Assembly (NCBI RefSeq): GCF_011082085.1
Contig: NZ_CP041063.1
Location: 2,232,001 to 2,296,000 of the forward strand
Source: Bacillus sp. Cs-700
GTDB taxonomy: Bacteria; Bacillota; Bacilli; Bacillales; Guptibacillaceae
DNA: 64,000 nt
Direction: 5' to 3'
Position numbers and translations under genes: made by a program. Positions 1 through 64,000 of this stretch are shown piece after piece (within the stretch, counting starts at the first letter, position 1; each line of letters opens with the position of its first letter). The notes beneath the pieces were generated by a model that saw only the letters and a program-made list of their open reading frames with translations, was not told the origin of the DNA and made no database searches.

Positions 1-12
1 GCGAGGTCTACG

Positions 13-1356
13 ATGTCTCTTTTAAAAAACGTCTTCAATATTTTTTCCGATAACCGCAATATTAAAGAACCCATACTCTTCAAAGAAAACACCCATACTC
101 TAGCAACTCTCAACTCCTTAACAGCCCTGAAAGGAAGTAACGCTTTCAACTTAGACAAAAAAAAAGTCGAAAACCATCTCAAATTATTTTCAATAGGTCA
201 TACTGGAGAAACACAAGTCTTATTTGAACTCCAAAATGCCATGCTCCCCTTTCTCATATTGCACGATGTGTATTTAGAATTTGAAGACTACCAGGCACAA
301 ATGGATTTTGTCATTGTCACTCACAAATTCATTCTTGTTTTAGAAGTGAAAAAGCTGTTTGGTAATATTCGTGTAACGGATAAAGGTGAATTTCAACGTG
401 TGATCACGAAGAACAACCGTGTTATAAACAAAGAAGGAATGTATAGCCCTATTAATCAGGTTGAACGACACGTTGAGATTCTTGAAAAACTTCTCAAATC
501 GAGCGGTACGATTGCAAAATGCCCAATTCGATACGCTGTTACTTTTGCTAATCCCAAAACGATTTTAGATATATCACCTAATGCACCCGCTTCTATTCAA
601 TGCAGTGTTATTCGGCATGACCAAATTAAAACGTTTTTAAGAACCGAACTTGAAAAGAAGTCCCCTGTATTTATGCTCGATCAGCACCTTAATCAAATAG
701 CAGAAAAAATTTTACAAAATCATAAACAAAAGTCATTTAACGCAGAAAGTTATGTACTTGATCGATCTCCATCCTCTGTCGAAGAGTCTACTTACTATTC
801 TAAAGAAACAAACCACCAAGAAACAGATGAACAACTAAGAGCTGTACTAATTGCATATCGATCTAAAAAGGCACAGGATCTAAATCGCAAACCCTATCAT
901 ATTTTCACGAATAAGGTGTTAGATGAAATCACGATTAAGCAGCCTTCCACTATTGATAAACTATTACAAATCGAAGGAGTTGGCCCTAAGATAGCCGCGG
1001 AATTTGGAGAAGATTTATTGGCACTTATCCGAAGAAAGCAAGAGTTACAATCATCCTATGAGAATAATAATGGTAATCATCAGATTCGGACTTCCATAAA
1101 AAAGGAATCCACGCATCCATCGAACAAACAAAATGATGACCTTCTCAGGGAATCACTTGTGAAGTTTCGGACTACATGCTCTAAAGACCTATCTGTGAAG
1201 CCATACTATATTTTTACGAATCGTACACTAGAAGATATTTTAAAGAAAAGGCCAGAGAATATAAAGGAGCTTTTGAAGATAGAAGGAATCGGCCCTAAGA
1301 AAGCCGAGGAGTTTGGTCAGGCGATTATTGATCTAACTAAAAAATATAGGATTTAA
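13..1356 (+). CDS. NERD-domain protein with two C-terminal HRDC domains
   Basis: The 447-residue protein has a nuclease-related (NERD) domain at about residues 60-165. Asp98, Glu111 and Lys113 fit the D...ExK pattern of the restriction-endonuclease-like fold. Two HRDC-type helical domains follow, near residues 273-340 and 377-445. They are alike (both contain KPY.IFTN and a helix-hairpin-helix-like IEG[VI]GPK) and probably bind nucleic acid. NERD proteins are presumed nucleases or DNA-processing factors, but the substrate here is unknown. The frame is open to the window edge, so the start could lie further upstream. A GAGG six bases before the ATG supports the chosen start. No signal peptide is seen. 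The gene ends at a strong hairpin and appears monocistronic. Confidence 0.8.
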   Translation: MSLLKNVFNIFSDNRNIKEPILFKENTHTLATLNSLTALKGSNAFNLDKKKVENHLKLFSIGHTGETQVLFELQNAMLPFLILHDVYLEFEDYQAQMDFVIVTHKFILVLEVKKLFGNIRVTDKGEFQRVITKNNRVINKEGMYSPINQVERHVEILEKLLKSSGTIAKCPIRYAVTFANPKTILDISPNAPASIQCSVIRHDQIKTFLRTELEKKSPVFMLDQHLNQIAEKILQNHKQKSFNAESYVLDRSPSSVEESTYYSKETNHQETDEQLRAVLIAYRSKKAQDLNRKPYHIFTNKVLDEITIKQPSTIDKLLQIEGVGPKIAAEFGEDLLALIRRKQELQSSYENNNGNHQIRTSIKKESTHPSNKQNDDLLRESLVKFRTTCSKDLSVKPYYIFTNRTLEDILKKRPENIKELLKIEGIGPKKAEEFGQAIIDLTKKYRI

Positions 1357-1386
1357 AACAGGTTACATATCGATTACATAAGAAAA

Positions 1387-1432
1387 GGAAGCAGTTCACT
1401 TAAACAAACGTTTGATTAAGTGAACTGCTTCC
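1387..1432. terminator. Hairpin terminator, possibly bidirectional
   Basis: Perfect 17-bp inverted repeat with a 12-base loop, between the convergent NERD gene and the RpiR gene. The loop contains the palindrome CAAACGTTTG, which recurs twice elsewhere in the window. The U-tract is weak on both sides. Confidence 0.7.
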
Positions 1433-1479
1433 TCTTAATGATTGTATTTTTTCAGATCATAAAAAAATTCAATAACAAG

Positions 1480-2196
1480 TCACCGCGAACCTCCCCCACT
1501 AATCCTCGCAATCACTTCTTCAATAAAAATAAAAAACACTGTTCTCGTTTTTTCAAACGGCAGCAAACTGCTATCCTGATTAAACTTCGATAAATAAAAA
1601 ATATAATCGGCGATCGAGTTTAACGTGTTCACATACTCCTCTAATACCAGCATGATCGTTGCACCATTCTTCTTCGTTTCAGTAAACAAATTTTCAAAAG
1701 AAGAAAATTTCCCTGTCACAGATAGAACGATCAGAAGCGTATCTTCATCCGCCAGGCGACTGGCAAAGTCCTCGCTTTGTGCCACCGTTACATTTTTATC
1801 AGAGGAAATGGTTAGCTTATACCCAAAATACTCCGCACTAATAAAAGACGGGCCCAAACCGTAGATGATAATCTTCTTATACTTTTGGAAAACCGAAACA
1901 AAATCATCAACGAGTGCAGGATCAAAGTTTTCTAGAAACTGCATTAAGCGCTCGACTTCACTTGATTTTGTTTTCTTTTCCATATGAATCTGCTGGCCGC
2001 TAAAATAAAGCTTATACTGTTTAAAGTTATCAAAGCCTAATTTCCGAACGAGCTTCGATACTTTTGACGGAGAGACGTCACAGAGCTCGGCGGCATCAAT
2101 GATTTTCAACTTATCATTTGTAGCGACAACATCCGCTAGCTTGCTGTGCACTTGTTCTTCTAATTTTGTAAGATGGTTCGTATCTAATTTAATCAT
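1480..2196 (-). CDS. MurR/RpiR family transcriptional regulator
   Basis: An N-terminal helix-turn-helix of the RpiR type (about residues 1-75, containing the DVSPSKVSKLVRKLGF recognition helix) is followed by a SIS sugar-phosphate binding domain (about 95-215). RpiR proteins sense phosphosugars and control the neighbouring catabolic genes. The frame stays open 35 codons further upstream. I chose the internal ATG because the family begins there and it has a GGA-rich site before it. It is the last gene of the minus-strand SDR-oxidase-kinase group, 152 bases after the kinase gene, so it is the likely local regulator. Its effector is probably a phosphorylated product of the FGGY kinase (inference). 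Confidence 0.85.
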   Translation of the reverse strand: MIKLDTNHLTKLEEQVHSKLADVVATNDKLKIIDAAELCDVSPSKVSKLVRKLGFDNFKQYKLYFSGQQIHMEKKTKSSEVERLMQFLENFDPALVDDFVSVFQKYKKIIIYGLGPSFISAEYFGYKLTISSDKNVTVAQSEDFASRLADEDTLLIVLSVTGKFSSFENLFTETKKNGATIMLVLEEYVNTLNSIADYIFYLSKFNQDSSLLPFEKTRTVFFIFIEEVIARISGGGSR

Positions 2197-2348
2197 AACT
2201 CTTCCATTCCTTTCACCTTGCTCCTTGACTCGCGCAGCGAAAACAAGCAACCGCCATTTCCTATTCGAAAATAACGATTGCTCTTCTCTTGAACTGATCA
2301 TGTCACCATGATCGATAGGTCTACCATAACATGATTCCCAAAGAATGC

Positions 2349-3782
2349 TTACTTAAAAATCGGATAAGAAAGCTTTAATATTTCATCCGTATGCTTTCTA
2401 ACATTTTTCACAACCGTTTCATTCACCTTGTTATAAAAATCATGATGATCAGAGACCGGTTTGAACGTTGTTTCTGTTTTCACCATTTGCTCAATCGCCT
2501 CAGAAAAATCATCGTAAACACCTAAGTACTGAGAAGCACTAATCGCAGCACCTAAACAGGCACTACTGCTCCCCTTCCGTCGATGCACTGGCAAACCAAA
2601 CAAATCGGCCATGATTTGCATGATCACATCGCTCTTCGAACCGCCGCCAATAATGACAACTTCATTCAGCTCCACATCGATTTCTTCTAACATTTCATCA
2701 ATGTTGTTTTTAATATTGAAGGCAATCGCTTCTAGGATCGAGCGATAAATATGGTATCGTGAATGCCGCTGATCAAAGCCAATCATCATTCCTTTTCGAT
2801 ATGGTTTATCCGGTGAAGCTAACCAATCCAAAATCGTGATCAAGCCATCACTACCAACGGGCACTTCTTCCGCCTTACGATTTAGAAACTCTTCTTCCGA
2901 AATCCCTAACTTCTTTGCTTCGGTTACGAGTTCTTCGCCAATTAACTTCTTAAACCAACTAACCGTCCACAATCCCCGTCGAATTCCATTTGATTCATAA
3001 ACATATTTGAATGGAATTGATGCAAACGTGGGGAAAAAGTTTTTCGCATCTTCGTAATAGTTATCTCTCAATAACATCGAAGAAATAAACGTTCCGAGTG
3101 AAATCATGATTGAATTTGCGTTTTGAATACCGGAGCCCAGTACTTCCACCGCTTTATCGTTCGATGTAGCTACAACAGGAATTCCTTCCGTTAAGCCAAA
3201 CTCCTCCGCAAGCTCACTACGAATCGAACCAAGCTTTTCACCAGGCTTCACAAGGTTAAATAACATCTCTCTACGTAGACCATTCTCATGAATCACGTCA
3301 TCATCACTAGACCAATCCAACGTCTCACGATCAACTGGCCAAAAGACTTCACAGTTACCAGCTGTATCGTTGTATTCTCCCGTTAACCGGAGTCCCAAGT
3401 AACCTGAAGTGGTCGTTACATACTGTACGCGATCATCTTCGTGCTCATACGGTTTTGATAATCGAGCATCCATCCAACTGATGGCTGGATGGGCTAGATT
3501 ACCGTCTTCATTCAGCAAAACGCGGCAGCAACGGATCGTACATAACCCAATCGCTTCGATTTCTTTCGGATCACCGTTGAAATTCGCTAAACAGTTTTTC
3601 ACACCGTTATTAACGCTATCCCATAAGTCGTCATCCGGATGAATGACGACGCCCGGTTCAGGGGTTAAGGTTTCCCTTAACGCCTGTGAACCGTAGGCGA
3701 CTTCATTCCCTTCCAGGTCAAAGATCACCACTTTTGTACTTTGTGATCCATTATCAATCCCCATGATGTATCGATTCGACAT
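2349..3782 (-). CDS. FGGY-family carbohydrate kinase (YgcE-like)
   Basis: This is a 477-residue sugar kinase of the FGGY family, with the normal length and order. The N-terminal phosphate-binding motif is DNGSQSTK (residues 10-17). The central sugar-binding region lies around SWMDAR. A C-terminal ATP-binding GGGSKSD precedes SSSACLGAA. It should phosphorylate a sugar or polyol in the cytoplasm, but the exact substrate cannot be read from the sequence. It starts at an ATG with AGGAGGGAAACC before it, 13 bases after the FAD oxidase gene, so the two are co-transcribed. The same three enzyme types (kinase, FAD oxidase, SDR) form the E. coli ygcE/ygcU/ygcW group, whose substrate is also not settled to my knowledge. 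Confidence 0.85.
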   Translation of the reverse strand: MSNRYIMGIDNGSQSTKVVIFDLEGNEVAYGSQALRETLTPEPGVVIHPDDDLWDSVNNGVKNCLANFNGDPKEIEAIGLCTIRCCRVLLNEDGNLAHPAISWMDARLSKPYEHEDDRVQYVTTTSGYLGLRLTGEYNDTAGNCEVFWPVDRETLDWSSDDDVIHENGLRREMLFNLVKPGEKLGSIRSELAEEFGLTEGIPVVATSNDKAVEVLGSGIQNANSIMISLGTFISSMLLRDNYYEDAKNFFPTFASIPFKYVYESNGIRRGLWTVSWFKKLIGEELVTEAKKLGISEEEFLNRKAEEVPVGSDGLITILDWLASPDKPYRKGMMIGFDQRHSRYHIYRSILEAIAFNIKNNIDEMLEEIDVELNEVVIIGGGSKSDVIMQIMADLFGLPVHRRKGSSSACLGAAISASQYLGVYDDFSEAIEQMVKTETTFKPVSDHHDFYNKVNETVVKNVRKHTDEILKLSYPIFK

Positions 3783-3795
3783 GGTTTCCCTCCTC

Positions 3796-5268
3796 TTAGC
3801 TTCTGATATACTTTTTCACTTCGCTAGGTTGAGGGAAAATCGTTCCGTGATTCATGATTCCTTTTGGATCAAACGCTTCTTTAAGTTTTTCTAACATATA
3901 GTAAGCAGAGCCGTGCTCTTGCTTCGTCCATTCAGAACGGTACTTCCCAATCCCATGGTGGTGACACATAGAGCCGCCTAGCTTCAACGTTTCTTCAATA
4001 ATAATCTCGTGAATCGGGTGGTGATATACGCGCAGTTCATCTTCTGGTGCACAGTTAATCGTATAGTTGTAAACGAAGTACATATTTGTTCCATTTAAGT
4101 AACTGTGAGAGGAATGACCTCCAAGCATCGTAAGCTCGTCTGCCCGATCAAATTCATTTTTAATCCGTTCAATCACGTTGTTGTAAAGTTTCGGAATGGT
4201 TTCCCAATCAGCTGACACTTCTGTTGTAAAACCATCATGCGTATTGTCATCAATCATATCCTGAATTTCACGCTGGATGCGGCTTTCATCCCAGTTCAAG
4301 TTGTTGAACCATGATTCAATTAACGAAGAATCAACCTTCTCAACAATACCGGACTGAAACTTTTCAACCGCTTCTTCAATACCAGCGTTTGTTGCTTCTA
4401 CAATTCCTTTAGGGCCTTCTGCCATGAAAATCAACACGCACTTATCTTTGTAGAAATGACCAAAATGCTGTCTTGCATCTTCTTCAGAATACACGCGTGC
4501 TACAGATGGACGATAGCCGTTCACCATTACTTCGCGTAACACTTTAATTCCTGTTTCGACATCTTTAATCAAGTAGCCGTGGAACGCATTATTCTCTGGA
4601 GTGTGTTTAAAAATCTTTACCGTTACTTCAGTAATATAACAAAGGGCCCCTTCGTTCCCAATCGCAATGTGGCGAATATCCGGGCCACCAGAACGTCTCG
4701 GAACGTTCTTAATCTTTGAAACTTGTCCTTCTGGGAAAACACACTCAAGACCAACAACCATATCTTCAATCGCACCGTACAAAGTGGAAAGCTGACCAAT
4801 ACTTCTTGTAGAAACAAGACCACCATATTGCGCTACTGGCTTGGACTGAGGAGAGTGACCTGTTGTATAGCCTAACTTACGAAGTTCATCTTCAAGCGTT
4901 TGAAGCTTAACGCCAGACTGAACGGTTGCCTGCATGTTGTACGTATCCATTTTAATAATCTCATTCATCTTAGATCCGTCGATGACAATGGTCGTTTCTT
5001 TCCAGTTCTCAAGACCACCCTCAGTGCCAGTCTTTCCGCTTCTTGGAATCACGTTAATGTTATTTTCGTTACAGAACATCAGTAGTGCTTTCACTTCTTC
5101 CGTGGAATGAGGAAACACAATGGCAAGTGGTGCTGGAACGTCGAGTACATTTTTCGTTTTCGCATATTTTTTGTAGCGATCCGCTGAAGCATCGTAAAGC
5201 GCCTCTTCATTTGTCACGATTTGATCCTCAGAAAGTAGAGACTTTAACTCTTCTAATAGGTTATTCAT
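3796..5268 (-). CDS. FAD-linked oxidase of the VAO/alkyl-DHAP-synthase type (YgcU-like)
   Basis: This 490-residue flavoprotein has an FAD-binding 4 (PCMH-type) domain at about residues 45-225, including PRSGKTGTEGG and the segment GGLVSTRSIGQLS. A C-terminal FAD-oxidase domain contains MCHHHGIGKYR near residue 445 and ends with the usual DPKGIMNHG. The HHHGIG signature is shared with alkyl-dihydroxyacetone-phosphate synthases and E. coli YgcU. It probably oxidises a hydroxy-acid or sugar derivative using FAD; the substrate is unknown. It lies 38 bases after the SDR gene and just before the kinase, in one operon, so the three enzymes should handle one substrate in sequence. The start ATG follows AAGGAGAA. 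Confidence 0.85.
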   Translation of the reverse strand: MNNLLEELKSLLSEDQIVTNEEALYDASADRYKKYAKTKNVLDVPAPLAIVFPHSTEEVKALLMFCNENNINVIPRSGKTGTEGGLENWKETTIVIDGSKMNEIIKMDTYNMQATVQSGVKLQTLEDELRKLGYTTGHSPQSKPVAQYGGLVSTRSIGQLSTLYGAIEDMVVGLECVFPEGQVSKIKNVPRRSGGPDIRHIAIGNEGALCYITEVTVKIFKHTPENNAFHGYLIKDVETGIKVLREVMVNGYRPSVARVYSEEDARQHFGHFYKDKCVLIFMAEGPKGIVEATNAGIEEAVEKFQSGIVEKVDSSLIESWFNNLNWDESRIQREIQDMIDDNTHDGFTTEVSADWETIPKLYNNVIERIKNEFDRADELTMLGGHSSHSYLNGTNMYFVYNYTINCAPEDELRVYHHPIHEIIIEETLKLGGSMCHHHGIGKYRSEWTKQEHGSAYYMLEKLKEAFDPKGIMNHGTIFPQPSEVKKYIRS

Positions 5269-5306
5269 AAATGATTCTCCTTTTTTTTATGATAGTTTAA
5301 TAGAAA

Positions 5307-6101
5307 TTATCGTACGAGATAGCCGCCGTCGACATTCAATAATGTTCCGTTCACATAGTTAGACGCGTCAGATGCTAAGAAAACAACTGCTCCCATCAAA
5401 TCCTGAATGTTCCCCCAGCGATTTGCGGGAATATGATCGAGAACGCGCTGATTGTTTGCAAGATTTTCTCTCGTACTTCTCGTTACGTCCGTTGCAAAAT
5501 ACCCTGGTGCAATGCCATTAACCTGGATGTTGTATTGCGCAAGTTCATCACAATACGCTTTCGTGAACCCGGCTAGCCCATGCTTAGTGGCTGCATAAGC
5601 TGGCGACCACTGGCCTCCGAGATATGAAAACAAGGAGCACGTGTTGATAATTTTCCCACTTTGCTGTGGGATCATATACTTAGCTACTTCATGAGACAGT
5701 TCAAAAGGCGCATTCAAGTTAACTGACACCATTTTATCCCAATGTAATCTTGTAAACTTCGTAACGTCTGGTTCATTTATGTTAATCCCAGCATTATTTA
5801 CAAGAATATCGATTTGACCAAAAACACTTACGCATTGATCGACAACTGCCTTGCAAAAACCGTCTTCTGTCAGATTGCCAACCATTAAATAGTAGTGAAC
5901 GCCTTCTGCTTCAATTAGCTCCCTGGTCTGATCATCGTCTTCCGTCATACTAACGGCAAAAATATTTGCCCCAGCCTTCGCAAGCGCAAGGGCAAACCCC
6001 TGACCAATTCCTGAATTACCACCAGTAATAATAGCTACTTTTCCCTTCAAGCTAAAAAAGTTCATATTAAAATCCGTAATGTCATTTACTTCGGGGTTCA
6101 T
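5307..6101 (-). CDS. Short-chain dehydrogenase/reductase (YgcW-like)
   Basis: A classical SDR of about 264 residues. It has the cofactor motif TGGNSGIGQG near the N terminus, NNAG after the fourth strand, and the catalytic YAATK with an upstream Ser. The C terminus is the standard YVNGTLLNVDGGY. It would reversibly oxidise a hydroxyl of a sugar, polyol or sugar acid with NAD(P)H. It is the first gene of the SDR - FAD oxidase - FGGY kinase - RpiR series. The frame can start at a GTG five codons upstream, but the ATG used here is better placed after AAGG. The 250 bases upstream must hold the operon promoter; I found no clear cre site. Confidence 0.85.
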   Translation of the reverse strand: MNPEVNDITDFNMNFFSLKGKVAIITGGNSGIGQGFALALAKAGANIFAVSMTEDDDQTRELIEAEGVHYYLMVGNLTEDGFCKAVVDQCVSVFGQIDILVNNAGININEPDVTKFTRLHWDKMVSVNLNAPFELSHEVAKYMIPQQSGKIINTCSLFSYLGGQWSPAYAATKHGLAGFTKAYCDELAQYNIQVNGIAPGYFATDVTRSTRENLANNQRVLDHIPANRWGNIQDLMGAVVFLASDASNYVNGTLLNVDGGYLVR

Positions 6102-6291
6102 CCTCAACCTTGCCACCTTTCGGAATGGTTTAACTAGGTTTATTCTAATCTTTCAGAAAATAAAAGGCAAGGAATATTAGAGAAATTTCTCTAATTACAC
6201 CATAAATAATTTAATAAAAGAAAATTTTCCTTCGAATCTTTTATAAATGCTAAGCTAGCTTTCTTCCCATATCTCCCTTTTCAAACTTAAA

Positions 6292-6326
6292 AAAGCAACT
6301 GCTCTATTTAATAGAGCAGTTGCTTT
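6292..6326 (-). terminator. Terminator of the M14 carboxypeptidase gene
   Basis: A 15-bp inverted repeat (AAAGCAACTGCTCTA and its complement) lies just beyond the stop of the minus-strand carboxypeptidase gene. The U-run follows on the minus strand. Confidence 0.7.
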
Positions 6327-6357
6327 CATTTTCTTTTATCGGAGTATCGCTTCTCCC

Positions 6358-7413
6358 TTACTCCCCATCATAATTGCTATCAGGAAGCGTATCCCAGAAA
6401 GACGTATCCGCTGAATCTATAGAATTATCAGCAAGCGCATTAAGACTTGCCTTCATCGCCGTCACGGCCTGTTGAATCAAGTAGCCATTGCTTTTCTGTC
6501 CAAGAACGTAATCTTCACGATAATGATCAGCCATGCCGCGCATTTCAAAAAGAAGCGTTGCAATGCCATATTCCATCGCCAGTCCGTTTCGGCTAATCGT
6601 TGGCGCACTACCGCCTGGATATTTCGAAAGCAATCCATAGCCTTTGGCTTCTACCGCGTTATACACGACAGCACCAAGTTCCTTCGACTGTTCCACGACT
6701 TCCGGATCGACAGTTTCATTGGTTGGATACAGAATCGATCCAGACACCAATTCGCCCGTGTCACCTAGTGTTGTTTGAGTTCCTTGATGATGCAGGTCAA
6801 TCATGTAATCCGGCGAATATTTTTGTAGCACATTTTCATGAAGCGCCTTCGTTTCAGGCTGTTCGCGATCAACATGGTCACGATTAAGATCAACTTCGTT
6901 GGCGTTATAGCGCGTATGCGTACCAGAAACATAGTCTTCTAATGAAAAATTCACATCACCTTCTGCCCCGTCGACATTTAGTCGCGGCGCGATCAACACA
7001 TTCACGTTATCAAGGATGTTTTGCACGTCTTTTCCATTCGATGTTAAATACTTAATCACTTCAAGCGCGCCTTCGGTTGTTAACGTTTCATTCCCATGCT
7101 GTTGCGTTAGGAATAAAATCGTGGGGTTATCTGGATCCATATTGCCAAACTTCGCAAGGTAAAGGTCTCTGCCTTTAACTGACTGACCGTACACCTCGAG
7201 CTCCAGCGCTTCAGAACGCTGTTCAACTTTTTCTAAAAAGCTCACCATCTCTTCATAAGAATGCAGACGCTCATTCTTGATCGTTTCATTGCCGCCATAG
7301 TTTGGCCCATTCGGTCCATTCTCTCCGGCTAGCGCGGTATTACCTGTTAAAAAGGATCCAGACACTAGCATCGTTCCTGCCACTGTTAACGTTAGAATTT
7401 GTTTTTTCACCAT
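6358..7413 (-). CDS. Secreted M14 zinc carboxypeptidase
   Basis: This is a secreted peptidase of about 351 residues. A signal peptide starts MVKKQILTLT and ends near GNTALA. The M14 catalytic domain has the zinc motif HGNET (HxxE), the third zinc ligand in DLHHQGT and the catalytic Glu in LLFEMRG. It should trim C-terminal residues from peptides or wall peptides outside the cell. AGGAGG sits three bases before this ATG and six before a GTG one codon on, so translation may begin at either; the upstream ATG at 7452 is unlikely. It is a close paralogue of the gene at 42476-43510 and a more distant one of its upstream neighbour, 60 bases away, with which it may be co-transcribed. Confidence 0.85.
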   Translation of the reverse strand: MVKKQILTLTVAGTMLVSGSFLTGNTALAGENGPNGPNYGGNETIKNERLHSYEEMVSFLEKVEQRSEALELEVYGQSVKGRDLYLAKFGNMDPDNPTILFLTQQHGNETLTTEGALEVIKYLTSNGKDVQNILDNVNVLIAPRLNVDGAEGDVNFSLEDYVSGTHTRYNANEVDLNRDHVDREQPETKALHENVLQKYSPDYMIDLHHQGTQTTLGDTGELVSGSILYPTNETVDPEVVEQSKELGAVVYNAVEAKGYGLLSKYPGGSAPTISRNGLAMEYGIATLLFEMRGMADHYREDYVLGQKSNGYLIQQAVTAMKASLNALADNSIDSADTSFWDTLPDSNYDGE

Positions 7414-7473
7414 TGTCCTCCTAAAAATCACATTCGCTTTTTTTGTTTTCACTTACATTCTATTCAAAAGAAT

Positions 7474-8661
7474 TTAACGCTCTGTTAATGGAATTTCATC
7501 ATACGCTTCAGGATTAATGTCATAGACATCCCCGCTCGTCACACCATCAATGATTCCATAAAGCCCAATTTCAACGGCTTTAATCAGTCTTCCTTTTTCC
7601 TTCTGGCCGTAGCTTTGCGTTTGTCCCGTCACTTCAAACAGCACCGCGCCACTTCCATTAAGAGCGAATGACCCAAGGGCCGTTCCTGGTAAATCCAACC
7701 CTTGTGGATACAGTGTAATATTGTCAAATGGCGAATCGCCTCGATCTTGCAGGGCATTATAAACCGAAACATTTAACTGCTTTGAGAAATCACCATCGTA
7801 TGTATCGGCATACTCACGGTATTTCGCACCCTCTTCACTGTCTGGATCTGGAACAAAATCTCCTGAAATCGAGAGCGTCACTTTATCATCCGTTCCCTCA
7901 ACGAAATATTCTCCTTGATGATGCAAGTCAACAAACACATCGACTTTACCAAACTCACTCATCAGCCCTTTATAAACATCCCGAACGGTTTGTGATTCAG
8001 GCGTAATGTACCAGCCAGGATTTGACGAGTTACTTGGAAAATCTTCAGGTTGCGGCACATAATCAAGATCCGGATTAAAGTCCCGATTGACATCAAAACC
8101 TGGATTTGATGCGTAGTCCCAGTATTGATTCGTATACGTGTAGTAGTTCCATGATGGGGACGCACTAGCGAGCTGAGGAAAATCATTGACGACCTCACTC
8201 CACGACATGTCATTGCCACGACGATTTAACTCTGTCGCATCAGGATTTACCATTGGCATCGCAACGATAGTAACTTCCTCACGTATTTTCTTAGCTTCTG
8301 GCGAATTCGAGCCAAGCTGCTGCAGTAAATTCAATAGTGCTGCCGTACCCGTCTTTTCGTTTCCATGAATCTCACTTTGGACGAGGATCACTTTGTCTCC
8401 TGAACCAACCGTTGCTGTATAAATTTCACGGCCTAGATTCGAATAACCAGCCACTTCCACATTCACCTGTCCCTGGCTGCTACGATCAATTTGCTGAAGC
8501 TTTTTGCTGAGCTCCGCATGACTAATAAAACCAGAGATTGCGTATTCCTGACTTTGCGCTTGAACAGGTTTGTCGTTCGGTGCCGCCATCGTAGGACTAG
8601 CAAAGACGGATGAAAGTAAAAGCGTGCTACATAAGACGGTTAACTTCTTTTTTCGACTCAT
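7474..8661 (-). CDS. Secreted M14 zinc carboxypeptidase
   Basis: A 395-residue protein with a signal peptide (basic start, hydrophobic core, likely cut after SPTMA). The M14 domain contains HGNEKTG (zinc HxxE), NPDATELNRRG with a later DVNRDFN segment, DLHHQGE (third zinc ligand) and LFEVTGQT (catalytic Glu). The family removes C-terminal amino acids from peptides. It lies directly upstream of the other M14 gene on the same strand. The two are only moderately alike, so they probably have different specificity rather than being a recent tandem duplication. The start ATG is preceded by GAGGAGGAATGAA. Confidence 0.85.
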   Translation of the reverse strand: MSRKKKLTVLCSTLLLSSVFASPTMAAPNDKPVQAQSQEYAISGFISHAELSKKLQQIDRSSQGQVNVEVAGYSNLGREIYTATVGSGDKVILVQSEIHGNEKTGTAALLNLLQQLGSNSPEAKKIREEVTIVAMPMVNPDATELNRRGNDMSWSEVVNDFPQLASASPSWNYYTYTNQYWDYASNPGFDVNRDFNPDLDYVPQPEDFPSNSSNPGWYITPESQTVRDVYKGLMSEFGKVDVFVDLHHQGEYFVEGTDDKVTLSISGDFVPDPDSEEGAKYREYADTYDGDFSKQLNVSVYNALQDRGDSPFDNITLYPQGLDLPGTALGSFALNGSGAVLFEVTGQTQSYGQKEKGRLIKAVEIGLYGIIDGVTSGDVYDINPEAYDEIPLTER

Positions 8662-9076
8662 TTCATTCCTCCTCGATTTTAATAGACTTTACAAAGGAGT
8701 CATTCTACCTGCGTTCCCGAAAGCCCTGTTAAATGAGTGGAAAACCAATCATTTGAACTAATGCTTTTTTGTTAAATAGTTCCTTTTACATAGAGGGTAA
8801 CATTGCTATTTAGATAGAAAAAGGACATTAGACGGAGGTGCTAAATTCAACTTTTAAACTTTTGATTCTAGAAACCTAATAAGTTCTACAGAAAATGTCG
8901 ATAAAAACAGTAGAAAAGTAGGAAATTCTTGTCTGATCTTAGTATTCTGGTAAAATATTCATATTAGTGATTTAGATGGAAATTACAAAAGAGAAATAAT
9001 TGAATTCTTTATAAAGAGAACAGTGAATTTCAACTAACTTTTTGGTAAGGGGAAAGGTGTTTGAAAGGGGAAAGGC
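8662..9076. other. Divergent intergenic region, M14 peptidase / sensor kinase
   Basis: 415 bases without a gene. It should hold the promoter of the carboxypeptidase pair (minus) and that of the sensor gene (plus). A plausible plus-strand sigma-A promoter is TTGTCT (8929-8934), 16 bases, TAAAAT (8951-8956). I see no other structure. Confidence 0.4.
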
Positions 9077-9637
9077 TTGATGAAATTTGATGCTTATATT
9101 CAACAATCAAAAGAGAATTGTGTAAATATACACGGTTTAAACCCAGAGGAGATTCCTTTTTTAAAGGTTTCTCTTGCAACGGAACAACTCGAGGCTCGAA
9201 AACGACAATTTGAGCCGATTCGACTCATCATTCAACAATTTATGAAGAAAATATTAGCATACACTTCCCAAACGCCAACTCTTGTCGTAGCGACCGACGG
9301 AGAAGGGTATGTCCTCGATATCCATGGCGATCAAAGGATAAATAAGATCGTGGAAGTGCTAGGTATTACAAAAGGCGTTCGTTTTGCCGAGAAGGACGTT
9401 GGAACAAATTCTGTTTCTCTTGCGCTCACGTATGGCGAACCCGTTCAATTGATCGGCAACGATCATTATCACCACTTTTTCAAAGAAATGGCGTGTTTTT
9501 CAGCTCCATTTTCTTACGGAGAAGCAAAAGGGACCATCTCTCTCATGACGACGAAAGATTATGCATCCCACTTTTATCTCGGATTATTGTCTTCAGCAGT
9601 CGATACAATCGAAAGAGAGATGAAGGTTCAGCTTTAA
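9077..9637 (+). CDS. GAF-type sensor module, N-terminal half of a split sensor kinase
   Basis: This 186-residue product resembles the N-terminal GAF-type sensory module found in AcoR/DhaR-like regulators. Its motifs are GTNSVSLAL followed by GEPVQLIGNDHYHHFF and a CFSAPF segment, then a helical linker ending IEREMKVQL. It has no output domain. The frame ends at a single TAA (9635-9637). The same reading frame then continues through a few codons into the PAS/histidine kinase at 9656. This looks like one sensor kinase of about 524 residues interrupted by a nonsense codon, or a recently split gene. The start ATG follows a GGGGAAAGG stretch. The ligand is unknown. Confidence 0.7.
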   Translation: MMKFDAYIQQSKENCVNIHGLNPEEIPFLKVSLATEQLEARKRQFEPIRLIIQQFMKKILAYTSQTPTLVVATDGEGYVLDIHGDQRINKIVEVLGITKGVRFAEKDVGTNSVSLALTYGEPVQLIGNDHYHHFFKEMACFSAPFSYGEAKGTISLMTTKDYASHFYLGLLSSAVDTIEREMKVQL

Positions 9638-9655
9638 AATGAGCGCTTTCACCTT

Positions 9656-10651
9656 ATGAATCAAGTATTAATGGGGGCTACCCCACTTGGCATCGTCATG
9701 ACTGACCAATTGGGAGAAATCCAAGAAATGAATGAAAGTGCAGAAAGGATAACCGGATTGCTTGAGTCTGAGTTGAAAGGCAAGAATATTAGCGTGATTC
9801 CGGAATTAGTAGTTCTAATCAGGCAAGTTCTAGAAGACAAAAACAAATTAGAAAACAAAGAAGTAGTCTTTTTACAAAGTGAAAAAACTTGCTTGTTAGA
9901 TGTAACGCCCTTGTTCGATCAGCTTGGTCAGTTTATTGGCGTTTTCGCCCAGTTTAGAGATATGCAATCCTATTACGATCTTCAAAAACGGGTCATTCAG
10001 TCCGAGAAACTGTCCGCGATTGGAAAATTGGGGGCAGGGTTTGCTCACGAAATTCGCAACCCATTGACTTCTATTATTGGATTAACGCAGCTAATGGAGG
10101 AGTTGCCTGTCCAGAAACAGCGGGAACATCGCAAAATTATTCAGTCCGAACTTGAACGCCTGCGTCATCTTGTTGACCAATTCGTGATGTTAGGAAAAGC
10201 CCCGGCAAGTCAAAGAAAGCCAGAAAACCTCCAGAAAATAATTCAGGAAACGGTGTGCTTAATGAAGAGCTATGCCCGTGCACATCAAGTGAACCTTCAT
10301 TACCAGACTGGCATGTCGGACCCTATCGTTTCGATCGATCGCTTTCAAATCAAACAAGTTCTAATTAACTTTATCAAAAATGCGATTGAAGCCCAGCCAG
10401 ATGGTGGAAACATTCGGATCTCAATCTTCCCTAACACGTCGACTGTGACGGTGAAGATCATAGACGCTGGGCCCGGTATGTCACAACAAATACTGGATCA
10501 GCTAGGTTCGCCTTTTATGAGTACAAAAGAAGATGGACTCGGAATGGGACTAGCCATTAGCCTAGATCTCATTAAAGCCCATCAAGGGACATATACGATT
10601 CACTCCAAAGAAGGTGAAGGAACGACGGTAGAGTTTACACTTCCGCTGTAA
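9656..10651 (+). CDS. PAS-domain histidine kinase, C-terminal half of a split sensor kinase
   Basis: The product has a PAS domain (about residues 5-105, ATPLGIVMTD...), a HisKA dimerisation domain with the phospho-acceptor His in GFAHEIRNPLTS, and a HATPase domain with N-box NFIKNAIEA, G1 DAGPGM and G2 GLGMGLAI. It resembles the soluble NtrB/KinA-like kinases of bacilli and has no membrane segment. No ribosome binding site precedes this ATG. It lies in the same frame as the GAF module 18 bases upstream, separated only by one TAA. Unless that stop is read through or is an error, expression would depend on weak reinitiation. No response regulator is adjacent. Confidence 0.75.
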   Translation: MNQVLMGATPLGIVMTDQLGEIQEMNESAERITGLLESELKGKNISVIPELVVLIRQVLEDKNKLENKEVVFLQSEKTCLLDVTPLFDQLGQFIGVFAQFRDMQSYYDLQKRVIQSEKLSAIGKLGAGFAHEIRNPLTSIIGLTQLMEELPVQKQREHRKIIQSELERLRHLVDQFVMLGKAPASQRKPENLQKIIQETVCLMKSYARAHQVNLHYQTGMSDPIVSIDRFQIKQVLINFIKNAIEAQPDGGNIRISIFPNTSTVTVKIIDAGPGMSQQILDQLGSPFMSTKEDGLGMGLAISLDLIKAHQGTYTIHSKEGEGTTVEFTLPL

Positions 10652-10682
10652 TGCCAATGATGTTGCCTATCTTTAACATAGC

Positions 10683-10718
10683 AAAAAAACCAGGTGGGCT
10701 AACTCACCTGGTTTTTTT
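10683..10718. terminator. Bidirectional terminator
   Basis: A perfect 14-bp inverted repeat, AAAAAAACCAGGTG with its complement, has A/T runs on both sides. It lies between the convergent kinase and DUF2207 genes. Confidence 0.85.
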
Positions 10719-10730
10719 GCGCATTCTTTT

Positions 10731-12365
10731 TTAAAAAGCCCCAGATCCTCCTCCCCCACCACCTGCGCCTGATCCCCCGCCTCCGCCAGCGGTACCAGCG
10801 GCGGATACGGCAGTGGTCTGATCAGCTTTCTCAAAGCCTGATTGAAATGTTTCCGCTAGGAGAAGGTAAATCATCCATTCATTACTTTGTGAGGAAGTAG
10901 CAAAGCTAGCAGACATTTTTCGCTTTCCTGCTCCGATTTGATAGAGAAGAGCTGGAACTTGCTCATCTTCATCCCACGATTTCCATTGATCGCTCACCTT
11001 CAATGGTGTCAATGTTTCCATGATTCTTCTTCCCTTTTCATTTAACGGTCGATACGCAATGGAAAAGATGAGAAAGAAGAGAAATAGTAAAATGACTGAA
11101 AACATCCAGAGAAAGAGACCATGGTAAGCAAACAAAAAGATACTGATGAAGGACAGGAGTGCGGATAACCCTGAAATCGATCGGGTCTTCGCTGCTTTTT
11201 CAGTTAAATCAGACTGCTTCACTTCTCTCTTTACCGCTTCCTTCCATGCGGAGAAGCTCCCTTGGAATTTTTCATGGTTTTTCTTCTCTTTCACATAGCT
11301 GTCCAGATCATCAACATGAAAAGTCGTATCATCGGCTATTTCATCAAACAACCATTCAATTAATCTCGTTTCATGCCTAAAATCCGTCTCTCTACTTACA
11401 AGTTCAAATTCTTCATCTGAAACCTTCTTGATGTTCCCTTTTCGAACGAGTTCAAGCATGGAAGCGATAATCGCTGATGCTTTAAGATTTCCGCCTGTAA
11501 ATAAAAGAGTCGCAGGCAGGCTCATTTCCGTATCTGGAAAGCGCCCATTTCCGCTAAGCTGCCGTTCAATTTCAATTCCGGTCAACCTCTTTCTTCTGAT
11601 GGATTGAACGATCAACCCCACTACAATTAGAAGCAATCCACTAACAATTACAGGGGCAACTCCACCCCATTGCTCTCTCGCTTCCAGTTTTGCGGCTACT
11701 TCTGCATCCATCTTCTCCTTTTCCTCAAGTATGTTATCGAGCATCGGCTTTTCAGCTGTCAAAGGGGCTTCTGAAAAAAGAGAGGCATCATAAGCAACGC
11801 GAATATCTCCTTTTTCCTCACTCGATACTTCCCCAAGGTTGAAAACGACTGTCCCCTCATCAATTGTTTCGACAGTCTCATAGGCTTCATCATATCCGTA
11901 TGCTGCCTTCACATCAGTAGGTTTAGGAGGGACAACCGTGATCCGCATATTTTCATAGGTTGTTTCATTGCTATCATCGAAAAAAGGATAATAAAACTGG
12001 GCAACATCTTCAAACCGTTCCACACCTTGACGCACGGTGTAAGAGAGATCTATCGTGACAGTTTCATCTGATCCTCCTCGGAAAACTTTGTACAGATTCC
12101 CCTCCTTCTTCACTTTAAGCTTTTCACCATCTTCAGAAGCTTGGACATTATGAATAGTCGAATTCTCTTTCGAGATAAGTGTCCTTGTAATGCCGTTAAA
12201 ATCTCCTTCAAATTCATACGTGTGGGTTTCGTTTACATCAACCTGACCGTCCTTGTGCAATTCGGCATTGATATCCGTCGATTTAATCGAAAACTCAACA
12301 GCCCATACATGCGTTGGAATAAACAAAATTAGAAGTAAGACACATACACTTAGCACCTTTTTCAT
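10731..12365 (-). CDS. DUF2207 membrane protein
   Basis: This 544-residue protein fits the DUF2207 family. A signal peptide (about 1-22) is followed by an extracytoplasmic beta-rich domain (about 25-200), a membrane helix near residue 240, a cytoplasmic part, two more helices around 400-440, and a glycine/serine-rich tail of the GGGGGSGAGG type. The Gly-rich tail and overall length are typical of the family. The function of DUF2207 proteins is not established, so only a membrane role can be claimed. It appears monocistronic, starting at an ATG after AGAAGGTTGATCCT and ending beside the shared terminator. Confidence 0.8.
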   Translation of the reverse strand: MKKVLSVCVLLLILFIPTHVWAVEFSIKSTDINAELHKDGQVDVNETHTYEFEGDFNGITRTLISKENSTIHNVQASEDGEKLKVKKEGNLYKVFRGGSDETVTIDLSYTVRQGVERFEDVAQFYYPFFDDSNETTYENMRITVVPPKPTDVKAAYGYDEAYETVETIDEGTVVFNLGEVSSEEKGDIRVAYDASLFSEAPLTAEKPMLDNILEEKEKMDAEVAAKLEAREQWGGVAPVIVSGLLLIVVGLIVQSIRRKRLTGIEIERQLSGNGRFPDTEMSLPATLLFTGGNLKASAIIASMLELVRKGNIKKVSDEEFELVSRETDFRHETRLIEWLFDEIADDTTFHVDDLDSYVKEKKNHEKFQGSFSAWKEAVKREVKQSDLTEKAAKTRSISGLSALLSFISIFLFAYHGLFLWMFSVILLFLFFLIFSIAYRPLNEKGRRIMETLTPLKVSDQWKSWDEDEQVPALLYQIGAGKRKMSASFATSSQSNEWMIYLLLAETFQSGFEKADQTTAVSAAGTAGGGGGSGAGGGGGGSGAF

Positions 12366-12486
12366 AGGATCAACCTTCTTTCGAGTACATTTACAACTTT
12401 ATATACGATTAAAAAAGGTAAAAGTTACAAGTGAATAACTCACCAACAGAAAATTTGATTTAACGTGATCGTCACATTAATTTTAA

Positions 12487-12525
12487 TGCAAACGGTTGCG
12501 TAAACGTTGTCAGCTGGTATATACT
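12487..12525 (+). promoter_or_regulatory. Candidate promoter with overlapping LacI-type operator
   Basis: The palindrome-like TGCAAACGGTTGCG (12487-12500) overlaps a possible -35 element TTGCGT (12496-12501), which lies 18 bases before TATACT (12520-12525). It is about 245 bases upstream of the MFS gene. The operator type fits MalR/CcpA-like LacI-family repressors. Confidence 0.45.
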
Positions 12526-12696
12526 ATTCAAGGAAAACGCTTTATCAGTTTAACGAAGTATCCCTTTAGTACTTCACTTGAAACTACATAGTTTTGGAGC
12601 GTGATCATTGCCATTAAAGCAATCCTATTATGAAACATGTCGATCAGCAGCTGTTCGCAACTACCTGCGAGTGCAGCATTTATTTTTCTATTTATG

Positions 12697-12710
12697 TGCA
12701 AGCGATTGCA
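12697..12710 (+). promoter_or_regulatory. Second LacI/CcpA-type operator before the MFS gene
   Basis: TGCAAGCGATTGCA is a near-perfect palindrome resembling cre/MalR-type operators. It lies 60 bases before the start of the sugar transporter and matches the upstream operator at 12487. Together they suggest looping or dual control by a LacI-family protein. Confidence 0.5.
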
Positions 12711-12770
12711 TTATTTTCACATTTTCATAGCTTATTAACTTCAAAATCGATCTATACATAGGAGGACATC

Positions 12771-14129
12771 ATGTTACAAGAACAAGTCGCCACAACCAGC
12801 GAAAAACGGTATCAAAAAGAATTACCCGCTCTGCCTCTCACAACAATTTGGTTAATTAGTTTCGGTTTTTTAGGTGTTCAGATGGCCTTCTCATTGCAAA
12901 GTGCAAACATGGGACGAATTTTCCAAACACTTGGAGCCGATCCTCATAATCTCGGATTGTTCTTTATCTTACCACCACTCGCAGGACTAATCGTCCAACC
13001 GTTAGTTGGTTATTTCTCAGACAAGACCTGGATTCCAGGGCTTGGACGACGAATTCCTTATCTACTCGTCGGCGCTGTTGTTGCGGTCATTGTGATGTGT
13101 CTCTTGCCTAACTCTGGTAGTTTCGGATTTACGGCAGTGACAGCCATGACGTTTGGCGCGATTGCCATTCTGTTTATGGATGTCTCATCAAACATGGCGA
13201 TGCAGCCTTTTAAAATGATGGTTGGGGATATGGTAAACAAAGAACAAAAAGGATTTGCCTATTCGATCCAAAGTTTTCTATCAAATAGTGGTGCTGTATT
13301 GGCGAGTATTTTTCCTTTTGCATTAACACTTCTTGGTGTATCAAATAGTGCACCAAAAGGGGTTATCCCACAATCCGTCGTCATTTCTTTTTATGCCGGC
13401 GCAGGTGTTTTAATCATTTGTAGTCTCGTTACCGTATTGAAAGTTAAAGAGTATACACCAGATGAGTTTGCCGTTTATCACGGCATTACGAAAGAATCAA
13501 CGAAAGAAAAAGTAAACATTTTCAAATTACTTGGGAGCGCTCCAAAAGTATTTTGGACCGTTACCCTCGTTCAACTATTTTGCTGGATGGGTTTTCAATA
13601 CTTGTGGACGTATGGCACAGGAGCCATTGCATTAAACGTTTGGAACACGAGCGATCCTTCTAGTGCAGCTTATCAAGATGCCGGGAACTGGTTTGGAATT
13701 CTAACAGCGGTTCAGTCGATTGGCGCAGTACTCTGGTCTCTCGCCTTATCTCGAATTCCAAATAACTCACGCAAATTCTACTACTCGATTAGCTTATTGC
13801 TAGGGGGAATCGGATTTGGATCTGTCTTCTTCGTTCACAATCAGTGGGCACTCGTTATTTCCTTTACGTTAATCGGAATCGCTTGGGCAGCGATGATGAC
13901 TTTCCCATTTACAATCCTAACGAACGCGCTGAAAGGCAAAAACATGGGTACATACCTTGGGCTGTTTAACGGGAGTATTTGTTTGCCACAAATTATCGCG
14001 TCATGCTTAAGCTTTGTCCTGTTCCCTTTGATCGGCTCTTCTATGCCGTTTATGATCCTGCTTTCAGGTGTGTTCCTTGTGGTTGGGGCGTTGTCTGTAC
14101 CTGTTATTAAAGAGACGTATGCTAAGTAA
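12771..14129 (+). CDS. MFS/GPH-type sugar transporter (SLC45/MalY-like)
   Basis: A 452-residue membrane protein with about 12 hydrophobic helices. It has the N-terminal SANMGRIFQTLGADPH region and the loop motif GYFSDKTWIPGLGRRIPY, typical of the sucrose/maltose proton symporter family (SLC45, Caulobacter MalY). It probably imports a disaccharide such as maltose or sucrose together with protons; the exact sugar is inferred only. It stands alone with two LacI-type operators upstream and a terminator downstream. A decayed fragment of a paralogue lies at about 27789-27883. The start ATG is preceded by AGGAGGACATC. Confidence 0.8.
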   Translation: MLQEQVATTSEKRYQKELPALPLTTIWLISFGFLGVQMAFSLQSANMGRIFQTLGADPHNLGLFFILPPLAGLIVQPLVGYFSDKTWIPGLGRRIPYLLVGAVVAVIVMCLLPNSGSFGFTAVTAMTFGAIAILFMDVSSNMAMQPFKMMVGDMVNKEQKGFAYSIQSFLSNSGAVLASIFPFALTLLGVSNSAPKGVIPQSVVISFYAGAGVLIICSLVTVLKVKEYTPDEFAVYHGITKESTKEKVNIFKLLGSAPKVFWTVTLVQLFCWMGFQYLWTYGTGAIALNVWNTSDPSSAAYQDAGNWFGILTAVQSIGAVLWSLALSRIPNNSRKFYYSISLLLGGIGFGSVFFVHNQWALVISFTLIGIAWAAMMTFPFTILTNALKGKNMGTYLGLFNGSICLPQIIASCLSFVLFPLIGSSMPFMILLSGVFLVVGALSVPVIKETYAK

Positions 14130-14187
14130 GAGAACGGAACTTAGAACTAGCAAGACGAAGTAGTCAATTTTCATACTTAAACATAGA

Positions 14188-14217
14188 GACACACCAGAAC
14201 GCTTCTGGTGTGTCTTT
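14188..14217 (+). terminator. Terminator of the MFS gene
   Basis: A perfect 12-bp hairpin (GACACACCAGAA, three-base loop) is followed by TTTAAT. Confidence 0.75.
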
Positions 14218-14385
14218 AATTATGATTACAATACTTACAAGTTATTATTGTAATAAACGGAGCACTGCTGCCTAGTTTAGCGTGAACAACCCATTCTATA
14301 CATGAAGAACAATAAAAACTTAAACACTTTTCAAAATTATGGTACTTTAATCATATTACAGTTTTTATAGTAAGGAGGGAACGTT

Positions 14386-14718
14386 CTGTCTATTTATAGT
14401 CAAATGTTGAAAGGTCTACTAGAAGGAAGTATCCTTTCGTTAATTTCCAAAAAGGATACTTATGGATACGAATTGCTTGAAAAGCTAAGAGAAGGGGGAT
14501 TTCTTCATGTAAGCGACGGCACTATTTATCCATTACTTTTAAGATTAGAAAAAGAAAAACTAATAGAAAGCTATACTCGTCCTTTCGAAACAGGGCCAAG
14601 AAGAAAGTATTATTTCATTACCGAAGAAGGTTTACTAGCTTTAAAAGAAATACAGGATTATTGGAAAGACTTGAAGAAATCCGTGAATTTGTTCATGGAA
14701 AATGAAGAGGTGAAATGA
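14386..14718 (+). CDS. PadR-family transcriptional regulator, probable CTG start
   Basis: This is a winged-helix PadR regulator. Its motifs are TYGYEL, SDGTIYPLLLRLE and GPRRKYYFITEEG. The first in-frame ATG (14404) is 25 bases from AAGGAGGG, too far. An in-frame CTG at 14386 is seven bases from that site and gives the N terminus (M)SIYSQMLKGLLEG, a typical PadR beginning. I therefore call a non-canonical CTG start (110 residues). The stop overlaps the start of the next gene. PadR proteins often repress drug or antimicrobial-peptide efflux operons, which fits the ABC exporter genes that follow. Confidence 0.75.
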   Translation: MSIYSQMLKGLLEGSILSLISKKDTYGYELLEKLREGGFLHVSDGTIYPLLLRLEKEKLIESYTRPFETGPRRKYYFITEEGLLALKEIQDYWKDLKKSVNLFMENEEVK

Positions 14719-15224
14719 TGAATAGTATTCAAAGGGACAAATTTACATTATCAAAAAATAATCGAGATAAATATAACGAGTTTTGTTTATTTGTAAATAG
14801 TAGCAATATCAATACAGAAGACAAAAATAAATTAAAAGATGAAATTTTAGACCATCTCATTGAAGGCGAAAAACACGGCAAAACATTTGATGATTTATTT
14901 AGTGAAAATCCAAGAGAATACTCCCAACAACTAATCGAAATGCTACCTAAAGCAACTTTTAAAACAAAAGTGAGTTTCTTCTTAATCGTTATCTTTATAT
15001 CAATTATTATTAGTATACCTATCATGATTTTCAGCGATTCAACTTCGGAATTTTTATTTACTCTAGTATCCTTCCCATTATTGGCAGGGGTTTTGTCACT
15101 TTTTTGTTTCCGTATATTTAAAGGTACGGTTTTCAAGAATTCTTTTAACTATATAATTGCCATTATCTTAGTGATTCAATTAATATCGATCGTCTATGTT
15201 TATTTCAAAAATGCTATCATATAA
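14715..15224 (+). CDS. Small membrane protein paired with PadR
   Basis: The 169-residue product has a soluble N-terminal helical domain (about 1-85; NKLKDEILDHLIEGEKHGK resembles the HAAS domain found beside PadR regulators). Three to four membrane helices follow, from about residue 90 to the end. Such proteins commonly occur next to PadR genes and may act as partners or sensors; no enzymatic motif is visible. Its ATG overlaps the PadR stop codon, so the two are translationally coupled. Confidence 0.65.
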   Translation: MMNSIQRDKFTLSKNNRDKYNEFCLFVNSSNINTEDKNKLKDEILDHLIEGEKHGKTFDDLFSENPREYSQQLIEMLPKATFKTKVSFFLIVIFISIIISIPIMIFSDSTSEFLFTLVSFPLLAGVLSLFCFRIFKGTVFKNSFNYIIAIILVIQLISIVYVYFKNAII

Positions 15225-15304
15225 GAGTTTGCAAATATTTTACCCAGTTAATCACGAAACCCCTCCTCTTATGTAAATCCTATAGTAAATTCCATTCTTA
15301 TTTT

Positions 15305-15321
15305 TATATGATACTCATATA
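15305..15321 (+). promoter_or_regulatory. Palindrome, candidate PadR operator
   Basis: TATATGA TAC TCATATA has 7-bp arms around a three-base spacer, 31 bases before the exporter operon's first ATG. PadR operators are short AT-rich palindromes, and the PadR gene lies just upstream. Binding is inference. Confidence 0.45.
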
Positions 15322-15351
15322 AGGCTTGTATAACAAAGGTGGGATTTACAT

Positions 15352-16473
15352 ATGAAAAAGAAGATAATTTTAGGTAGTGTTACTGTCGGAATTCTCAGTT
15401 TGGTTCTAATTAACTTATTTATTTTTCAAGGTGATCAAGAGACAACTGTAAAAGCTGAAGAAGAAACATATATCGTAGAGGAAAAACGTTTAACCGATGT
15501 TATTAACGTCGGTGGTGAGGTAAAGCCAAAAAATCAGGAAACTTATTATATTGACTCATCTATAGGAACTTTAAAGGAGATATTAGTTGATGACGGTGAG
15601 GAAATCGAAATTGGAAGTCCTTTGTATTCTTATGAAAACCCTAAATTATTAGATCAGTTGGAACGAGCTAAGTTATCAAAAAGTCGTGCTCTTATTCAAT
15701 TAGAACAATTAAACAGTCAGGAAGATAAATTAAATGAAGAGTCTAATGATTATGAAGGGGAATTTACTCCCAACGCAATAGGTGTAGATGAAGAATCGAT
15801 CAAATTTGATCGAAGATTAGCAAATTTAGACTACAAAGAAGCAGAATTAGAAATTTCATCTTTACATAAAGAAATAAATGAACTGACTATCCATAGCGAA
15901 ATGAAAGGCATCGTCAAAATAGTTGGGAATGATCTCTCACTTGGGTCTCCAAATAGCACTGTCCCCCTTGTAACTGTTGTGTCTGAAGGAGAGTATTTGG
16001 TTTATGGTAAACTTCCCGAATATGATTCTCCATTAGTTACCCCTGGAATGAAAGTTAAAATTAAAGCAAAGGCAGTGCCTGATAAAGTCTATGAGGGTGA
16101 AATTGTAAGTGTTTCCTCCTTACCTGATAATTTATCAGAAGGGGAAGATTCTTCTGGTAATAAGGAGTCCATGTACACCTATAAAGCAAAATTTAAAACC
16201 TCTCCAAAAGAAATGAAATCTGGATACTCTGTAAATATCGAAGTTCAGATAGACCGAAAAGATAAACAACCTATTATCCCTATAGAAAGCATCGAAACAG
16301 ATGAAAAGGGAGAATATATCTTCTTGAAAAAAAGTGAAGAAAATATAGAAAAGACCTATATTGAAGCCGGCGTCATTAATGGAGGATACAGGGAAGTATT
16401 AAATGGACTTAAAGTTGGAGATGAAATTCTTGCTTCAGTTGAGTCTGATTTAGAAAGTGATAAGAGCAAATGA
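15352..16473 (+). CDS. ABC exporter membrane-fusion/adaptor subunit (MacA/YknX-like)
   Basis: A 373-residue HlyD/MacA-type adaptor. It has one N-terminal membrane anchor (about 5-26), a lipoyl/barrel-sandwich half near 60-90, a short coiled-coil hairpin (about 100-180), the second lipoyl half with MKGIVKIVGNDLSLG, and a beta-barrel domain. It should sit on the outer face of the membrane and work with the ATPase and permease that follow (stop and start overlap by four bases). The trio resembles B. subtilis YknXYZ, which protects against the SdpC toxin. It also matches the accessory ABC immunity sets (EFGH) of circular bacteriocin loci such as AS-48. The bacteriocin cluster begins 0.6 kb downstream on the other strand. 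Confidence 0.8.
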   Translation: MKKKIILGSVTVGILSLVLINLFIFQGDQETTVKAEEETYIVEEKRLTDVINVGGEVKPKNQETYYIDSSIGTLKEILVDDGEEIEIGSPLYSYENPKLLDQLERAKLSKSRALIQLEQLNSQEDKLNEESNDYEGEFTPNAIGVDEESIKFDRRLANLDYKEAELEISSLHKEINELTIHSEMKGIVKIVGNDLSLGSPNSTVPLVTVVSEGEYLVYGKLPEYDSPLVTPGMKVKIKAKAVPDKVYEGEIVSVSSLPDNLSEGEDSSGNKESMYTYKAKFKTSPKEMKSGYSVNIEVQIDRKDKQPIIPIESIETDEKGEYIFLKKSEENIEKTYIEAGVINGGYREVLNGLKVGDEILASVESDLESDKSK

Positions 16474-17165
16474 TTAAATTGGAGAGTGTAAATAAAACCT
16501 ATAAAGTCGGAAATGTGGACGTCCCCATTCTAAAAGACATAGATTTATCCATTGATAAAGGGGAATACGCTTCAATTATGGGGCCTTCTGGTTCCGGAAA
16601 GTCCACTTTAATGAATATTATCGGGATCTTAGATCGTCCAACTCGAGGTCACTATCTATTTAATGAAGAAAATATAAAAAACAAAAATCAAAAAACACTA
16701 GCTAGTTTGCGAAATCAATCAATTGGATTCGTGTTCCAAAGCTTTCATTTGCTACCTAGAATAACAGCAGTCGAAAATGTTGAGTTGCCATTAATCTATG
16801 GTGGTTATAAAAGCAGTGATAGAAGAGAAAAAGCAATTTATGCTCTAGAAAAAGTAGGGTTAGTTGATCATATGAAGCAATATCCTAATCAACTTTCAGG
16901 AGGGCAAAAACAAAGAGTTGCCATTGCTCGTGCAATTATTAATGAACCTTTATTAATATTGGCAGACGAGCCAACAGGTGCTTTAGATACAAAGACTGGC
17001 GAAAAAATAATGGAGATATTCACCCAATTTAATAAAGAAGGTCACACAGTTGTATTAATTACTCATGAATTAGAAATAGCTCACTGCGCAAACCGGATAA
17101 TAAATATTAGAGATGGGAAAATAGCAGAAGATCGGAGGCTATCTTACGATGAATTTTTGGGATAG
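16470..17165 (+). CDS. ABC exporter ATPase (MacB/YknY/LolD-like)
   Basis: A 231-residue ATP-binding subunit with Walker [11 protein letters not shown]-loop QSFHLLPRI, signature LSGGQKQR, Walker [13 protein letters not shown] and the switch His in LITHE. It belongs to the MacB/LolD branch that powers extraction or export of peptides and lipids rather than import. It overlaps the adaptor gene by four bases and the permease gene by 17, so all three are made together. Accessory immunity to the neighbouring bacteriocin is an inference from context. Confidence 0.85.
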
Positions 17166-18339
17166 TTTCAAGATCTCTCTAAATGCAATTGCTGGGCACA
17201 AGATGCGTTCTATACTAACTATGCTAGGGATTGTCATTGGCGTGAGTTCTATTATTATAATTGTATCTATCGGTCAGAGTGGTGAGAAAGCTTTAAAATC
17301 TAACTTAGCTGGATCAGACAACAACACGATTGATATGATGTTCACTTATGATGATGAAAATAAAAACTATAGTAACGAAGCTCTCACCTATAATACGCGT
17401 GACATAGAAAATCTCCAATCAATTCCTGAAATAGAAAAAGTAGTACCTAAGAATACGGAGTACACTACTATTTCTGGTTCCAAGCAGTCTAAAACTGTTG
17501 AAATGATTGGTATTACATCACAATACTACTTTTTAGAAAATTTAGAAGTTAATGAAGGCAGAGAGATATCTTCATTTGAAATGAGTAATTCTAGAAGAGT
17601 CGCTTTATTAAATGAAAAAACTGCAAAATCTTTATTTAATTTAACAAGCCCTGTTGATCAGTATATAGAGGTAAACGGAATATCTGTTAAAATAATTGGC
17701 GTTTATCAAGAAGACATTCCTGTAGAACTACAAACCGAAAAAGTATTAATACCGCTACAAGCCTGGCCACTTATATTTAATACAGAAGAAATCACCTCTT
17801 TAACGATCGTAGCGGACAAGGTTGAGAACATGCAAGTAGCTGGTGAAAAAGCAGTTTCAATGATGAACAACACTAAAGAAGTGAGTGAGGAAGGTACTTT
17901 TGAAGTACTCAACATGAAAGAAATCCAAGACGGTATTGCCTCCATTACTAAGATCATGACTGGAATTGTAGGCGCTATAGCTAGCATTTCACTATTTGTT
18001 GGTGGAATAGGTGTTATGAATATAATGCTAGTATCAGTTACTGAACGAACGAAAGAAATAGGGATTAGAAAGGCTTTAGGAGCCTCACGCGGAAAAATAC
18101 TTTTACAATTCTTAATTGAGTCCGCCTTTTTAACGTTCATTGGCGGTGTCATTGGAATTGTTATTGGTTACTGTGGCTCTTACCTATTTTCACTATTTTC
18201 TGATTGGCCCTTTACTGTTTCAATCCCAATCATAGCAATAGGTTGCCTATTTTCTATGGCAATAGGTGTAGTTTTTGGCATTATGCCCGCCAACAAAGCC
18301 GCAAAACTAGAACCTATTGATGCTTTAAGATATGAGTAA
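17149..18339 (+). CDS. ABC exporter permease (MacB/YknZ-like, FtsX fold)
   Basis: The 396-residue permease has one N-terminal membrane helix (about 18-40, MLGIVIGVSSIIII), a large extracytoplasmic MacB-type domain (about 45-270), and three C-terminal helices within the FtsX domain, including the coupling segment VTERTKEIGIRKALGA. It pairs with the preceding ATPase and adaptor. The ATG lies within the ATPase gene. A strong terminator follows at 18471-18506. Confidence 0.85.
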   Translation: MNFWDSFKISLNAIAGHKMRSILTMLGIVIGVSSIIIIVSIGQSGEKALKSNLAGSDNNTIDMMFTYDDENKNYSNEALTYNTRDIENLQSIPEIEKVVPKNTEYTTISGSKQSKTVEMIGITSQYYFLENLEVNEGREISSFEMSNSRRVALLNEKTAKSLFNLTSPVDQYIEVNGISVKIIGVYQEDIPVELQTEKVLIPLQAWPLIFNTEEITSLTIVADKVENMQVAGEKAVSMMNNTKEVSEEGTFEVLNMKEIQDGIASITKIMTGIVGAIASISLFVGGIGVMNIMLVSVTERTKEIGIRKALGASRGKILLQFLIESAFLTFIGGVIGIVIGYCGSYLFSLFSDWPFTVSIPIIAIGCLFSMAIGVVFGIMPANKAAKLEPIDALRYE

Positions 18340-18470
18340 GAACCTCATCTTTCACTCAAAAAATGACAACCGCCTGGCTACTAATTGATTTACTTGAGAA
18401 GTTCATAACGTAAAACCGCATAGCGATTTGCAGTGAACTTCACACGCTATATCACATATGAAATCACACA

Positions 18471-18506
18471 AAAAAGAGCTTGGAGATGCTATTTCAAGCT
18501 CTTTTT
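18471..18506 (+). terminator. Terminator of the PadR/ABC operon
   Basis: A perfect 12-bp hairpin AAAAAGAGCTTG with its complement runs into a T-tract. Confidence 0.8.
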
Positions 18507-18912
18507 CCTTCGTTTTTCTGTTAAGGCTCCTCGTTTCTTGAAAGTTGATTTCCAGACACTTTCCTTTGCTTATTTAAAAAGCATGGATATGCATTAATTT
18601 AATAGAAACCTCTTAAATTCTAAGATAGTAGATAACATACTATTGAAGACATATAATTTTCTCCGCAGCCCGTTTTCGCCGGACAAGATATTCATCGCTT
18701 TGTGCACGTTTAAATCACTCTGATGGTTCGTTCAATGATATATTTCTCGTGTCCTAATCCAGTCTGATACATTGTGGCAATCGTTTCGTCAATCCATTGT
18801 GAGAAAGGCAATGTGTCGATCATACAGTTACTCTAAACAATCGTATTTCGTATCTAGGGAGACTACGCACCATTTTGCTGCCTTATATTCTATAACATCT
18901 GCATTTCCAAAT
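18507..18912. other. Gene-free region with decayed coding traces
   Basis: About 400 bases. On the minus strand, around 18709-18823, a frame reads IDTLPFSQWIDETIATMYQT and continues GLGHEKYIIERTIRVI before a stop. It looks like a remnant of a coding region, which I could not identify. Nothing else was recognised. Confidence 0.3.
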
Positions 18913-18946
18913 AAAAAACAATCAATAAATTATTGATTGTTTTTTT
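18913..18946 (-). terminator. Terminator of the bacteriocin operon
   Basis: An inverted repeat (CAATCAATA arms extended by A/T runs) touches the stop codon of the SpoIIM/DUF95 gene. A long T-run follows on the minus strand. Confidence 0.75.
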
Positions 18947-19466
18947 ATATCGATTTTGGTGTAACAAATCCTTCTATAAACGAGGCTAAGAATAAGAGAA
19001 GAACAATCGATCCGACTATATAAGAAAGTCTTTTCCAACTCTTTTTTTCTGTATAAAACTTCAGTCCATATAACCCCAAATAGCCGGCTAAAATAAGTGC
19101 TGGTATTTCAAACAAACCATGAGGTATTACTGCTAGAAATAATTCAGTCACACCCATACCACTTAAGTAATTTCCAGCTAATACTCCTCCCAACCAAAGC
19201 CCATTAAGAAATAAAATAGGTACAGTAGGAATCCCGAATAGTAAAATACCGGAAACTAATAATAAAACCACCTTTAAATTCTGAATAAAGAAAAATAGAG
19301 AACCTTCAAATCCTTCTCTCTTATCATAATAATTTTCAGAGTTCATCCCTAGTACAGCTGTTTCAGTATTAACTGAGAGTATTAAAGTGATTCCAAGGAT
19401 CATACCTCCAGCAAAAAGAATAATCGAAAACAGTAATAATGATTTGTCTTTAAGTAATATATTCAT
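18945..19466 (-). CDS. SpoIIM/DUF95 membrane protein of the circular bacteriocin locus
   Basis: A 173-residue protein with about five membrane helices and the family signature PHGLFEIPA in the third quarter. DUF95 (stage II sporulation protein M-like) proteins are a standard component of circular bacteriocin loci (CirC/As-48C type), where they are needed for maturation, secretion or immunity. The frame extends three codons upstream, but AGGTGG five bases before this ATG fixes the start. It is the last gene of the operon, after the four bacteriocin genes and a hairpin. It is likely membrane-embedded and works with the ABC ATPase and the large membrane protein of the second operon. Confidence 0.85.
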   Translation of the reverse strand: MNILLKDKSLLLFSIILFAGGMILGITLILSVNTETAVLGMNSENYYDKREGFEGSLFFFIQNLKVVLLLVSGILLFGIPTVPILFLNGLWLGGVLAGNYLSGMGVTELFLAVIPHGLFEIPALILAGYLGLYGLKFYTEKKSWKRLSYIVGSIVLLLFLASFIEGFVTPKSI

Positions 19467-19541
19467 ATCAACCACCTAAAGGTTTGATTTTTTTTACGAT
19501 TAATGGTATATATAGTAAATATATGTATCAGCTATACTTAA

Positions 19542-19568
19542 AGAGCAACGAGGATGAGTCGTTACTCT
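19542..19568 (-). other. Intercistronic hairpin after bacteriocin copy 4
   Basis: AGAGCAACGA and TCGTTACTCT form a stem with one mismatch around a GGATGAG loop. It is the fourth-unit version of a hairpin repeated in the array and lies before the DUF95 gene. Confidence 0.6.
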
Positions 19569-19585
19569 AAAAGATGGATTAGATA

Positions 19586-19789
19586 TTAGTAAGCTACTGC
19601 CGTCTTTTTAGCTCCTTTTTTAAGCAATGATTGTGCTGTAAGGATAAGAGCTGACGTTAAACCAAAGCTTGCAAACAAGGAAATTAAAGCCAGTACTGTT
19701 GATCCTGCTTCGATCGCGGATACAATTACATTAGCCCAGTACTGGGAAATACCTAGTGCGCCGGCAATGAATGCAAAAATGAATTCCAT
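19586..19789 (-). CDS. Circular bacteriocin precursor, copy 4 (variant)
   Basis: A 67-residue hydrophobic peptide differing from the other three copies at two positions (Glu16 to Gln, Arg53 to Gln). It therefore carries a different net charge. The start IAGALGIS and the end AVAY resemble circularin A (VAGALGV...RAIAY). By analogy the leader would be the first seven residues, and Ile8 would be joined to Tyr67 to give a 60-residue ring of amphipathic helices that permeabilises target membranes. It has its own AGGAGGAAGAAAAC site. It is the last of four tandem units and the most diverged at nucleotide level. Confidence 0.85.
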   Translation of the reverse strand: MEFIFAFIAGALGISQYWANVIVSAIEAGSTVLALISLFASFGLTSALILTAQSLLKKGAKKTAVAY

Positions 19790-19816
19790 GTTTTCTTCCT
19801 CCTTTCTTGGGGAAAT

Positions 19817-19848
19817 GTTCTTGTAACGAGATGAGTCGTTACAAGAAC
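19817..19848 (-). other. Intercistronic hairpin after bacteriocin copy 3
   Basis: Perfect 13-bp arms (GTTCTTGTAACGA and complement) enclose a six-base loop. It sits between the stop of copy 3 and the ribosome binding site of copy 4. No U-run follows, so it is more likely an mRNA stabiliser or attenuator than a full terminator. Confidence 0.65.
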
Positions 19849-19869
19849 AATTAATTAATTAATTAAGTA

Positions 19870-20073
19870 TTAGTAAGCTACTGCTGTCTTTTTAGCTCCT
19901 TTTTTAAGCAATGATCTTGCTGTAAGGATAAGAGCTGACGTTAAACCAAAGCTTGCGAACAGGGAAATTAGTGCCAGTACCGTTGATCCTGCTTCGATCG
20001 CGGATACGATGACGTTAGCCCAGTACTCGGAGATACCTAGTGCGCCAGCAATAAATGCAAAAATGAATTCCAT
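19870..20073 (-). CDS. Circular bacteriocin precursor, copy 3
   Basis: A 67-residue precursor identical in protein sequence to copies 1 and 2, although the DNA carries silent differences. The predicted leader is MEFIFAF and the mature ring is Ile8-Tyr67. The features fit the circularin/uberolysin family: a short leader, mostly hydrophobic helices, and a Lys-rich patch (LLKKGAKK) near the C terminus. The ribosome binding site is AAGGAGGAAGAAAAC. The unit length to the next copy is about 284 bases. Confidence 0.85.
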   Translation of the reverse strand: MEFIFAFIAGALGISEYWANVIVSAIEAGSTVLALISLFASFGLTSALILTARSLLKKGAKKTAVAY

Positions 20074-20104
20074 GTTTTCTTCCTCCTTACTTGGGGAATT
20101 GTAT

Positions 20105-20129
20105 TTATAACGAGGATGAGTCGTTATAA
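20105..20129 (-). other. Intercistronic hairpin after bacteriocin copy 2
   Basis: TTATAACGA and TCGTTATAA form a perfect 9-bp stem with a GGATGAG loop, between copies 2 and 3. The stem sequence differs from the other hairpins but pairing is kept, which suggests the structure matters. Confidence 0.6.
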
Positions 20130-20147
20130 GAACGAACTACTTAAGTA

Positions 20148-20351
20148 TTAGTAAGCTACAGCCGTCTTCTTAGCTCCTTTTTTAAGCAATGATCTTGCTG
20201 TAAGGATAAGAGCTGACGTTAAACCAAAGCTTGCAAATAGGGAAATTAGTGCCAGTACCGTTGATCCTGCTTCGATCGCGGATACGATGACGTTAGCCCA
20301 GTACTCGGAGATACCTAGTGCGCCAGCAATGAATGCAAAAATGAATTCCAT
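20148..20351 (-). CDS. Circular bacteriocin precursor, copy 2
   Basis: The 67-residue product is identical to copies 1 and 3. The same assignment applies: a seven-residue leader and a 60-residue circular product ending in Tyr. It has its own GGAGGAAGAAAAC site. Its nucleotide sequence is nearest to copies 1 and 3, pointing to recent tandem duplication. The spacer to copy 1 has lost one arm of the usual hairpin. Confidence 0.85.
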   Translation of the reverse strand: MEFIFAFIAGALGISEYWANVIVSAIEAGSTVLALISLFASFGLTSALILTARSLLKKGAKKTAVAY

Positions 20352-20427
20352 GTTTTCTTCCTCCCTTCTTTATTTTCTATTACAGGGTTGAGTGATCACA
20401 TTAATAAAATCATGTTTGTAACGAGCA

Positions 20428-20631
20428 TTAGTAAGCTACAGCCGTTTTCTTAGCTCCTTTTTTAAGCAATGATCTTGCTGTAAGGATAAGAGCTGACGTT
20501 AAACCAAAGCTTGCGAACAGGGAGATTAGTGCCAGTACCGTTGATCCTGCTTCGATCGCGGATACGATGACGTTAGCCCAGTACTCAGAGATACCTAGTG
20601 CGCCAGCAATGAATGCAAAAATGAATTCCAT
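20428..20631 (-). CDS. Circular bacteriocin precursor, copy 1
   Basis: First of the four structural genes, 67 residues, with the same protein as copies 2 and 3. The frame can be extended three codons to a GTG, but that would overlap the ribosome binding site. The ATG eight bases after GGAGG matches the start of the other copies. It lies 43 bases after the YIP1-family gene, so the promoter of that gene probably drives the whole array. Four tandem copies should raise precursor dosage, and copy 4 adds a variant. Confidence 0.87.
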   Translation of the reverse strand: MEFIFAFIAGALGISEYWANVIVSAIEAGSTVLALISLFASFGLTSALILTARSLLKKGAKKTAVAY

Positions 20632-20674
20632 CTTTTTCACCTCCTCTCAATGGCAGTATATTTATATTGCTTGC

Positions 20675-21367
20675 TTATCCCAATAACGCTGGAATAAGTG
20701 AAGCAATGATAGTGAAACCAATCCAAGTTAGTGCAATAACACTTATACTTTTTTTGGTGGACACTTGGACACATACCCCTACTCCTAAACCAATTAGCAA
20801 AATACTCCAGATATTAAAAACTTCAATACTATTAAATAAATTTGTTAAAAAGATCGAATCAACAAAATTCTGAACGGTAAACCCTAAACTTGTTATTGGA
20901 GTCGTGACTGTACCCTGATCAATGAAAAGGAGATTAATGAATTTCCCAATGAGTATAGGTACTTGAGCAATTAATACGATATGGAACAGACCCTTAAAAG
21001 TTAATCGTATCTTACATAAGTGAAGTATTAATTTGTAAAGTGCTGTTGTTATTAATAAACTAAACAACAATTGAATGACAGAGAAAATACTCGTTCCAAT
21101 ATACAAAATTAAATATGTACTTTCATTTTGCAATTCTGGAGATAACAATGATATAACTTCGTTAGATTTCACTAAGTCTTTTGCTAAGAAGAAGGATATG
21201 ATTCCATATAACACCAAGATGATGTAGGCATTCATCCCTATTTTACGATCTATCCTCAGACTAGAAAAAAAATTAGTAGGTTGAATGAATACATCTAAAA
21301 GACTAGAAGGCTTGTAGGAAGCCTTTCTTCTTTCAGGAGCTTCTGCTACTTTTTGTGCAACACTCAT
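20675..21367 (-). CDS. YIP1-family membrane protein, first gene of the bacteriocin operon
   Basis: A 230-residue protein with a short cytoplasmic N terminus and about five hydrophobic helices (from residue 47 onward), resembling the Yip1 domain family of integral membrane proteins. Members near bacteriocin genes are suspected to take part in immunity or maturation; no catalytic motif is visible. It has a strong AAGGAGGATTAAAAA site and lies immediately upstream of the four structural genes. It should therefore be expressed with them, which supports a protective or processing role (inference). An upstream terminator (21506-21541) separates it from the other operon. Confidence 0.7.
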   Translation of the reverse strand: MSVAQKVAEAPERRKASYKPSSLLDVFIQPTNFFSSLRIDRKIGMNAYIILVLYGIISFFLAKDLVKSNEVISLLSPELQNESTYLILYIGTSIFSVIQLLFSLLITTALYKLILHLCKIRLTFKGLFHIVLIAQVPILIGKFINLLFIDQGTVTTPITSLGFTVQNFVDSIFLTNLFNSIEVFNIWSILLIGLGVGVCVQVSTKKSISVIALTWIGFTIIASLIPALLG

Positions 21368-21505
21368 TTTTTAATCCTCCTTGTGTATTTCGAATATGAG
21401 TTCATAATACTATAAAAAAGGGATATTTAAACATTAATTACCTATTGTGACTATTTTTGCTCTTTTTGGGGGTAATAATTGAACTATCTTATAAATAAAA
21501 TCAAT

Positions 21506-21541
21506 AAAAAAGAGCAGCACTTCAGGATAAAGTGCTGCTCT
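21506..21541 (-). terminator. Terminator of the bacteriocin maturation/transport operon
   Basis: A perfect 12-bp stem (AGAGCAGCACTT) with a seven-base loop and T-run on the minus strand follows the 58-residue ORF. It separates the two bacteriocin operons. Confidence 0.85.
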
Positions 21542-21566
21542 CTTTACGATAATTTCACTGGATCAT

Positions 21567-21743
21567 TTATTTTTTGTTGGCGTTTTTAATATATCCGAAA
21601 GTTGTAATAGATAAAATCCCGATCAAAATAATTCCAATAATGAACGAATCTGTCAAATTCCCCTGGTACATTGAAAAAACGAGTGGGGGGATTGCAAAGA
21701 GAAAAAATATAACAGAAGATGTAATAAAAAGTTTTTTACTCAT
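21567..21743 (-). CDS. Small two-helix cationic membrane protein, probable bacteriocin immunity protein
   Basis: A 58-residue ORF beginning MSKKLFITSSVIFFLFAIPP and ending KNANKK. It has two hydrophobic helices (about 5-25 and 33-52) and basic ends. Circular bacteriocin immunity proteins (CirE, As-48D1) are of just this kind: about 50-60 residues, hydrophobic and cationic, and encoded right after the ABC ATPase. Its ATG directly follows the TAA of the ATPase gene, so translation is coupled. A terminator follows. Immunity is inferred from size, charge, topology and position; there is no motif to prove it. Confidence 0.75.
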   Translation of the reverse strand: MSKKLFITSSVIFFLFAIPPLVFSMYQGNLTDSFIIGIILIGILSITTFGYIKNANKK

Positions 21744-22457
21744 TTAGTTTACTCCTTCACTCAAAGTTCTTATAAAATAATCTTCAAGACTATTATCTTT
21801 ATTTGTAACAGCTGCAACGTCAATATTGGATTGTAAAACTTCACCATTATTGATGAATATCAAGCTTTCGCAGAAATTTTGAGCAACCTCCAGTTGGTGA
21901 GTAGACAATACTATGGAATTACCTTCATTAACATAATTCCTTAATATTGTTTTTGTTTTCTTCATATTAATAGGATCAATACCTGAAATAAATTCATCTA
22001 ATAATAGTAACTTAGGGTTATTTAACAATGTAGTTAATAACGTTAGTTTTTTCTTGTTGCCTAATGATAAATTCTTTATTTTTTTCCCAACTTCGTTTTG
22101 CAAATCAAAATAAGTCACTTTTTCTCCGATAATGGCTTTATTAACTCGAATTTTAAATAGTTCTGCCGTAAAACGAATGTATTCTTCCCCTGTTAACTCA
22201 TCATACAGAAAAGGATAATCAGGAATAAACATAACATCTTTTTTGGACTTATCGATCGGTTTCCCCAGAAATTGAACTTCCCCTGAATCAATATCCATTA
22301 GACCTGATGCAATTTTTAAAGAAGTCGTTTTTCCAGCACCGTTTTGTCCTAAGAACGCTATAATTTTGCCGGTTGGAATGTTGAAGTTCATATCTTTCAA
22401 TATTTTTTTATTCCCAATTGTTTTTGAAACTTGATTAAAGGATAATAACGGTTCCAT
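21744..22457 (-). CDS. ABC transporter ATPase of the circular bacteriocin locus
   Basis: A 237-residue ATP-binding protein with Walker A LGQNGAGKTTS, signature-like NLSLGNKKKLTLL (a divergent signature), Walker B LLLLDEFISGID and a switch His in STHQLE. It belongs to the drug/bacteriocin export branch (CirD/As-48D type), which powers secretion or immunity of circular bacteriocins. It follows the 593-residue membrane protein by 12 bases and is coupled to the 58-residue ORF. The start is an ATG after AAGGAGGTTGATTT. Confidence 0.85.
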   Translation of the reverse strand: MEPLLSFNQVSKTIGNKKILKDMNFNIPTGKIIAFLGQNGAGKTTSLKIASGLMDIDSGEVQFLGKPIDKSKKDVMFIPDYPFLYDELTGEEYIRFTAELFKIRVNKAIIGEKVTYFDLQNEVGKKIKNLSLGNKKKLTLLTTLLNNPKLLLLDEFISGIDPINMKKTKTILRNYVNEGNSIVLSTHQLEVAQNFCESLIFINNGEVLQSNIDVAAVTNKDNSLEDYFIRTLSEGVN

Positions 22458-22469
22458 AAATCAACCTCC

Positions 22470-24251
22470 TTACAAAGATAGTTGCTCAATTTTTGATAGT
22501 TTTCTCAACTTATTCCGTGCAAATAACATAAAGAATATTAGTGAAAAGAATAAAAGGATAGCTTCTCCCCATTGAATTGCCAATAAAGTGGAAAGATTTA
22601 TATAGTCTGTTAAGTAAAATGCTGTAGGAATCATACAAGCTGGAATAAATACCCCAACGATTAAATATCTAACAATTCCCTGTATTGAATTTTGATCAGG
22701 ATAGTCTTCCAATTGTTCAATATTAATGTAGTTAAAATGTGGACTAATAATTGATGGCAAAAATAACAAAGCTGATAAGAACAAGAAGGAGAAACAGTGA
22801 ATAACGACAATGACTGCAGCTTCTACTAACTTTATTCTGGAGAATAGGATCAGTGTTATATCTGCCACTATTAATAAAGGATAGGTATAGATAATAAATA
22901 ATAAATATTTATATTTGAATACTTCCCATACCGTTTTTCCAGCTAATAAATGAATAATGACGTTTTTACCTTCACTATCGACTGAAAAAAATCCTGTTAG
23001 TTCACTATAGATTGAAGCAATATGAAAATAGACAAAAAAGAATAAATAAAAAGATAAAATAAAATAATAGATTTTCTCTCCAGGATTCAAACCGGTCATA
23101 AAACTCACCATTAACCCGAGTTGAAACCAAAAAAGAAACGACCCAGTTAATACAGGGAACCGATATAAGAAATAATCTCCTCTTAACAGATGCTTTACCT
23201 GCATTCGAGTATAATTTGACTTCCCAAAAATTTTAGATGGAATTAGTTTTTCAATGATCGTAAAGGGATAAAAATTCTCTGATCGGTTTTTGGATTTTAA
23301 TTGCGTAATAGTAAACATGAAAGCAAATAAAACAATACAACCTGAAAGCAACATGACCCCATCGAAAATGCGAACTTCATCAAATAATAATGATGCCAAA
23401 AAATTATGAGGGAAAATTGGGTATTTAAAAATGACCGTTAACGGAGTGAGCAAATCTTTGACCACTTCGGCTCCTTGGCTAAGCCAGTCGTTATACTTCG
23501 CTACATCAACATCATTCGACGTAAGTGGAAAAGATTTAATCCAGGGAGTTAGTATTTTTCCTCCAAAAAAAGCTAGCGCCACTATCACCATTCTTATCAA
23601 TAGATTAAAGAACAAACGGAAGTAAAAATGAAGTCTGGTTCTTTGAGAACTCAAGTAATGATAATGCAGAACTGAAGTGACTAAACCAATACTAATAAAT
23701 AAAAACAGAGTTAAAATGACGATACCCACTACTCCGAACATGTTCATATCTGTTAACAATGAAAGTGCTATAATAATCGGCACATAACTGAAAACGTAAT
23801 CTTTAACATCCCACACAATAGCCTCTAAGTATAAAAATAGTCTAGCAGTTTGAGACTTTACTTTCGCATGAATCTCCAACCATTCGTGATCCATCGAATG
23901 TAATTGCCACTTAGAAGAACTAATTCCTGAAAGTACGGAAAATAGGAAAATTATAAAAAACAACAATGACCACAAGACTTCAATATGTGTGTTTAAGTAA
24001 GAAATTGCCTGGCTTAAAGTAGTTAAAAGTATACTATTTGAAGAAGTATTATCAAGAAAGTATTGATTGAATACAGTTGCCTTTAATAAGAAATAGGTTC
24101 CAAATAATATCATGAAAAAGTTAACTATACTTAGTAAAAGTGCTGCTATCCAAAACCATTTTCCACCTGGTATTTTTTTGAAAAAGGTTATATAGTTCCA
24201 TTGCACTTTCCATCTGATCATTAGTTTCCATTTAATCCATGAAATGACCAT
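22470..24251 (-). CDS. Large multi-helix membrane protein (CirB/As-48B-like maturation/secretion protein)
   Basis: The 593-residue product has roughly a dozen hydrophobic helices in two halves split by a loop near residues 220-290. No ATPase or protease motif is seen. Circular bacteriocin loci contain one such large membrane protein of about 550-600 residues (CirB, As-48B), required for production and thought to act in cyclisation or export. I assign it on size, topology and company, not on a motif. It is the first gene of the minus-strand operon (membrane protein, ATPase, small immunity protein), divergent from the agrC-like gene, and shares the intergenic region that holds a LytTR-type direct repeat. 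Confidence 0.75.
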   Translation of the reverse strand: MVISWIKWKLMIRWKVQWNYITFFKKIPGGKWFWIAALLLSIVNFFMILFGTYFLLKATVFNQYFLDNTSSNSILLTTLSQAISYLNTHIEVLWSLLFFIIFLFSVLSGISSSKWQLHSMDHEWLEIHAKVKSQTARLFLYLEAIVWDVKDYVFSYVPIIIALSLLTDMNMFGVVGIVILTLFLFISIGLVTSVLHYHYLSSQRTRLHFYFRLFFNLLIRMVIVALAFFGGKILTPWIKSFPLTSNDVDVAKYNDWLSQGAEVVKDLLTPLTVIFKYPIFPHNFLASLLFDEVRIFDGVMLLSGCIVLFAFMFTITQLKSKNRSENFYPFTIIEKLIPSKIFGKSNYTRMQVKHLLRGDYFLYRFPVLTGSFLFWFQLGLMVSFMTGLNPGEKIYYFILSFYLFFFVYFHIASIYSELTGFFSVDSEGKNVIIHLLAGKTVWEVFKYKYLLFIIYTYPLLIVADITLILFSRIKLVEAAVIVVIHCFSFLFLSALLFLPSIISPHFNYINIEQLEDYPDQNSIQGIVRYLIVGVFIPACMIPTAFYLTDYINLSTLLAIQWGEAILLFFSLIFFMLFARNKLRKLSKIEQLSL

Positions 24252-24360
24252 TTCACACCGCCCTCTATCTTGTAATGCAATATATACGAGTATACAAGTT
24301 GATTAAACCTTACTCTATGTAAACTTAAATCAAAGAACCCTTTATATCTAGGGCCTAGAA

Positions 24361-24390
24361 GTATTAAGGCCATTTTCATGTAAATTAAGG
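24361..24390 (+). promoter_or_regulatory. LytTR/AgrA-type direct repeat in the divergent promoter region
   Basis: GTATTAAGG (24361-24369) and AAATTAAGG (24382-24390) share ATTAAGG at exactly 21 bp, two helical turns, the layout bound by AgrA-like LytTR regulators (S. aureus consensus ACAGTTAAG, repeated with a 12-13 bp gap). It lies between the maturation operon (minus) and agrC (plus). Binding is inferred. Confidence 0.5.
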
Positions 24391-24506
24391 AGTTTTTACG
24401 TCATAAATGGAGAAAACAAAAAAGCGATTACAAGCTACTGTTGGATAATTTTTGAATACATGTTATCTTTGTATCATAAAATAGGTAGGAAAATAGGAGT
24501 ACGGAT

Positions 24507-25826
24507 ATGGATTATTTTTTCAAGATTTTTGGGATTTTTATGGAGTTTTTCGCTATTTTATTTTTCTGTACAGCTTTCTTAAGTATTGATATAAAAAAAC
24601 TATATAGAAATGAATTTCTGGCTATATGGTTTGTGGGAAGTATAGGGGTTTTTTTATTCCAAACTTTTATCACAGTACCTCCATACATAAATTTCAGTGT
24701 ATCTTTGGGTATTTTGCTTTTACTTATTTCAATCCTTATGAAAGTTAGATTGTTAATATCTCTCGCTATAGTCGTTCTTAGTTCGTGTCTATTTATCTTC
24801 TTCGAGTTTGTGTCACTTTCTATTCTCGATAATTTTTTTGACGTCTATTTAATTTTAGAGCAAACTTCCCTAGCCCGTGTTTTAATCTCTTTGCCACATA
24901 TATGTGCACTTGTGTTAATTTCCATCCTTTTTTATGTGTTCAGAATATCGTTTATTCCATGGAAGATCATTCACTCTGAAAAACTAGAAAAGCATAATAA
25001 AAAACACTTTCATAAATATATTACTTTCTTGTTCATTAATTTAGCTTTCATCATTATTATGGTTTTCACAGTTTCATATAGTGAATTTTATTTAGGAATT
25101 GAAAGCAAAGGAGCATTTTTCGTCATCATTTTGTGCACTACGTATCTACTGTTTTTTTCTCAGCAACTATTAAAAGAAGAAACAAAACGCTTAGAGCAAC
25201 ATCTCGACGAACAATATCAAGAGGATGTCACCAAATACTTCCGCCTTATAAAATCTCAACGACACGATTTTGTACACCATTTAAACACTCTCTATGGCCT
25301 TATACTTCAGGACAATACACAAGCAACTAGAGAATACATTTCCGAATTAATTGAGGATGTCAGAATCACAAATGAATCACTCCCTTTATCTCATCCTGCG
25401 ATGTCAGCTTTATTGTTAACGTTAAAACAAAAAGCATCTATGAGGGGAATTGATATGGCCATTATTATTAACTCCCCCTTCGAATCGCTGCCTTGCCGCG
25501 TTTCAGAAATAAGCAGGGTTATTGGAAATCTAATTGATAATGCTATTGAGGAACTTACTCCACTTCCTCAAGAAGAAAAATGGATTGAAGTCATACTAGA
25601 TTCAGATGGAACGGATTACACCATCTTAATATCGAATTGCGGAGAAATTGAAGAAAGTATCTCTCAAAGTATTTTTGATTATAATTTTACGACAAAAAAG
25701 GGAGATCACCAGGGACTAGGCTTACCTGAAACAAAAAGGATTGTAGAAAGCTATAACGGTTTAATCTATCTTGAAATAGATGAGGGATATACTAGTTTTA
25801 TTGTGTCTCTCCCAATAGCAAGTTAA
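24507..25826 (+). CDS. agrC: AgrC-like (HPK10 family) sensor histidine kinase
   Basis: A 439-residue kinase with six or seven N-terminal membrane helices (about 1-210), a short helix with the phospho-acceptor His253 in QRHDFVHHLNTL, and an atypical HATPase domain with N-box GNLIDNAIEEL and the late motif GLGLPETKRIVESYNG. This is the HPK10 pattern of peptide-pheromone receptors (AgrC, FsrC). It should bind the peptide made by the downstream AgrB/AgrD pair and phosphorylate the LytTR regulator 19 bases further on. It starts at an ATG after ATAGGAGTACGG. The symbol is by family; its peptide specificity is unknown. Confidence 0.85.
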   Translation: MDYFFKIFGIFMEFFAILFFCTAFLSIDIKKLYRNEFLAIWFVGSIGVFLFQTFITVPPYINFSVSLGILLLLISILMKVRLLISLAIVVLSSCLFIFFEFVSLSILDNFFDVYLILEQTSLARVLISLPHICALVLISILFYVFRISFIPWKIIHSEKLEKHNKKHFHKYITFLFINLAFIIIMVFTVSYSEFYLGIESKGAFFVIILCTTYLLFFSQQLLKEETKRLEQHLDEQYQEDVTKYFRLIKSQRHDFVHHLNTLYGLILQDNTQATREYISELIEDVRITNESLPLSHPAMSALLLTLKQKASMRGIDMAIIINSPFESLPCRVSEISRVIGNLIDNAIEELTPLPQEEKWIEVILDSDGTDYTILISNCGEIEESISQSIFDYNFTTKKGDHQGLGLPETKRIVESYNGLIYLEIDEGYTSFIVSLPIAS

Positions 25827-25845
25827 TGATGAAGGAGGAAGTGAA

Positions 25846-26595
25846 TTGAATAAGTTTAATGTATTGATCGTAGATGATGAACCCAATTGTAATTACATAC
25901 TTAAAAGTCACTTAAACAACTACCCTGATATAGAAAACATTTATGAATTTACAGATAGCAGAGCTGCTTTTAGCTACTTAGAAGAAAATCCAGTTGATTT
26001 AGTCTTTTTAGACATTGACATGCCTAATATGAACGGGCTCACGTTAACCAAAGAGTTAAAAAACAGACATCCTGAGATTTCAGTGGTTTTTGTTACTGGG
26101 CATACAGATTATGCTTTATATGGATATGAGCTGTATCCGTTAGACTTCTTAATAAAGCCTATTAATCCTTTACGCTTAGAGCAATGCTTAACACATTTCA
26201 GAAAAATGCACACTAATCCAAAAGTAAGTGGTTCTGTAGAAAGAAATACATCTGGAAAAAAAATCAGCGTTCGAAGTTCAGGTTCTATTTGCTTTATCAA
26301 TGTTAAGGATATAAATTTTATTGAAAAAAGAATTCGAAAATGTGTCATCAATACGGCGGATAATAAAGAAATTGAATGCAATCACACCTTGAGTGAACTT
26401 GAAAAAATGCTTGGAAGACATGGTTTTATTCGCCCTCATCAATCGTTTTTGATACCTTTAGATAAAATTAGTGAAATAAAACCTGATGAATTTATGAAAT
26501 CCTATGTAATTGAAATTGAAAACGTTAAAGACGAAATTAGAGTAAGTAAAAATCGTTATAAAGAATTGAAGGAAATCATTTTAGAGAGGCTATAA
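25846..26595 (+). CDS. agrA: AgrA-like LytTR response regulator
   Basis: The 249-residue product has a receiver domain with acidic pocket D10/D11, phospho-acceptor Asp56 in LVFLDIDMPNMNG and Lys in IKPIN. A C-terminal LytTR DNA-binding domain (about 140-245) contains FIRPHQSFLIPL. It starts at TTG, set by AAGGAGGAAGTGAA. LytTR regulators bind 9-bp direct repeats spaced about 21 bp; two such candidates flank this locus. It is co-transcribed with the kinase gene and probably activates agrBD and the divergent bacteriocin operon. Confidence 0.87.
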   Translation: MNKFNVLIVDDEPNCNYILKSHLNNYPDIENIYEFTDSRAAFSYLEENPVDLVFLDIDMPNMNGLTLTKELKNRHPEISVVFVTGHTDYALYGYELYPLDFLIKPINPLRLEQCLTHFRKMHTNPKVSGSVERNTSGKKISVRSSGSICFINVKDINFIEKRIRKCVINTADNKEIECNHTLSELEKMLGRHGFIRPHQSFLIPLDKISEIKPDEFMKSYVIEIENVKDEIRVSKNRYKELKEIILERL

Positions 26596-26643
26596 TTATA
26601 ATCTTAAATAATAAACTTCAATTTCCTAAATAGGTCAAAATTA

Positions 26644-26673
26644 TGTATAAGTGATCCGTATCGTTGTCTAAGT
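26644..26673 (+). promoter_or_regulatory. LytTR/AgrA-type direct repeat upstream of agrB
   Basis: TGTATAAGT (26644-26652) and TGTCTAAGT (26665-26673) match at eight of nine bases and start 21 bp apart. The repeat lies 92 bases before the agrB start, upstream of an AT-rich -10-like region (ACTATATAC). This is the expected architecture for autoinduction by the LytTR regulator. Confidence 0.6.
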
Positions 26674-26764
26674 ATGTCATATTTTAACTTTTCATACCCA
26701 TTTAAATACAAAATAGACGAAAGATTTATGCTACTATATACCTGAGATTAAACAGGAGGTTGGT

Positions 26765-27391
26765 ATGAGTGCTTTTAGTCCTAAATTAATCGCCACCAAA
26801 TTTTCAGAAAGAGCAATTCTGTTTGGTAATATTGATCCACGTGAGAAAGATCGAATTCGCTATGGTTTGGAATGGGGCATATCTGGCTTTTATCAAATTG
26901 CTCTTACTTTACTGATAGGATATTCGGTTGGATTATTTATGGAAACTCTCTTAGTATTAACTACAATCTCATCTTTAAGACTTTTTGCAGGTGGAGCTCA
27001 TTTTTCTAACTTTAACTATTGTTTAATAGCTAGTGTAAGCTTGATTATTGGAATTGCATTCTCAGGTCCTTTTCTACTTCATATTTTTTCTAATGTAAAC
27101 ACGCTCTTACTTTTTACATATCCAATTTTGCTGGCTTTTCTTTGGAACTATGCTCCAGTTCTATTTAAAAAACGTAATAAAAAATCCAATCGTGAAATTC
27201 AACAAGCGAAACACATCTCAATCACCATATCAATTGCTTTGATGTCGCTAAGTTTTTGCTTACCCGATATATACGCTTTAGCGATATATACCGCTTTATT
27301 TTTCCAAGTATTTACCATTACCCCTTTTGGCATCAAAATAATTCATTTTATCGATTCTAAATTAACGAAAAGGAGATCGAATCATGTTTAA
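26765..27391 (+). CDS. agrB: AgrB-like pheromone-processing membrane protease
   Basis: A 208-residue membrane protein of the AgrB accessory regulator family with five or six helices. The catalytic pair of this cysteine endopeptidase family is present: His79 and Cys86 in the segment FAGGAHFSNFNYC, with the same seven-residue spacing as His77/Cys84 in S. aureus AgrB. It would cut the C-terminal tail off the AgrD-like peptide and form the thiolactone ring at the inner membrane face. The 3' end overlaps the small peptide gene by eight bases, the usual agrBD arrangement. The start ATG follows AGGAGGTTGGT. Confidence 0.88.
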   Translation: MSAFSPKLIATKFSERAILFGNIDPREKDRIRYGLEWGISGFYQIALTLLIGYSVGLFMETLLVLTTISSLRLFAGGAHFSNFNYCLIASVSLIIGIAFSGPFLLHIFSNVNTLLLFTYPILLAFLWNYAPVLFKKRNKKSNREIQQAKHISITISIALMSLSFCLPDIYALAIYTALFFQVFTITPFGIKIIHFIDSKLTKRRSNHV

Positions 27392-27509
27392 AATCAAAAG
27401 TAGCTTTTATGCTTCAGTAGCCACACTAGGACTAGTTCTAGCAAACATTACTGTAGGAACAACTTGCTTTTTGGGGTTATACGAACCTGACCTTCCAGAT
27501 GAAGATTAA
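27384..27509 (+). CDS. agrD: AgrD-like cyclic autoinducer peptide precursor
   Basis: This 41-residue ORF begins within the end of agrB, after AAGGAGATCGAATC. It has an amphipathic, basic N-terminal helix (MFKIKSSFYASVATLGL), a core with Cys28 (TTCFLGL) and an acidic, proline-containing tail YEPDLPDED. This matches the cyclic lactone autoinducer family; Listeria AgrD has CFMFV followed by YEP. I predict a signal with a Cys28-Phe-Leu-Gly-Leu32 thiolactone ring, with an unknown number of N-terminal tail residues. Cleavage before Tyr33 would be by the AgrB-like protein. A hairpin follows 35 bases downstream. Confidence 0.85.
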   Translation: MFKIKSSFYASVATLGLVLANITVGTTCFLGLYEPDLPDED

Positions 27510-27544
27510 CCTAATTGCCTGTTTTATAACGTTAAATACTATAT

Positions 27545-27582
27545 AGAAAATCCTGATTCCCTTAAAGGGAATCAGGATTTTC
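27545..27582 (+). terminator. Terminator of the agr operon
   Basis: A long perfect hairpin (AGAAAATCCTGATTCCC and complement) with a four-base loop, ending in TTTTCT. Confidence 0.85.
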
Positions 27583-27978
27583 TATTAAAGTTTAATTCTA
27601 TTGTGTTAATTGAGCTTAAAGTAAAGTAAAACGAGAGCGTTAGAAGCTTGAGTGAACTAGCTTCTTCATTCAGTTTTCAAACTCTGTAAGGATTCATATA
27701 GTTTAATAGCATTACGAGAATTGCCCCTGTATTCCCCCTTCCCCCATTCTACATCAAGCGCTCACAAACTTCTTGCTAGGTAGGAGCCGATTTGGATATG
27801 TCTTATTCGTTCACAATCAGTGGGCGCAGTTTGCTATATCTTAGTCGGACTTGTCTGGCCAGCTATGTACTAACGAACACGCATTTGTAACTCATTAATC
27901 AAACGTTTGTTTTATCTGTGGAACTGATTATCTTATTTTCTTTTTAGATAATTTTATTAAAAACTTCACCATGGCCTA
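27583..27978. other. Gene-free region with an MFS gene remnant and an orphan palindrome
   Basis: About 400 bases. It holds a decayed piece of an MFS transporter gene (27789-27883, separate entry) and the palindrome ATCAAACGTTTGTTT at 27898-27912, identical to copies at 1402-1416 (opposite orientation) and 37203-37217. Nothing else was recognised. Confidence 0.4.
27789..27883 (+). pseudogene. Fragment of an MFS sugar transporter gene
   Basis: The stretch around 27808-27827 is identical to part of the MFS gene near 13840 (TTCGTTCACAATCAGTGGGC). Similarity continues on both sides (FVHNQWA...), then breaks with deletions and stops. It is a relic of a deleted paralogue. Confidence 0.6.
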
Positions 27979-28710
27979 CTAACCAATCCTTGCCAACTGC
28001 TCATAAACCTCACGCAAATTCGTAAATCCCATCTCCTGAATTCCCTTCAAATAATAACACCAAAGCTCAGCTGTCATCTTTGCGTCTCCTAGAGCATGAT
28101 GACGATCTTTTACCTCAATCCCACAATTCGTACAGCAGTCTTCTAATTGAAACCCTTTTAACTCTGGATCCGCTATCCGTATCAGAAAAGAAGTATCCAC
28201 AATACGATGATCGAAATTTGCACGCATTAAACTCCAGGTGGCATGCTGCATGAAGGCCTGTTCATGCTTAGCATGATGCGCCACTAACGTGTGCCCTTTT
28301 ATAAATTTATAAAATTGAGCCAACACTTCTGAGAGGGGTGGAGCGCCTTCCAAATCTTCTACTTTAATTCCGGTCAGTTCTGTCACCTCTTCAGAAGGGG
28401 CTGTGTTAGATTGAACTAGGGAGTAGAATCTTTCCTGTTCAATCGTTTCACCAGTAACTTTTACTGCTCCAATCGATAGAATGGCATCTCCTTTGTTCGG
28501 ATAAAAACCGGTTGTTTCAAGATCAAACACGACCACGCGTAATTCATTTAAAGGCACTTCCAACGTATTTTTCATTTTAATTTCTTTCTGCATCTGTCTC
28601 AGCATGGAAATATGATGAGGGTTTGATTGGTCTTGAATCGAGGCGTACATGCTCGTATTCACCTTGCCAGATAGCTGCTTTAAATATTGAACCATTTGAT
28701 TCATCTTCAT
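27979..28710 (-). CDS. DnaQ-like 3'-5' exonuclease
   Basis: A 243-residue protein with a DEDDh exonuclease domain from about residue 58: motif I FDLETTG (Asp63, Glu65), motif II region VAHHAKHE and motif III HHALGDA. The family includes the proofreading subunit of DNA polymerase III, but stand-alone members like this have unknown substrates. Its ATG directly follows the stop of the DUF294 gene, and both follow amt, an arrangement I recall from other bacilli. The link to nitrogen control is only positional. Confidence 0.8.
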   Translation of the reverse strand: MKMNQMVQYLKQLSGKVNTSMYASIQDQSNPHHISMLRQMQKEIKMKNTLEVPLNELRVVVFDLETTGFYPNKGDAILSIGAVKVTGETIEQERFYSLVQSNTAPSEEVTELTGIKVEDLEGAPPLSEVLAQFYKFIKGHTLVAHHAKHEQAFMQHATWSLMRANFDHRIVDTSFLIRIADPELKGFQLEDCCTNCGIEVKDRHHALGDAKMTAELWCYYLKGIQEMGFTNLREVYEQLARIG

Positions 28711-29688
28711 TTAGGAACATCCTTTTTCGATGGTCTTTGTGGTTTCGTTATAAAGCTCAATGCCTTGTTTCATCATATCCTTTAGCTCTTTCTTCCGTTC
28801 TTTGGGAAGGGAGTCGATCTTCACATAATGAACGGCTTCATAATTTTCTCGCCCTCCATAATGAAGACGAAACTGTAAAAGTTGCCTGAAGCTATCTTCA
28901 TACTGCTTCCATTCGGATTGGCGCTTTTCTGAAAACACATCAAGCCTTGATAACGTAGACGTTTTCATCATTTTCTCCTTCAACGAGAGTAGCCTTACTG
29001 CATTGACATAAGGGAACAAAGCCGTCTGTTTCAAGTTGATCTCTCCCGTATGCGAACCGTGCGTTTCTACAAGGATTTGGCCAAATACCCCAATTCCCTT
29101 TTGCAGGCGCATCGTATTTTTCAACATCCTTTTTAATAAATATGGCGCGTCATCGATTTTTAGGTGGATCACTTCTTTTAACGATTCAATAAACGATTCA
29201 CGCCCTACCAACACTCTCGCATCAATAAAAATCAATAAATGGCGGATCGCATCAAAACTTTCATCTTCCATCCAGTTTTCAAGCTGGTCTTTCCACTCTT
29301 CAACAGATTTACACCACAGGGAATTGGATGCCATCACATTTCCGTCACAGTATTCATATCCAACCGCATGAAGGCCATCGGAAATTTCTTTCCCAAGCTT
29401 AAGGAAATATTCCTGCGCCTCACCGCTCGTCGTCTCATAAACAATCCCGTGATCTTGATCGCTCCATAGCGCTTGTTCAAATCGTCCTCCGCTTCCCATT
29501 AAAAAAAATGAAAAAGGAGAGGGAGGTGGCCCCCACTCTTTTTTCACTTTCTCGGTTGCAAGATGAACGACTCGGGTCATCAGCTGATCATGGAACTGAT
29601 TAAGCTCAATATGGTCTGTCGCAACATGCTTCATTTGTTGTTCTCTCATGTTTTTTAGATCTTCATACTTGTCGAAACCATCTTCCAT
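28711..29688 (-). CDS. DUF294-type nucleotidyltransferase (GlnD-like fold)
   Basis: About 325 residues. The nucleotidyltransferase motif is GSGGRFEQALWSDQDHG, a GSxxR...DxD pattern as in GlnD and DUF294 proteins, followed by a helical C-terminal domain. It may transfer a nucleotide to a protein such as a PII-like partner; no PII gene is present here. The frame runs eight codons further upstream, but AAAGGGGC before this ATG sets the start. It is 32 bases after amt and coupled to the exonuclease gene, so all three are probably nitrogen-regulated. Confidence 0.75.
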   Translation of the reverse strand: MEDGFDKYEDLKNMREQQMKHVATDHIELNQFHDQLMTRVVHLATEKVKKEWGPPPSPFSFFLMGSGGRFEQALWSDQDHGIVYETTSGEAQEYFLKLGKEISDGLHAVGYEYCDGNVMASNSLWCKSVEEWKDQLENWMEDESFDAIRHLLIFIDARVLVGRESFIESLKEVIHLKIDDAPYLLKRMLKNTMRLQKGIGVFGQILVETHGSHTGEINLKQTALFPYVNAVRLLSLKEKMMKTSTLSRLDVFSEKRQSEWKQYEDSFRQLLQFRLHYGGRENYEAVHYVKIDSLPKERKKELKDMMKQGIELYNETTKTIEKGCS

Positions 29689-29720
29689 ACGGACAGCCCC
29701 TTTATCTCTCAATTAATCGT

Positions 29721-31001
29721 TCATCCTGATTTCGAGCTGCTTTGCTGCCCAGAATCATGGCGCGTTTCCAAGAACTCTGGATAGCCATAGCTACCGTGCT
29801 CACTAAGATCAAGACCGATAATCTCTTCTTCTTCTGTAACACGTAAGCCATTAAGGACTTTCTTGATAATCACTAACAGAATAAACGAAACAACAAAGGC
29901 ATAGGCACCACTTGCACCAACACCAAGCGCTTGAACGCCTAGCTGACCGAAACCACCACCATAGAAAAGTCCTGGTTGCCCAACTGTTGCAAGTTCTGGT
30001 GTTGCAAATAAGCCAGTTGATAATGTACCCCAAACGCCTGCGACTCCGTGTACAGATAAAGCAAAGATCGGATCATCGACTTTCCGTTTTTCAAAGAATC
30101 TCATGCTGTAGAATACGATAAATCCAGCAACTAACCCAATGACTACTGCTCCCCACGTGTCGACAAAAGCACAAGAAGCTGTAATCGCAACTAATCCTGC
30201 TAACGCACCGTTCAACATCGTTGGCACATCCGCTTTTCCAGTTACGGCCCACGCCACAACCAGTGCGGCAACGGCCCCAGCACCTGCTGCTAAGTTAGTA
30301 TTCATCGCAACAAAGCCAAAGAATGCAGCATCCGCAGATAACGTACTACCTGCATTAAATCCGAACCAACCGACCCATAAAACGAGCACACCAAGTGCCG
30401 TGAATACCTGGTTATGTCCGGCAATATTGTTTGGAGAACCATCTTTATTGTATTTACCAATACGCGGTTTCAATAGAATCGTTGCTGCGAAAGCACCCAT
30501 TGCCCCTGTTAAGTGAACAACTGTTGAACCTGCAAAGTCCTGCTTACCGTGCTCAGCTAACCAGCCGCCGCCCCAAATCCAGTGGGCAATCACAGGATAA
30601 ACAAGAACTGAAAATAATACCGCAAACAAAATATAAGCTGTTAACTTCGCACGTTCAGCAAAACCCCCAAACGCAATTGTTAAGGAAATTCCTGCGAATG
30701 CTAATTGGAATAAGAAGAAAACGGGTGCTGAAAGCCCTAATCCCTCAATTTCATAACCGGAATAGAAAAAGTCTGTTAAACCAAAGAACGCATTTCCTTC
30801 ACCGAAAATCAACCCATATCCAACTGCCCAAAAGACTATTGAAGCAATCCCAAACGTGAAGATCGTCTTACCAGCAATATGGCCAGCATTTTTCATTCGG
30901 GTTGATCCTGCTTCAAGCAAAATGAAGCCACCTAACATCAAAATAACAAGTACTGCTGAAATCATCACCCAAAGACTATTCATCAGAAACATCGAATCCA
31001 T
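29721..31001 (-). CDS. amt: Ammonium transporter
   Basis: An Amt/MEP family channel of about 426 residues with eleven membrane helices and family motifs such as GGFILLEAG near the N terminus, FAGSTVVHLTGA, and the pore-lining SVHGVAGVWGT. It conducts ammonium or ammonia into the cell. The start is the ATG nine bases after AAGGGG rather than an upstream one. A perfect TnrA/GlnR box lies 55 bases upstream, so expression should rise on nitrogen limitation. No glnK is adjacent; the next genes are a DUF294 nucleotidyltransferase and a DnaQ-like exonuclease. Confidence 0.93.
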   Translation of the reverse strand: MDSMFLMNSLWVMISAVLVILMLGGFILLEAGSTRMKNAGHIAGKTIFTFGIASIVFWAVGYGLIFGEGNAFFGLTDFFYSGYEIEGLGLSAPVFFLFQLAFAGISLTIAFGGFAERAKLTAYILFAVLFSVLVYPVIAHWIWGGGWLAEHGKQDFAGSTVVHLTGAMGAFAATILLKPRIGKYNKDGSPNNIAGHNQVFTALGVLVLWVGWFGFNAGSTLSADAAFFGFVAMNTNLAAGAGAVAALVVAWAVTGKADVPTMLNGALAGLVAITASCAFVDTWGAVVIGLVAGFIVFYSMRFFEKRKVDDPIFALSVHGVAGVWGTLSTGLFATPELATVGQPGLFYGGGFGQLGVQALGVGASGAYAFVVSFILLVIIKKVLNGLRVTEEEEIIGLDLSEHGSYGYPEFLETRHDSGQQSSSKSG

Positions 31002-31055
31002 TTTAACTTCCCCTTTCATTTTTCAGACCCCAATAGAATACTGGTTTTTAGAAAA

Positions 31056-31072
31056 TGTTAATTTATCTGACA
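31056..31072 (-). promoter_or_regulatory. TnrA/GlnR operator upstream of amt
   Basis: On the minus strand TGTCAGATAAATTAACA fits the Bacillus consensus TGTNA-N7-TNACA at every fixed position. A -10-like TATTCT follows at 31040-31035. Confidence 0.8.
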
Positions 31073-31348
31073 TTTATGTTTATAAGTATTTTTGCATGAA
31101 CAAAAATTGACTTCAACAATCATGTTACATTATCTCTCTGACTATATATGAGGAGTAGTCAGGATTGATCCTGGCGGTAAGGTTGCTTCGTTCTTGGACC
31201 AAAACGAGATGAATTCCTAATGCGCAAGGAAAGGGTTACCTCATTTTCATCTAACTTCATTAACCTATAGGATGCTCGAGATACGGATTTACCTTGCCAG
31301 TGATAAACTATAAAAAATGGCCTTTACCCTTAAGGAGATGATATGTAA
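31073..31348. other. Intergenic region amt / dinB relic
   Basis: About 275 bases. I found no gene and no riboswitch that I recognise; AAGGAG at 31332 belongs to the broken DinB gene. Confidence 0.3.
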
Positions 31349-31836
31349 ATGGCTAATATAAAGATGATTTTGTTAGACCAACTTCTAGAAAACGGAAATG
31401 ATCGTAAGACGGGCGCTCTGAATCTGAGGCCGTTTGGAAACCTGATGATACGAGCCATCGTATTGCAGAAATTATGCCGCACCTTATTTATTGGAATGAG
31501 AACTGGCAATTAAGGTATAAAGAAAATCAAGTTAACGCAGTGCCAGCGGTGTCTATAAATGCCAACACTTTTCTCATAGGCGACGGCGAAACCTTTCTCT
31601 CTTTGAAAGAGAAACTATTAGAAATATTACTGCATTGGCAGAAGATACTTGATCTCGATCAACTCATTTCTACTGTTAATGGGTTTCCTGAGAAAGCGGA
31701 ATGGTGGGCTATTCTTTCAAACACAGCAACGCATCACGCAAACCACATTGGCCAAATCTTCTATATTGGGAAAATGAAAAAAAGGAATCAACGCGATGCG
31801 TGGATTCCTTTTTCACTCTTCTTGATGGACGATTAA
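31349..31836 (+). pseudogene. Frameshifted DinB-family protein gene
   Basis: The start MANIKMILLDQLLENGNDR is in one frame. The continuation VWKPDDTSHRIAEIMPHLIYW and the C-terminal WWAILSNTATHHANHIGQI are in another, with the shift near 31405. DinB/YfiT-like four-helix proteins have metal-binding His residues, here including the HHANHIGQ motif. They are often detoxifying transferases. The gene appears inactive unless the shift is a sequencing error. Confidence 0.7.
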
Positions 31837-33587
31837 AAGTTCATGTTATTCTGTAGATCAAACATCGCAAGCGTAGTTCCTACAGGGGCATTGGAGTTGA
31901 AACCGACCGGATAAGACGGATCGACGACATCTACTGGCGCAGTTGTTCTTCCCCAAGGAAGCGCATAGCTGAAATAATTTGAATAAATCTGTATTTGACC
32001 GTCTGTAGGAACAGAAGTACCTCCAGGACGGTAGTCCACGTAAACAGCAAGCCGATTCGGGAAAGGCTGGATAAAGATATTCCCTTCAATCAAAATAAGA
32101 TTAAACTGCGCAAAATCGAGACCACCAGGTTCCATATCAAAAATAACCGTACTCCCGCTAGCTGAATGAACCACATAGTTCTCTGTTACAAGAAATGAAA
32201 TATTCGTTGTGATGATATTAAATAAAATAAATTGCGTCCAATTGATCGCTTTATTATTAGAAATTTGAATGGTTCCTTCCGCAAAACTTCCTTCGATTGA
32301 AAAAGTTCGTCGACTCGTAGCAATGCCAGTGAAAACATTCCCATAGATCATTGTTGTACCTCTGATCCGTTCAAATACAAGCGCATCAGCTGATCCTGCC
32401 CCTATATGAATCACTTCGTTTCCGACGAACATAACATTTTCAACATCAATGAATGCTGTTCTACGTCCCCCTTCAAAAATGTTGTAGCGAAGAATACTGT
32501 TGACATACAAATCAGAGGGAAACGATTTAAGTGCAATATTAAATAATGAATTTTGTGTTAAGCCGACAGGTGTTGGACCTGTGAAACGTATGTTTTCAAT
32601 AATGACGTTATCTGCTTGAATTGACATATAAGCAAGATCAAGGGAACCTCCTGATACAAACTCGATTTGGGTGAGGCGTGCTGAAATCCCTCTTAATGTA
32701 ATCGACTTATTAATTAACAGCTGCTGTAGTGGTGGTCCAAGTGCAACGGTAACTTGATAAACACCTGGAGACAGTTGAATCACATCTCCAGCAGTTGCAG
32801 CATTTATCGCGTCTTGAATTGTTGCGTAATCCATTCCTGTAGTAACATTGCGTATACGGTTGGCGCTAACGGCGACATTATCACCAATTGTGATAAACGA
32901 AAATTCTTGATCCCCATTCATCACAACATTTGCTGTTGCGACAGCAGATTGAAGTCGAACAGCTGTCGTCCGAATAATCAGACTAGCACTAATATCATAA
33001 GCTCCTGCTTCCAAATTAATCGTACTAATCGTATTGTCATTCAGCGCAGCAAGCAATTCTGCACTGGTCGTAACAGAGACAGCCGTTTGCATGCCTAACT
33101 TCTGTATAAAAACAGCAGCATTTGTATTTTCCTGTGTGCCCCCAGCAAGCGTTTGTAACGTGACTGGAATCGGCACGACGTTATTATAATAGCGAACTGT
33201 AAGTGTTGCTCCTGCAGGAAGCGTTAAAATCGCCTGTCCAAAATTCTGTTGGTTCTCGTCGTCAGATCCATATATGGTCCCATTCACTAAATTCCCATCT
33301 AGAAACAACGCAAATTGGTTGGCAGCCGATCCTGTCACTGAAAATGAAATATAGTAATCTCCCGACTCAGCAATCACAATCTCTGCTGCTCCGGCTGCGT
33401 GCGATATGCCAGAAGATTGTATTCCGTTTTGATCAAATGGTATCTCCGCTTCTGGTAGTAACGTTTGGACATCTAAATTATAAATGTATCCATGAGCGGA
33501 TGAACTCCCTGGTGGCCCGAGTGGTCCAGGAGGGCCTGGGGGACCTGGTTCATAAAAGAATCGTCGTTTTCGAAAACAATCCTTCAA
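31833..33587 (-). CDS. Collagen-like spore-surface protein with BclA-like and beta-helix domains
   Basis: A 584-residue protein. A short basic N terminus leads into a brief collagen-like run (EPGPPGPPGPLGPPG, residues 13-27). A BclA C-terminal-like jelly-roll domain follows (about 35-165, with SVTGSAANQFALFLDG and QTLAGGTQEN). A long right-handed beta-helix region fills about 170-580 (many INNVTI-like repeats, SPGVYQV). BclA-type proteins form the hair-like nap of the spore exosporium. The beta-helix addition could bind or cut polysaccharide, but no catalytic residues stand out. It starts at TTG after GGAGGTGAAAGT. Its neighbour at 33620 carries the same BclA-like domain. Confidence 0.75.
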   Translation of the reverse strand: MKDCFRKRRFFYEPGPPGPPGPLGPPGSSSAHGYIYNLDVQTLLPEAEIPFDQNGIQSSGISHAAGAAEIVIAESGDYYISFSVTGSAANQFALFLDGNLVNGTIYGSDDENQQNFGQAILTLPAGATLTVRYYNNVVPIPVTLQTLAGGTQENTNAAVFIQKLGMQTAVSVTTSAELLAALNDNTISTINLEAGAYDISASLIIRTTAVRLQSAVATANVVMNGDQEFSFITIGDNVAVSANRIRNVTTGMDYATIQDAINAATAGDVIQLSPGVYQVTVALGPPLQQLLINKSITLRGISARLTQIEFVSGGSLDLAYMSIQADNVIIENIRFTGPTPVGLTQNSLFNIALKSFPSDLYVNSILRYNIFEGGRRTAFIDVENVMFVGNEVIHIGAGSADALVFERIRGTTMIYGNVFTGIATSRRTFSIEGSFAEGTIQISNNKAINWTQFILFNIITTNISFLVTENYVVHSASGSTVIFDMEPGGLDFAQFNLILIEGNIFIQPFPNRLAVYVDYRPGGTSVPTDGQIQIYSNYFSYALPWGRTTAPVDVVDPSYPVGFNSNAPVGTTLAMFDLQNNMNF

Positions 33588-33619
33588 ACTTTCACCTCCA
33601 AAATTGTTGATTCCTAACG

Positions 33620-34231
33620 TTAAAGGCGCTGAATTAAGATCGATGCCGTTACGTTAGCTTCAGTACCTCCTGCTAAAGTCTCTAAAGAAACAGACCCAGC
33701 GGATGTATGATTTCGTAGCGTTAGCGTGACTGGAGAAGCTACTTGAATAATGGCAAACCCTGTATTTTGCTGATCTGTACTATTTGAACCGTATATTGTA
33801 CCCGGAAAAAGAGTCCCATTAATAAAGAGCGCAAACTGATTTGACTGCTGACCGGTTACGGAAAATATAATTTTATAGTCACCTGGTGTGTTAATGGTAA
33901 TTCCAGCGTCTCCCACTGTATGAGCAATCGCACCAAAGATGGCCCCATTCGTATCAAACGTTACATCGGTTTCAATTGGGACGATCTGGGCAGTCGCTTG
34001 ATAAATATACGCATAGTCAGTAGAAGCAGCGGTTCCATTTGCTCCTGGAGGACCAGTTGGCCCAGGTGGGCCAGGAACTGGTATGAAATTGGAACACGTT
34101 TTTTTGGTTGGAACACTTTCAGGAGAGCAAGTACAAGTGAAATGATGGCATTTTGTACAGCGAGGAGAACAAATGCAGTTCACCTTAAAGCAAATTCGGC
34201 ATCGACGGTTATCAAACGTGGAAATAATCAT
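33620..34231 (-). CDS. Cys-rich, collagen-like BclA-type spore protein
   Basis: A 203-residue protein whose N terminus has about ten Cys and several His (RRCRICFKVNCICSPRC, KCHHFTCTC), followed by a short collagen-like segment (PVPGPPGPTGPPG) and a BclA-like jelly-roll domain of about 130 residues (SVTGQQSNQFALFING, LETLAGGT). The Cys-rich part could crosslink it to the spore coat or bind zinc. It lies 32 bases before the larger collagen-like gene and is probably expressed with it during sporulation by a mother-cell sigma factor (inference). The GGGAGG site is unusually close to the ATG. Confidence 0.75.
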   Translation of the reverse strand: MIISTFDNRRCRICFKVNCICSPRCTKCHHFTCTCSPESVPTKKTCSNFIPVPGPPGPTGPPGANGTAASTDYAYIYQATAQIVPIETDVTFDTNGAIFGAIAHTVGDAGITINTPGDYKIIFSVTGQQSNQFALFINGTLFPGTIYGSNSTDQQNTGFAIIQVASPVTLTLRNHTSAGSVSLETLAGGTEANVTASILIQRL

Positions 34232-34353
34232 AACCTCCCTTCATTCTTCATACACCATATTATGCGGACAACCTGTGGATCGTTCTGTTTGACTATCCCG
34301 TTTTTTAAACCAAAATAAAAAGCCTATGCAGGGAAGCAGAGGCTTTAAGGTCA

Positions 34354-34497
34354 GGGGGACAGGTACTTTGTCCCAACAAATATTTAAATAAACAACATAG
34401 CAGACATGTTCTGATCATGTTCCTTCTACTATCAAGGAAGCATTTGTCTATCGTTTCAATACAATCCCTCTGCTAAGTAGAATTTGTCCCTTTGTCT
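34354..34497. repeat. REP/MITE-like element, copy A
   Basis: Bounded by GGGGGACAGGT on the left and TTTGTCCCTTTGTC on the right, with an internal ATATTTAA...ATGTTC...TATCGTTTC pattern shared with copies at 37973 and 38914. Adjacent to a duplicated tail of the SMI1/KNR4 gene. Confidence 0.6.
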
Positions 34498-34512
34498 TTC
34501 ACATACTTGTGA

Positions 34513-34603
34513 TTACTTATAAAACACTTTTTAATGCTTCGGTTACCATTTCTTCAAAACTACTATACTCTTCTACTATATCTCCACTGGGTTTATCTAG
34601 CTC
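34513..34603 (-). pseudogene. 3' fragment of an SMI1/KNR4 immunity gene
   Basis: About 90 bases nearly identical to the 3' end of the intact gene at 38112-38202. The fragment stops abruptly at about 34603, where an iron-transport gene fragment begins. Confidence 0.7.
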
Positions 34604-35100
34604 CATCCGGTGGGGCGGCGGTTACAGCATTAGTCACGGTCTTTCGCATCTGCTACTCAATCGATCATGCTTTTTAACGATGCATCCATCCATCAAATTC
34701 TCGTTTGGCTGACAGGAACCGTTGCAGGGTCAACATGGAAAGATTTGAGTTTACTAACCCCTGTTACCATCTTTGGTATCGGATGTTCTCTGCTAACGAT
34801 GAAAGCTCTGTCGGTTCTCTCGCTCGGTGATGATGTGGCTCGGGGATTAGGGCAGCGGGTTTGGCTACAAAAAGCCACGGTTATTGCTCTTGTCGTCTTG
34901 CTCGCTGGATTATCTGTGGCGTTTACGGGCCCGATTGGGTTTGTCGGATTGATTATCCCGCATATTGTCCGATATTTGATCGGATCGAATCACGCTCTCG
35001 TGCTACCTGTTAGCGCGTTAGCTGGCGCAGCGCTGTTGGTATTAGCAGATGTGGGATCACGGTTTATCTCTTTTCCATCCGAAACACCAGTAGGCATCGT
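34604..35100 (+). pseudogene. FecCD-type iron-siderophore permease fragment
   Basis: Encodes the C-terminal half of a FecCD permease (ASATQSIMLFNDASIHQILV, then GDDVARGLGQR and GPIGFVGLIIPHIVRYLIG). It lacks the N-terminal half and the last helix, and has a frameshift near 34650 (SGGAAVTALVTVF is in another frame). It is fused on both sides to unrelated sequence. Confidence 0.75.
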
Positions 35101-35705
35101 AATTCCAAAGCGCATTCCCTTCTAATTGTTTTTGAACAGAGGGATCGTCTTCATTTTTCGTAAGTAGAAGTAGATCAGGGTTGATTTTCAACAATTGTTC
35201 GATTGTCAGGTCCTGAGACGTTTCGTTCTCATCCTGAAGGGCGTACTCAAGTCCGATTTCTTCCATAAAACTTGGCATAAAGTAGGAAGATGTAGGAGCT
35301 CCAAATAGATTGCTGCTTGTATATTCCGCTTGAAGAACAGTCCCATCTATACCCGTAAGCGTTTCTTTAAAATCGGTAACCGATTCCCTATGTTCGGTCA
35401 ACATTTGTTCCGTATCTTCCTCACGATCTAAAGCAAGTCCAATTGTTTCTGTCGCTTCCACAACATCCCCATAATCCGCCGTATCATTCACAACAGCAAT
35501 TGTCGGCGCAATATCGCTCAGTTCTTCATAGATCGCCTTATGACGAACAGAATCGGCGATAATGAGATCTGGTTTTAATGTACGAATAATCTCTAAGCTC
35601 GGTTCCGAGCGAGAACCGACAGACTTATACCCTTCAATAACCATCATTGTCGAATCGGCAATGCGTTCAGGGCGTTCGTCATCAGCAACACCAACAGGTG
35701 CTACG
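35101..35705 (-). pseudogene. Iron-siderophore binding protein fragment
   Basis: The middle of a FecB/FhuD-type substrate-binding protein (TVAPVGVADDERPERIADST near the beginning, then LKPDLIIADS and NPDLLLLTKN). The lipoprotein signal and the last segment are missing. It joins the FecCD fragment tail-to-tail at about 35100, so both are deletion relics of one transporter locus. Confidence 0.75.
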
Positions 35706-35760
35706 GTATTCAGAAATTAGATGAACGAAATCGTTGCTTCCTATTTTAATGAATTACTAA

Positions 35761-35807
35761 AAAACCAGTTGAGCACATCAATCGAAAGAAGTGCTCAACT
35801 GATTTTT
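35761..35807 (-). terminator. Terminator downstream of the epimerase gene
   Basis: 11-bp arms CAGTTGAGCAC / GTGCTCAACTG with flanking A/T runs. A second hairpin (GGACAGTGA...TCACTGTCC) lies at 35809-35840, nearer the gene. Confidence 0.7.
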
Positions 35808-35876
35808 AGGACAGTGAAACAGGTCTGTCTCACTGTCCCACCCGCGTAAATTGAGTGCTTTTTTTGGTTAAGTCGT

Positions 35877-37025
35877 CTAACGCCAAACTATAGGGGATTC
35901 CCGAGACAATTCTCGTACAGGTAAGAATAATGATTCACTCAATAGATCAGCAATCCTCTTGCTTGCAAAACCATCACCATACGGGTTACTTGCATGACTC
36001 ATACGGTTATATTCTTGTTTATCATCGAGAAGGGTTTTAAAATGCTGATAAATGTTTTCCTCTTCGGTACCAACTAATTTTAATGTTCCGGCTTCTATCC
36101 CTTCAGGTCTCTCAGTCGTCTCACGCATGACCAGTACGGGCTTACCCAGGCTCGGGGCTTCTTCTTGAATGCCACCGCTGTCTGTTATGATCATGAAAGA
36201 GCGTGAAAGGAAATTATGAAAAGCTACTACTTCTAACGGATCAATTATTCTTATTCGATCATGGTTTCCTAATATGTCATCTGCTGCTTTTCTTACCATC
36301 GGGTTCATATGAATTGGATAGACAGCTTTAATATCTGGATATTCTTCAACGATTCTTTTAATAGCATGAAACATGTTTCTCATAGGTTTTCCAAGATTTT
36401 CTCTTCGATGAGCCGTTATCATAATGAGTTTACTATCCGAAGCCCACTCAAGATGTTCATGAAAAAAATCATCTCTGACCGTCATCTTTAGGGCGTCAAT
36501 TCCGGTGTTTCCCGTCACATAAATGGATGCTGGATCTTTGCCCTCTTTTAACAAATTTTCTCTAGAAACTTCTGTTGGAGTGAAATGATACCTTGCGATA
36601 ATCCCTACAGATTGACGATTGAACTCTTCGGGATAAGGGGAATCAATATTATAAGTTCTAAGACCAGCCTCTACGTGCCCAATCGGAATTTGCAAGTAAA
36701 AACATGCTAAAGACGCAACAAATGTGGTTGAAGTATCACCATGAACTAACACCAAATCTGGATGAACTTCTTCAAGAACCGCTTTCATACCCCCTAAAAT
36801 TTTGAGGGTTACATCAAATAGATTCTGCTTTTCTTTCATGATGGATAAGTTATAATCAGGCGTAATATCAAATACATCGAGAACCTGATTTAACATCTCC
36901 TTATGTTGACCAGTTACACAAACAATAGTCTGAAAATGATTTCGTGTTTTTAACTCTTTCACTAAGGGACACATCTTAATTGCTTCAGGTCTTGTACCGA
37001 AAACCAGCATAATTTTTTTCTTCAA
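35877..37025 (-). CDS. mnaA: UDP-N-acetylglucosamine 2-epimerase (non-hydrolysing)
   Basis: The 382-residue enzyme starts KKKIMLVFGTRPEAIKM and has the family motifs HVEAGLRT, VHGDTSTT, TAHRREN and DSGGIQEEAPSLGKPVLVMR. It interconverts UDP-GlcNAc and UDP-ManNAc, the first step to the wall teichoic acid linkage unit and to other ManNAc polymers. The frame begins at either of two TTG codons; the second (37025) is nine bases after GTAGG. It stands alone among mobile debris, about 9 kb from the teichoic acid genes at 45-54 kb, to which it may contribute. B. subtilis calls this enzyme MnaA (WecB in E. coli). Confidence 0.9.
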   Translation of the reverse strand: MKKKIMLVFGTRPEAIKMCPLVKELKTRNHFQTIVCVTGQHKEMLNQVLDVFDITPDYNLSIMKEKQNLFDVTLKILGGMKAVLEEVHPDLVLVHGDTSTTFVASLACFYLQIPIGHVEAGLRTYNIDSPYPEEFNRQSVGIIARYHFTPTEVSRENLLKEGKDPASIYVTGNTGIDALKMTVRDDFFHEHLEWASDSKLIMITAHRRENLGKPMRNMFHAIKRIVEEYPDIKAVYPIHMNPMVRKAADDILGNHDRIRIIDPLEVVAFHNFLSRSFMIITDSGGIQEEAPSLGKPVLVMRETTERPEGIEAGTLKLVGTEEENIYQHFKTLLDDKQEYNRMSHASNPYGDGFASKRIADLLSESLFLPVRELSRESPIVWR

Positions 37026-37202
37026 TACAATCAACCTACTTTACATAGTATTCAATCCATACATTGATACTATTATGTAAGCTAGGAAAAATAAGAAGTG
37101 TTAATTGGTTTATTTTTTGGGGGATTCGGGGGACGGTTCTCTTTATTCTAGATTGGCAAAGTGGAATTAAAAACACTACCAATAAACCAAGAATCCAACT
37201 AA

Positions 37203-37217
37203 ATCAAACGTTTGTTT
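37203..37217. promoter_or_regulatory. Orphan palindrome ATCAAACGTTTGTTT
   Basis: Identical 15-base copies occur at 27898-27912 and, inverted, at 1402-1416. The core CAAACGTTTG is a perfect palindrome as used by TetR-type repressors. It is about 240 bases upstream (minus strand) of nothing intact except the Imm22-like relic. Confidence 0.35.
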
Positions 37218-37324
37218 AAAAATTATTTATACAGTTCAATCACACTAACCGTTCCTCCTTAGCCATCACTTTTTCACCCTTTACCAATGTTTCAAGCAAT
37301 TGAATGTCCTTCAAATGCTCAGGC

Positions 37325-37444
37325 TTAAATTTCCAGAGGGGTCGATTCACCATCCTCATCATAAGTTAAATTTACATAATCTCCTACAGAGTCATTTTCT
37401 TCAATATTACCTAACCAAACTGAAACCCATCCCTGTTTTTCCAT
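37325..37444 (-). pseudogene. N-terminal fragment of an Imm22-like immunity protein
   Basis: A 39-codon ORF starting MEKQGWVSVWLGNIEENDSV and containing YDEDGE, resembling the start of Immunity protein 22. It has a good GAGGAAGG site, but the frame stops early. A following segment in another frame (FKPEHLKDIQLLETLVKGEK) may be part of the decayed gene. Confidence 0.5.
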
Positions 37445-37972
37445 TATATTATCCTTCCTCTATTAATATTGATATATCAATGGTTCACATCGTTGTAGGG
37501 ATGCCAAAGAAATATTTCAGACATACTCACTAATATTGTTTTTCTATTCTGTACTCTTCTTACAAAAAGTGAATACTCTTCGCTAACACAACTGTGTAAA
37601 GATGGATGTTTTGTCAAGAGATATACGATGCACTGTGGATCTCTGCGTTGCTTATGATGACGTACCCTCCCATGTCCCCTGGCATCCTTCTGCCCGTATC
37701 CCTTTGTTCGGTCTAATCATTAGGCAGGAGGGACAAGGGGAGACAGAACTCGTTCCAGCAAATAGCTAATAATATAATACCGTAGACATGATGAAAAACT
37801 TTCTACATTTGCTAAACATTCTTGTATCGTTTGGTATTTTTTTATCATTATTCGTTCTTAAGAAGATAAAAAATTCACCCGTCTCGTAATGAGTCTTCTA
37901 TTTCATTTTAAAATACAAAAACCAGTTGAACTATACTTTACATTAGTTCAACTGGTTCTTTTTTGGAACAGT
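37445..37972. other. Gene-free region with element remnants
   Basis: Contains a right end (37692-37711) and a left part (37730-37832, starting GGGACAAGGGGA) of the repeat family whose complete copy is at 38914-39100. No gene recognised. Confidence 0.45.
37916..37962 (-). terminator. Terminator of the SMI1/KNR4 gene
   Basis: 13-bp arms AACCAGTTGAACT / AGTTCAACTGGTT with a T-run on the minus strand. Confidence 0.7.
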
Positions 37973-38096
37973 GGGACAGGTACCTTGTTCTAGCAAATAT
38001 TTAATTAAACAGACATGTTCTACTTTCTACTATTACGAAAGATATCTCTATCGTTTCTATACTATCGATCTGGTACGTAGAATCTGTCCTTTTTCT
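37973..38096. repeat. REP/MITE-like element, copy D
   Basis: GGGACAGGT on the left and AATCTGTCCTTTTTC on the right. The internal sequence is closely related to copy A, and both sit just downstream of an SMI1/KNR4 3' end. Confidence 0.55.
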
Positions 38097-38111
38097 CTCC
38101 ACATACTATCC

Positions 38112-38540
38112 TTATAAAACACTTTTCAAAGCTTCGGTTAGCATTTCTTCAAAACTACTATATTCTTCTACTATATCTCCACTTGGTTTATCAAGCTCCA
38201 AAAATGTATGTTTATCTATGTCCAAACAATACCACGAAATATTTGAATCACCAAAAAACAAATAATTACCTTCCCATTCATTTTCTTGCCAGATTTCATT
38301 CGCTTCAATAAAACCATTATTTTTGTCGTACTGATTGGCATTATAGATAACCAAACCATTAAACTCTAAACCGTTTATTTTTTTCAAAAAAGCCTCATAA
38401 TCATTTATCATTGGATTTTTACTTGCATTGCTTGAAATCCATTTTTTTATTTCTTTGATATTTTCATCGTTAGCCGATGACATTATTGACTTTCCATCTT
38501 GATTTTTAATTTTTTCAATTTCAGCCAGTAAGTTTAACAA
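38112..38540 (-). CDS. SMI1/KNR4 (SUKH) family immunity protein, YobK/YrhA-like
   Basis: The 142-residue product has the SUKH fold pattern: a helical start, DYEAFLKKINGLEFNGLVIY, WQENEW, and a C-terminal YSSFEEMLTEAL. SUKH proteins neutralise polymorphic nuclease toxins. Here an HNH-type toxin tail lies just upstream on the same strand, as in B. subtilis YobL (toxin)/YobK (immunity). The gene looks intact, with a TTG start after GAGGTGAAGATAAG. The toxin partner is truncated, so this is an orphan immunity gene that could still protect against sibling toxins. A duplicate of its 3' end lies at 34513-34603. Confidence 0.75.
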   Translation of the reverse strand: MLNLLAEIEKIKNQDGKSIMSSANDENIKEIKKWISSNASKNPMINDYEAFLKKINGLEFNGLVIYNANQYDKNNGFIEANEIWQENEWEGNYLFFGDSNISWYCLDIDKHTFLELDKPSGDIVEEYSSFEEMLTEALKSVL

Positions 38541-38610
38541 CTTATCTTCACCTCTATTTTTTTGTTTTTGGGTATACCATACCTTCTGGCAATGGCCATT
38601 TAATAATAAT

Positions 38611-38805
38611 TTAATCTCCTACTTTCAAACCTTTTGTTGAATTTTTTTGTGAATTTGTAAGAACTTTATGATGTAGGTCGTTTTCAATTAGTATTAAATT
38701 GCTAAAATCATTATTTCCTCCATCGTCTAAAGGTAGTTTATGATGAACTTGGTACCCATTAGCATTACTGCACATTTCTATACTAATTCCGCAACTCATG
38801 GAAAG
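38611..38805 (-). pseudogene. HNH nuclease toxin tip, 5'-truncated
   Basis: The last 62 or so residues of an HNH/LHH-type toxin domain: CSNANGYQVHHKLPLDDGG, then NDFSNLILI and LHHKVLTN. The upstream part is replaced at about 38805 by the end of a repeat element. Such tips end LXG/type VII toxins. The SMI1/KNR4 gene downstream is the probable cognate immunity gene. Confidence 0.7.
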
Positions 38806-38812
38806 ACGGGGA

Positions 38813-38829
38813 GCCTGTCCCTTTGTTCT
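38813..38829. repeat. Right end of a REP/MITE-like element, copy E
   Basis: GCCTGTCCCTTTGTTCT matches the right terminal repeat of the complete copy. It directly abuts the truncated HNH toxin gene. Confidence 0.5.
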
Positions 38830-38913
38830 CCCTTCCTATATGAATTAGGCGATTCGGAAACGGTTATAATGATTCATTTAAAAACACAAAAACCAGAGAA
38901 ACTATCCTTCATT

Positions 38914-39100
38914 GGGACAAGGGGACAGGTAGCTCGTCCCAGCAAATAGCTAATAATACAATACCGTAGACATGATGATAAACTTTCTACATTTGCTGAA
39001 ACGTTCTTGTATCGTTTCTACAATTACGAAAGCATTTCTGTATCGTATGTATACTATTACCACAATTCCCTATGGATCGTGGAACCTGTCCCTTTGTCCC
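38914..39100. mobile_element. Complete 187-bp MITE-like element, copy F
   Basis: Terminal inverted repeats GGGACAAGGGGACAGGT and ACCTGTCCCTTTGTCCC match at 16 of 17 positions. The interior has no ORF. At least five partial relatives lie within 34.3-39.1 kb. No transposase is present, so movement would need a partner elsewhere. Confidence 0.65.
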
Positions 39101-39138
39101 TCCAGTCAAACGATTCAAACAATCTACTAACATATATA

Positions 39139-39183
39139 AAACCTGGGTGAACGAATCATAATATGATTCGTTCACCCAGGTTT
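39139..39183 (-). terminator. Terminator of the DUF600 gene
   Basis: Perfect 20-bp hairpin arms (AACCTGGGTGAACGAATCAT and complement) with a short loop, followed by T-rich sequence. Confidence 0.8.
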
Positions 39184-39211
39184 ACTTAAATATTCTCCAT
39201 AAAAATAAAAT

Positions 39212-39664
39212 TCATAGATTATTCTTTACCTCCTCAAACCACTCTTCAGCAACATGATCTGCCGTTTTAACATCATCATGCGTATATACTAATTCATACT
39301 TATATTCAGCTTTAAAGTTACTACTCTTAACATCATAGACTAACTTCATCTCAGTGGGTATATCTCCATTATACTCTTTACACAATTCTTCAATTTTTTC
39401 AATATCTTCACTTATTATGCGTAGTACCATAAAACCTTTTTTGGGTGATACATCATATCTTTTATCCCCATTCTCTAATGCATCGTTTAATTTATGGGGC
39501 TTTACATAATTATTATTAATCAAATAAAAAAACTTACTTGAAATTACTCCTTGCTCACGCGAAGCATATACATATACTTTATCCGCTCGACCTTCCACAT
39601 ATTCCATGCATACTGATATCATATCTGCTTGCAATTCACTGAACTTATCTTCAAATTCTTTCAT
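39212..39664 (-). CDS. DUF600 (YezG-like) immunity protein
   Basis: A 150-residue soluble acidic protein matching the DUF600/YezG family: FSELQADMISVCMEYVEGRA near the N terminus, FYLINN in the middle and AEEWFEEVKNNL at the end. YezG is the immunity protein for the B. subtilis nuclease toxin YeeF. Here the gene follows by nine bases the remnant of a YeeF-like nuclease tip, so the pairing is the same. The gene is intact while the toxin has lost its 5' part. Confidence 0.8.
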   Translation of the reverse strand: MKEFEDKFSELQADMISVCMEYVEGRADKVYVYASREQGVISSKFFYLINNNYVKPHKLNDALENGDKRYDVSPKKGFMVLRIISEDIEKIEELCKEYNGDIPTEMKLVYDVKSSNFKAEYKYELVYTHDDVKTADHVAEEWFEEVKNNL

Positions 39665-39673
39665 AAATAATTT

Positions 39674-40051
39674 TCACTCCTTAGTATTTTTAATAATTTT
39701 AAAGTACCACTCACCATCAATTGTATAATTAACTATAAATTTCTCAGGTCGCACATCGTTCCCATCGTAAATAATTTCCACATCAGTCGTTACTTTTTTA
39801 GGGGGAATCTCTTTCAAAGCTATAGCCCATTCTTCTTCTATTTTCTTATATTGTATTAAGTTAACCTCACTCAATTGTGATACCAAATTATCTATTTTAG
39901 GTAGGCCTCCAAATCTATCGCCCGCTAAATGCCCCGCGTGATCTTGCCCTTTTACTTTACCGAGAGTATTTTTGCTGTGTGATAGCCTCTCTGTTCTTGA
40001 TGTTAATTGTAAGTTTCTGGTTTCAAAGCTTATAATTCTACCTGCATTTTC
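39674..40051 (-). pseudogene. DNA/RNA non-specific endonuclease toxin tip (YeeF-like), 5'-truncated
   Basis: An open frame of 125 codons follows an in-frame TAG and has no early start codon. It encodes a nuclease tip: RIISFETRNLQL, then GKVKGQDHAGHLAGDRFGG with the catalytic His, IDNLVSQLSEVN, and YKKIEEEWAIALKEIPPKK. This is the Endonuclea_NS_2-type C-terminal toxin of LXG proteins. The LXG N-terminal domain is absent. Only an internal ATG (39886) could start translation, and it would omit the active site. Confidence 0.75.
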
Positions 40052-40239
40052 CTATAAGTTAAGCTACTAATCATTCATCATATTAATAGAAGTTGGTGTA
40101 TAATCAACGGAGGACTTTTGAAGAAGGATTAAATCTGTAGGTGTTTGTAAACTGTTTAATTTTTAATTTGGAGTGATAGAAGAAAGAGAATTCACACAAC
40201 CTCCCTGCCACTCTAAAAACGACAAAGGAGGTTAATTAA

Positions 40240-40554
40240 ATGATGGATGTGTTCATTACTTGTTGCGGTGCTATTGGATTTTTCTTAGTGATTAATTTCT
40301 TTTTTTCATTGTTATACATGGTTAGCAAAACAGCAGGAAATGGCTTTTACCGCTGGTCTACCCACGATGAATTTTTCATTTTAACACTGATAATCTTTCC
40401 GTTATTCGGATTAACGCAATACACAGCTAATCAGTTTTATGACAAATTCAACTGGTTTACAGCTAGATTAATGCTAATCTTATACGCCATTTTGGTATTG
40501 ATCCTCGCGATCTCATTTTTTATTTTGTTTGATTATCTTATAAGCATAACTTGA
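40240..40554 (+). CDS. Small three-helix membrane protein, array copy 1
   Basis: A 104-residue membrane protein of unknown family. It has an N-terminal helix (about 3-28), a conserved polar segment (SKTAGNGFYRW.THDE), a second helix ending in PLFGLTQYTA, a conserved FYDKFNWF.AR motif and a C-terminal helix. Five relatives stand in a row on this strand over 2.1 kb. Their position next to toxin-immunity remnants suggests they may be immunity proteins, but there is no direct evidence. A strong AAAGGAGG lies eight bases before the ATG. Confidence 0.75.
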   Translation: MMDVFITCCGAIGFFLVINFFFSLLYMVSKTAGNGFYRWSTHDEFFILTLIIFPLFGLTQYTANQFYDKFNWFTARLMLILYAILVLILAISFFILFDYLISIT

Positions 40555-40645
40555 TATAGAGCAGTACATAACAATTTCAGCCATGTTAATAAAATAGTTT
40601 AGTTCAATTTTATATGTGTGCATTTACGAAAAGGGTGTTCGCTTG

Positions 40646-40957
40646 ATGGAGTTTTTAGCAATAGTATTTGGATTTATAGGTTTATCATTGTGCTTCAATT
40701 TATTTTTTTCTTTTCTCTATTTAATAAGTAAATCGGCCGGACATGGATTTTATCGATGGATGGTTCATGATTTAGACTATTTAATGATTCTTTCAACTCC
40801 ATTGATAGGTTTAACGCAATTTGTCGCAACTAGAATTTATGAAAAGTTTAACTGGTTTATAGCCAGGGTTTTATTAATTTTATTTTCCATTTTGTTGTTT
40901 GTCTTAGCAATCATTTTCTTTATTTTATTTGGGAAAATGGCAGGTTCCAAGGAATGA
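40646..40957 (+). CDS. Small three-helix membrane protein, array copy 2
   Basis: A 103-residue paralogue of copy 1 and closest to copy 5 (both have SLCFNLFFSFLYL, GFYRW.VHDLDYLM and PLIGLTQFVA). The ATG follows AAAAGGGTG by eight bases; a longer reading from 40616 is unlikely. Three predicted membrane helices and the conserved IYEKFNWF.AR motif are present. The function is unknown. Confidence 0.72.
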   Translation: MEFLAIVFGFIGLSLCFNLFFSFLYLISKSAGHGFYRWMVHDLDYLMILSTPLIGLTQFVATRIYEKFNWFIARVLLILFSILLFVLAIIFFILFGKMAGSKE

Positions 40958-41117
40958 AGCGTATGATGAGGAATTGATTGCAAAAGCCGAAGATAAAGCA
41001 GAACATTACATACGGAGTCATTATAACGGTGTTAAAACCGTTGAATTTAGTACCGATTATAGCAGTCCTAGGGGTAATAAGTTAGAGAACATTGCGCTAG
41101 AAAAAGGAAGTGAATGC
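40958..41117 (+). pseudogene. Fragment resembling DUF1433
   Basis: Between copies 2 and 3 a frame reads AYDEELIAKAEDKAEHYIRS, then HYNGVKTVEFSTDYSSPRGN, resembling the middle of DUF1433 proteins of bacilli. Both ends are missing. The frame runs on into copy 3. Confidence 0.4.
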
Positions 41118-41428
41118 ATGCAGTTTTTAACTATAGCTTGTGGAGTTATCGCAGTATTGTTAACGTTTAATTTGTTTTTTTAACCCTATATTTCGTTAGT
41201 AGAACAGCAGGTACTAGATTGTATCATTGGGCTACTCATGAGGACCTAGAGGTATTGATCCTCCTCTCCTTTCCGTTCTTTGGATTAACTCAATATGTAG
41301 CCAGTCGCTGTTATGATCGGTTTAATTGGTTTCAAGCTAGAGGGATGCTTCTTTCATTTTCAATTTTGCTCCTTCTCTTAGATATCGGTTTCTTTATTTC
41401 CTTTATTCATTTATCCCAATCAACCTAA
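41118..41428 (+). pseudogene. Small membrane protein, array copy 3, frameshifted in a T7 tract
   Basis: The start MQFLTIACGVIAVLLTFNLF is followed by a run of seven T (41175-41181) that ends in a stop. Adding one T restores LTLYFVSRTAGTRLYHWATHED and the rest of the family sequence to 41428. It is either a true frameshift, a phase-variable tract or a sequencing error. Confidence 0.7.
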
Positions 41429-41577
41429 AACAAAAGGCTGCAGGTGCTGTTGGTGAAACGTTTTTTATACTAATGAGAAAGCAAAAGAGACATGAAGTGA
41501 GTTAACAGATAAATTATACGGATTGGTATAACTTCACCCCAACAAATTCCTTAAATAACTAAAAGGATTCGATAAAT

Positions 41578-41880
41578 ATGATGCATGTATTAACAGTTAT
41601 ATGCGGTGCAATAGGCTTTTCATTGATTTTCAATATGTTTTTTTCATTTTTATATTTCGTTAGTAAATCTGCAGGAAAAGGATTGTACCGTTGGATTACC
41701 TACGATGATTTTGAAATATTAACGGTATTAACATTTCCGTTTTTAGGATTAACACAATACGTAGCAAGTAGATTATATGAAAGAAACAACTGGTTTAAAG
41801 CCAGAATGATCCTTTTCCTATACTCCATATTATTATTAATACTAGCAATCTTGTTTTTTATTTTGTTTGACTTGTTATAG
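41578..41880 (+). CDS. Small three-helix membrane protein, array copy 4
   Basis: A 100-residue paralogue with all family motifs: CGAIGFSLIFNMFFSFLYFV, SAGKGLYRW, PFLGLTQYVASRLYERNNWF. It is more like copies 1 and 3 than 2 and 5. Only a weak ribosome binding site (AAAAGGA) precedes the ATG. Three helices, no signal peptide cleavage site. The function is unknown. Confidence 0.72.
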   Translation: MMHVLTVICGAIGFSLIFNMFFSFLYFVSKSAGKGLYRWITYDDFEILTVLTFPFLGLTQYVASRLYERNNWFKARMILFLYSILLLILAILFFILFDLL

Positions 41881-42023
41881 TAGCCATTTAAAGCTTATAA
41901 CGGAAAGTACTTTACCTGCATGTCTTGTACTCTATCTATGGAAGAATACATATTTTCACTTGATAAATTATTTGGATGGATAAGGCGTTAATAAAATAGC
42001 ATAAAATAAAGGATGTTATACAC

Positions 42024-42335
42024 TTGGTGGAGTTTCTGGCAACAGTATGTGGATTTATCGGAATATCATTGTGCTTCAATTTATTTTTTTCTTTTCTCTA
42101 TTTAACAAGTAAATCTGCAGGGCAAGGATTTTATCGATGGGTTGTTCATGACTTAGACTACTTAATGGTTCTATCCTCGCCATTGATCGGTTTAACTCAA
42201 TTTGTGGCAAGTAGAATATATAATAAATTTAATTGGTTTGTTTCTAGACTATTGCTCATTGTTTTCTCGTTTGTATTGCTTGTTTCATCTATCATTTCCT
42301 TTATGCTATTAAGTTATTTTGTTGACTTAATGTAA
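42024..42335 (+). CDS. Small three-helix membrane protein, array copy 5
   Basis: A 103-residue paralogue, most similar to copy 2. It starts at TTG after AAAGGA or at the adjacent GTG. Its motifs are GFIGISLCFNLFFSFLYLT, SAGQGFYRWVVHDLDYLM, PLIGLTQFVASRIYNKFNWF. It is the last gene of the array, followed by a strong shared terminator. The function is unknown. Confidence 0.72.
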   Translation: MVEFLATVCGFIGISLCFNLFFSFLYLTSKSAGQGFYRWVVHDLDYLMVLSSPLIGLTQFVASRIYNKFNWFVSRLLLIVFSFVLLVSSIISFMLLSYFVDLM

Positions 42336-42380
42336 ACTAAAACTGCAAGGACTAAACCTATCCGCCTTTTCTATAAATAT

Positions 42381-42424
42381 AAAACAGGAAGCTATTCATT
42401 AATAAGAATAGCTTCCTGTTTTTC
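42381..42424. terminator. Bidirectional terminator
   Basis: AAACAGGAAGCTATTC and its complement form a 15-16 bp stem with A/T runs on both sides, between the membrane-protein array and the convergent carboxypeptidase gene. Confidence 0.8.
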
Positions 42425-42475
42425 TTATCATTTATTCATGGATTTGACGCTACAACTAGAAACTAGTCTTTAAAC

Positions 42476-43510
42476 CTAATAGTTATAAATCTGCTCCGGC
42501 AAATTATCATAAACCCCCGGATCTGCCTGATCAATGGAACGATCTGCAATCGCCTCGGCCGTTGTGCTCATCGCAAGAAAAGCCTGCTTGGTGAGGTACC
42601 CATTTGATTTCTGTCCAAGAACGTATGGCTCATAGTTTCCGTCTGCCATCCCTCTCATTTCAAATAGAATGACGGGAATGTCATATTGGAGAGCCATGGC
42701 ATTCGAAGCCACGTTCGGATTTTGGGTTGGCTCATCATACTTAAATACATGAGACCATCCCTTCGACTCTAGTCCCTGGTAGAGAACAGTCGCTAATTTT
42801 TTTGATTGTTCTTTTACTTCTTGTGTGACCTCAGAACTTTGCGGTGTTAAAAGTGATCCTGATGTTGGCTTTCCATCATATTCTTCTTGCGTGCCCTGGT
42901 GATGGAAATCGATCATATAATCAATGTCATACTTCGATATCACATTTTCGTGTAAAGCTTTTGTCTCAGGAGCTACTTTATTCACATGATCGCGATTAAG
43001 ATCGAGTCTATCGGCATTATACCTCGTTAAATTGCGCCCGCTAGCTAAATAATTCTCAAGCTCAAAATTCACATCTCCCATCGCACCATCCGCATTGTAC
43101 ATAGGGACTATTAAAATATTCACGTTCTCAAGCAGTTCTTGATTACCCTGACTATTTGAACCAAGGTGACGAATATAATCTAACGCCCCTTCTGTCGTGA
43201 GCGCTTCGTTGCCATGCTGCTGTGTGAGAAACAGAATCGTAGGATTTTCTGGATTCGTTATGTATTTGACTAGATAGATATCACGATCCTTCGTCGTCTT
43301 TCCGATAACCTCCAAATCCATGCTCTCTTGTTTTTGATTCTCTTTTACTAGAAAGCTAGACATTTCTTCATAAGTCGTCAAAATCGCTGTTTGAACCGTT
43401 TCCTTTCCATTGACATCCGGACCATTTCCTCCCGCAAATGAAGGTACGCCCGCTATGGTAGAGCTTGCAATAACGGCAGAGAGTGTTAATGTGAAAATTT
43501 TCTTCTTCAA
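42476..43510 (-). CDS. Secreted M14 zinc carboxypeptidase, paralogue of 6358-7413
   Basis: A 344-residue secreted peptidase with a signal peptide (KKKIFTLTLSAVIASSTIAG, cut near SFAGG). The M14 motifs are HGNEALT (zinc), DFHHQGTQ (third ligand) and VILFEMRGMADG (catalytic Glu). The C-terminal half (YVLGQKSNGYL) is nearly the same as in the gene at 6358. The two are duplicates now 35 kb apart. The start is a TTG nine bases after AGGAGC. Substrates are unknown, presumably peptides in the medium. Confidence 0.85.
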   Translation of the reverse strand: MKKKIFTLTLSAVIASSTIAGVPSFAGGNGPDVNGKETVQTAILTTYEEMSSFLVKENQKQESMDLEVIGKTTKDRDIYLVKYITNPENPTILFLTQQHGNEALTTEGALDYIRHLGSNSQGNQELLENVNILIVPMYNADGAMGDVNFELENYLASGRNLTRYNADRLDLNRDHVNKVAPETKALHENVISKYDIDYMIDFHHQGTQEEYDGKPTSGSLLTPQSSEVTQEVKEQSKKLATVLYQGLESKGWSHVFKYDEPTQNPNVASNAMALQYDIPVILFEMRGMADGNYEPYVLGQKSNGYLTKQAFLAMSTTAEAIADRSIDQADPGVYDNLPEQIYNY

Positions 43511-43793
43511 GCTTCTTCAGCTCCTTTATGATTTGGTAGAACATTCATAAAGTATCCGATTCTATAGATGTCAGTTATTCCCTGCAGTTTCACCTCAAAA
43601 GTGGATAAAAGGCCTATCATTTAGAAATTCCATTATAAATATACCAACTAAAGAACTAACTCATTTAATAAGAATATGGACAAAACAAGCAACGTATTGT
43701 ATATCGTTTCATTGCTTTATTTTTATAACCGGGAAGCAGCAAGGATAGAGACACTTCGTGAAAATCTAAAAGGAAAGTAAATGGGGTGGTTAT

Positions 43794-44516
43794 TTGGAAG
43801 GAGAAAACAAAAATAAACATTATGCTACTACTGCCTTAGTATTAGCGATTTGTTCATTTGTACTGGGATTAATCCCGATTATAGGTTGGCTTCTTGTGAT
43901 TACGGCAACTGTTTTCCTTGTATTGAGCTATACAAATAAGGAGAGGGGGCCAAAGAATGTTGTCTCATTGATTCTAATAAGTCTCACATGGATAACTAAA
44001 ATTCTTTTTGCAGTCCTCTTCTTTTTTGCAGTATTTACGCCTTCTAGCGATGAAGAAACCTCAACTCAAGTTGAAACCGTTGCGACAACTGAGGCTGCCG
44101 ACAGCAAAGAGCAAGAAGATGAGAAGGATAAGGTTTACAAGGTAGGTGATGTTGTTCAAATAAATGATAAGGAGTTAACTGTTTTAAAGGTTGAGAAATC
44201 AAAGGGTAATGAATACTCCAGCCTTAAATCTGGGGATGAATATGTCATTATCTCTGTCAAAATAACGAATAATTCAAAAGAAAAAATATCCTATAACCCT
44301 TATGATTTTGAGATGAGTAACTCGAAAGGGCAGATACTGCAACACTCCTATTCAGGTATTCATGAAGATACTGCGTTGCATTATGGTGAGCTGGCGCCAG
44401 GCGGAACCGTAGAAGGGACAGTTCTATTCGAACAGCCGATAGATGATAAAAAGTTACAGTTGCAGTATACCGTTAACTTTTGGAGAGATCGAATGATTCG
44501 TGTTGACTTACAGTAA
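43794..44516 (+). CDS. DUF4190/DUF4352 membrane-anchored protein
   Basis: A 240-residue protein with two N-terminal membrane helices (about 11-65, the DUF4190 pattern ALVLAICSFVLGLIPIIGW). A third hydrophobic segment near 65-85 leads to an acidic linker. An extracellular DUF4352 (telokin-like, immunoglobulin-like) domain fills about 112-238. DUF4352 domains may bind partner proteins or toxins; no enzyme activity is expected. It starts at TTG after GGGGTGGTTAT and ends at a shared terminator. It is alone in its transcription unit. Confidence 0.75.
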   Translation: MEGENKNKHYATTALVLAICSFVLGLIPIIGWLLVITATVFLVLSYTNKERGPKNVVSLILISLTWITKILFAVLFFFAVFTPSSDEETSTQVETVATTEAADSKEQEDEKDKVYKVGDVVQINDKELTVLKVEKSKGNEYSSLKSGDEYVIISVKITNNSKEKISYNPYDFEMSNSKGQILQHSYSGIHEDTALHYGELAPGGTVEGTVLFEQPIDDKKLQLQYTVNFWRDRMIRVDLQ

Positions 44517-44560
44517 TTGAGATTTAATCATTGTAAGATCGTTGTGACTAAGAGCAAAAC

Positions 44561-44606
44561 AAAAAAACAGGGGCTACTCATAACTAAGAGTAGCTCCCTG
44601 TTTTTT
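44561..44606. terminator. Bidirectional terminator
   Basis: AAAAAACAGGGGCTACTC pairs with GAGTAGCTCCCTGTTTTTT (one mismatch) between the convergent DUF4352 gene and galU. Confidence 0.8.
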
Positions 44607-44756
44607 GATGTGTTTTAAAACAAGTGATTTTCTTCTTCAGACCGACAAATCCATTTTCATCAGGAGAATCCACCTTTGGAATACACCTGCTCTTTTACAC
44701 AACTCAACATTTCTAACTTATAAACCTAAAATCATTCCGTGATAATTAAAACGTTA

Positions 44757-45644
44757 TTAACGATAGGATAGCTCTTTCTCCACAACACTCTTCAAATAAG
44801 CCATCACTTCACCCTGAAGATCTTCTCTACCCAAAGCGAAATCAACCGTCGCCTTAATAAACCCAAATTTATCTCCAACATCATATCGGTCACCTTTAAA
44901 TTCATGTGCAATAACAGCTTGCGATTCATTCAATACCTTAATCGCATCCGTCAATTGCACCTCGCCACCAGCACCCGTTGGTAACGTTTCAAGAATTTCA
45001 AAGATTTCAGGAGTTAGCACGTAGCGACCAAGAATCGCATAGTTAGACGGCGCTTCTTCCATTGAAGGCTTTTCAACAAACGTTTCAACAGGAATTACGC
45101 CTTCTTCTAACATCCCTTCTTTTGGCGCGATGATCCCATATTTTGAAACATGCTCGTTAGCAACATGTTGAACGCCAACAACCGAACTGTTGTAGTGATT
45201 GTAAACATCCATCAACTGACCGATACATGGTACTTCAGAGCGAACGATATCGTCTCCTAATAGTACCGCAAAAGGCTCATCACCGATAAAACTTTGCGCA
45301 CAACCAATCGCGTGACCAAGTCCTTTTGGCTCTTTTTGACGGATGTAATGAATGTTTGCTAGATTCGAGATCTTTTGGACTTCTTCTAACATCTCGTGTT
45401 TTTGCTTCTTCGTAAGCGTTTCTTCTAGTTCATATGATTTATCAAAATGATCTTCAATAGCGCGCTTTCCTCGTCCGCTTACGATAATAATGTCTTCAAT
45501 CCCTGCACGTACTGCCTCTTCCACAATGTATTGAATGGTTGGCTTGTCCACGATTGGTAGCATTTCTTTCGGTTGAGCTTTCGTTGCTGGTAGGAATCTT
45601 GTTCCGAGGCCTGCAGCTGGGATAATCGCTTTTCTTACTTTCAT
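44757..45644 (-). CDS. galU: UTP-glucose-1-phosphate uridylyltransferase
   Basis: The 295-residue enzyme makes UDP-glucose from UTP and glucose-1-phosphate. The signature [19 protein letters not shown] with the activating Lys is present, as are LGDDIV (metal-binding Asp), EKP and [15 protein letters not shown]-glucose feeds teichoic acid glucosylation, glycolipid anchors and exopolysaccharide. It is the last gene of the minus-strand polymer cluster, separated by about 150 bases from the modular protein upstream. A second, highly similar galU lies at the right edge of the window. Confidence 0.93.
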
Positions 45645-45798
45645 AAATAAGCTTCCTTTCTTGAGTCAAACTTTACTATGCATACCACTCTTTTTAGAAA
45701 TGCCTAACCGCTAATGACTACACATTCTAATTCCAACTAGCAAAAAGTCATAGTTATTCGTTCTGTATAAATATAAAGAAGAGTACTTCAAGCTTAAG

Positions 45799-47880
45799 TT
45801 ACCTGTTCAATTGCATATCAGTTCTAACTAACTCATCGAGCCTTTTCAGATATTCTTTGTAATAACCAGATTCGTAATGGGAAGGGTTATTTCCATAAGG
45901 ATGAGCGTAATGACCGATAAATCCATCATTTGTTAAATCGATCACCTTGATATTAGGGAGACGATTGATAAAGTAGTTGTTTAGCTTATCCCAAAAAACG
46001 TTATTTCTTCGGATCAATTTTTGCCGACTGTCTGAATAAGACTTAACATTTCCCTGTTCATCATAATACCTTGTCGTAAATTGCCCTTTGCTAAGAATGA
46101 TTCTTTCTTCAGGAATAATCCTTAAGAGCTCGTCTATAAACCGGTCAACAGCAGATTTCCACAGCTGAAAATAATCATGGTTGTTTTGGTGATCGATTAC
46201 CTTACTCTTACGTTGCAATTCTGAATACAGATTGGTTTTCCTTAATAACAAACTAGCACTAACATAAGACTCATCACTTATGCGAAAAACATCTCTGGCT
46301 GCATCCGCTAGGAAGTCCAAGATTAGATATTCTGGTTTTGATTGAGATAAGTCCCTGATGAACGTTTTATTAAAATCTCTCATGATCGGCAATTGTTCGC
46401 TCTTGTTCAGATGTTTCAGGTCATCAAGTTCAAGAGACACAGGATTTGACATTAAACTAATCATGGAAGATTGAATGTGCGTAAATGTACATTGATAGAA
46501 TCTTTTGTACTCCGGATTGAAATATGGCTTTGATTCAAAGGCATTTCGACTAAAGCATGACCCAAGAACGGCAAGTTGTATGACATCATCTGAAAAGGTT
46601 GTTTTATCTTTTTTGACAACTATTGAAAGTTGATTTTTGTGGTTACGAGAGAAACTTATGATCAATGGTTGTGTCTTTGGCATTATACGAACAGTAGAAT
46701 CCAATGGTAGAGAAGGTGTGCCAGAAACGAGTACATCTACTTTCTCATTTTGACCCATCTTTATTTCTAAAAACAGATCCCAACTCTGAAGTTCTTGTTG
46801 AATAGTCGAATCAATTATTTTAGAAAGATCAACTACTCCTTCAAATTCTTCTGGCGTTAGTCTAAGGCTACTTTTCTCACCTTCAAAATACGAGAATTCA
46901 TTTCCATAAGTAAACCGTTTTTTAACGACAAGTGATATGCTTTCATTCCCCAAATTGGAAAGATCCAACTCCGGCGAATAAAGATTACCTTTAAGGTTTA
47001 AAACTTGATCACTTAAAGAAAGTTCAACGACTTCGGCAACAATGTCCTTTTTCCGAATTAAAAGAGAGAAGGTTTTTCCCCCCGTCATATAAGGTTTCAT
47101 TTTTAAGGCCTGATTCGAATTCAACGTCTCGTAATGATACTTAGCTGCAGCGGTATTCATAGTTGAGTAAACTGGGACTTCCGCTGACTTTTGTCCGGTT
47201 ACAGACAACCTTATAAAGACATCCCACGCCTGTTCATCATTTTTTAGGTCACCGTTAAACATATGGTTCACCTGAATTGTTTCACTACACCGTAAACCTT
47301 GATTTTTAAGGTGAAACACTTTCTCTTCATCATACTGAAAAAGGTTCATTTGTTCCCTTTTCTTAAAAACTAATTGACATGTTAGCTTTTCAAAGAAATG
47401 ATCACTTACATCATTTGATTGAAGTAAGATTTCAGGAGTCAATTCTCCATTTGTATAGTCAGCAGATTCCAAGTTTGCTTGAAGGTTGACCATCGTAATA
47501 AGGAAGCCCAAACCACCGTCACCCGCTCTATATGGTTTCGCTTTAAAAAGAGGATTAACTGTGAATGGGTGATAAACCAATTTCAATTGTTGGTCGATTT
47601 TCAATCGATAAGAATGACCACCATTATTGATATAAAAATACCAAACTTGTCCTTCTTCCAACAGTTTCATATTTAATAATTTATCAATCTCAATTTCAAA
47701 GATGAATTTCTCTTTATTAACTTTTAAAGAAAAATGTCTTTCATCTAAATAGTCAATTGTATGTTCGATCACTCTTCGCTTAACACAAATGGTAGCATCT
47801 TCACTCAAATACTGATCGGACTGGCCCCATAAGGAAATGATTCCATTGCGATAGTCAACTTTAGAGACCTTTACTTCCAA
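45799..47880 (-). CDS. Modular cell-envelope protein with C-terminal DUF6270-like (SGNH-type) domain
   Basis: The 693-residue protein has three N-terminal beta-rich modules (about 1-125, 126-265, 266-410). Each carries a WD-hydrophobic-F motif (QAWDVFIRL, QSWDLFLEI) and a K-[PA]-Y segment (KAKPYRAG, KMKPYMTG). The C-terminal domain (about 430-690) starts LAVLGSCFSRNAFES and has HYAHPYGNNPSHYESGYY, the pattern of DUF6270/SGNH-like proteins, which may add or remove acyl groups on polysaccharide. It starts at TTG after AAAGGG. The same modules occur in the next upstream protein and in the TagF-like polymerase, so all three probably act on the same polymer (inference). Confidence 0.65.
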   Translation of the reverse strand: MEVKVSKVDYRNGIISLWGQSDQYLSEDATICVKRRVIEHTIDYLDERHFSLKVNKEKFIFEIEIDKLLNMKLLEEGQVWYFYINNGGHSYRLKIDQQLKLVYHPFTVNPLFKAKPYRAGDGGLGFLITMVNLQANLESADYTNGELTPEILLQSNDVSDHFFEKLTCQLVFKKREQMNLFQYDEEKVFHLKNQGLRCSETIQVNHMFNGDLKNDEQAWDVFIRLSVTGQKSAEVPVYSTMNTAAAKYHYETLNSNQALKMKPYMTGGKTFSLLIRKKDIVAEVVELSLSDQVLNLKGNLYSPELDLSNLGNESISLVVKKRFTYGNEFSYFEGEKSSLRLTPEEFEGVVDLSKIIDSTIQQELQSWDLFLEIKMGQNEKVDVLVSGTPSLPLDSTVRIMPKTQPLIISFSRNHKNQLSIVVKKDKTTFSDDVIQLAVLGSCFSRNAFESKPYFNPEYKRFYQCTFTHIQSSMISLMSNPVSLELDDLKHLNKSEQLPIMRDFNKTFIRDLSQSKPEYLILDFLADAARDVFRISDESYVSASLLLRKTNLYSELQRKSKVIDHQNNHDYFQLWKSAVDRFIDELLRIIPEERIILSKGQFTTRYYDEQGNVKSYSDSRQKLIRRNNVFWDKLNNYFINRLPNIKVIDLTNDGFIGHYAHPYGNNPSHYESGYYKEYLKRLDELVRTDMQLNR

Positions 47881-47920
47881 TTCTAAAACCCTTTCTCTGT
47901 TAAACTTAAAGAACTCTTTT

Positions 47921-49237
47921 TCAAGATCCCAAAACGGCCACTTTTAGTTGATTCTCACTTGAGACATTGTCTAAGAAATAAAGAGACAAGTTTTGCTTTC
48001 CATTCACAAATGGTTTACATTTCACCCTCGGGTTAGCAAACATTTCTTCATATCCAATTTTAAGTTGATTTACTTTTTCAGCATTTATCGGTAGATCTAT
48101 TGTGTTTCCAGATATAGTGGCGACACGTAGAAAGAGATCCCATACATCCTTGTTATGAATAACCTCTTCTTCTAAAAGTTCAGAAACATCCGCTACCAAA
48201 TCAAAATTTTGATTGGTAATAAGTAACTCCACCCCTTTTTCGAGGTTGTAAGTTAATTCTTGACCAACAGTTTGACGTTTTTTTAATACGAAAGAAGAGT
48301 TAAATTCATCCAGCTTATCGAGATCGTAATTCGTTGCTTCAATATGTCCAGTTACCAATAGTCGATTTGCCTCAAAATAAATTTGCTCAATAGAAGGAGA
48401 AATATCAGCGTATTTTATAATGAAAGCAAGTGTATCGTGTCCAGTTTTATATGGTTTGACTCGATAAAGATCATTTTTTTCAAACTGGTAGTAATTGAAA
48501 TGAATGTTTTCCTTTTTATTTACTGTAAGGTCGAGTACCAAACCATTTGTATCTTTTAACTCTATAAATAAATCCCAGATAAGATTTTTGTTGAACGGAT
48601 AGCCATCATAAAGATCATCTAACGAAAAGTGAAAAAGAAACCTTCCTTCAGAAATTGGTTCTATTGTTTTGGATTCATAATACTCAAAGAGATGTTCTTG
48701 CTCTCTTTTTTTTGCTTTTAAGGTGACGATCTTATCCTTTAAAGCGTTATCTGTCATAGCTCCATTCACGTCAACTTCAATCGAACAGCGCCCATCTTTA
48801 AACGTAACGTCAGCGACTTCTGTAGTGAGATCATTTTGTAACACAAGCATAGAAAGGCCATTTCGCCCATTCACATAAGGCTTAACTTTAAATAGGTGAT
48901 GTGAAAAAGGACGGTAGTCCACTTCTTTCAAGTCAGGAGCTGAGGTTGTCATTTTAGCCTCAATGTATTCTCCACCTTGATGAATAAAGAAGTCCCAAAT
49001 AACACCATCATGCATTTTTTTTTGAACAAATATGTCGTTAATGCTTTCTTCTATTGAGAACGTAGTCCCATTCATAACCGTGGTGAACCTATATTCTTCA
49101 GGATATTCTAGCCCCTGTTCAACTTCACGTCTTCTTAGACAGAGAGAAACATTATGATCTTGAATGTCTTGATCAACTTCTCCCGTTACCCTTAACACGT
49201 CATCAAAATATTCTACTCCCGTTATTAAAGCGTTCAA
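47921..49237 (-). CDS. Modular protein, same beta modules, lacking the C-terminal domain
   Basis: This 438-residue protein has three modules like those of its neighbour: WDFFIHQGG/FKVKPYVNG, WDLFIELKD/YRVKPYKTG, WDLFLRVAT/VKCKPFVNG. It ends KVAVLGS, exactly where the neighbour's DUF6270-like domain begins (LAVLGSCFS). A TGA takes the place of the Cys codon and no homology continues afterwards. It therefore looks like a version truncated by recombination, perhaps a free-standing binding protein. The start is a TTG after AGAGGTGACAAA. It sits between the GT4 gene and the longer paralogue on the same strand. Confidence 0.65.
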   Translation of the reverse strand: MNALITGVEYFDDVLRVTGEVDQDIQDHNVSLCLRRREVEQGLEYPEEYRFTTVMNGTTFSIEESINDIFVQKKMHDGVIWDFFIHQGGEYIEAKMTTSAPDLKEVDYRPFSHHLFKVKPYVNGRNGLSMLVLQNDLTTEVADVTFKDGRCSIEVDVNGAMTDNALKDKIVTLKAKKREQEHLFEYYESKTIEPISEGRFLFHFSLDDLYDGYPFNKNLIWDLFIELKDTNGLVLDLTVNKKENIHFNYYQFEKNDLYRVKPYKTGHDTLAFIIKYADISPSIEQIYFEANRLLVTGHIEATNYDLDKLDEFNSSFVLKKRQTVGQELTYNLEKGVELLITNQNFDLVADVSELLEEEVIHNKDVWDLFLRVATISGNTIDLPINAEKVNQLKIGYEEMFANPRVKCKPFVNGKQNLSLYFLDNVSSENQLKVAVLGS

Positions 49238-49268
49238 TTTGTCACCTCTTTATTTAAATCATTTTCGT

Positions 49269-50432
49269 TTATTCAACGATCAGCTCATTAATTGTTTCTT
49301 TCCACTTCGTTCCGATTTCATCAATTTCATATCGTTTTACATTCTCCATGCCATTTTCACTAAACTTTTCACGTAAATTTTTGTCTTCTATTAAACGAAT
49401 CAGGGAATCGGCAAATGCTTCAATATTTCCGTCTTCAACGAGAATCCCATCTTCATTATGCTTAATGATTTCACCTGGCCCCTTAGGGCAGTCAAAGCTA
49501 ACCACCGGTACACCGCACTGCATTGCCTCAACAATAACCATTCCAAAACCTTCAAAACGAGAACTTAATGCATAGATGGAAGATTTCATTAGTTCCACAT
49601 CGATGTTGGGAGTGGATCCCATTAGGACTACGTGATTATACAATTCCTTTTCTTCAATAAGGTCTAGAAGATTTTGACGTTCTCTTCCTCCGCCAAAAAT
49701 TTTCAATTTCCAATCTGGATGCTTCTCGTTAACAATCTTAAAAGCTTCAATAAGTAAATCGAAGCCCTTCTGAGGTACTAATCTTCCTGCAGCAATGATC
49801 GTTTTAGATTCTAAAGGTGAGACACCACCTTGAAGCTTAGGAATCGAATTAGTCAGTTTTTTCACCTTCACACTACCAGCAGATAGCAACTCTTTGTAGT
49901 CGGTTGTATCATCATCCGTTAAAGTTGCAAGATAATCTAAGCTTGCATAATGCTTTACGATGGAACGCTTTAAGCGCTCTGGATAAATTGCGTAATTGAG
50001 ATGCTCCTGTCCAATGACTTTCACATCTTTCTTCACATATTTACTAGCAAAAATGTTGAAACTTGGTCTTGTACTTACAAGAATTCCAGAATCAATGGAT
50101 TTCATATAGTTATACATTTTAATATCCGATAAAGCTGAAAAGAAATGGTGTCCTTCATCATCGGGATGAATTAACCTACTTTTCATTTTCAATAATTTAC
50201 TTGCTACCTTACTCTTTAGATCTAATTGACTTTTGCTACGATTCACAACATCGTGTAGAACGGTTACTTTGATTCTAGGATCAATTTCAAAGAAAGGGTT
50301 ATTTCTGTGTCTAAATACACTAATTACTTCAATATCATAGCCGTTCTGCGCAAGATAATTGGTAACGTTAAGGACAGTTCGAACCGTACCTCCCATTCCA
50401 TATATATCAAATACAAGAAATCTAATCTTCAC
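49269..50432 (-). CDS. Family 4 glycosyltransferase
   Basis: A 387-residue GT-B fold enzyme. The N-terminal acceptor domain starts IRFLVFDIYGMGGTVRTVLN. The C-terminal donor domain has GRLVPQKGFDLLIEAF, GSTPNID and the EGFGMVIVEAMQCGVPVV E-x7-E motif. It transfers a sugar from a nucleotide donor to a wall polymer or its anchor in the cytoplasm; donor and acceptor cannot be read from sequence. The start is a GTG. It lies 24 bases after the TagF-like gene and probably decorates the polymer made by it (inference). Confidence 0.85.
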   Translation of the reverse strand: MKIRFLVFDIYGMGGTVRTVLNVTNYLAQNGYDIEVISVFRHRNNPFFEIDPRIKVTVLHDVVNRSKSQLDLKSKVASKLLKMKSRLIHPDDEGHHFFSALSDIKMYNYMKSIDSGILVSTRPSFNIFASKYVKKDVKVIGQEHLNYAIYPERLKRSIVKHYASLDYLATLTDDDTTDYKELLSAGSVKVKKLTNSIPKLQGGVSPLESKTIIAAGRLVPQKGFDLLIEAFKIVNEKHPDWKLKIFGGGRERQNLLDLIEEKELYNHVVLMGSTPNIDVELMKSSIYALSSRFEGFGMVIVEAMQCGVPVVSFDCPKGPGEIIKHNEDGILVEDGNIEAFADSLIRLIEDKNLREKFSENGMENVKRYEIDEIGTKWKETINELIVE

Positions 50433-50456
50433 AAATCATTCTCCAATCTCTTCATT

Positions 50457-53330
50457 TCACCCTAATACCTTTTCAATTGTTCTCCTTGCAGCCTTTCCGT
50501 CGTCAAGGTGACAAAACTTAGATGTGAAATCTTTGTATTTCTTTCGATATGTCTGCTGAATACGGTCTATATTGTCAATTGCATGAAACAACTTCTCTTC
50601 ACTGATTACAATTGGACCAGGTGCTTCTTTTTGAAAATCAAAATAGAATCCTCTCACTTGAGTGGCATATCTTGGCATATCGTAAGCAAAGAAGATCATT
50701 GGTCGATTCAGGTTAGCGTAGTCGAACATCACGGAAGAGTAGTCTGTTATGAGAAGATTAGAAATCAGATAGAGCTCTTGAATATCATCATAACTTGAAA
50801 CGTTATAGACAAACTCTTCATAGCCCTCTAACTGAATTCGCATCGCATCTCTATAGTGGAGCCTCACTAACAGAACATAGTCATTTCCAAACTTCTCTCT
50901 CATTCTCTCTAAATCAAATTTAAATTGGTATGGTTGAAAATTAGCTCCATTATGGAATTCATAATCTCGCCAAGTTGGCGCATACAAGATGACTTTTTTA
51001 TCCTCAGGAATGTTTAGCTTTTTCTTAATGGCCCGAATCTTAACTTCTTTATTTTTGTTTAAAAGAACATCATTACGAGGATAACCAATGTCCAGGGTCG
51101 TTTTGTTAAAATTAAAAGCTCTCTTCAAAATCGTAGACGTATAATCATTGGGACCGATTAAATAATCCCAACGCTTATTTCTTTCAAGAAGGGCCGGAGA
51201 AGTGTTTTCTGCGTATGATTCAGAAGTTGGATCGATATCAAAACCTAGTTTTTTCAAAGGTGTACCATGCCAGGTTTGAAGATGGACGGATCCATTACGC
51301 TTTTCATAAAAATCTGGAAAGTTACCATTATTCACAAAAAACTTTCCGACCGCCATATAGTAATAATATTTGAGAGAATGCGGTCTTACTTTAATAGGAT
51401 TACCAGGAATTTCAGTGTTCAGGTTATTCATCACCCAAACCGATTTGTACTTATTCTTAGAATCCACTAGCTCCTCGTAGATGGCTTTAGGATTGCATGA
51501 GTAGCTTTTACCGTGAAAACTCTGAAATACGATTACTTTAGTGTTAATCGGTAGTATTTTATTACATGCCTTATAGAAGGGAAGTAAACTTTTATTGATC
51601 AATGTTTTCCATTTTGTTCGTTGCTTCAAACGGTCTTCAAACGTCATGACCACTTTAGACGCATCCACATTCATCGTAAATGGAATTAATGCATCATCGA
51701 AATTAAGGTGACACCGAATCAGGTCAAAATTGATATCTCGCAGTAATTGCATCTTCTTTATTTTTTCTTGATGGCCAAGTTTTATTTTTGCCACAAATGC
51801 GTGTTCAAGCGTCGTCTTTCCAGTCTTTTGTAATTCCCACTCCACTGGTAGATGATATCTTGCGCCATATTGACCTTTAATTAATATTGAACCTTCAAGT
51901 AATTTAGGTAACTCCTTATGTGGAGGCTGAATATTAAGTTTTCCAGTAATCAATAAATCCGATTTCACAATTCTTACGTTATCAATTGATTTTGTTTGAA
52001 TATAATCCCTTACGAGTATGGAAACTTCTTCATGTATGGTATAATAAGGCTTAATGACCTTAATATGCCTGTCGCGATTGATAAATGTTTGCTGTGGTAA
52101 GTTGACAAGTCTTTGTTTCGAACTAATATCGTCTAAGCGAGAGACTAATTTTGACTGACAAACATCTGAAATAAAGGATAAGTCCCAAATGCCATCGGTA
52201 AATAAGCCCTGACGATAGGACTCTTCAATATCCATCGTATAGGTGAATGTTCGATCCTCTACGCTGATCTCATATTCATGGCTTATGTCTGTACCTCTTT
52301 TTTCAAATCGAATGCGTGCATGATCAGCATAGGTACTTTCATCTAAAGAGGTCATTATTTGTCCATGTAAAGTTATTTCACCATTTTTAGCGTAGACTGC
52401 ACGTATTTCTGCCTGAAAATCTTCCCTAGTTACAAGCACCGAAAGAGGATCGTTTTCCTGACCAACGTTCAACATCACTTTGTTGATAATACCGGACGTA
52501 TGAAATATCGCTGAATAATGAAAGATCTTTGAAGCATCTACATTTAATGGCAAAGACATAACTTTATCCTGATAATCCATTCTCATTGCAATTTCAAATG
52601 ATTCATCATAATGTAAGAGGAGATTATTCTTTCTAAAATCTAATTCAATTTCATATCCTGTCCAATCATACGTTCCATCAGGTTGACCATAATGCTTCGA
52701 CAAATCCGGTCGATTCACATGTGTAGCTGGGAGCTCCAGTGTTGTACCATTCTTACGAGTGAGCAGAATCGTTTTCTTAACCTCTTTACTCTCTAACACT
52801 TGCCAGGAAGGTACTAAGAAATAACCACTTAGTTTAAGAACGCCAAATGTATCTAGATTGACCGTTTCGGAAACAAGTTTGGCGGTACTTCCATCAGATT
52901 TAAATGATAAATTTCCTTTTACAGTTGAATAGGGAATAAGTGACTTGTTTATTCTGTTGATATAAAGTGGCGGGTATTCGAGGGTATTTGTTAAACTGTT
53001 TTTCACTCTCAGAACCTTTTCTTTCCCTTGTAAATTCACATGAAAATAAGCATCCCATATACCTGATGTCAGTTCATTTACGTTCTGAGTGATGTCCAAG
53101 CTAAACTGTATGAGATCGTTACTTTGTGGGTCATACTCACTGTCTACCTTAGTTGTTATACGATTGCGAGTTTGTCTTTCTATAAGAACATATTTAAGTG
53201 GTTGCGCTGAAGCTACTGCATTGATGTCTAATTTTAATGTGACATCCAACTTCTGTTGATGGTATTCTAAGCCATGTAAATAACACTTAAACTGCTCGCT
53301 TGGCTGCCATAATAAATTTAATAATCCCAT
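50457..53330 (-). CDS. TagF/TarF-like CDP-glycerol glycerophosphotransferase with N-terminal modules
   Basis: A 957-residue protein. The first 580 or so residues hold about four beta-rich modules of the type seen in the two downstream proteins (GIWDAYFHVN, GIWDLSFISD; KPYYTIHEEVSILV). The last 370 form the glycerophosphotransferase domain: VVFQSFHGKSYSCNPKAIYE, HLQTWHGTPLKKLG, YAPTWRD and ITDYSSVMFDYA. It should polymerise glycerol phosphate (or a similar polyol phosphate) from CDP-glycerol onto a lipid-linked primer at the inner membrane face. The ordinary TagF is about 750 residues, so this is longer at its N terminus. The tagD gene just upstream supplies CDP-glycerol. Confidence 0.85.
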   Translation of the reverse strand: MGLLNLLWQPSEQFKCYLHGLEYHQQKLDVTLKLDINAVASAQPLKYVLIERQTRNRITTKVDSEYDPQSNDLIQFSLDITQNVNELTSGIWDAYFHVNLQGKEKVLRVKNSLTNTLEYPPLYINRINKSLIPYSTVKGNLSFKSDGSTAKLVSETVNLDTFGVLKLSGYFLVPSWQVLESKEVKKTILLTRKNGTTLELPATHVNRPDLSKHYGQPDGTYDWTGYEIELDFRKNNLLLHYDESFEIAMRMDYQDKVMSLPLNVDASKIFHYSAIFHTSGIINKVMLNVGQENDPLSVLVTREDFQAEIRAVYAKNGEITLHGQIMTSLDESTYADHARIRFEKRGTDISHEYEISVEDRTFTYTMDIEESYRQGLFTDGIWDLSFISDVCQSKLVSRLDDISSKQRLVNLPQQTFINRDRHIKVIKPYYTIHEEVSILVRDYIQTKSIDNVRIVKSDLLITGKLNIQPPHKELPKLLEGSILIKGQYGARYHLPVEWELQKTGKTTLEHAFVAKIKLGHQEKIKKMQLLRDINFDLIRCHLNFDDALIPFTMNVDASKVVMTFEDRLKQRTKWKTLINKSLLPFYKACNKILPINTKVIVFQSFHGKSYSCNPKAIYEELVDSKNKYKSVWVMNNLNTEIPGNPIKVRPHSLKYYYYMAVGKFFVNNGNFPDFYEKRNGSVHLQTWHGTPLKKLGFDIDPTSESYAENTSPALLERNKRWDYLIGPNDYTSTILKRAFNFNKTTLDIGYPRNDVLLNKNKEVKIRAIKKKLNIPEDKKVILYAPTWRDYEFHNGANFQPYQFKFDLERMREKFGNDYVLLVRLHYRDAMRIQLEGYEEFVYNVSSYDDIQELYLISNLLITDYSSVMFDYANLNRPMIFFAYDMPRYATQVRGFYFDFQKEAPGPIVISEEKLFHAIDNIDRIQQTYRKKYKDFTSKFCHLDDGKAARRTIEKVLG

Positions 53331-53379
53331 GTTACACCCCTAATAAATCATTGTTGTCATATCGTTCTATAACTTTTCT

Positions 53380-53772
53380 CTACCTGACTGAAGCTAACTC
53401 TTTTTTCACCTGGGTAGTTGAAATTCCTGGAGTCCTTTTCAAATAAACGACTTCACATTTTTCTTTTAAAAAGTCAAACTCCCCTTCCCAATCGTCACCC
53501 ATGACAAATAAATCGACATCGTACAAGTTAATGTCACTCAACTTCTGCTCCCAATTTTCTTCCGCAATGACTTCATCCACATACCGAACAGCTTCAAGAA
53601 TGTATTTACGATTTTCAAAACTATGAAAAGATTTCTTATTTTTAAGTGCATTAAATTCATCAGAAGAAATCGCCACAATCAAATAATCTCCTAAACCCTT
53701 AGCTCTCTTCAGCAAATTAATATGTCCCCAATGAAGCATGTCAAAAGTACCATATGTGATTACTTTTTTCAT
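53380..53772 (-). CDS. tagD: Glycerol-3-phosphate cytidylyltransferase
   Basis: A 130-residue nucleotidyltransferase with the motifs GTFDMLHWGHINLLKRA and RTPGISTTQ, full length for TagD. It makes CDP-glycerol from CTP and glycerol-3-phosphate for the TagF-like polymerase encoded 49 bases downstream. It is the first gene of the minus-strand polymer cluster, with an 880-base gene-poor region upstream that must contain the promoter. The start ATG follows GGGAGGTTTGT. Confidence 0.93.
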   Translation of the reverse strand: MKKVITYGTFDMLHWGHINLLKRAKGLGDYLIVAISSDEFNALKNKKSFHSFENRKYILEAVRYVDEVIAEENWEQKLSDINLYDVDLFVMGDDWEGEFDFLKEKCEVVYLKRTPGISTTQVKKELASVR

Positions 53773-54251
53773 ACAAACCTCCCATTAACACGAATATATC
53801 TATTTAGATTAACACATCACAGACCTTTAGACCTACAAATATTTACAATCCCTAAACATTACCATTACCGATCGATCACGAAAAAAGTGATCAATATGAA
53901 GATTACTTCTAATACAAATCATTCGTTCCTATCATTCATTTTATGAAATGCAAGCGATTATATTTGAGGTGACCAGAAGCGAAATGCTTGATGTGCTGCG
54001 CCATATAGAAGAATCAATGAGGAAGAAAATGGAGCAGATTTTCCTACAATCGATATTTCTAATCCTGCGAATAATGTGTTGAAAGTTATGCAAAATAAAA
54101 AAACTTTGTAAATTAAATATGAACGGTGATGAACCTAAAGACCTAGAATAAACAGGTTATATGAATGTGCTTTTAAAAAAACATCTATGGTTGGGAGCGA
54201 AGCTTGTGATATGTGGGTAAAGAACGAGTGGGATGATTCTATTGATTAACT

Positions 54252-54297
54252 AAAACCAGGTGAACTAATCTAGTGATTAGTTCACCTGGTTTTTTTG
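54252..54297 (+). terminator. Orphan terminator hairpin
   Basis: A perfect hairpin (AAAACCAGGTGAACTAATC, loop TAGT) with a T7 run. It has no intact gene before it. Confidence 0.75.
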
Positions 54298-54546
54298 AAA
54301 TAGAAAAAATTTAATTTATATTGAAAGTGGATCACAGTAGGGCGTTACCAGGTTACGAATGTTGGTGATGGATGGCGCCGGAGACTGACGAAAACAGTCA
54401 CTACAAAAAACAGCAAAGCATAACAATCTAGTCTGTTTTGTAGCCTACAGTTAATGAACCTCAACATCATTTTACTGCGTTTGTTTTATACAGTTTGCTT
54501 GTTGATCCGTACCCCCTATTTGAATTGAACTAGGCATCAATGAGAC

Positions 54547-54640
54547 GGTTCTGTTGATTCATTATCATAAATAAATAGAACAATAACTATTGACTAATCA
54601 TTGTTCCTTCTAAATATAGATTGCATCATGAGAACCGTCC
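54547..54640. repeat. REP-like element with GACGGTTCT ends
   Basis: GAGACGGTTCT on the left and AGAACCGTCCC on the right form a terminal inverted repeat around about 75 bases. A similar end (GGGGGACGGTTCTC) occurs alone near 37130. The interior has no ORF. Confidence 0.45.
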
Positions 54641-54654
54641 CAGCGCTTCCCCTG

Positions 54655-56742
54655 TTAAAAAATCGTCCCTCTCTCAACTTGTGAATGAAACAATTTAAGA
54701 TTCTCTACCACTTGTTCTGATTCTTCAACAAGGGCTTCCACAGATACTGCTTTTTGATGAGAAAGCTGGTTAATGATATCTGAAAATAAGAGAATCATTT
54801 CTTCTAAAATCGTATTCGAACTTAAATTGTACAAGCGAACATCTTGGTACTTACTAATGTTAAAAAGTGCTGTATCAATATAAGGCTTGAAGCGATCGAT
54901 CAGATCAGGGAAATTGGTTAACAATTGCTGAGTACCTTCTTCAAGTCCTTCCACCATATTTTGTAGTTGCTCTAATGGCGTAAGTGTAATAGAAACGAGC
55001 TCATTAATTTGTTCATCAAAGTTACTAAACAAACCTACTAATTTTGCTGGCAAAGAAGAGGTAGCTTGGACGTTAATGAAGCGGATTGTTTGAATCAGTA
55101 GAGTCAATGAATGATCGAATAAAGAAAGGACACTCTTAATCGCTGAAAGAGGCGGAATGATTAACTGCCAAATAGCTTGAATAAATGTTTCTGTTCCTTC
55201 TTCCAATACCTTTTCTTTAATCGAGAGACCATTTGGTAAATAGTGAGAGTCCAGTAAACGTGATTTTTCTACTTTTGATATTTTTCCTACGTCTTTAACT
55301 TGATTCACTTTAGACTTAATGGAATCAGCTAAAGATAATTCTCGATCAAAAAGGGAAGCTGCCGTTTCCGAAACACTTGTTCCAAAACTCATGATTTGCT
55401 GTGACAATAAACCGTTATTTTGGTTAATGATTTCATAATGGGAAGCTAATTCACCAACCACAGCATCGTAGATAAAATCTGTTCCTCCCTCTAATAATTT
55501 AGGTAGTTTCTCTTCTCTTATGTAAGTGACATGCTCTACAAGATCTTCAAATGAACTTTCGATCTCATTAATCTTTTTGTGAATTTCTCCAAAAATGCTT
55601 TCTACACTAACATCCATCTTTAAAAGGTGTTCAGCTATTTCTGCTGGAGGGGAATTGAGAAAGGCATTCAGGCTTCTAAAACGATCCTCGGCCATCGTTA
55701 ACATCGTTCTCATATTATCAAGTTCAAACTGGATAAGATAACCGGTTGCGGTAATACTTTTTAAGACAGGAGACGAAGTTAGATCCTCCACAAACGTAGA
55801 GAACGTTTCTTTTAAATTTGTTACACGTTCTTCAAATTTAGCTCTCTCGTCCTCGACGATACTTACGGAATTCCCAATGTATTCGGAAGAAAGGGATAGA
55901 CGATTTCCAACCAAATCATAGATTCCTTGATAAAGCGTATTGATCGTATCTGCATTCAATTCAATACGACTTGAATTCCCGCCGTGAAGGGACTCTCCTG
56001 TCCAAATACTAGTGACAATGTGTTCATCAGCACCAACACGAATAAACCCGTAACCAACACCGCCCTTTGTACCAACTTCTACTTTTTGATCCTTCATATC
56101 ACCTTCTAGATAACCTGTATGGTTAGCACCCAAAAGAAGAGATCCTGTCGGCGTCCCCCCTCCTATCCGATAAACTTTCCCAGGAATACGATCACCGAGA
56201 TCTAAAGCTTCCTCTCCGTTTGTCAAAGGGTCATATTCCATAAAGTAATTTGTACTATTCACATTTAAGTTTGAAGAGGGGGTTAGTTCACCAGGTAAAA
56301 TGGCTGGATTCAATGTTACGCTTTTAACATCTTGATTTTGTACTGCGATTGAGTTTGCAAGAGCACCACCGAGGGAATTTCCAGCTACATAAGAGATACC
56401 GCCGTACTTTTCTTCCATCTGATCAAAATAGCTTTTTGCATCTTTTAATTGCTCAGGAATATCGGAACCGATTAGTTGAAGATCAGTAAAAACATCTTGT
56501 TTACTTGCCGGATCAGTCCCTACATAAATAACAGCCATTTCCCGTAATTTCGTATCTTTATTTACTTTTAATACGGTAACAGCATTTAATCCTGATGAAA
56601 TTATTTTAGCTTTATCAATTACTCTATAAGTATTATCGTTAACATTTAAGGTTTCATTAAGGAAAGGGTTCCGATAAGCATGAAATCCCGATAGTTCTAC
56701 CAAATCTACATCACTGATATTATTAATAGTAATCTTTCCCAC
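54655..56742 (-). CDS. Reverse-domain type VII lipase toxin (TslA-like)
   Basis: A 695-residue protein with an N-terminal alpha/beta-hydrolase domain (about 1-255). The nucleophile elbow is GNSLGG (Ser123); Asp171 in EYDPLTN and His208 in NHTGY are the likely triad partners. A long helical C-terminal region (about 270-695) has no signal peptide. This order, enzyme first and LXG-like helices last, is that of S. aureus TslA, a phospholipase toxin secreted by the type VII system. The DUF1672 lipoprotein just upstream matches the TslA immunity protein. The start is a GTG after AAAGGAGTGGGGGT. The secretion helper genes seen with TslA were not found here. Confidence 0.75.
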   Translation of the reverse strand: MGKITINNISDVDLVELSGFHAYRNPFLNETLNVNDNTYRVIDKAKIISSGLNAVTVLKVNKDTKLREMAVIYVGTDPASKQDVFTDLQLIGSDIPEQLKDAKSYFDQMEEKYGGISYVAGNSLGGALANSIAVQNQDVKSVTLNPAILPGELTPSSNLNVNSTNYFMEYDPLTNGEEALDLGDRIPGKVYRIGGGTPTGSLLLGANHTGYLEGDMKDQKVEVGTKGGVGYGFIRVGADEHIVTSIWTGESLHGGNSSRIELNADTINTLYQGIYDLVGNRLSLSSEYIGNSVSIVEDERAKFEERVTNLKETFSTFVEDLTSSPVLKSITATGYLIQFELDNMRTMLTMAEDRFRSLNAFLNSPPAEIAEHLLKMDVSVESIFGEIHKKINEIESSFEDLVEHVTYIREEKLPKLLEGGTDFIYDAVVGELASHYEIINQNNGLLSQQIMSFGTSVSETAASLFDRELSLADSIKSKVNQVKDVGKISKVEKSRLLDSHYLPNGLSIKEKVLEEGTETFIQAIWQLIIPPLSAIKSVLSLFDHSLTLLIQTIRFINVQATSSLPAKLVGLFSNFDEQINELVSITLTPLEQLQNMVEGLEEGTQQLLTNFPDLIDRFKPYIDTALFNISKYQDVRLYNLSSNTILEEMILLFSDIINQLSHQKAVSVEALVEESEQVVENLKLFHSQVERGTIF

Positions 56743-56771
56743 ACCCCCACTCCTTTCAATAAATCATTGGA

Positions 56772-57725
56772 TTATTCTTTAATAATCTCATCAGGATAAG
56801 TTTGTTCTAAACTATTGTCCTTTACATTTTGACCACTATATTTATCAATTGTATTATCATGTAGAATAAAACCATATTGCCCAGCAGCTAGTTCTTCCAT
56901 TTCAGATAAATCATTTACGATTTCATCAAATATCTCCTTGCTTGGTTCAACGTTTGGATCCTCCATATACAATTGAGTGAGAACAGCTACCATCGAAGGA
57001 TCAACCTTTTCACCTTCTAACATGTTGGCCCACTCTTCTTTTGAGCGGTCAGGGTTATCGATATACGCCTGTAGAAGCTTTTCTTCCACGACTCCTCCAT
57101 AAATGACTACTTTGTAATAAGGGGTAGTATGATAATTCCCTATTCCGTTTTGATTTGCTCCTTCATTAATCCCAACAATTGGATATTCCTTTACTTTTTC
57201 CTCTATATACTGATCCAGCTTATTGAATTTATCTTCATTAATCCACGCATACAATCCACTTATGATTGCTGTTTCAACTTGACCTTCTTGAGACCAAACT
57301 CCTGAAGTGTCTATTTCTCTAGTTTTTTTGTCAATCGGAATAATGGCGTACGAGTAAAAATGCGGTTGACCAATTGATTCTACAGATACAGATGCACCCC
57401 CCGCTGCACCAGTAATGTTATGTACCTTAACCTCTGTTTTGTACTCATCCTTAAAGTACTTCTTTATTGCGCTCTCTACTTCATCTCGGTTTTCTTCAGC
57501 TATTTTATCCGTCTCTTCACCGTTATCGAGCGTATATTCTTCCCCGGTATAATCTTGAACTGATACAAAATATTTATCCTCTATTCGTTCTTCTTCAGTC
57601 TTTTTATCTGTTTTTTGTTCTTTCTCTTTTCCGGTCTCATCATTTGAATTAGTCAACGCAGAACAACCTCCTAATAATAATGCACTACAAAGGATGCCAG
57701 TAAGTAAGAAACGTTTTTTAGTCAT
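56772..57725 (-). CDS. DUF1672 lipoprotein, probable lipase immunity protein (TilA-like)
   Basis: A 317-residue lipoprotein whose signal peptide ends in the lipobox LGGC with Cys21, followed by a charged linker and a DUF1672-type domain (VSVQDYTGEEYTLDNGEE near the start). In S. aureus, DUF1672 lipoproteins (TilA) sit on the outer membrane face and neutralise the lipase toxin TslA. Here the gene precedes a TslA-like gene by 29 bases on the same strand, a toxin-immunity pair by both family and position. The start ATG follows AAGGAGCTACTT. Confidence 0.8.
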   Translation of the reverse strand: MTKKRFLLTGILCSALLLGGCSALTNSNDETGKEKEQKTDKKTEEERIEDKYFVSVQDYTGEEYTLDNGEETDKIAEENRDEVESAIKKYFKDEYKTEVKVHNITGAAGGASVSVESIGQPHFYSYAIIPIDKKTREIDTSGVWSQEGQVETAIISGLYAWINEDKFNKLDQYIEEKVKEYPIVGINEGANQNGIGNYHTTPYYKVVIYGGVVEEKLLQAYIDNPDRSKEEWANMLEGEKVDPSMVAVLTQLYMEDPNVEPSKEIFDEIVNDLSEMEELAAGQYGFILHDNTIDKYSGQNVKDNSLEQTYPDEIIKE

Positions 57726-58001
57726 AAGTAGCTCCTTTTTCAGTTCTTCCTATTTTGTGTTTGTTTCATCCCTTAATCGATTATAAATGAGATTAATATG
57801 GCAGAGTGACCTGATTGCCAATTAATTGAAAATAGTCTATTGGAACTAATTAACCTCTCTATTAAATGATTCTATCTAACCATAAAAAAGGTTCTTCTTT
57901 CCTTTTTCGAATATCCAAAATTTAATTTACAAATAATTACATACCATTAAGTTAAATACCCTATTTCCCAGATTCAAACCCACAATATCCACGTCCTATA
58001 C
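57726..58001. other. Intergenic region, DUF1672 gene / gntP
   Basis: About 275 bases, AT-rich. It should hold the promoter of the lipoprotein gene (minus strand); no specific site was recognised. Confidence 0.3.
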
Positions 58002-58048
58002 AAAAAAAACTAGGAAACCGATCAATCCCTCTCGATCAGTCTCCTAGC
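58002..58048 (-). terminator. Terminator of the galactonate operon
   Basis: An imperfect hairpin (TAGGAAACCGATC against GATCAGTCTCCTA) is followed by T-rich sequence on the minus strand, just after the permease gene. Confidence 0.7.
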
Positions 58049-58087
58049 CTTCTATATTATTCTTATAGTTGTAATCTACTATTTACC

Positions 58088-59440
58088 CTACACAAAAAAA
58101 CTAATTACAAACACGACTCCAAACCCAATAAATCCAATCAGCGTTTCCATCACTGTCCACGACTGAAGCGTTTGTTTCTCTGTTAACCCAAAGAAGCGAT
58201 TCACTAACCAGAAGCCTGAGTCGTTTACGTGGGAAAAGACGGTTGCCCCACTCGCAATGGAAATAACCAGTAGTCCAAGCATTGGTTCAGAAACGTCCAT
58301 CATGCTAATGATTGGCGACATTAAACCGGCTGCTGTAATCATCGCAACGGTTGCTGACCCTTGGGCGACACGAACGAAAGTAGAAATAAGGAAGGCTAAT
58401 AGAACAATTGGTAAACTGGACGTTGCCATCATCTCGCCTAGGATATCTCCAACGCCACTGTTAATGAGCGTTTGCTTGAAGACGCCACCAGCACCTGTTA
58501 CTAAGATAATGATCCCGGCAGGTTCTAGTGATTTTGTTGCAATGTTTTGGATTTCAGTTTTCGTGTATCCTCGCTTCGTACCTAAGAAATAAAATGTGAG
58601 TAAGGTGGAAAGCGTTAAGGCAATAAAAGGATGTCCGATAAATGTTAATAATGAACGCATAAAGCTATCTTCCGGTAAGATCTGACCCGAGACAGTGTTC
58701 ACAAGAATTAATACGAGAGGAATCAGAATTAATACAACGATAGATAAAAAGCTTGGGAGCTCTTTTTCATTTTTATGCTGCTCCATTTCGTTTTGCGTAA
58801 CAAAGTCAGGTACCTTTACGTGAATTTTGTTTCCGATGTATTTACCGAAGATCGGACCTGCGATAACCATTGCAGGAAGACCCGCCAACGCACCAAATAA
58901 AATGACCCATCCTAAATCTGCACCTAATATAGAGGCAACTGAGATTGGTCCAGGAGTCGGAGGGACGAAACTATGCGTTACCGCTAAACCAGCTAGCAAC
59001 GGGATACCAAAATACAACGTGGATTTTTTCGTTTTCTGAGCCAAACTATAAACAATTGGAATCAGGATGACGAGTGCTACATCTAAAAAGACAGGAATGG
59101 CAACGATAAAACCCGTTAACCCAAGTGCCCACTGCACCCGCCCTTCTCCAAATTTGTTGACGAGTGTAATCGCCAGCCGTTCGGCACCTCCAGAAACACG
59201 AAGCATCTCTCCAAACATAGCACCAAGTCCGACGACAATGGCGATAAATCCAAGTGTGCCCCCCATGCCTTCCTCAATCGAGGTAATAACTTCATCTAAT
59301 TCTAGTCCTGAAGCAACTCCAATGAACAGGCTGGAGATTAATAAAGCGACAAATGCTTGTAACTTGGACTTCATAACTAAAAAGAGCAATAAGGCAATTC
59401 CTAATACCGTAATCAAAATTAGAAATGTATCTGAACCCAT
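58088..59440 (-). CDS. GntP-family gluconate/galactonate permease
   Basis: A 450-residue permease with about 12-14 hydrophobic helices and GntP-family motifs (FGEMLRVSGGAERLA, SFVPPTPGPISVA, FSHVNDSGFW). The family imports gluconate and related sugar acids with protons. As the last gene of the operon with galactonate dehydratase, aldolase and kinase, its substrate is most likely D-galactonate. The start ATG follows AAGGAGGAAAATAA. Confidence 0.88.
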   Translation of the reverse strand: MGSDTFLILITVLGIALLLFLVMKSKLQAFVALLISSLFIGVASGLELDEVITSIEEGMGGTLGFIAIVVGLGAMFGEMLRVSGGAERLAITLVNKFGEGRVQWALGLTGFIVAIPVFLDVALVILIPIVYSLAQKTKKSTLYFGIPLLAGLAVTHSFVPPTPGPISVASILGADLGWVILFGALAGLPAMVIAGPIFGKYIGNKIHVKVPDFVTQNEMEQHKNEKELPSFLSIVVLILIPLVLILVNTVSGQILPEDSFMRSLLTFIGHPFIALTLSTLLTFYFLGTKRGYTKTEIQNIATKSLEPAGIIILVTGAGGVFKQTLINSGVGDILGEMMATSSLPIVLLAFLISTFVRVAQGSATVAMITAAGLMSPIISMMDVSEPMLGLLVISIASGATVFSHVNDSGFWLVNRFFGLTEKQTLQSWTVMETLIGFIGFGVVFVISFFV

Positions 59441-59484
59441 TTATTTTCCTCCTTCTGTTCAATTTTTAAAAGATGCTAGAAAAA

Positions 59485-60633
59485 CTACCATTCCGCAATG
59501 GAGCCATCCTTGTGACGCCATACCGGATTGTGCCAATTGTGACCTTCTTTTGCCATCTTCTCGACGACTTCTTCATTCACGTCAATTCCTAAGCCAGGTC
59601 CCTGCGGAATGCTGACATAGCCGTCTTCATATTTAAATACTTCTTTATCAGTAATATAGTCTAGTAGATCACTGCCCACGTTATAATGAATGCCTAGGCT
59701 TTGCTCCTGGATGAAGGCATTGTGTGACGTTGCATCCACTTGCAAGCATGCAGCAAGTGCAATTGGTCCAAGTGGACAATGAGGTGCAACAGCGACATCA
59801 AAGGCTTCTGCCATGGAAATGATTTTCTTGCATTCAGTAATGCCACCCGCATGAGACAAGTCAGGTTGAATAATGTCTGCGTAACCATCTGTTAGAAGCG
59901 GCTTAAAATCCCATCTTGAATACATCCGTTCCCCTGTCGCAATCGGGATGTTCACATGGTTCGCGATCTCGCGTAGTGCTTCATTGTTTTCAGGTAACAC
60001 CGGTTCTTCAATAAACATTGGGCGGAACGTTTCTAGTTCTTTTGCCAGGATCTTCGCCATTGGTTTATGAACGCGACCGTGAAAATCAATGCCGATTCCG
60101 ATATAAGGACCGACAGTTTCACGAATCGTGCTCACTCGTTCAAGCACCTGATCGATCTTTTCATGAGAATCAATATATTGAAGCTCTTCCGTGGCATTCA
60201 TTTTGATTGCTTTAAATCCTTTTTCGACAACGTCCTTCGCAGCTTGTCCCACATCTGCTGGTCGATCGCCACCGATCCAGGAATAAACCTTTATGGAATC
60301 ACGACAAGCGCCACCGAGGAGATTATGTATGGATGTGTTATGAAACTTTCCTTTTATATCCCAGAGCGCCTGGTCAATTCCAGCAATCGCACTCATAAGA
60401 ATTGGGCCACCTCGGTAAAACCCAGAGCGGTACATCATGTTCCAGTGATCTTCAATTCGTTCAGGGTCTTTTCCGATCAAGTTTTCCATTAGTTCGTCAA
60501 CCGCCGCTTTCACTGTCGATGCGCGTCCTTCAATAACGGGCTCCCCCCAACCGACAATGCCTTCATCCGTTTCAATTTTTAGAAACAACCATCTTGGTGG
60601 TACTTGATATAACTTATAACCTGTAATCTTCAT
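59485..60633 (-). CDS. dgoD: D-galactonate dehydratase
   Basis: A 382-residue enolase-superfamily enzyme (mandelate racemase subgroup). It has an N-terminal capping domain and a barrel with GFKAIKMN, metal ligands in [21 protein letters not shown] and [11 protein letters not shown], and the general acid/base His in APHCPLGPI. These match DgoD, which dehydrates D-galactonate to 2-keto-3-deoxygalactonate. The length matches E. coli DgoD. It is three bases from the aldolase gene, so coupled. Galactonate over gluconate is supported by the DgoD-type motifs. Confidence 0.9.
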
Positions 60634-60635
60634 GA

Positions 60636-61280
60636 TTATTGTCCTCCTGTCATATCGGTTACGAAATTCGTAAATTGCCGTGCTTTATCGGTAATCTCTT
60701 CAAGGTATTCTTCTGTTACGTCTTGTGTTTTATGGACTAGTGAACTTCCAAGTCCTACGCCAAAAGCACCAACTGATAAATAACTTTCCACGTTATCTAG
60801 CGATACGCCACCGGTCGGTAGTAACCTGAGCTGTGGAAGCGGTCCGTTAAGATCTTTTATATAAGATGGACCAAGCGTTGTGGCTGGGAACACTTTTACA
60901 ACATCGGCTCCTGCTTCATAAGCAGTTAAGATTTCCGTTGGTGTATAAGCTCCTGGTATACTGACTGCACCATAACGTTTTGTAAGTTTAATTGTTTCGG
61001 TATTGAGCGATGGAGAAAGAATAAACGTTGCGCCTGCCATTAATGCCGCTTGTGCTGACTCCGGATCCAATACGGTACCAGCCCCAACGAGCATCTTATC
61101 TCCTAATTCTTTTGAGATCTTCTCAATCGTACGAATCGCGTTAGGGGAATTTAAGGTTACTTCAACTAAGCGAATTCCACCTTCATACAGTGCCTTTGCA
61201 ATAGCATAAGCATCTTCTTCTTCGTACCCACGAATAATTGCGATCATTTTATGTTGTTCGATTCCATTAAGCGCTTTCAT
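60636..61280 (-). CDS. KDPG/KDPGal aldolase
   Basis: The 214-residue class I aldolase has the family motifs [10 protein letters not shown] (catalytic Glu), GAGTVLD and a Schiff-base Lys in [10 protein letters not shown]. It splits 2-keto-3-deoxy-6-phosphogalactonate (or gluconate) to pyruvate and glyceraldehyde-3-phosphate. In this operon it acts after the kinase; the DgoA equivalent is likely. It lies 21 bases after the kinase gene with a GGAGG site. Confidence 0.9.
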
Positions 61281-61301
61281 TTTTCGTCGACCTCCACTTC
61301 A

Positions 61302-62258
61302 TTATCGTTCAACATCCTCTTGCATATCTGAAGACATAAACTGTTCTAACCTTGCGTGATCTGGCAATCCTTCAAAGTCACCAGGAATGGTCGTAACCAT
61401 CGCCCCAACAGCACAAGCACGCTCAACTGCTTTTTCAACGGATAAATCATCGAGAAGCCCGGATAGAAATCCTGCTGCAAATCCATCTCCCGCACCTACA
61501 GGATCGATGACATTCTTCACATGAAAACCGTCAACTTCTCCAGAAACTTCAGCCGTACTGTAATAGGCTCCTCTCTCACCTCGTTTCACCACCACACACG
61601 ATACGTCATTCAACTTCAAAAAGGACTGGGCAATCTCTTTGTCATCTGTGGTCCCAAAAAGAAAAGCGCCTTCTGCAATCCCTGGGAGGACAATGTCAGA
61701 TCGCTTGCTAATGGCTAACAAGGTCTCTCTCGCTTCCTCTTCACTCCAGAGCTTCTTTCTCACATTTGGATCAAACACAACTTTCGTATCATGTTTCTTC
61801 GCGATTGAGATCGCTTTCATAATAACCGTTTTACAAGACTCGCTTAACGCTGGCGTAATCCCTGATATGTATAAAAATCTTGCACTCGCGATATAGTCTT
61901 CATCCATATCATCTGCTTCAAGATGACTGGCAGCAGAGTCTTTTCTATAATAGTGCACTCTCACTTCTCCGCCATGGATCATCTCTTTAAAAAACATGCC
62001 CGTTTGGTGCTGACGGTCAAGCGTGACGTACGATGTATCGACCCGTTCACCTCTTACCGTTGTCAGGATCTTAGCCCCTAGTTCATCATCGCCAAGTCGA
62101 CTAATCCACCCCGTCTCATGACCTAAGCGACTTAATCCAATTAACGTATTCGTTTCCGCTCCGGCCACTTTTGGACGAAATGATTCCGCATGCCTCATGA
62201 GCCCATTCGCACTTGGTGTAAGAGAGACAAGCGTCTCTCCAATTGCAACAACATCCAT
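61302..62258 (-). CDS. 2-keto-3-deoxy-gluconate/galactonate kinase (PfkB family)
   Basis: A 318-residue ribokinase-like enzyme with GAETNTLIGLSRLG near the N terminus and the C-terminal signature DPVGAGDGFAAGFLSG, where the Asp is the catalytic base. It phosphorylates 2-keto-3-deoxygluconate or -galactonate at C6, between the dehydratase and aldolase steps. It looks like KdgK, which often serves both epimers. The start ATG follows AGAGGTTAGGGTA. Confidence 0.88.
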   Translation of the reverse strand: MDVVAIGETLVSLTPSANGLMRHAESFRPKVAGAETNTLIGLSRLGHETGWISRLGDDELGAKILTTVRGERVDTSYVTLDRQHQTGMFFKEMIHGGEVRVHYYRKDSAASHLEADDMDEDYIASARFLYISGITPALSESCKTVIMKAISIAKKHDTKVVFDPNVRKKLWSEEEARETLLAISKRSDIVLPGIAEGAFLFGTTDDKEIAQSFLKLNDVSCVVVKRGERGAYYSTAEVSGEVDGFHVKNVIDPVGAGDGFAAGFLSGLLDDLSVEKAVERACAVGAMVTTIPGDFEGLPDHARLEQFMSSDMQEDVER

Positions 62259-62275
62259 TACCCTAACCTCTTTTC

Positions 62276-63025
62276 TTAACCTCGATAGCCTACTTTGCTT
62301 GAGATGATTCGCGCTGTTTTCTTCAGCTCATTCGTCGTCGTTTCTATTCTCGCCATCATCCGCTCTTTCGGACCAGCTACGCTGACCGCCGCAATCTGCC
62401 TGTTACTACTATCAAAAACAGGGGCCGCTACGCAGAATAAGCCTTCTTCATTTTCTTCATCATCAATGCTATACCTCTGTTGCTGGTAAACCTCTAGCTG
62501 CTTCATTAGCTCATCTTTATCAGTAACCGTTTTGTCAGTAATCGGTTCTAGTGTCATGCCCTCGAGTAGGGAATCTCTCTCTTCTTTTGGAAGAAAGGCT
62601 AAAAATGCTTTTCCTAAACCCGTACAATATAACGGCTTTTTAAAGCCTAACTGAGCAGACGTTTTGATCGAACGATTGCTATCGATCTTCGCGACATAAA
62701 CCAACTCTCCACCGGATAAAACTGCCATGAACACCGTCTCTTGAACGCTATTCATGAGAGAACTTAAATAAGGTAATCCGATGCTATGAATATCCAACGA
62801 TTCCATAGCCGTTGTCCCTAAATGAATTAGCTTAGCTCCTAGTCGATATTTCTTTAATTCATCCTGATAAAGATACCCTTCCTGATGAAGCGTCTTCATT
62901 AAATTAAACGTACTACTTTGAGGAAACTCTAACTCATCACTCACTTCCTTAACCGTTAAGCCAGATGAAACATGAGAAACAACCTCCAAGATCTCCAGTA
63001 CACGTTTCGCTGATTTGACCGACAT
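62276..63025 (-). CDS. IclR-family transcriptional regulator
   Basis: The product of about 249 residues has an IclR-type winged helix (SAKRVLEILEVV...LTVKEVSDELEFPQSSTFNLMKTL, residues 2-65) and an effector-binding domain containing YCTGLGKAFLAF and GLFCVAAPVFD. The reading extends 23 codons upstream, but GAGGAATTGG before this ATG and the family start favour the shorter form. It is first in the operon, 17 bases before the kinase gene. It probably represses the operon until galactonate or its keto-deoxy product appears (inference). Confidence 0.87.
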   Translation of the reverse strand: MSVKSAKRVLEILEVVSHVSSGLTVKEVSDELEFPQSSTFNLMKTLHQEGYLYQDELKKYRLGAKLIHLGTTAMESLDIHSIGLPYLSSLMNSVQETVFMAVLSGGELVYVAKIDSNRSIKTSAQLGFKKPLYCTGLGKAFLAFLPKEERDSLLEGMTLEPITDKTVTDKDELMKQLEVYQQQRYSIDDEENEEGLFCVAAPVFDSSNRQIAAVSVAGPKERMMARIETTTNELKKTARIISSKVGYRG

Positions 63026-63140
63026 TCCAATTCCTCGATTCACATATGTGATTTTAAATCCCTGTTGTGATTTAACATAAACATAAGTTATCATATGAAA
63101 GCGTTATCGTCAACAAGTTCCTAAGTCTTTTTTAAACACA

Positions 63141-63184
63141 AAAAAGAACCTGGCAAACCATTATGCTGGTTTGCCAGATTCTTT
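63141..63184 (-). terminator. Terminator of the second galU
   Basis: A hairpin with TGGCAAACCA arms (six-base loop) and flanking T-runs separates galU from the IclR operon. Confidence 0.75.
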
Positions 63185-63190
63185 AATGAA

Positions 63191-64000
63191 TTACGACTGA
63201 TAAGCCAATTCCTTCTCCACAACACTCTTCAAATACGCCATCACTTCACCCTGAAGATCCTCTCTCCCCAAAGCAAAATCAACCGTCGCCTTAATAAACC
63301 CAAACTTATCGCCTACATCATAACGATCACCTTCAAACTCATGTGCAATAACCGCCTGCGATTCATTCAATACTTTAATCGCATCCGTTAGTTGCACCTC
63401 ACCACCAGCACCTGTTGGCAGTGTTTCAAGAATTTCAAAAATCTCCGGAGTAAGCACGTAGCGACCAAGAATTGCATGGTTCGACGGCGCTTCTTCGATC
63501 GAAGGCTTTTCAACAAATGTTTCTACAGGAATCACGCCTTCCTCCAACATGCCTTCTTTCGGTGCAATGATTCCGTATTTTGAAACGTTCTCTCTCTCAA
63601 CTTGTTGAACTCCAACTACAGAACTGTTGTAGCGGTTATATACGTCCATTAACTGACCAATACATGGCTTCTCAGAACGAACGATGTCATCCCCAAGCAA
63701 TACGGCAAATGGTTCATCACCAATAAAGCTCTTTGCACATCCAATCGCGTGACCAAGTCCTTTTGGTTCTTTTTGACGGATGTAATGAATGTTTGCTAGA
63801 TTGGAGATCTTTTGCACTTCTTCGTACATTTTGTGCTTTTGCTTCTTTGTAAGCGTTTCTTCTAGCTCATATGATTTGTCAAAATGATCTTCAATGGCAC
63901 GCTTTCCACGACCGCTGACAATAATGATGTCCTCAATACCTGCTCGCACTGCCTCTTCTACAATGTATTGAATCGTTGGCTTGTCCACGATGGGAAGCAT
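63191..64000 (-). CDS. galU: UTP-glucose-1-phosphate uridylyltransferase, second copy, partial at window edge
   Basis: The last 269 residues are visible. The first visible residue corresponds to Met28 of the other copy ([17 protein letters not shown]), so the gene starts beyond the window. The motifs LGDDIV, EKP and [12 protein letters not shown] are intact. It is nearly identical to the gene at 44757, differing mainly in scattered residues (for example VEREN for VANEH). Both run on the minus strand, 18.5 kb apart, with the polymer, toxin and galactonate genes between them. Confidence 0.93.

Follow-up and report, generated by a model that had tools for sequence, protein, structure and literature searches.

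Why should a bacterium keep four adjacent genes for what is nearly one and the same circular bacteriocin? Circularin A, carnocyclin A, and enterocin NKR-5-3B are each encoded by a single structural gene. An earlier note, made from the sequence of a 64,000-nucleotide stretch of DNA from Bacillus sp. Cs-700 (hereafter the window), drew attention to four tandem genes at positions 19586-20631 and explained the array by selection for dosage together with purifying selection on the protein. The questions raised by the locus are whether the array is real, what it encodes, and why the copies have been kept.

The Tandem Array

The four genes, in order of transcription, are as follows.

20428..20631, minus strand, structural gene copy W1, first in the transcript; 67-residue precursor with a predicted leader, MEFIFAF, whose length is set by homology to flexusin A, and a 60-residue core
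20148..20351, minus strand, structural gene copy W2; protein identical to that of W1
19870..20073, minus strand, structural gene copy W3; protein identical to that of W1
19586..19789, minus strand, structural gene copy W4; variant with the substitutions E16Q and R53Q

Each is a complete open reading frame of 67 codons, as the earlier note had described. Its further observations hold as well: the repeat interval is about 280 bases (280, 278, and 284 bp from start to start), every ATG is preceded by its own strong AGGAGG-type ribosome binding site, and W1, W2, and W3 specify the same precursor despite silent changes in the DNA. The listed reading frame of W1 can be read three codons longer from a GTG; the ATG at 20631 is the one that follows the ribosome binding site. 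The 60-codon cores of W1-W3 differ pairwise at 5, 6, and 5 nucleotides, all of them silent, and the coding dS among these copies is 0.11-0.13. The core of W4 is separated from the other three by a dN of 0.019 and a dS of 0.285-0.416, the amino acid changes being the two listed above.

Repeats can be misassembled, and an inflated copy number might in principle account for the array. The copies can be told apart, however, by their silent changes and distinct spacers, and they occur in the same order in G009, an independent complete genome of the same genus in which the last copy also carries the W4-type residues. An artefact is thus improbable in the extreme. The four distinguishable copies, the tandem repeat (TRF) score of 1588, and the second genome rule out both chance and misassembly as sources of the array. 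Within the single-contig genome of 4,297,839 bases, these four genes are the only matches to the precursor. The array is real and functional-looking.

The Precursor and its Predicted Ring

A search with the W1 precursor, of the kind the earlier note had proposed, gave matches over the cut-offs to TIGR03651 (37.8 bits; cut-off 30.7) and PF09221 (29.8 bits; cut-off 23.6); the corresponding scores for W4, likewise over both cut-offs, are 38.3 and 30.7 bits. The context of the circularin A/uberolysin family, namely a SpoIIM/DUF95 gene and an ABC transporter, is present in the cluster. In addition, 57 of the 60 core residues are identical to those of the chemically characterised flexusin A from Bacillus flexus R29-2, as given in the available portion of PMC11943950. 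Family models, neighbourhood, and core identity all support the reading of these genes as circular bacteriocin structural genes.

The predicted ring, Ile 8 to Tyr 67, contains 60 residues and agrees with that of flexusin A. The earlier note had predicted the same ring and remarked that it is shorter than circularin A; such a size is not unusual, since the ring of carnocyclin A also has 60 residues. The calculated average masses are 6094.2 Da for the W1-W3 ring and 6065.1 Da for the W4 ring, versus 6112.2 and 6083.1 Da for the corresponding linear forms. The window precursor shares its superfamily with circularin A, carnocyclin A, and enterocin NKR-5-3B. Among solved structures, a profile of the precursor finds by sequence NKR-5-3B (2mp8; E = 2.6e-06); carnocyclin A (2kjf; E = 0.02) is matched only weakly. 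The fold expected of the circularin A/uberolysin family is a saposin-like bundle of four to five helices. A single-sequence model of the peptide (mean pLDDT 71.3, pTM 0.45) displays three helices, with residues 31-63 forming one of them, and a Foldseek search of the PDB with this model returned no circular bacteriocin, the best E-value being 2.6 and none reaching 0.001 or below.

Comparison with Flexusin A and Other Circular Bacteriocin Loci

According to the available portion of PMC11943950, flexusin A is a 60-residue ring by mass spectrometry (6098.43 Da versus 6098.29 Da calculated), its inactive linear form was detected as well, and its chromosomal locus contains three duplicate copies of the gene with a similar gene upstream. 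Circularin A is less than 50% similar to it (PMC11943950). The likeness to the window, on the basis of that text, extends to both the 60-residue ring and the three identical copies with a similar fourth gene. The window core differs from flexusin A at S17, L31, and R46, and the leader is MEFIFAF in the window versus MEVVAY in flexusin A.

A further genome, G095, encodes the exact flexusin A precursor three times, after a first gene whose product is 55% identical to that of the window. Because of this arrangement, G095 was assigned as P. flexa-like; it is probably Priestia flexa or a very near relative. The odd copy is the last and nearly identical in the window but the first and about half identical in G095. 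Two of the three window spacers carry a hairpin, whereas those of G095 have none. A fourth locus of this type lies on a P. megaterium plasmid (NZ_CP059459.1). It has four structural genes, the same gene order from the 593-residue membrane protein to SpoIIM, and, as in the window, agr genes, a PadR regulator, and the adaptor/ATPase/FtsX genes. It differs in its location on a 57-kb plasmid, in its divergent first copy, and in the arrangement of its agr and exporter blocks.

The claim in the earlier note that known circular bacteriocin loci have a single structural gene cannot be retained. In the portions available, PMC7132975 describes clusters of the Bacillus cereus group with two to three copies, circularin- or uberolysin-like, and proposes the co-expression of peptide variants; groups 1, 2, and 5 of PMC8659200 are circular clusters with two to three structural genes; and PMC11943950 adds the three-plus-one case. 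PMC7829367, likewise seen in part, cites PMC7132975 for multiple structural genes. Nothing on multiple structural genes was found in the available portions of PMC8534725 and PMC5695211, or, with respect to circular bacteriocins, in that of PMC10931772. The clusters of PMC7132975 and PMC8659200, as far as those portions go, resemble the window in having several structural genes but contain two to three copies rather than four. Multi-gene circular clusters, and a three-plus-one array of the flexusin peptide type, are thus already in print, and the window array is a further flexusin A-type circular bacteriocin locus, of a kind already described.

Genes Surrounding the Array

The genes on either side of the array are listed below; identities refer to the P. 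flexa-like and P. megaterium loci, together termed the Priestia loci.

14404..14718, plus strand, PadR regulator (PF03551); 63-65% identical
14715..15224, plus strand, DUF1129 membrane protein (PF06570)
15352..18339, plus strand, HlyD-type adaptor, MacB-type ATPase, and FtsX permease (PF16576, PF00005, PF12704, PF02687); probable immunity exporter
18945..19475, minus strand, SpoIIM/DUF95 membrane protein downstream of the array, the usual partner of circular bacteriocins in circularisation/immunity (PF01944, 97.3 bits); 54-56% identical
20675..21367, minus strand, YIP1/YknW-like membrane protein (PF04893, 38.6 bits; NF052650, 84.8 bits, below the equivalog cut-off of 110); 46-49% identical
21567..21743, minus strand, 58-residue hydrophobic protein, candidate immunity protein by position and composition only; 48-50% identical over partial cover
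21744..22457, minus strand, ABC transporter ATPase for export/immunity (PF00005, 83.7 bits); 57-59% identical
22470..24251, minus strand, 593-residue polytopic membrane protein, candidate permease/maturation protein; 42-45% identical

The genes for the YIP1, 58-residue, ATPase, and 593-residue proteins lie upstream of the array, and the MacAB-type exporter, PadR, and DUF1129 genes are positioned on its other side. The 593-residue protein matches no Pfam or NCBIfam family at E-values up to 0.1. The adaptor/ATPase/FtsX block resembles YknXYZ and As-48FGH. All three of its components are present on the P. megaterium plasmid; a 20-kb stretch of the P. flexa-like locus yielded neither the adaptor nor the FtsX permease.

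Hairpins and Transcription Units

Four hairpins, all on the minus strand, may bear on the expression of the cluster.

20105..20129, minus strand, hairpin 3' of W2, AACGA...TCGTT core, 9-bp stem
19816..19849, minus strand, hairpin 3' of W3, AACGA...TCGTT core, 14-bp stem
19542..19568, minus strand, hairpin 3' of W4, between the array and the SpoIIM gene, 10-bp stem
21507..21545, minus strand, terminator-like hairpin from a consensus scan, 18 pairs with a T-rich tail

The last of these divides the operon for the 58-residue, ATPase, and 593-residue proteins from a unit formed by YIP1, the array, and SpoIIM. The consensus scan placed minus-strand promoter-like sites before W1 (20683-20655) and YIP1 (21431-21404) and none inside the array; the scan is weak, with 27 sites versus a mean of 41.4 in shuffled sequences, that is, fewer than after shuffling.

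A stem with the AACGA/TCGTT core follows W2, W3, and W4 as well as the last copies of the P. flexa-like (F4) and P. megaterium (M4) loci. These five sequences, two of which (F4 and M4) are closely related, were anchored by hand at AACGA/TCGTT, and the stem pairs were counted in this manner because MAFFT misplaced the hairpin loops. Pairs 1-5 are invariant. Compensatory changes mark pairs 6-10, each of which includes a change on both sides, and only one of their 25 cells is unpaired (pair 10 of W2). In all five cases the folding energy lies below that of every one of 500 mononucleotide shuffles. After W1 only a remnant of the hairpin is left, such that the first spacer has no full hairpin. The element thus recurs with the gene in the window lineage and occurs only after the last copy in Priestia.

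A stable hairpin within 80 nucleotides 3' of the structural gene was also observed in 18 of 27 other loci, with zero or one of 60 mononucleotide shuffles as stable; this survey, drawn from L020-L077, sets aside the flexusin locus, one locus below the cut-off, and those with short flanks, and it includes some close relatives. A stable 3' hairpin may be a general expression element of the circular bacteriocin family. AS-48 transcripts are known to be processed near the structural gene. No literature match was found for a circular bacteriocin with a stem-loop at its structural gene, and Rfam gave no match in the window. Elsewhere in the window, at 39140-39183 and 54252-54295, lie two terminator-like hairpins that resemble each other and have near-identical arms; they are also similar to a stretch of L086.

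The agr Genes

Divergent from the 593-residue protein gene is a set of quorum-sensing genes.

24507..25826, plus strand, AgrC-like sensor kinase, GHKL type (PF14501, 48.3 bits); 41-42% identical in the Priestia loci
25846..26595, plus strand, AgrA-like response regulator, LytTR type (PF00072, PF04397); 57-58% identical in the Priestia loci
26765..27391, plus strand, AgrB-like processing protein (PF04647, 98.5 bits)
27384..27509, plus strand, AgrD-like cyclic signal precursor (TIGR04223, 26.4 bits; cut-off 19), with a predicted ring CFLGL before YEP, the cleavage site being inferred

All four flexusin-type loci contain genes for AgrB and AgrD together with those for a GHKL kinase and a LytTR regulator. 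The AgrD motif CFLGLYEP is common to the window, G009, and both Priestia loci (L048 14589; L019 18571), and its presence in different genera suggests a shared signal. When eight other circular loci, each spanning 13-14 kb and drawn from the 20 remaining genomes of the order over the TIGR03651 cut-off, were searched by tblastn, neither these four proteins nor the 593-residue protein had a match in any; the sensitivity is low, as the window SpoIIM matched two of the eight and the precursor four. The agr genes may well control the bacteriocin cluster. The argument for control of the array rests on linkage, because no LytTR binding repeats were found: the divergent promoter region contains no AgrA/LytTR-type repeat, and the two loose LytTR boxes among 3,097 bases of selected regions lie elsewhere and, compared with 79 in 64 kb on both strands, amount to background.

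Evolution of the Copies

The purifying selection proposed in the earlier note is borne out by the comparison of the window genes with F2-F4 and M2-M4, for which the core dN is 0.04-0.07 at a dS that is at least 1.56 or not computable. Set aside in this comparison were F1 and M1, divergent paralogues with a dN of about 0.4. These first copies (L048 11166-11366; L019 11753-11953) encode a separate circular peptide that starts from a GTG and shares about half of its residues with that of the window, and they form a lineage of their own that is conserved between the two loci (dN 0.10, dS 1.5).

Copies 2-4 cluster by lineage. Position-by-position orthology of these copies across lineages was rejected by an AU test that omitted W1, S1, F1, and M1 (4.5e-59; log-likelihood lower by 223). 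A free tree and a lineage-clade tree have practically equal likelihoods; the AU value of 5.5e-06 assigned to the free tree, a numerical artefact, was disregarded. Support in the 16-copy tree is weak (49-82) at many nodes. Spacers measure 74-80 nucleotides in the window, 32-39 in the P. flexa-like locus, and 41-46 in P. megaterium. From the clustering, the rejected orthology, and the differing spacers, it follows that each lineage amplified or homogenised its array on its own; either gene conversion or fresh duplication would account for this.

Within the genus the array is older. Each window spacer differs from its counterpart in G009 by a single mismatch, with a 4-base gap besides in the third, whereas the spacers within the window differ from one another by 9-17 mismatches, plus gaps. 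The array therefore predates the split of the two congeners, and four copies have been kept since.

Tandem repeats arise readily, and the coding dS among W1-W3 is small, so that the copies might be redundant products of neutral duplication with no selected function. This reading is improbable, however: two genomes that are 88.7-96.3% identical across the locus and its flanks have both retained the array, every one of the 16 copies in the four loci has an open frame, and arrays are found again in other lineages.

A stronger alternative holds that the copies exist for diversification, as raw material for peptides with other targets, the identity of W1-W3 being incidental. The two substitutions of W4 are kept in both congeners, the first Priestia copies are a distinct peptide of separate descent, and the proposal of variant co-expression in the available part of PMC7132975 points the same way. 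Yet in the window, G009, and the P. flexa-like genome, three of the four copies specify one and the same protein, as do two of four in P. megaterium, and, despite the age of the congener array, W1-W3 and S1-S3 specify one protein sequence with silent changes only. On balance diversification appears rather unlikely as the main reason. Dosage is most likely what the copies are for, with variant production secondary; since the products of W4 and of the divergent Priestia first copies are different peptides, dosage is not the sole reading.

Distribution and Insertion Site

When the order was scanned with TIGR03651, 23 of 397 genomes gave a match over the cut-off; in the class the count was 18 of 398, and, with seven genomes on both lists, the total is 34 different genomes. 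Tandem matches were seen in four of these (four genes in G000, G009, and G095, and two, 476 bp apart, in G134), a lower bound because some contigs are short. The array is present in two of 14 genomes of the window genus and one of ten in the genus of G095. A plasmid search matched one record, that from P. megaterium, and scans of genome contigs revealed no relative. All four flexusin-type loci found, namely those of the window, G009, the P. megaterium plasmid, and the G095 chromosome, have four structural genes.

In the window the cluster is an insert, ∼14131-27978, flanked by genes for an MFS protein and a DnaQ-like exonuclease. Three of the 14 genus members (G005, G011, G013) have 205-233 bp in its place, with blastn breaks at 14129/14130 and 27979. 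Five more hold other sequence at the site, 8-12 kb in G007, G004, G010, and G002 and about 27 kb in G008, in which tblastn detected none of the cluster proteins save for a weak ABC ATPase similarity in G008; in G001, G003, G006, and G012 one or both flank matches are missing at the thresholds used. The cluster is thus variable cargo at the MFS/exonuclease site, and it is plasmid-borne in P. megaterium. The sequence at this site in G007 contains polysaccharide-type genes. Near the right end of the insert, a 57-bp piece (27769-27825) matches a segment of the MFS gene (13793-13849) at 86% identity (E = 1.7e-13) and is perhaps a trace of how the insert arrived. Farther on, at 31833-33587 on the minus strand, an exosporium glycoprotein-like gene encodes a collagen-like start of GPP repeats and a BclA C-terminal domain (42.2 bits).

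Discussion

Taken as a whole, the cluster very probably produces a head-to-tail circular bacteriocin of the flexusin A type from four tandem genes, with predicted induction by agr, a putative role for the hairpins, and copies that probably serve dosage. A density signal made by the AgrB and AgrD of the cluster would be sensed by the AgrC/AgrA-like pair and would turn the cluster on. The YIP1/array/SpoIIM unit would be transcribed from upstream of YIP1 or of W1, and each copy would be translated from its own strong ribosome binding site. The hairpins 3' of W2-W4 may stabilise the structural part of the transcript or limit read-through, such that the precursor would far outnumber the machinery. 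By homology, the seven-residue leader would be removed and Ile 8 joined to Tyr 67, a ring chemistry demonstrated for flexusin A only, and the 60-residue ring would be exported with the help of SpoIIM, the 593-residue membrane protein, and the ABC proteins. The three identical copies and the one near-identical copy would serve dosage, with W4 adding a minor ring variant.

The present analysis extends a purified type of bacteriocin to another genus and shows a multi-copy design that is conserved and has recurred, and so is not a quirk of one strain. The SpoIIM gene, the candidate immunity and export genes, and the agr system are parts beyond those in the available portion of PMC11943950. The signal peptide predicted from AgrD is a candidate inducer of production. 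More tentatively, and with somewhat less than even confidence, flexusin-type clusters may reflect repeated selection for about four genes in separate lineages, which would have amplified the gene or would still be homogenising it, in one of them with its 3' hairpin, under a dedicated agr circuit. Such clusters would then be a natural gene-dosage amplifier whose copies can carry variants.
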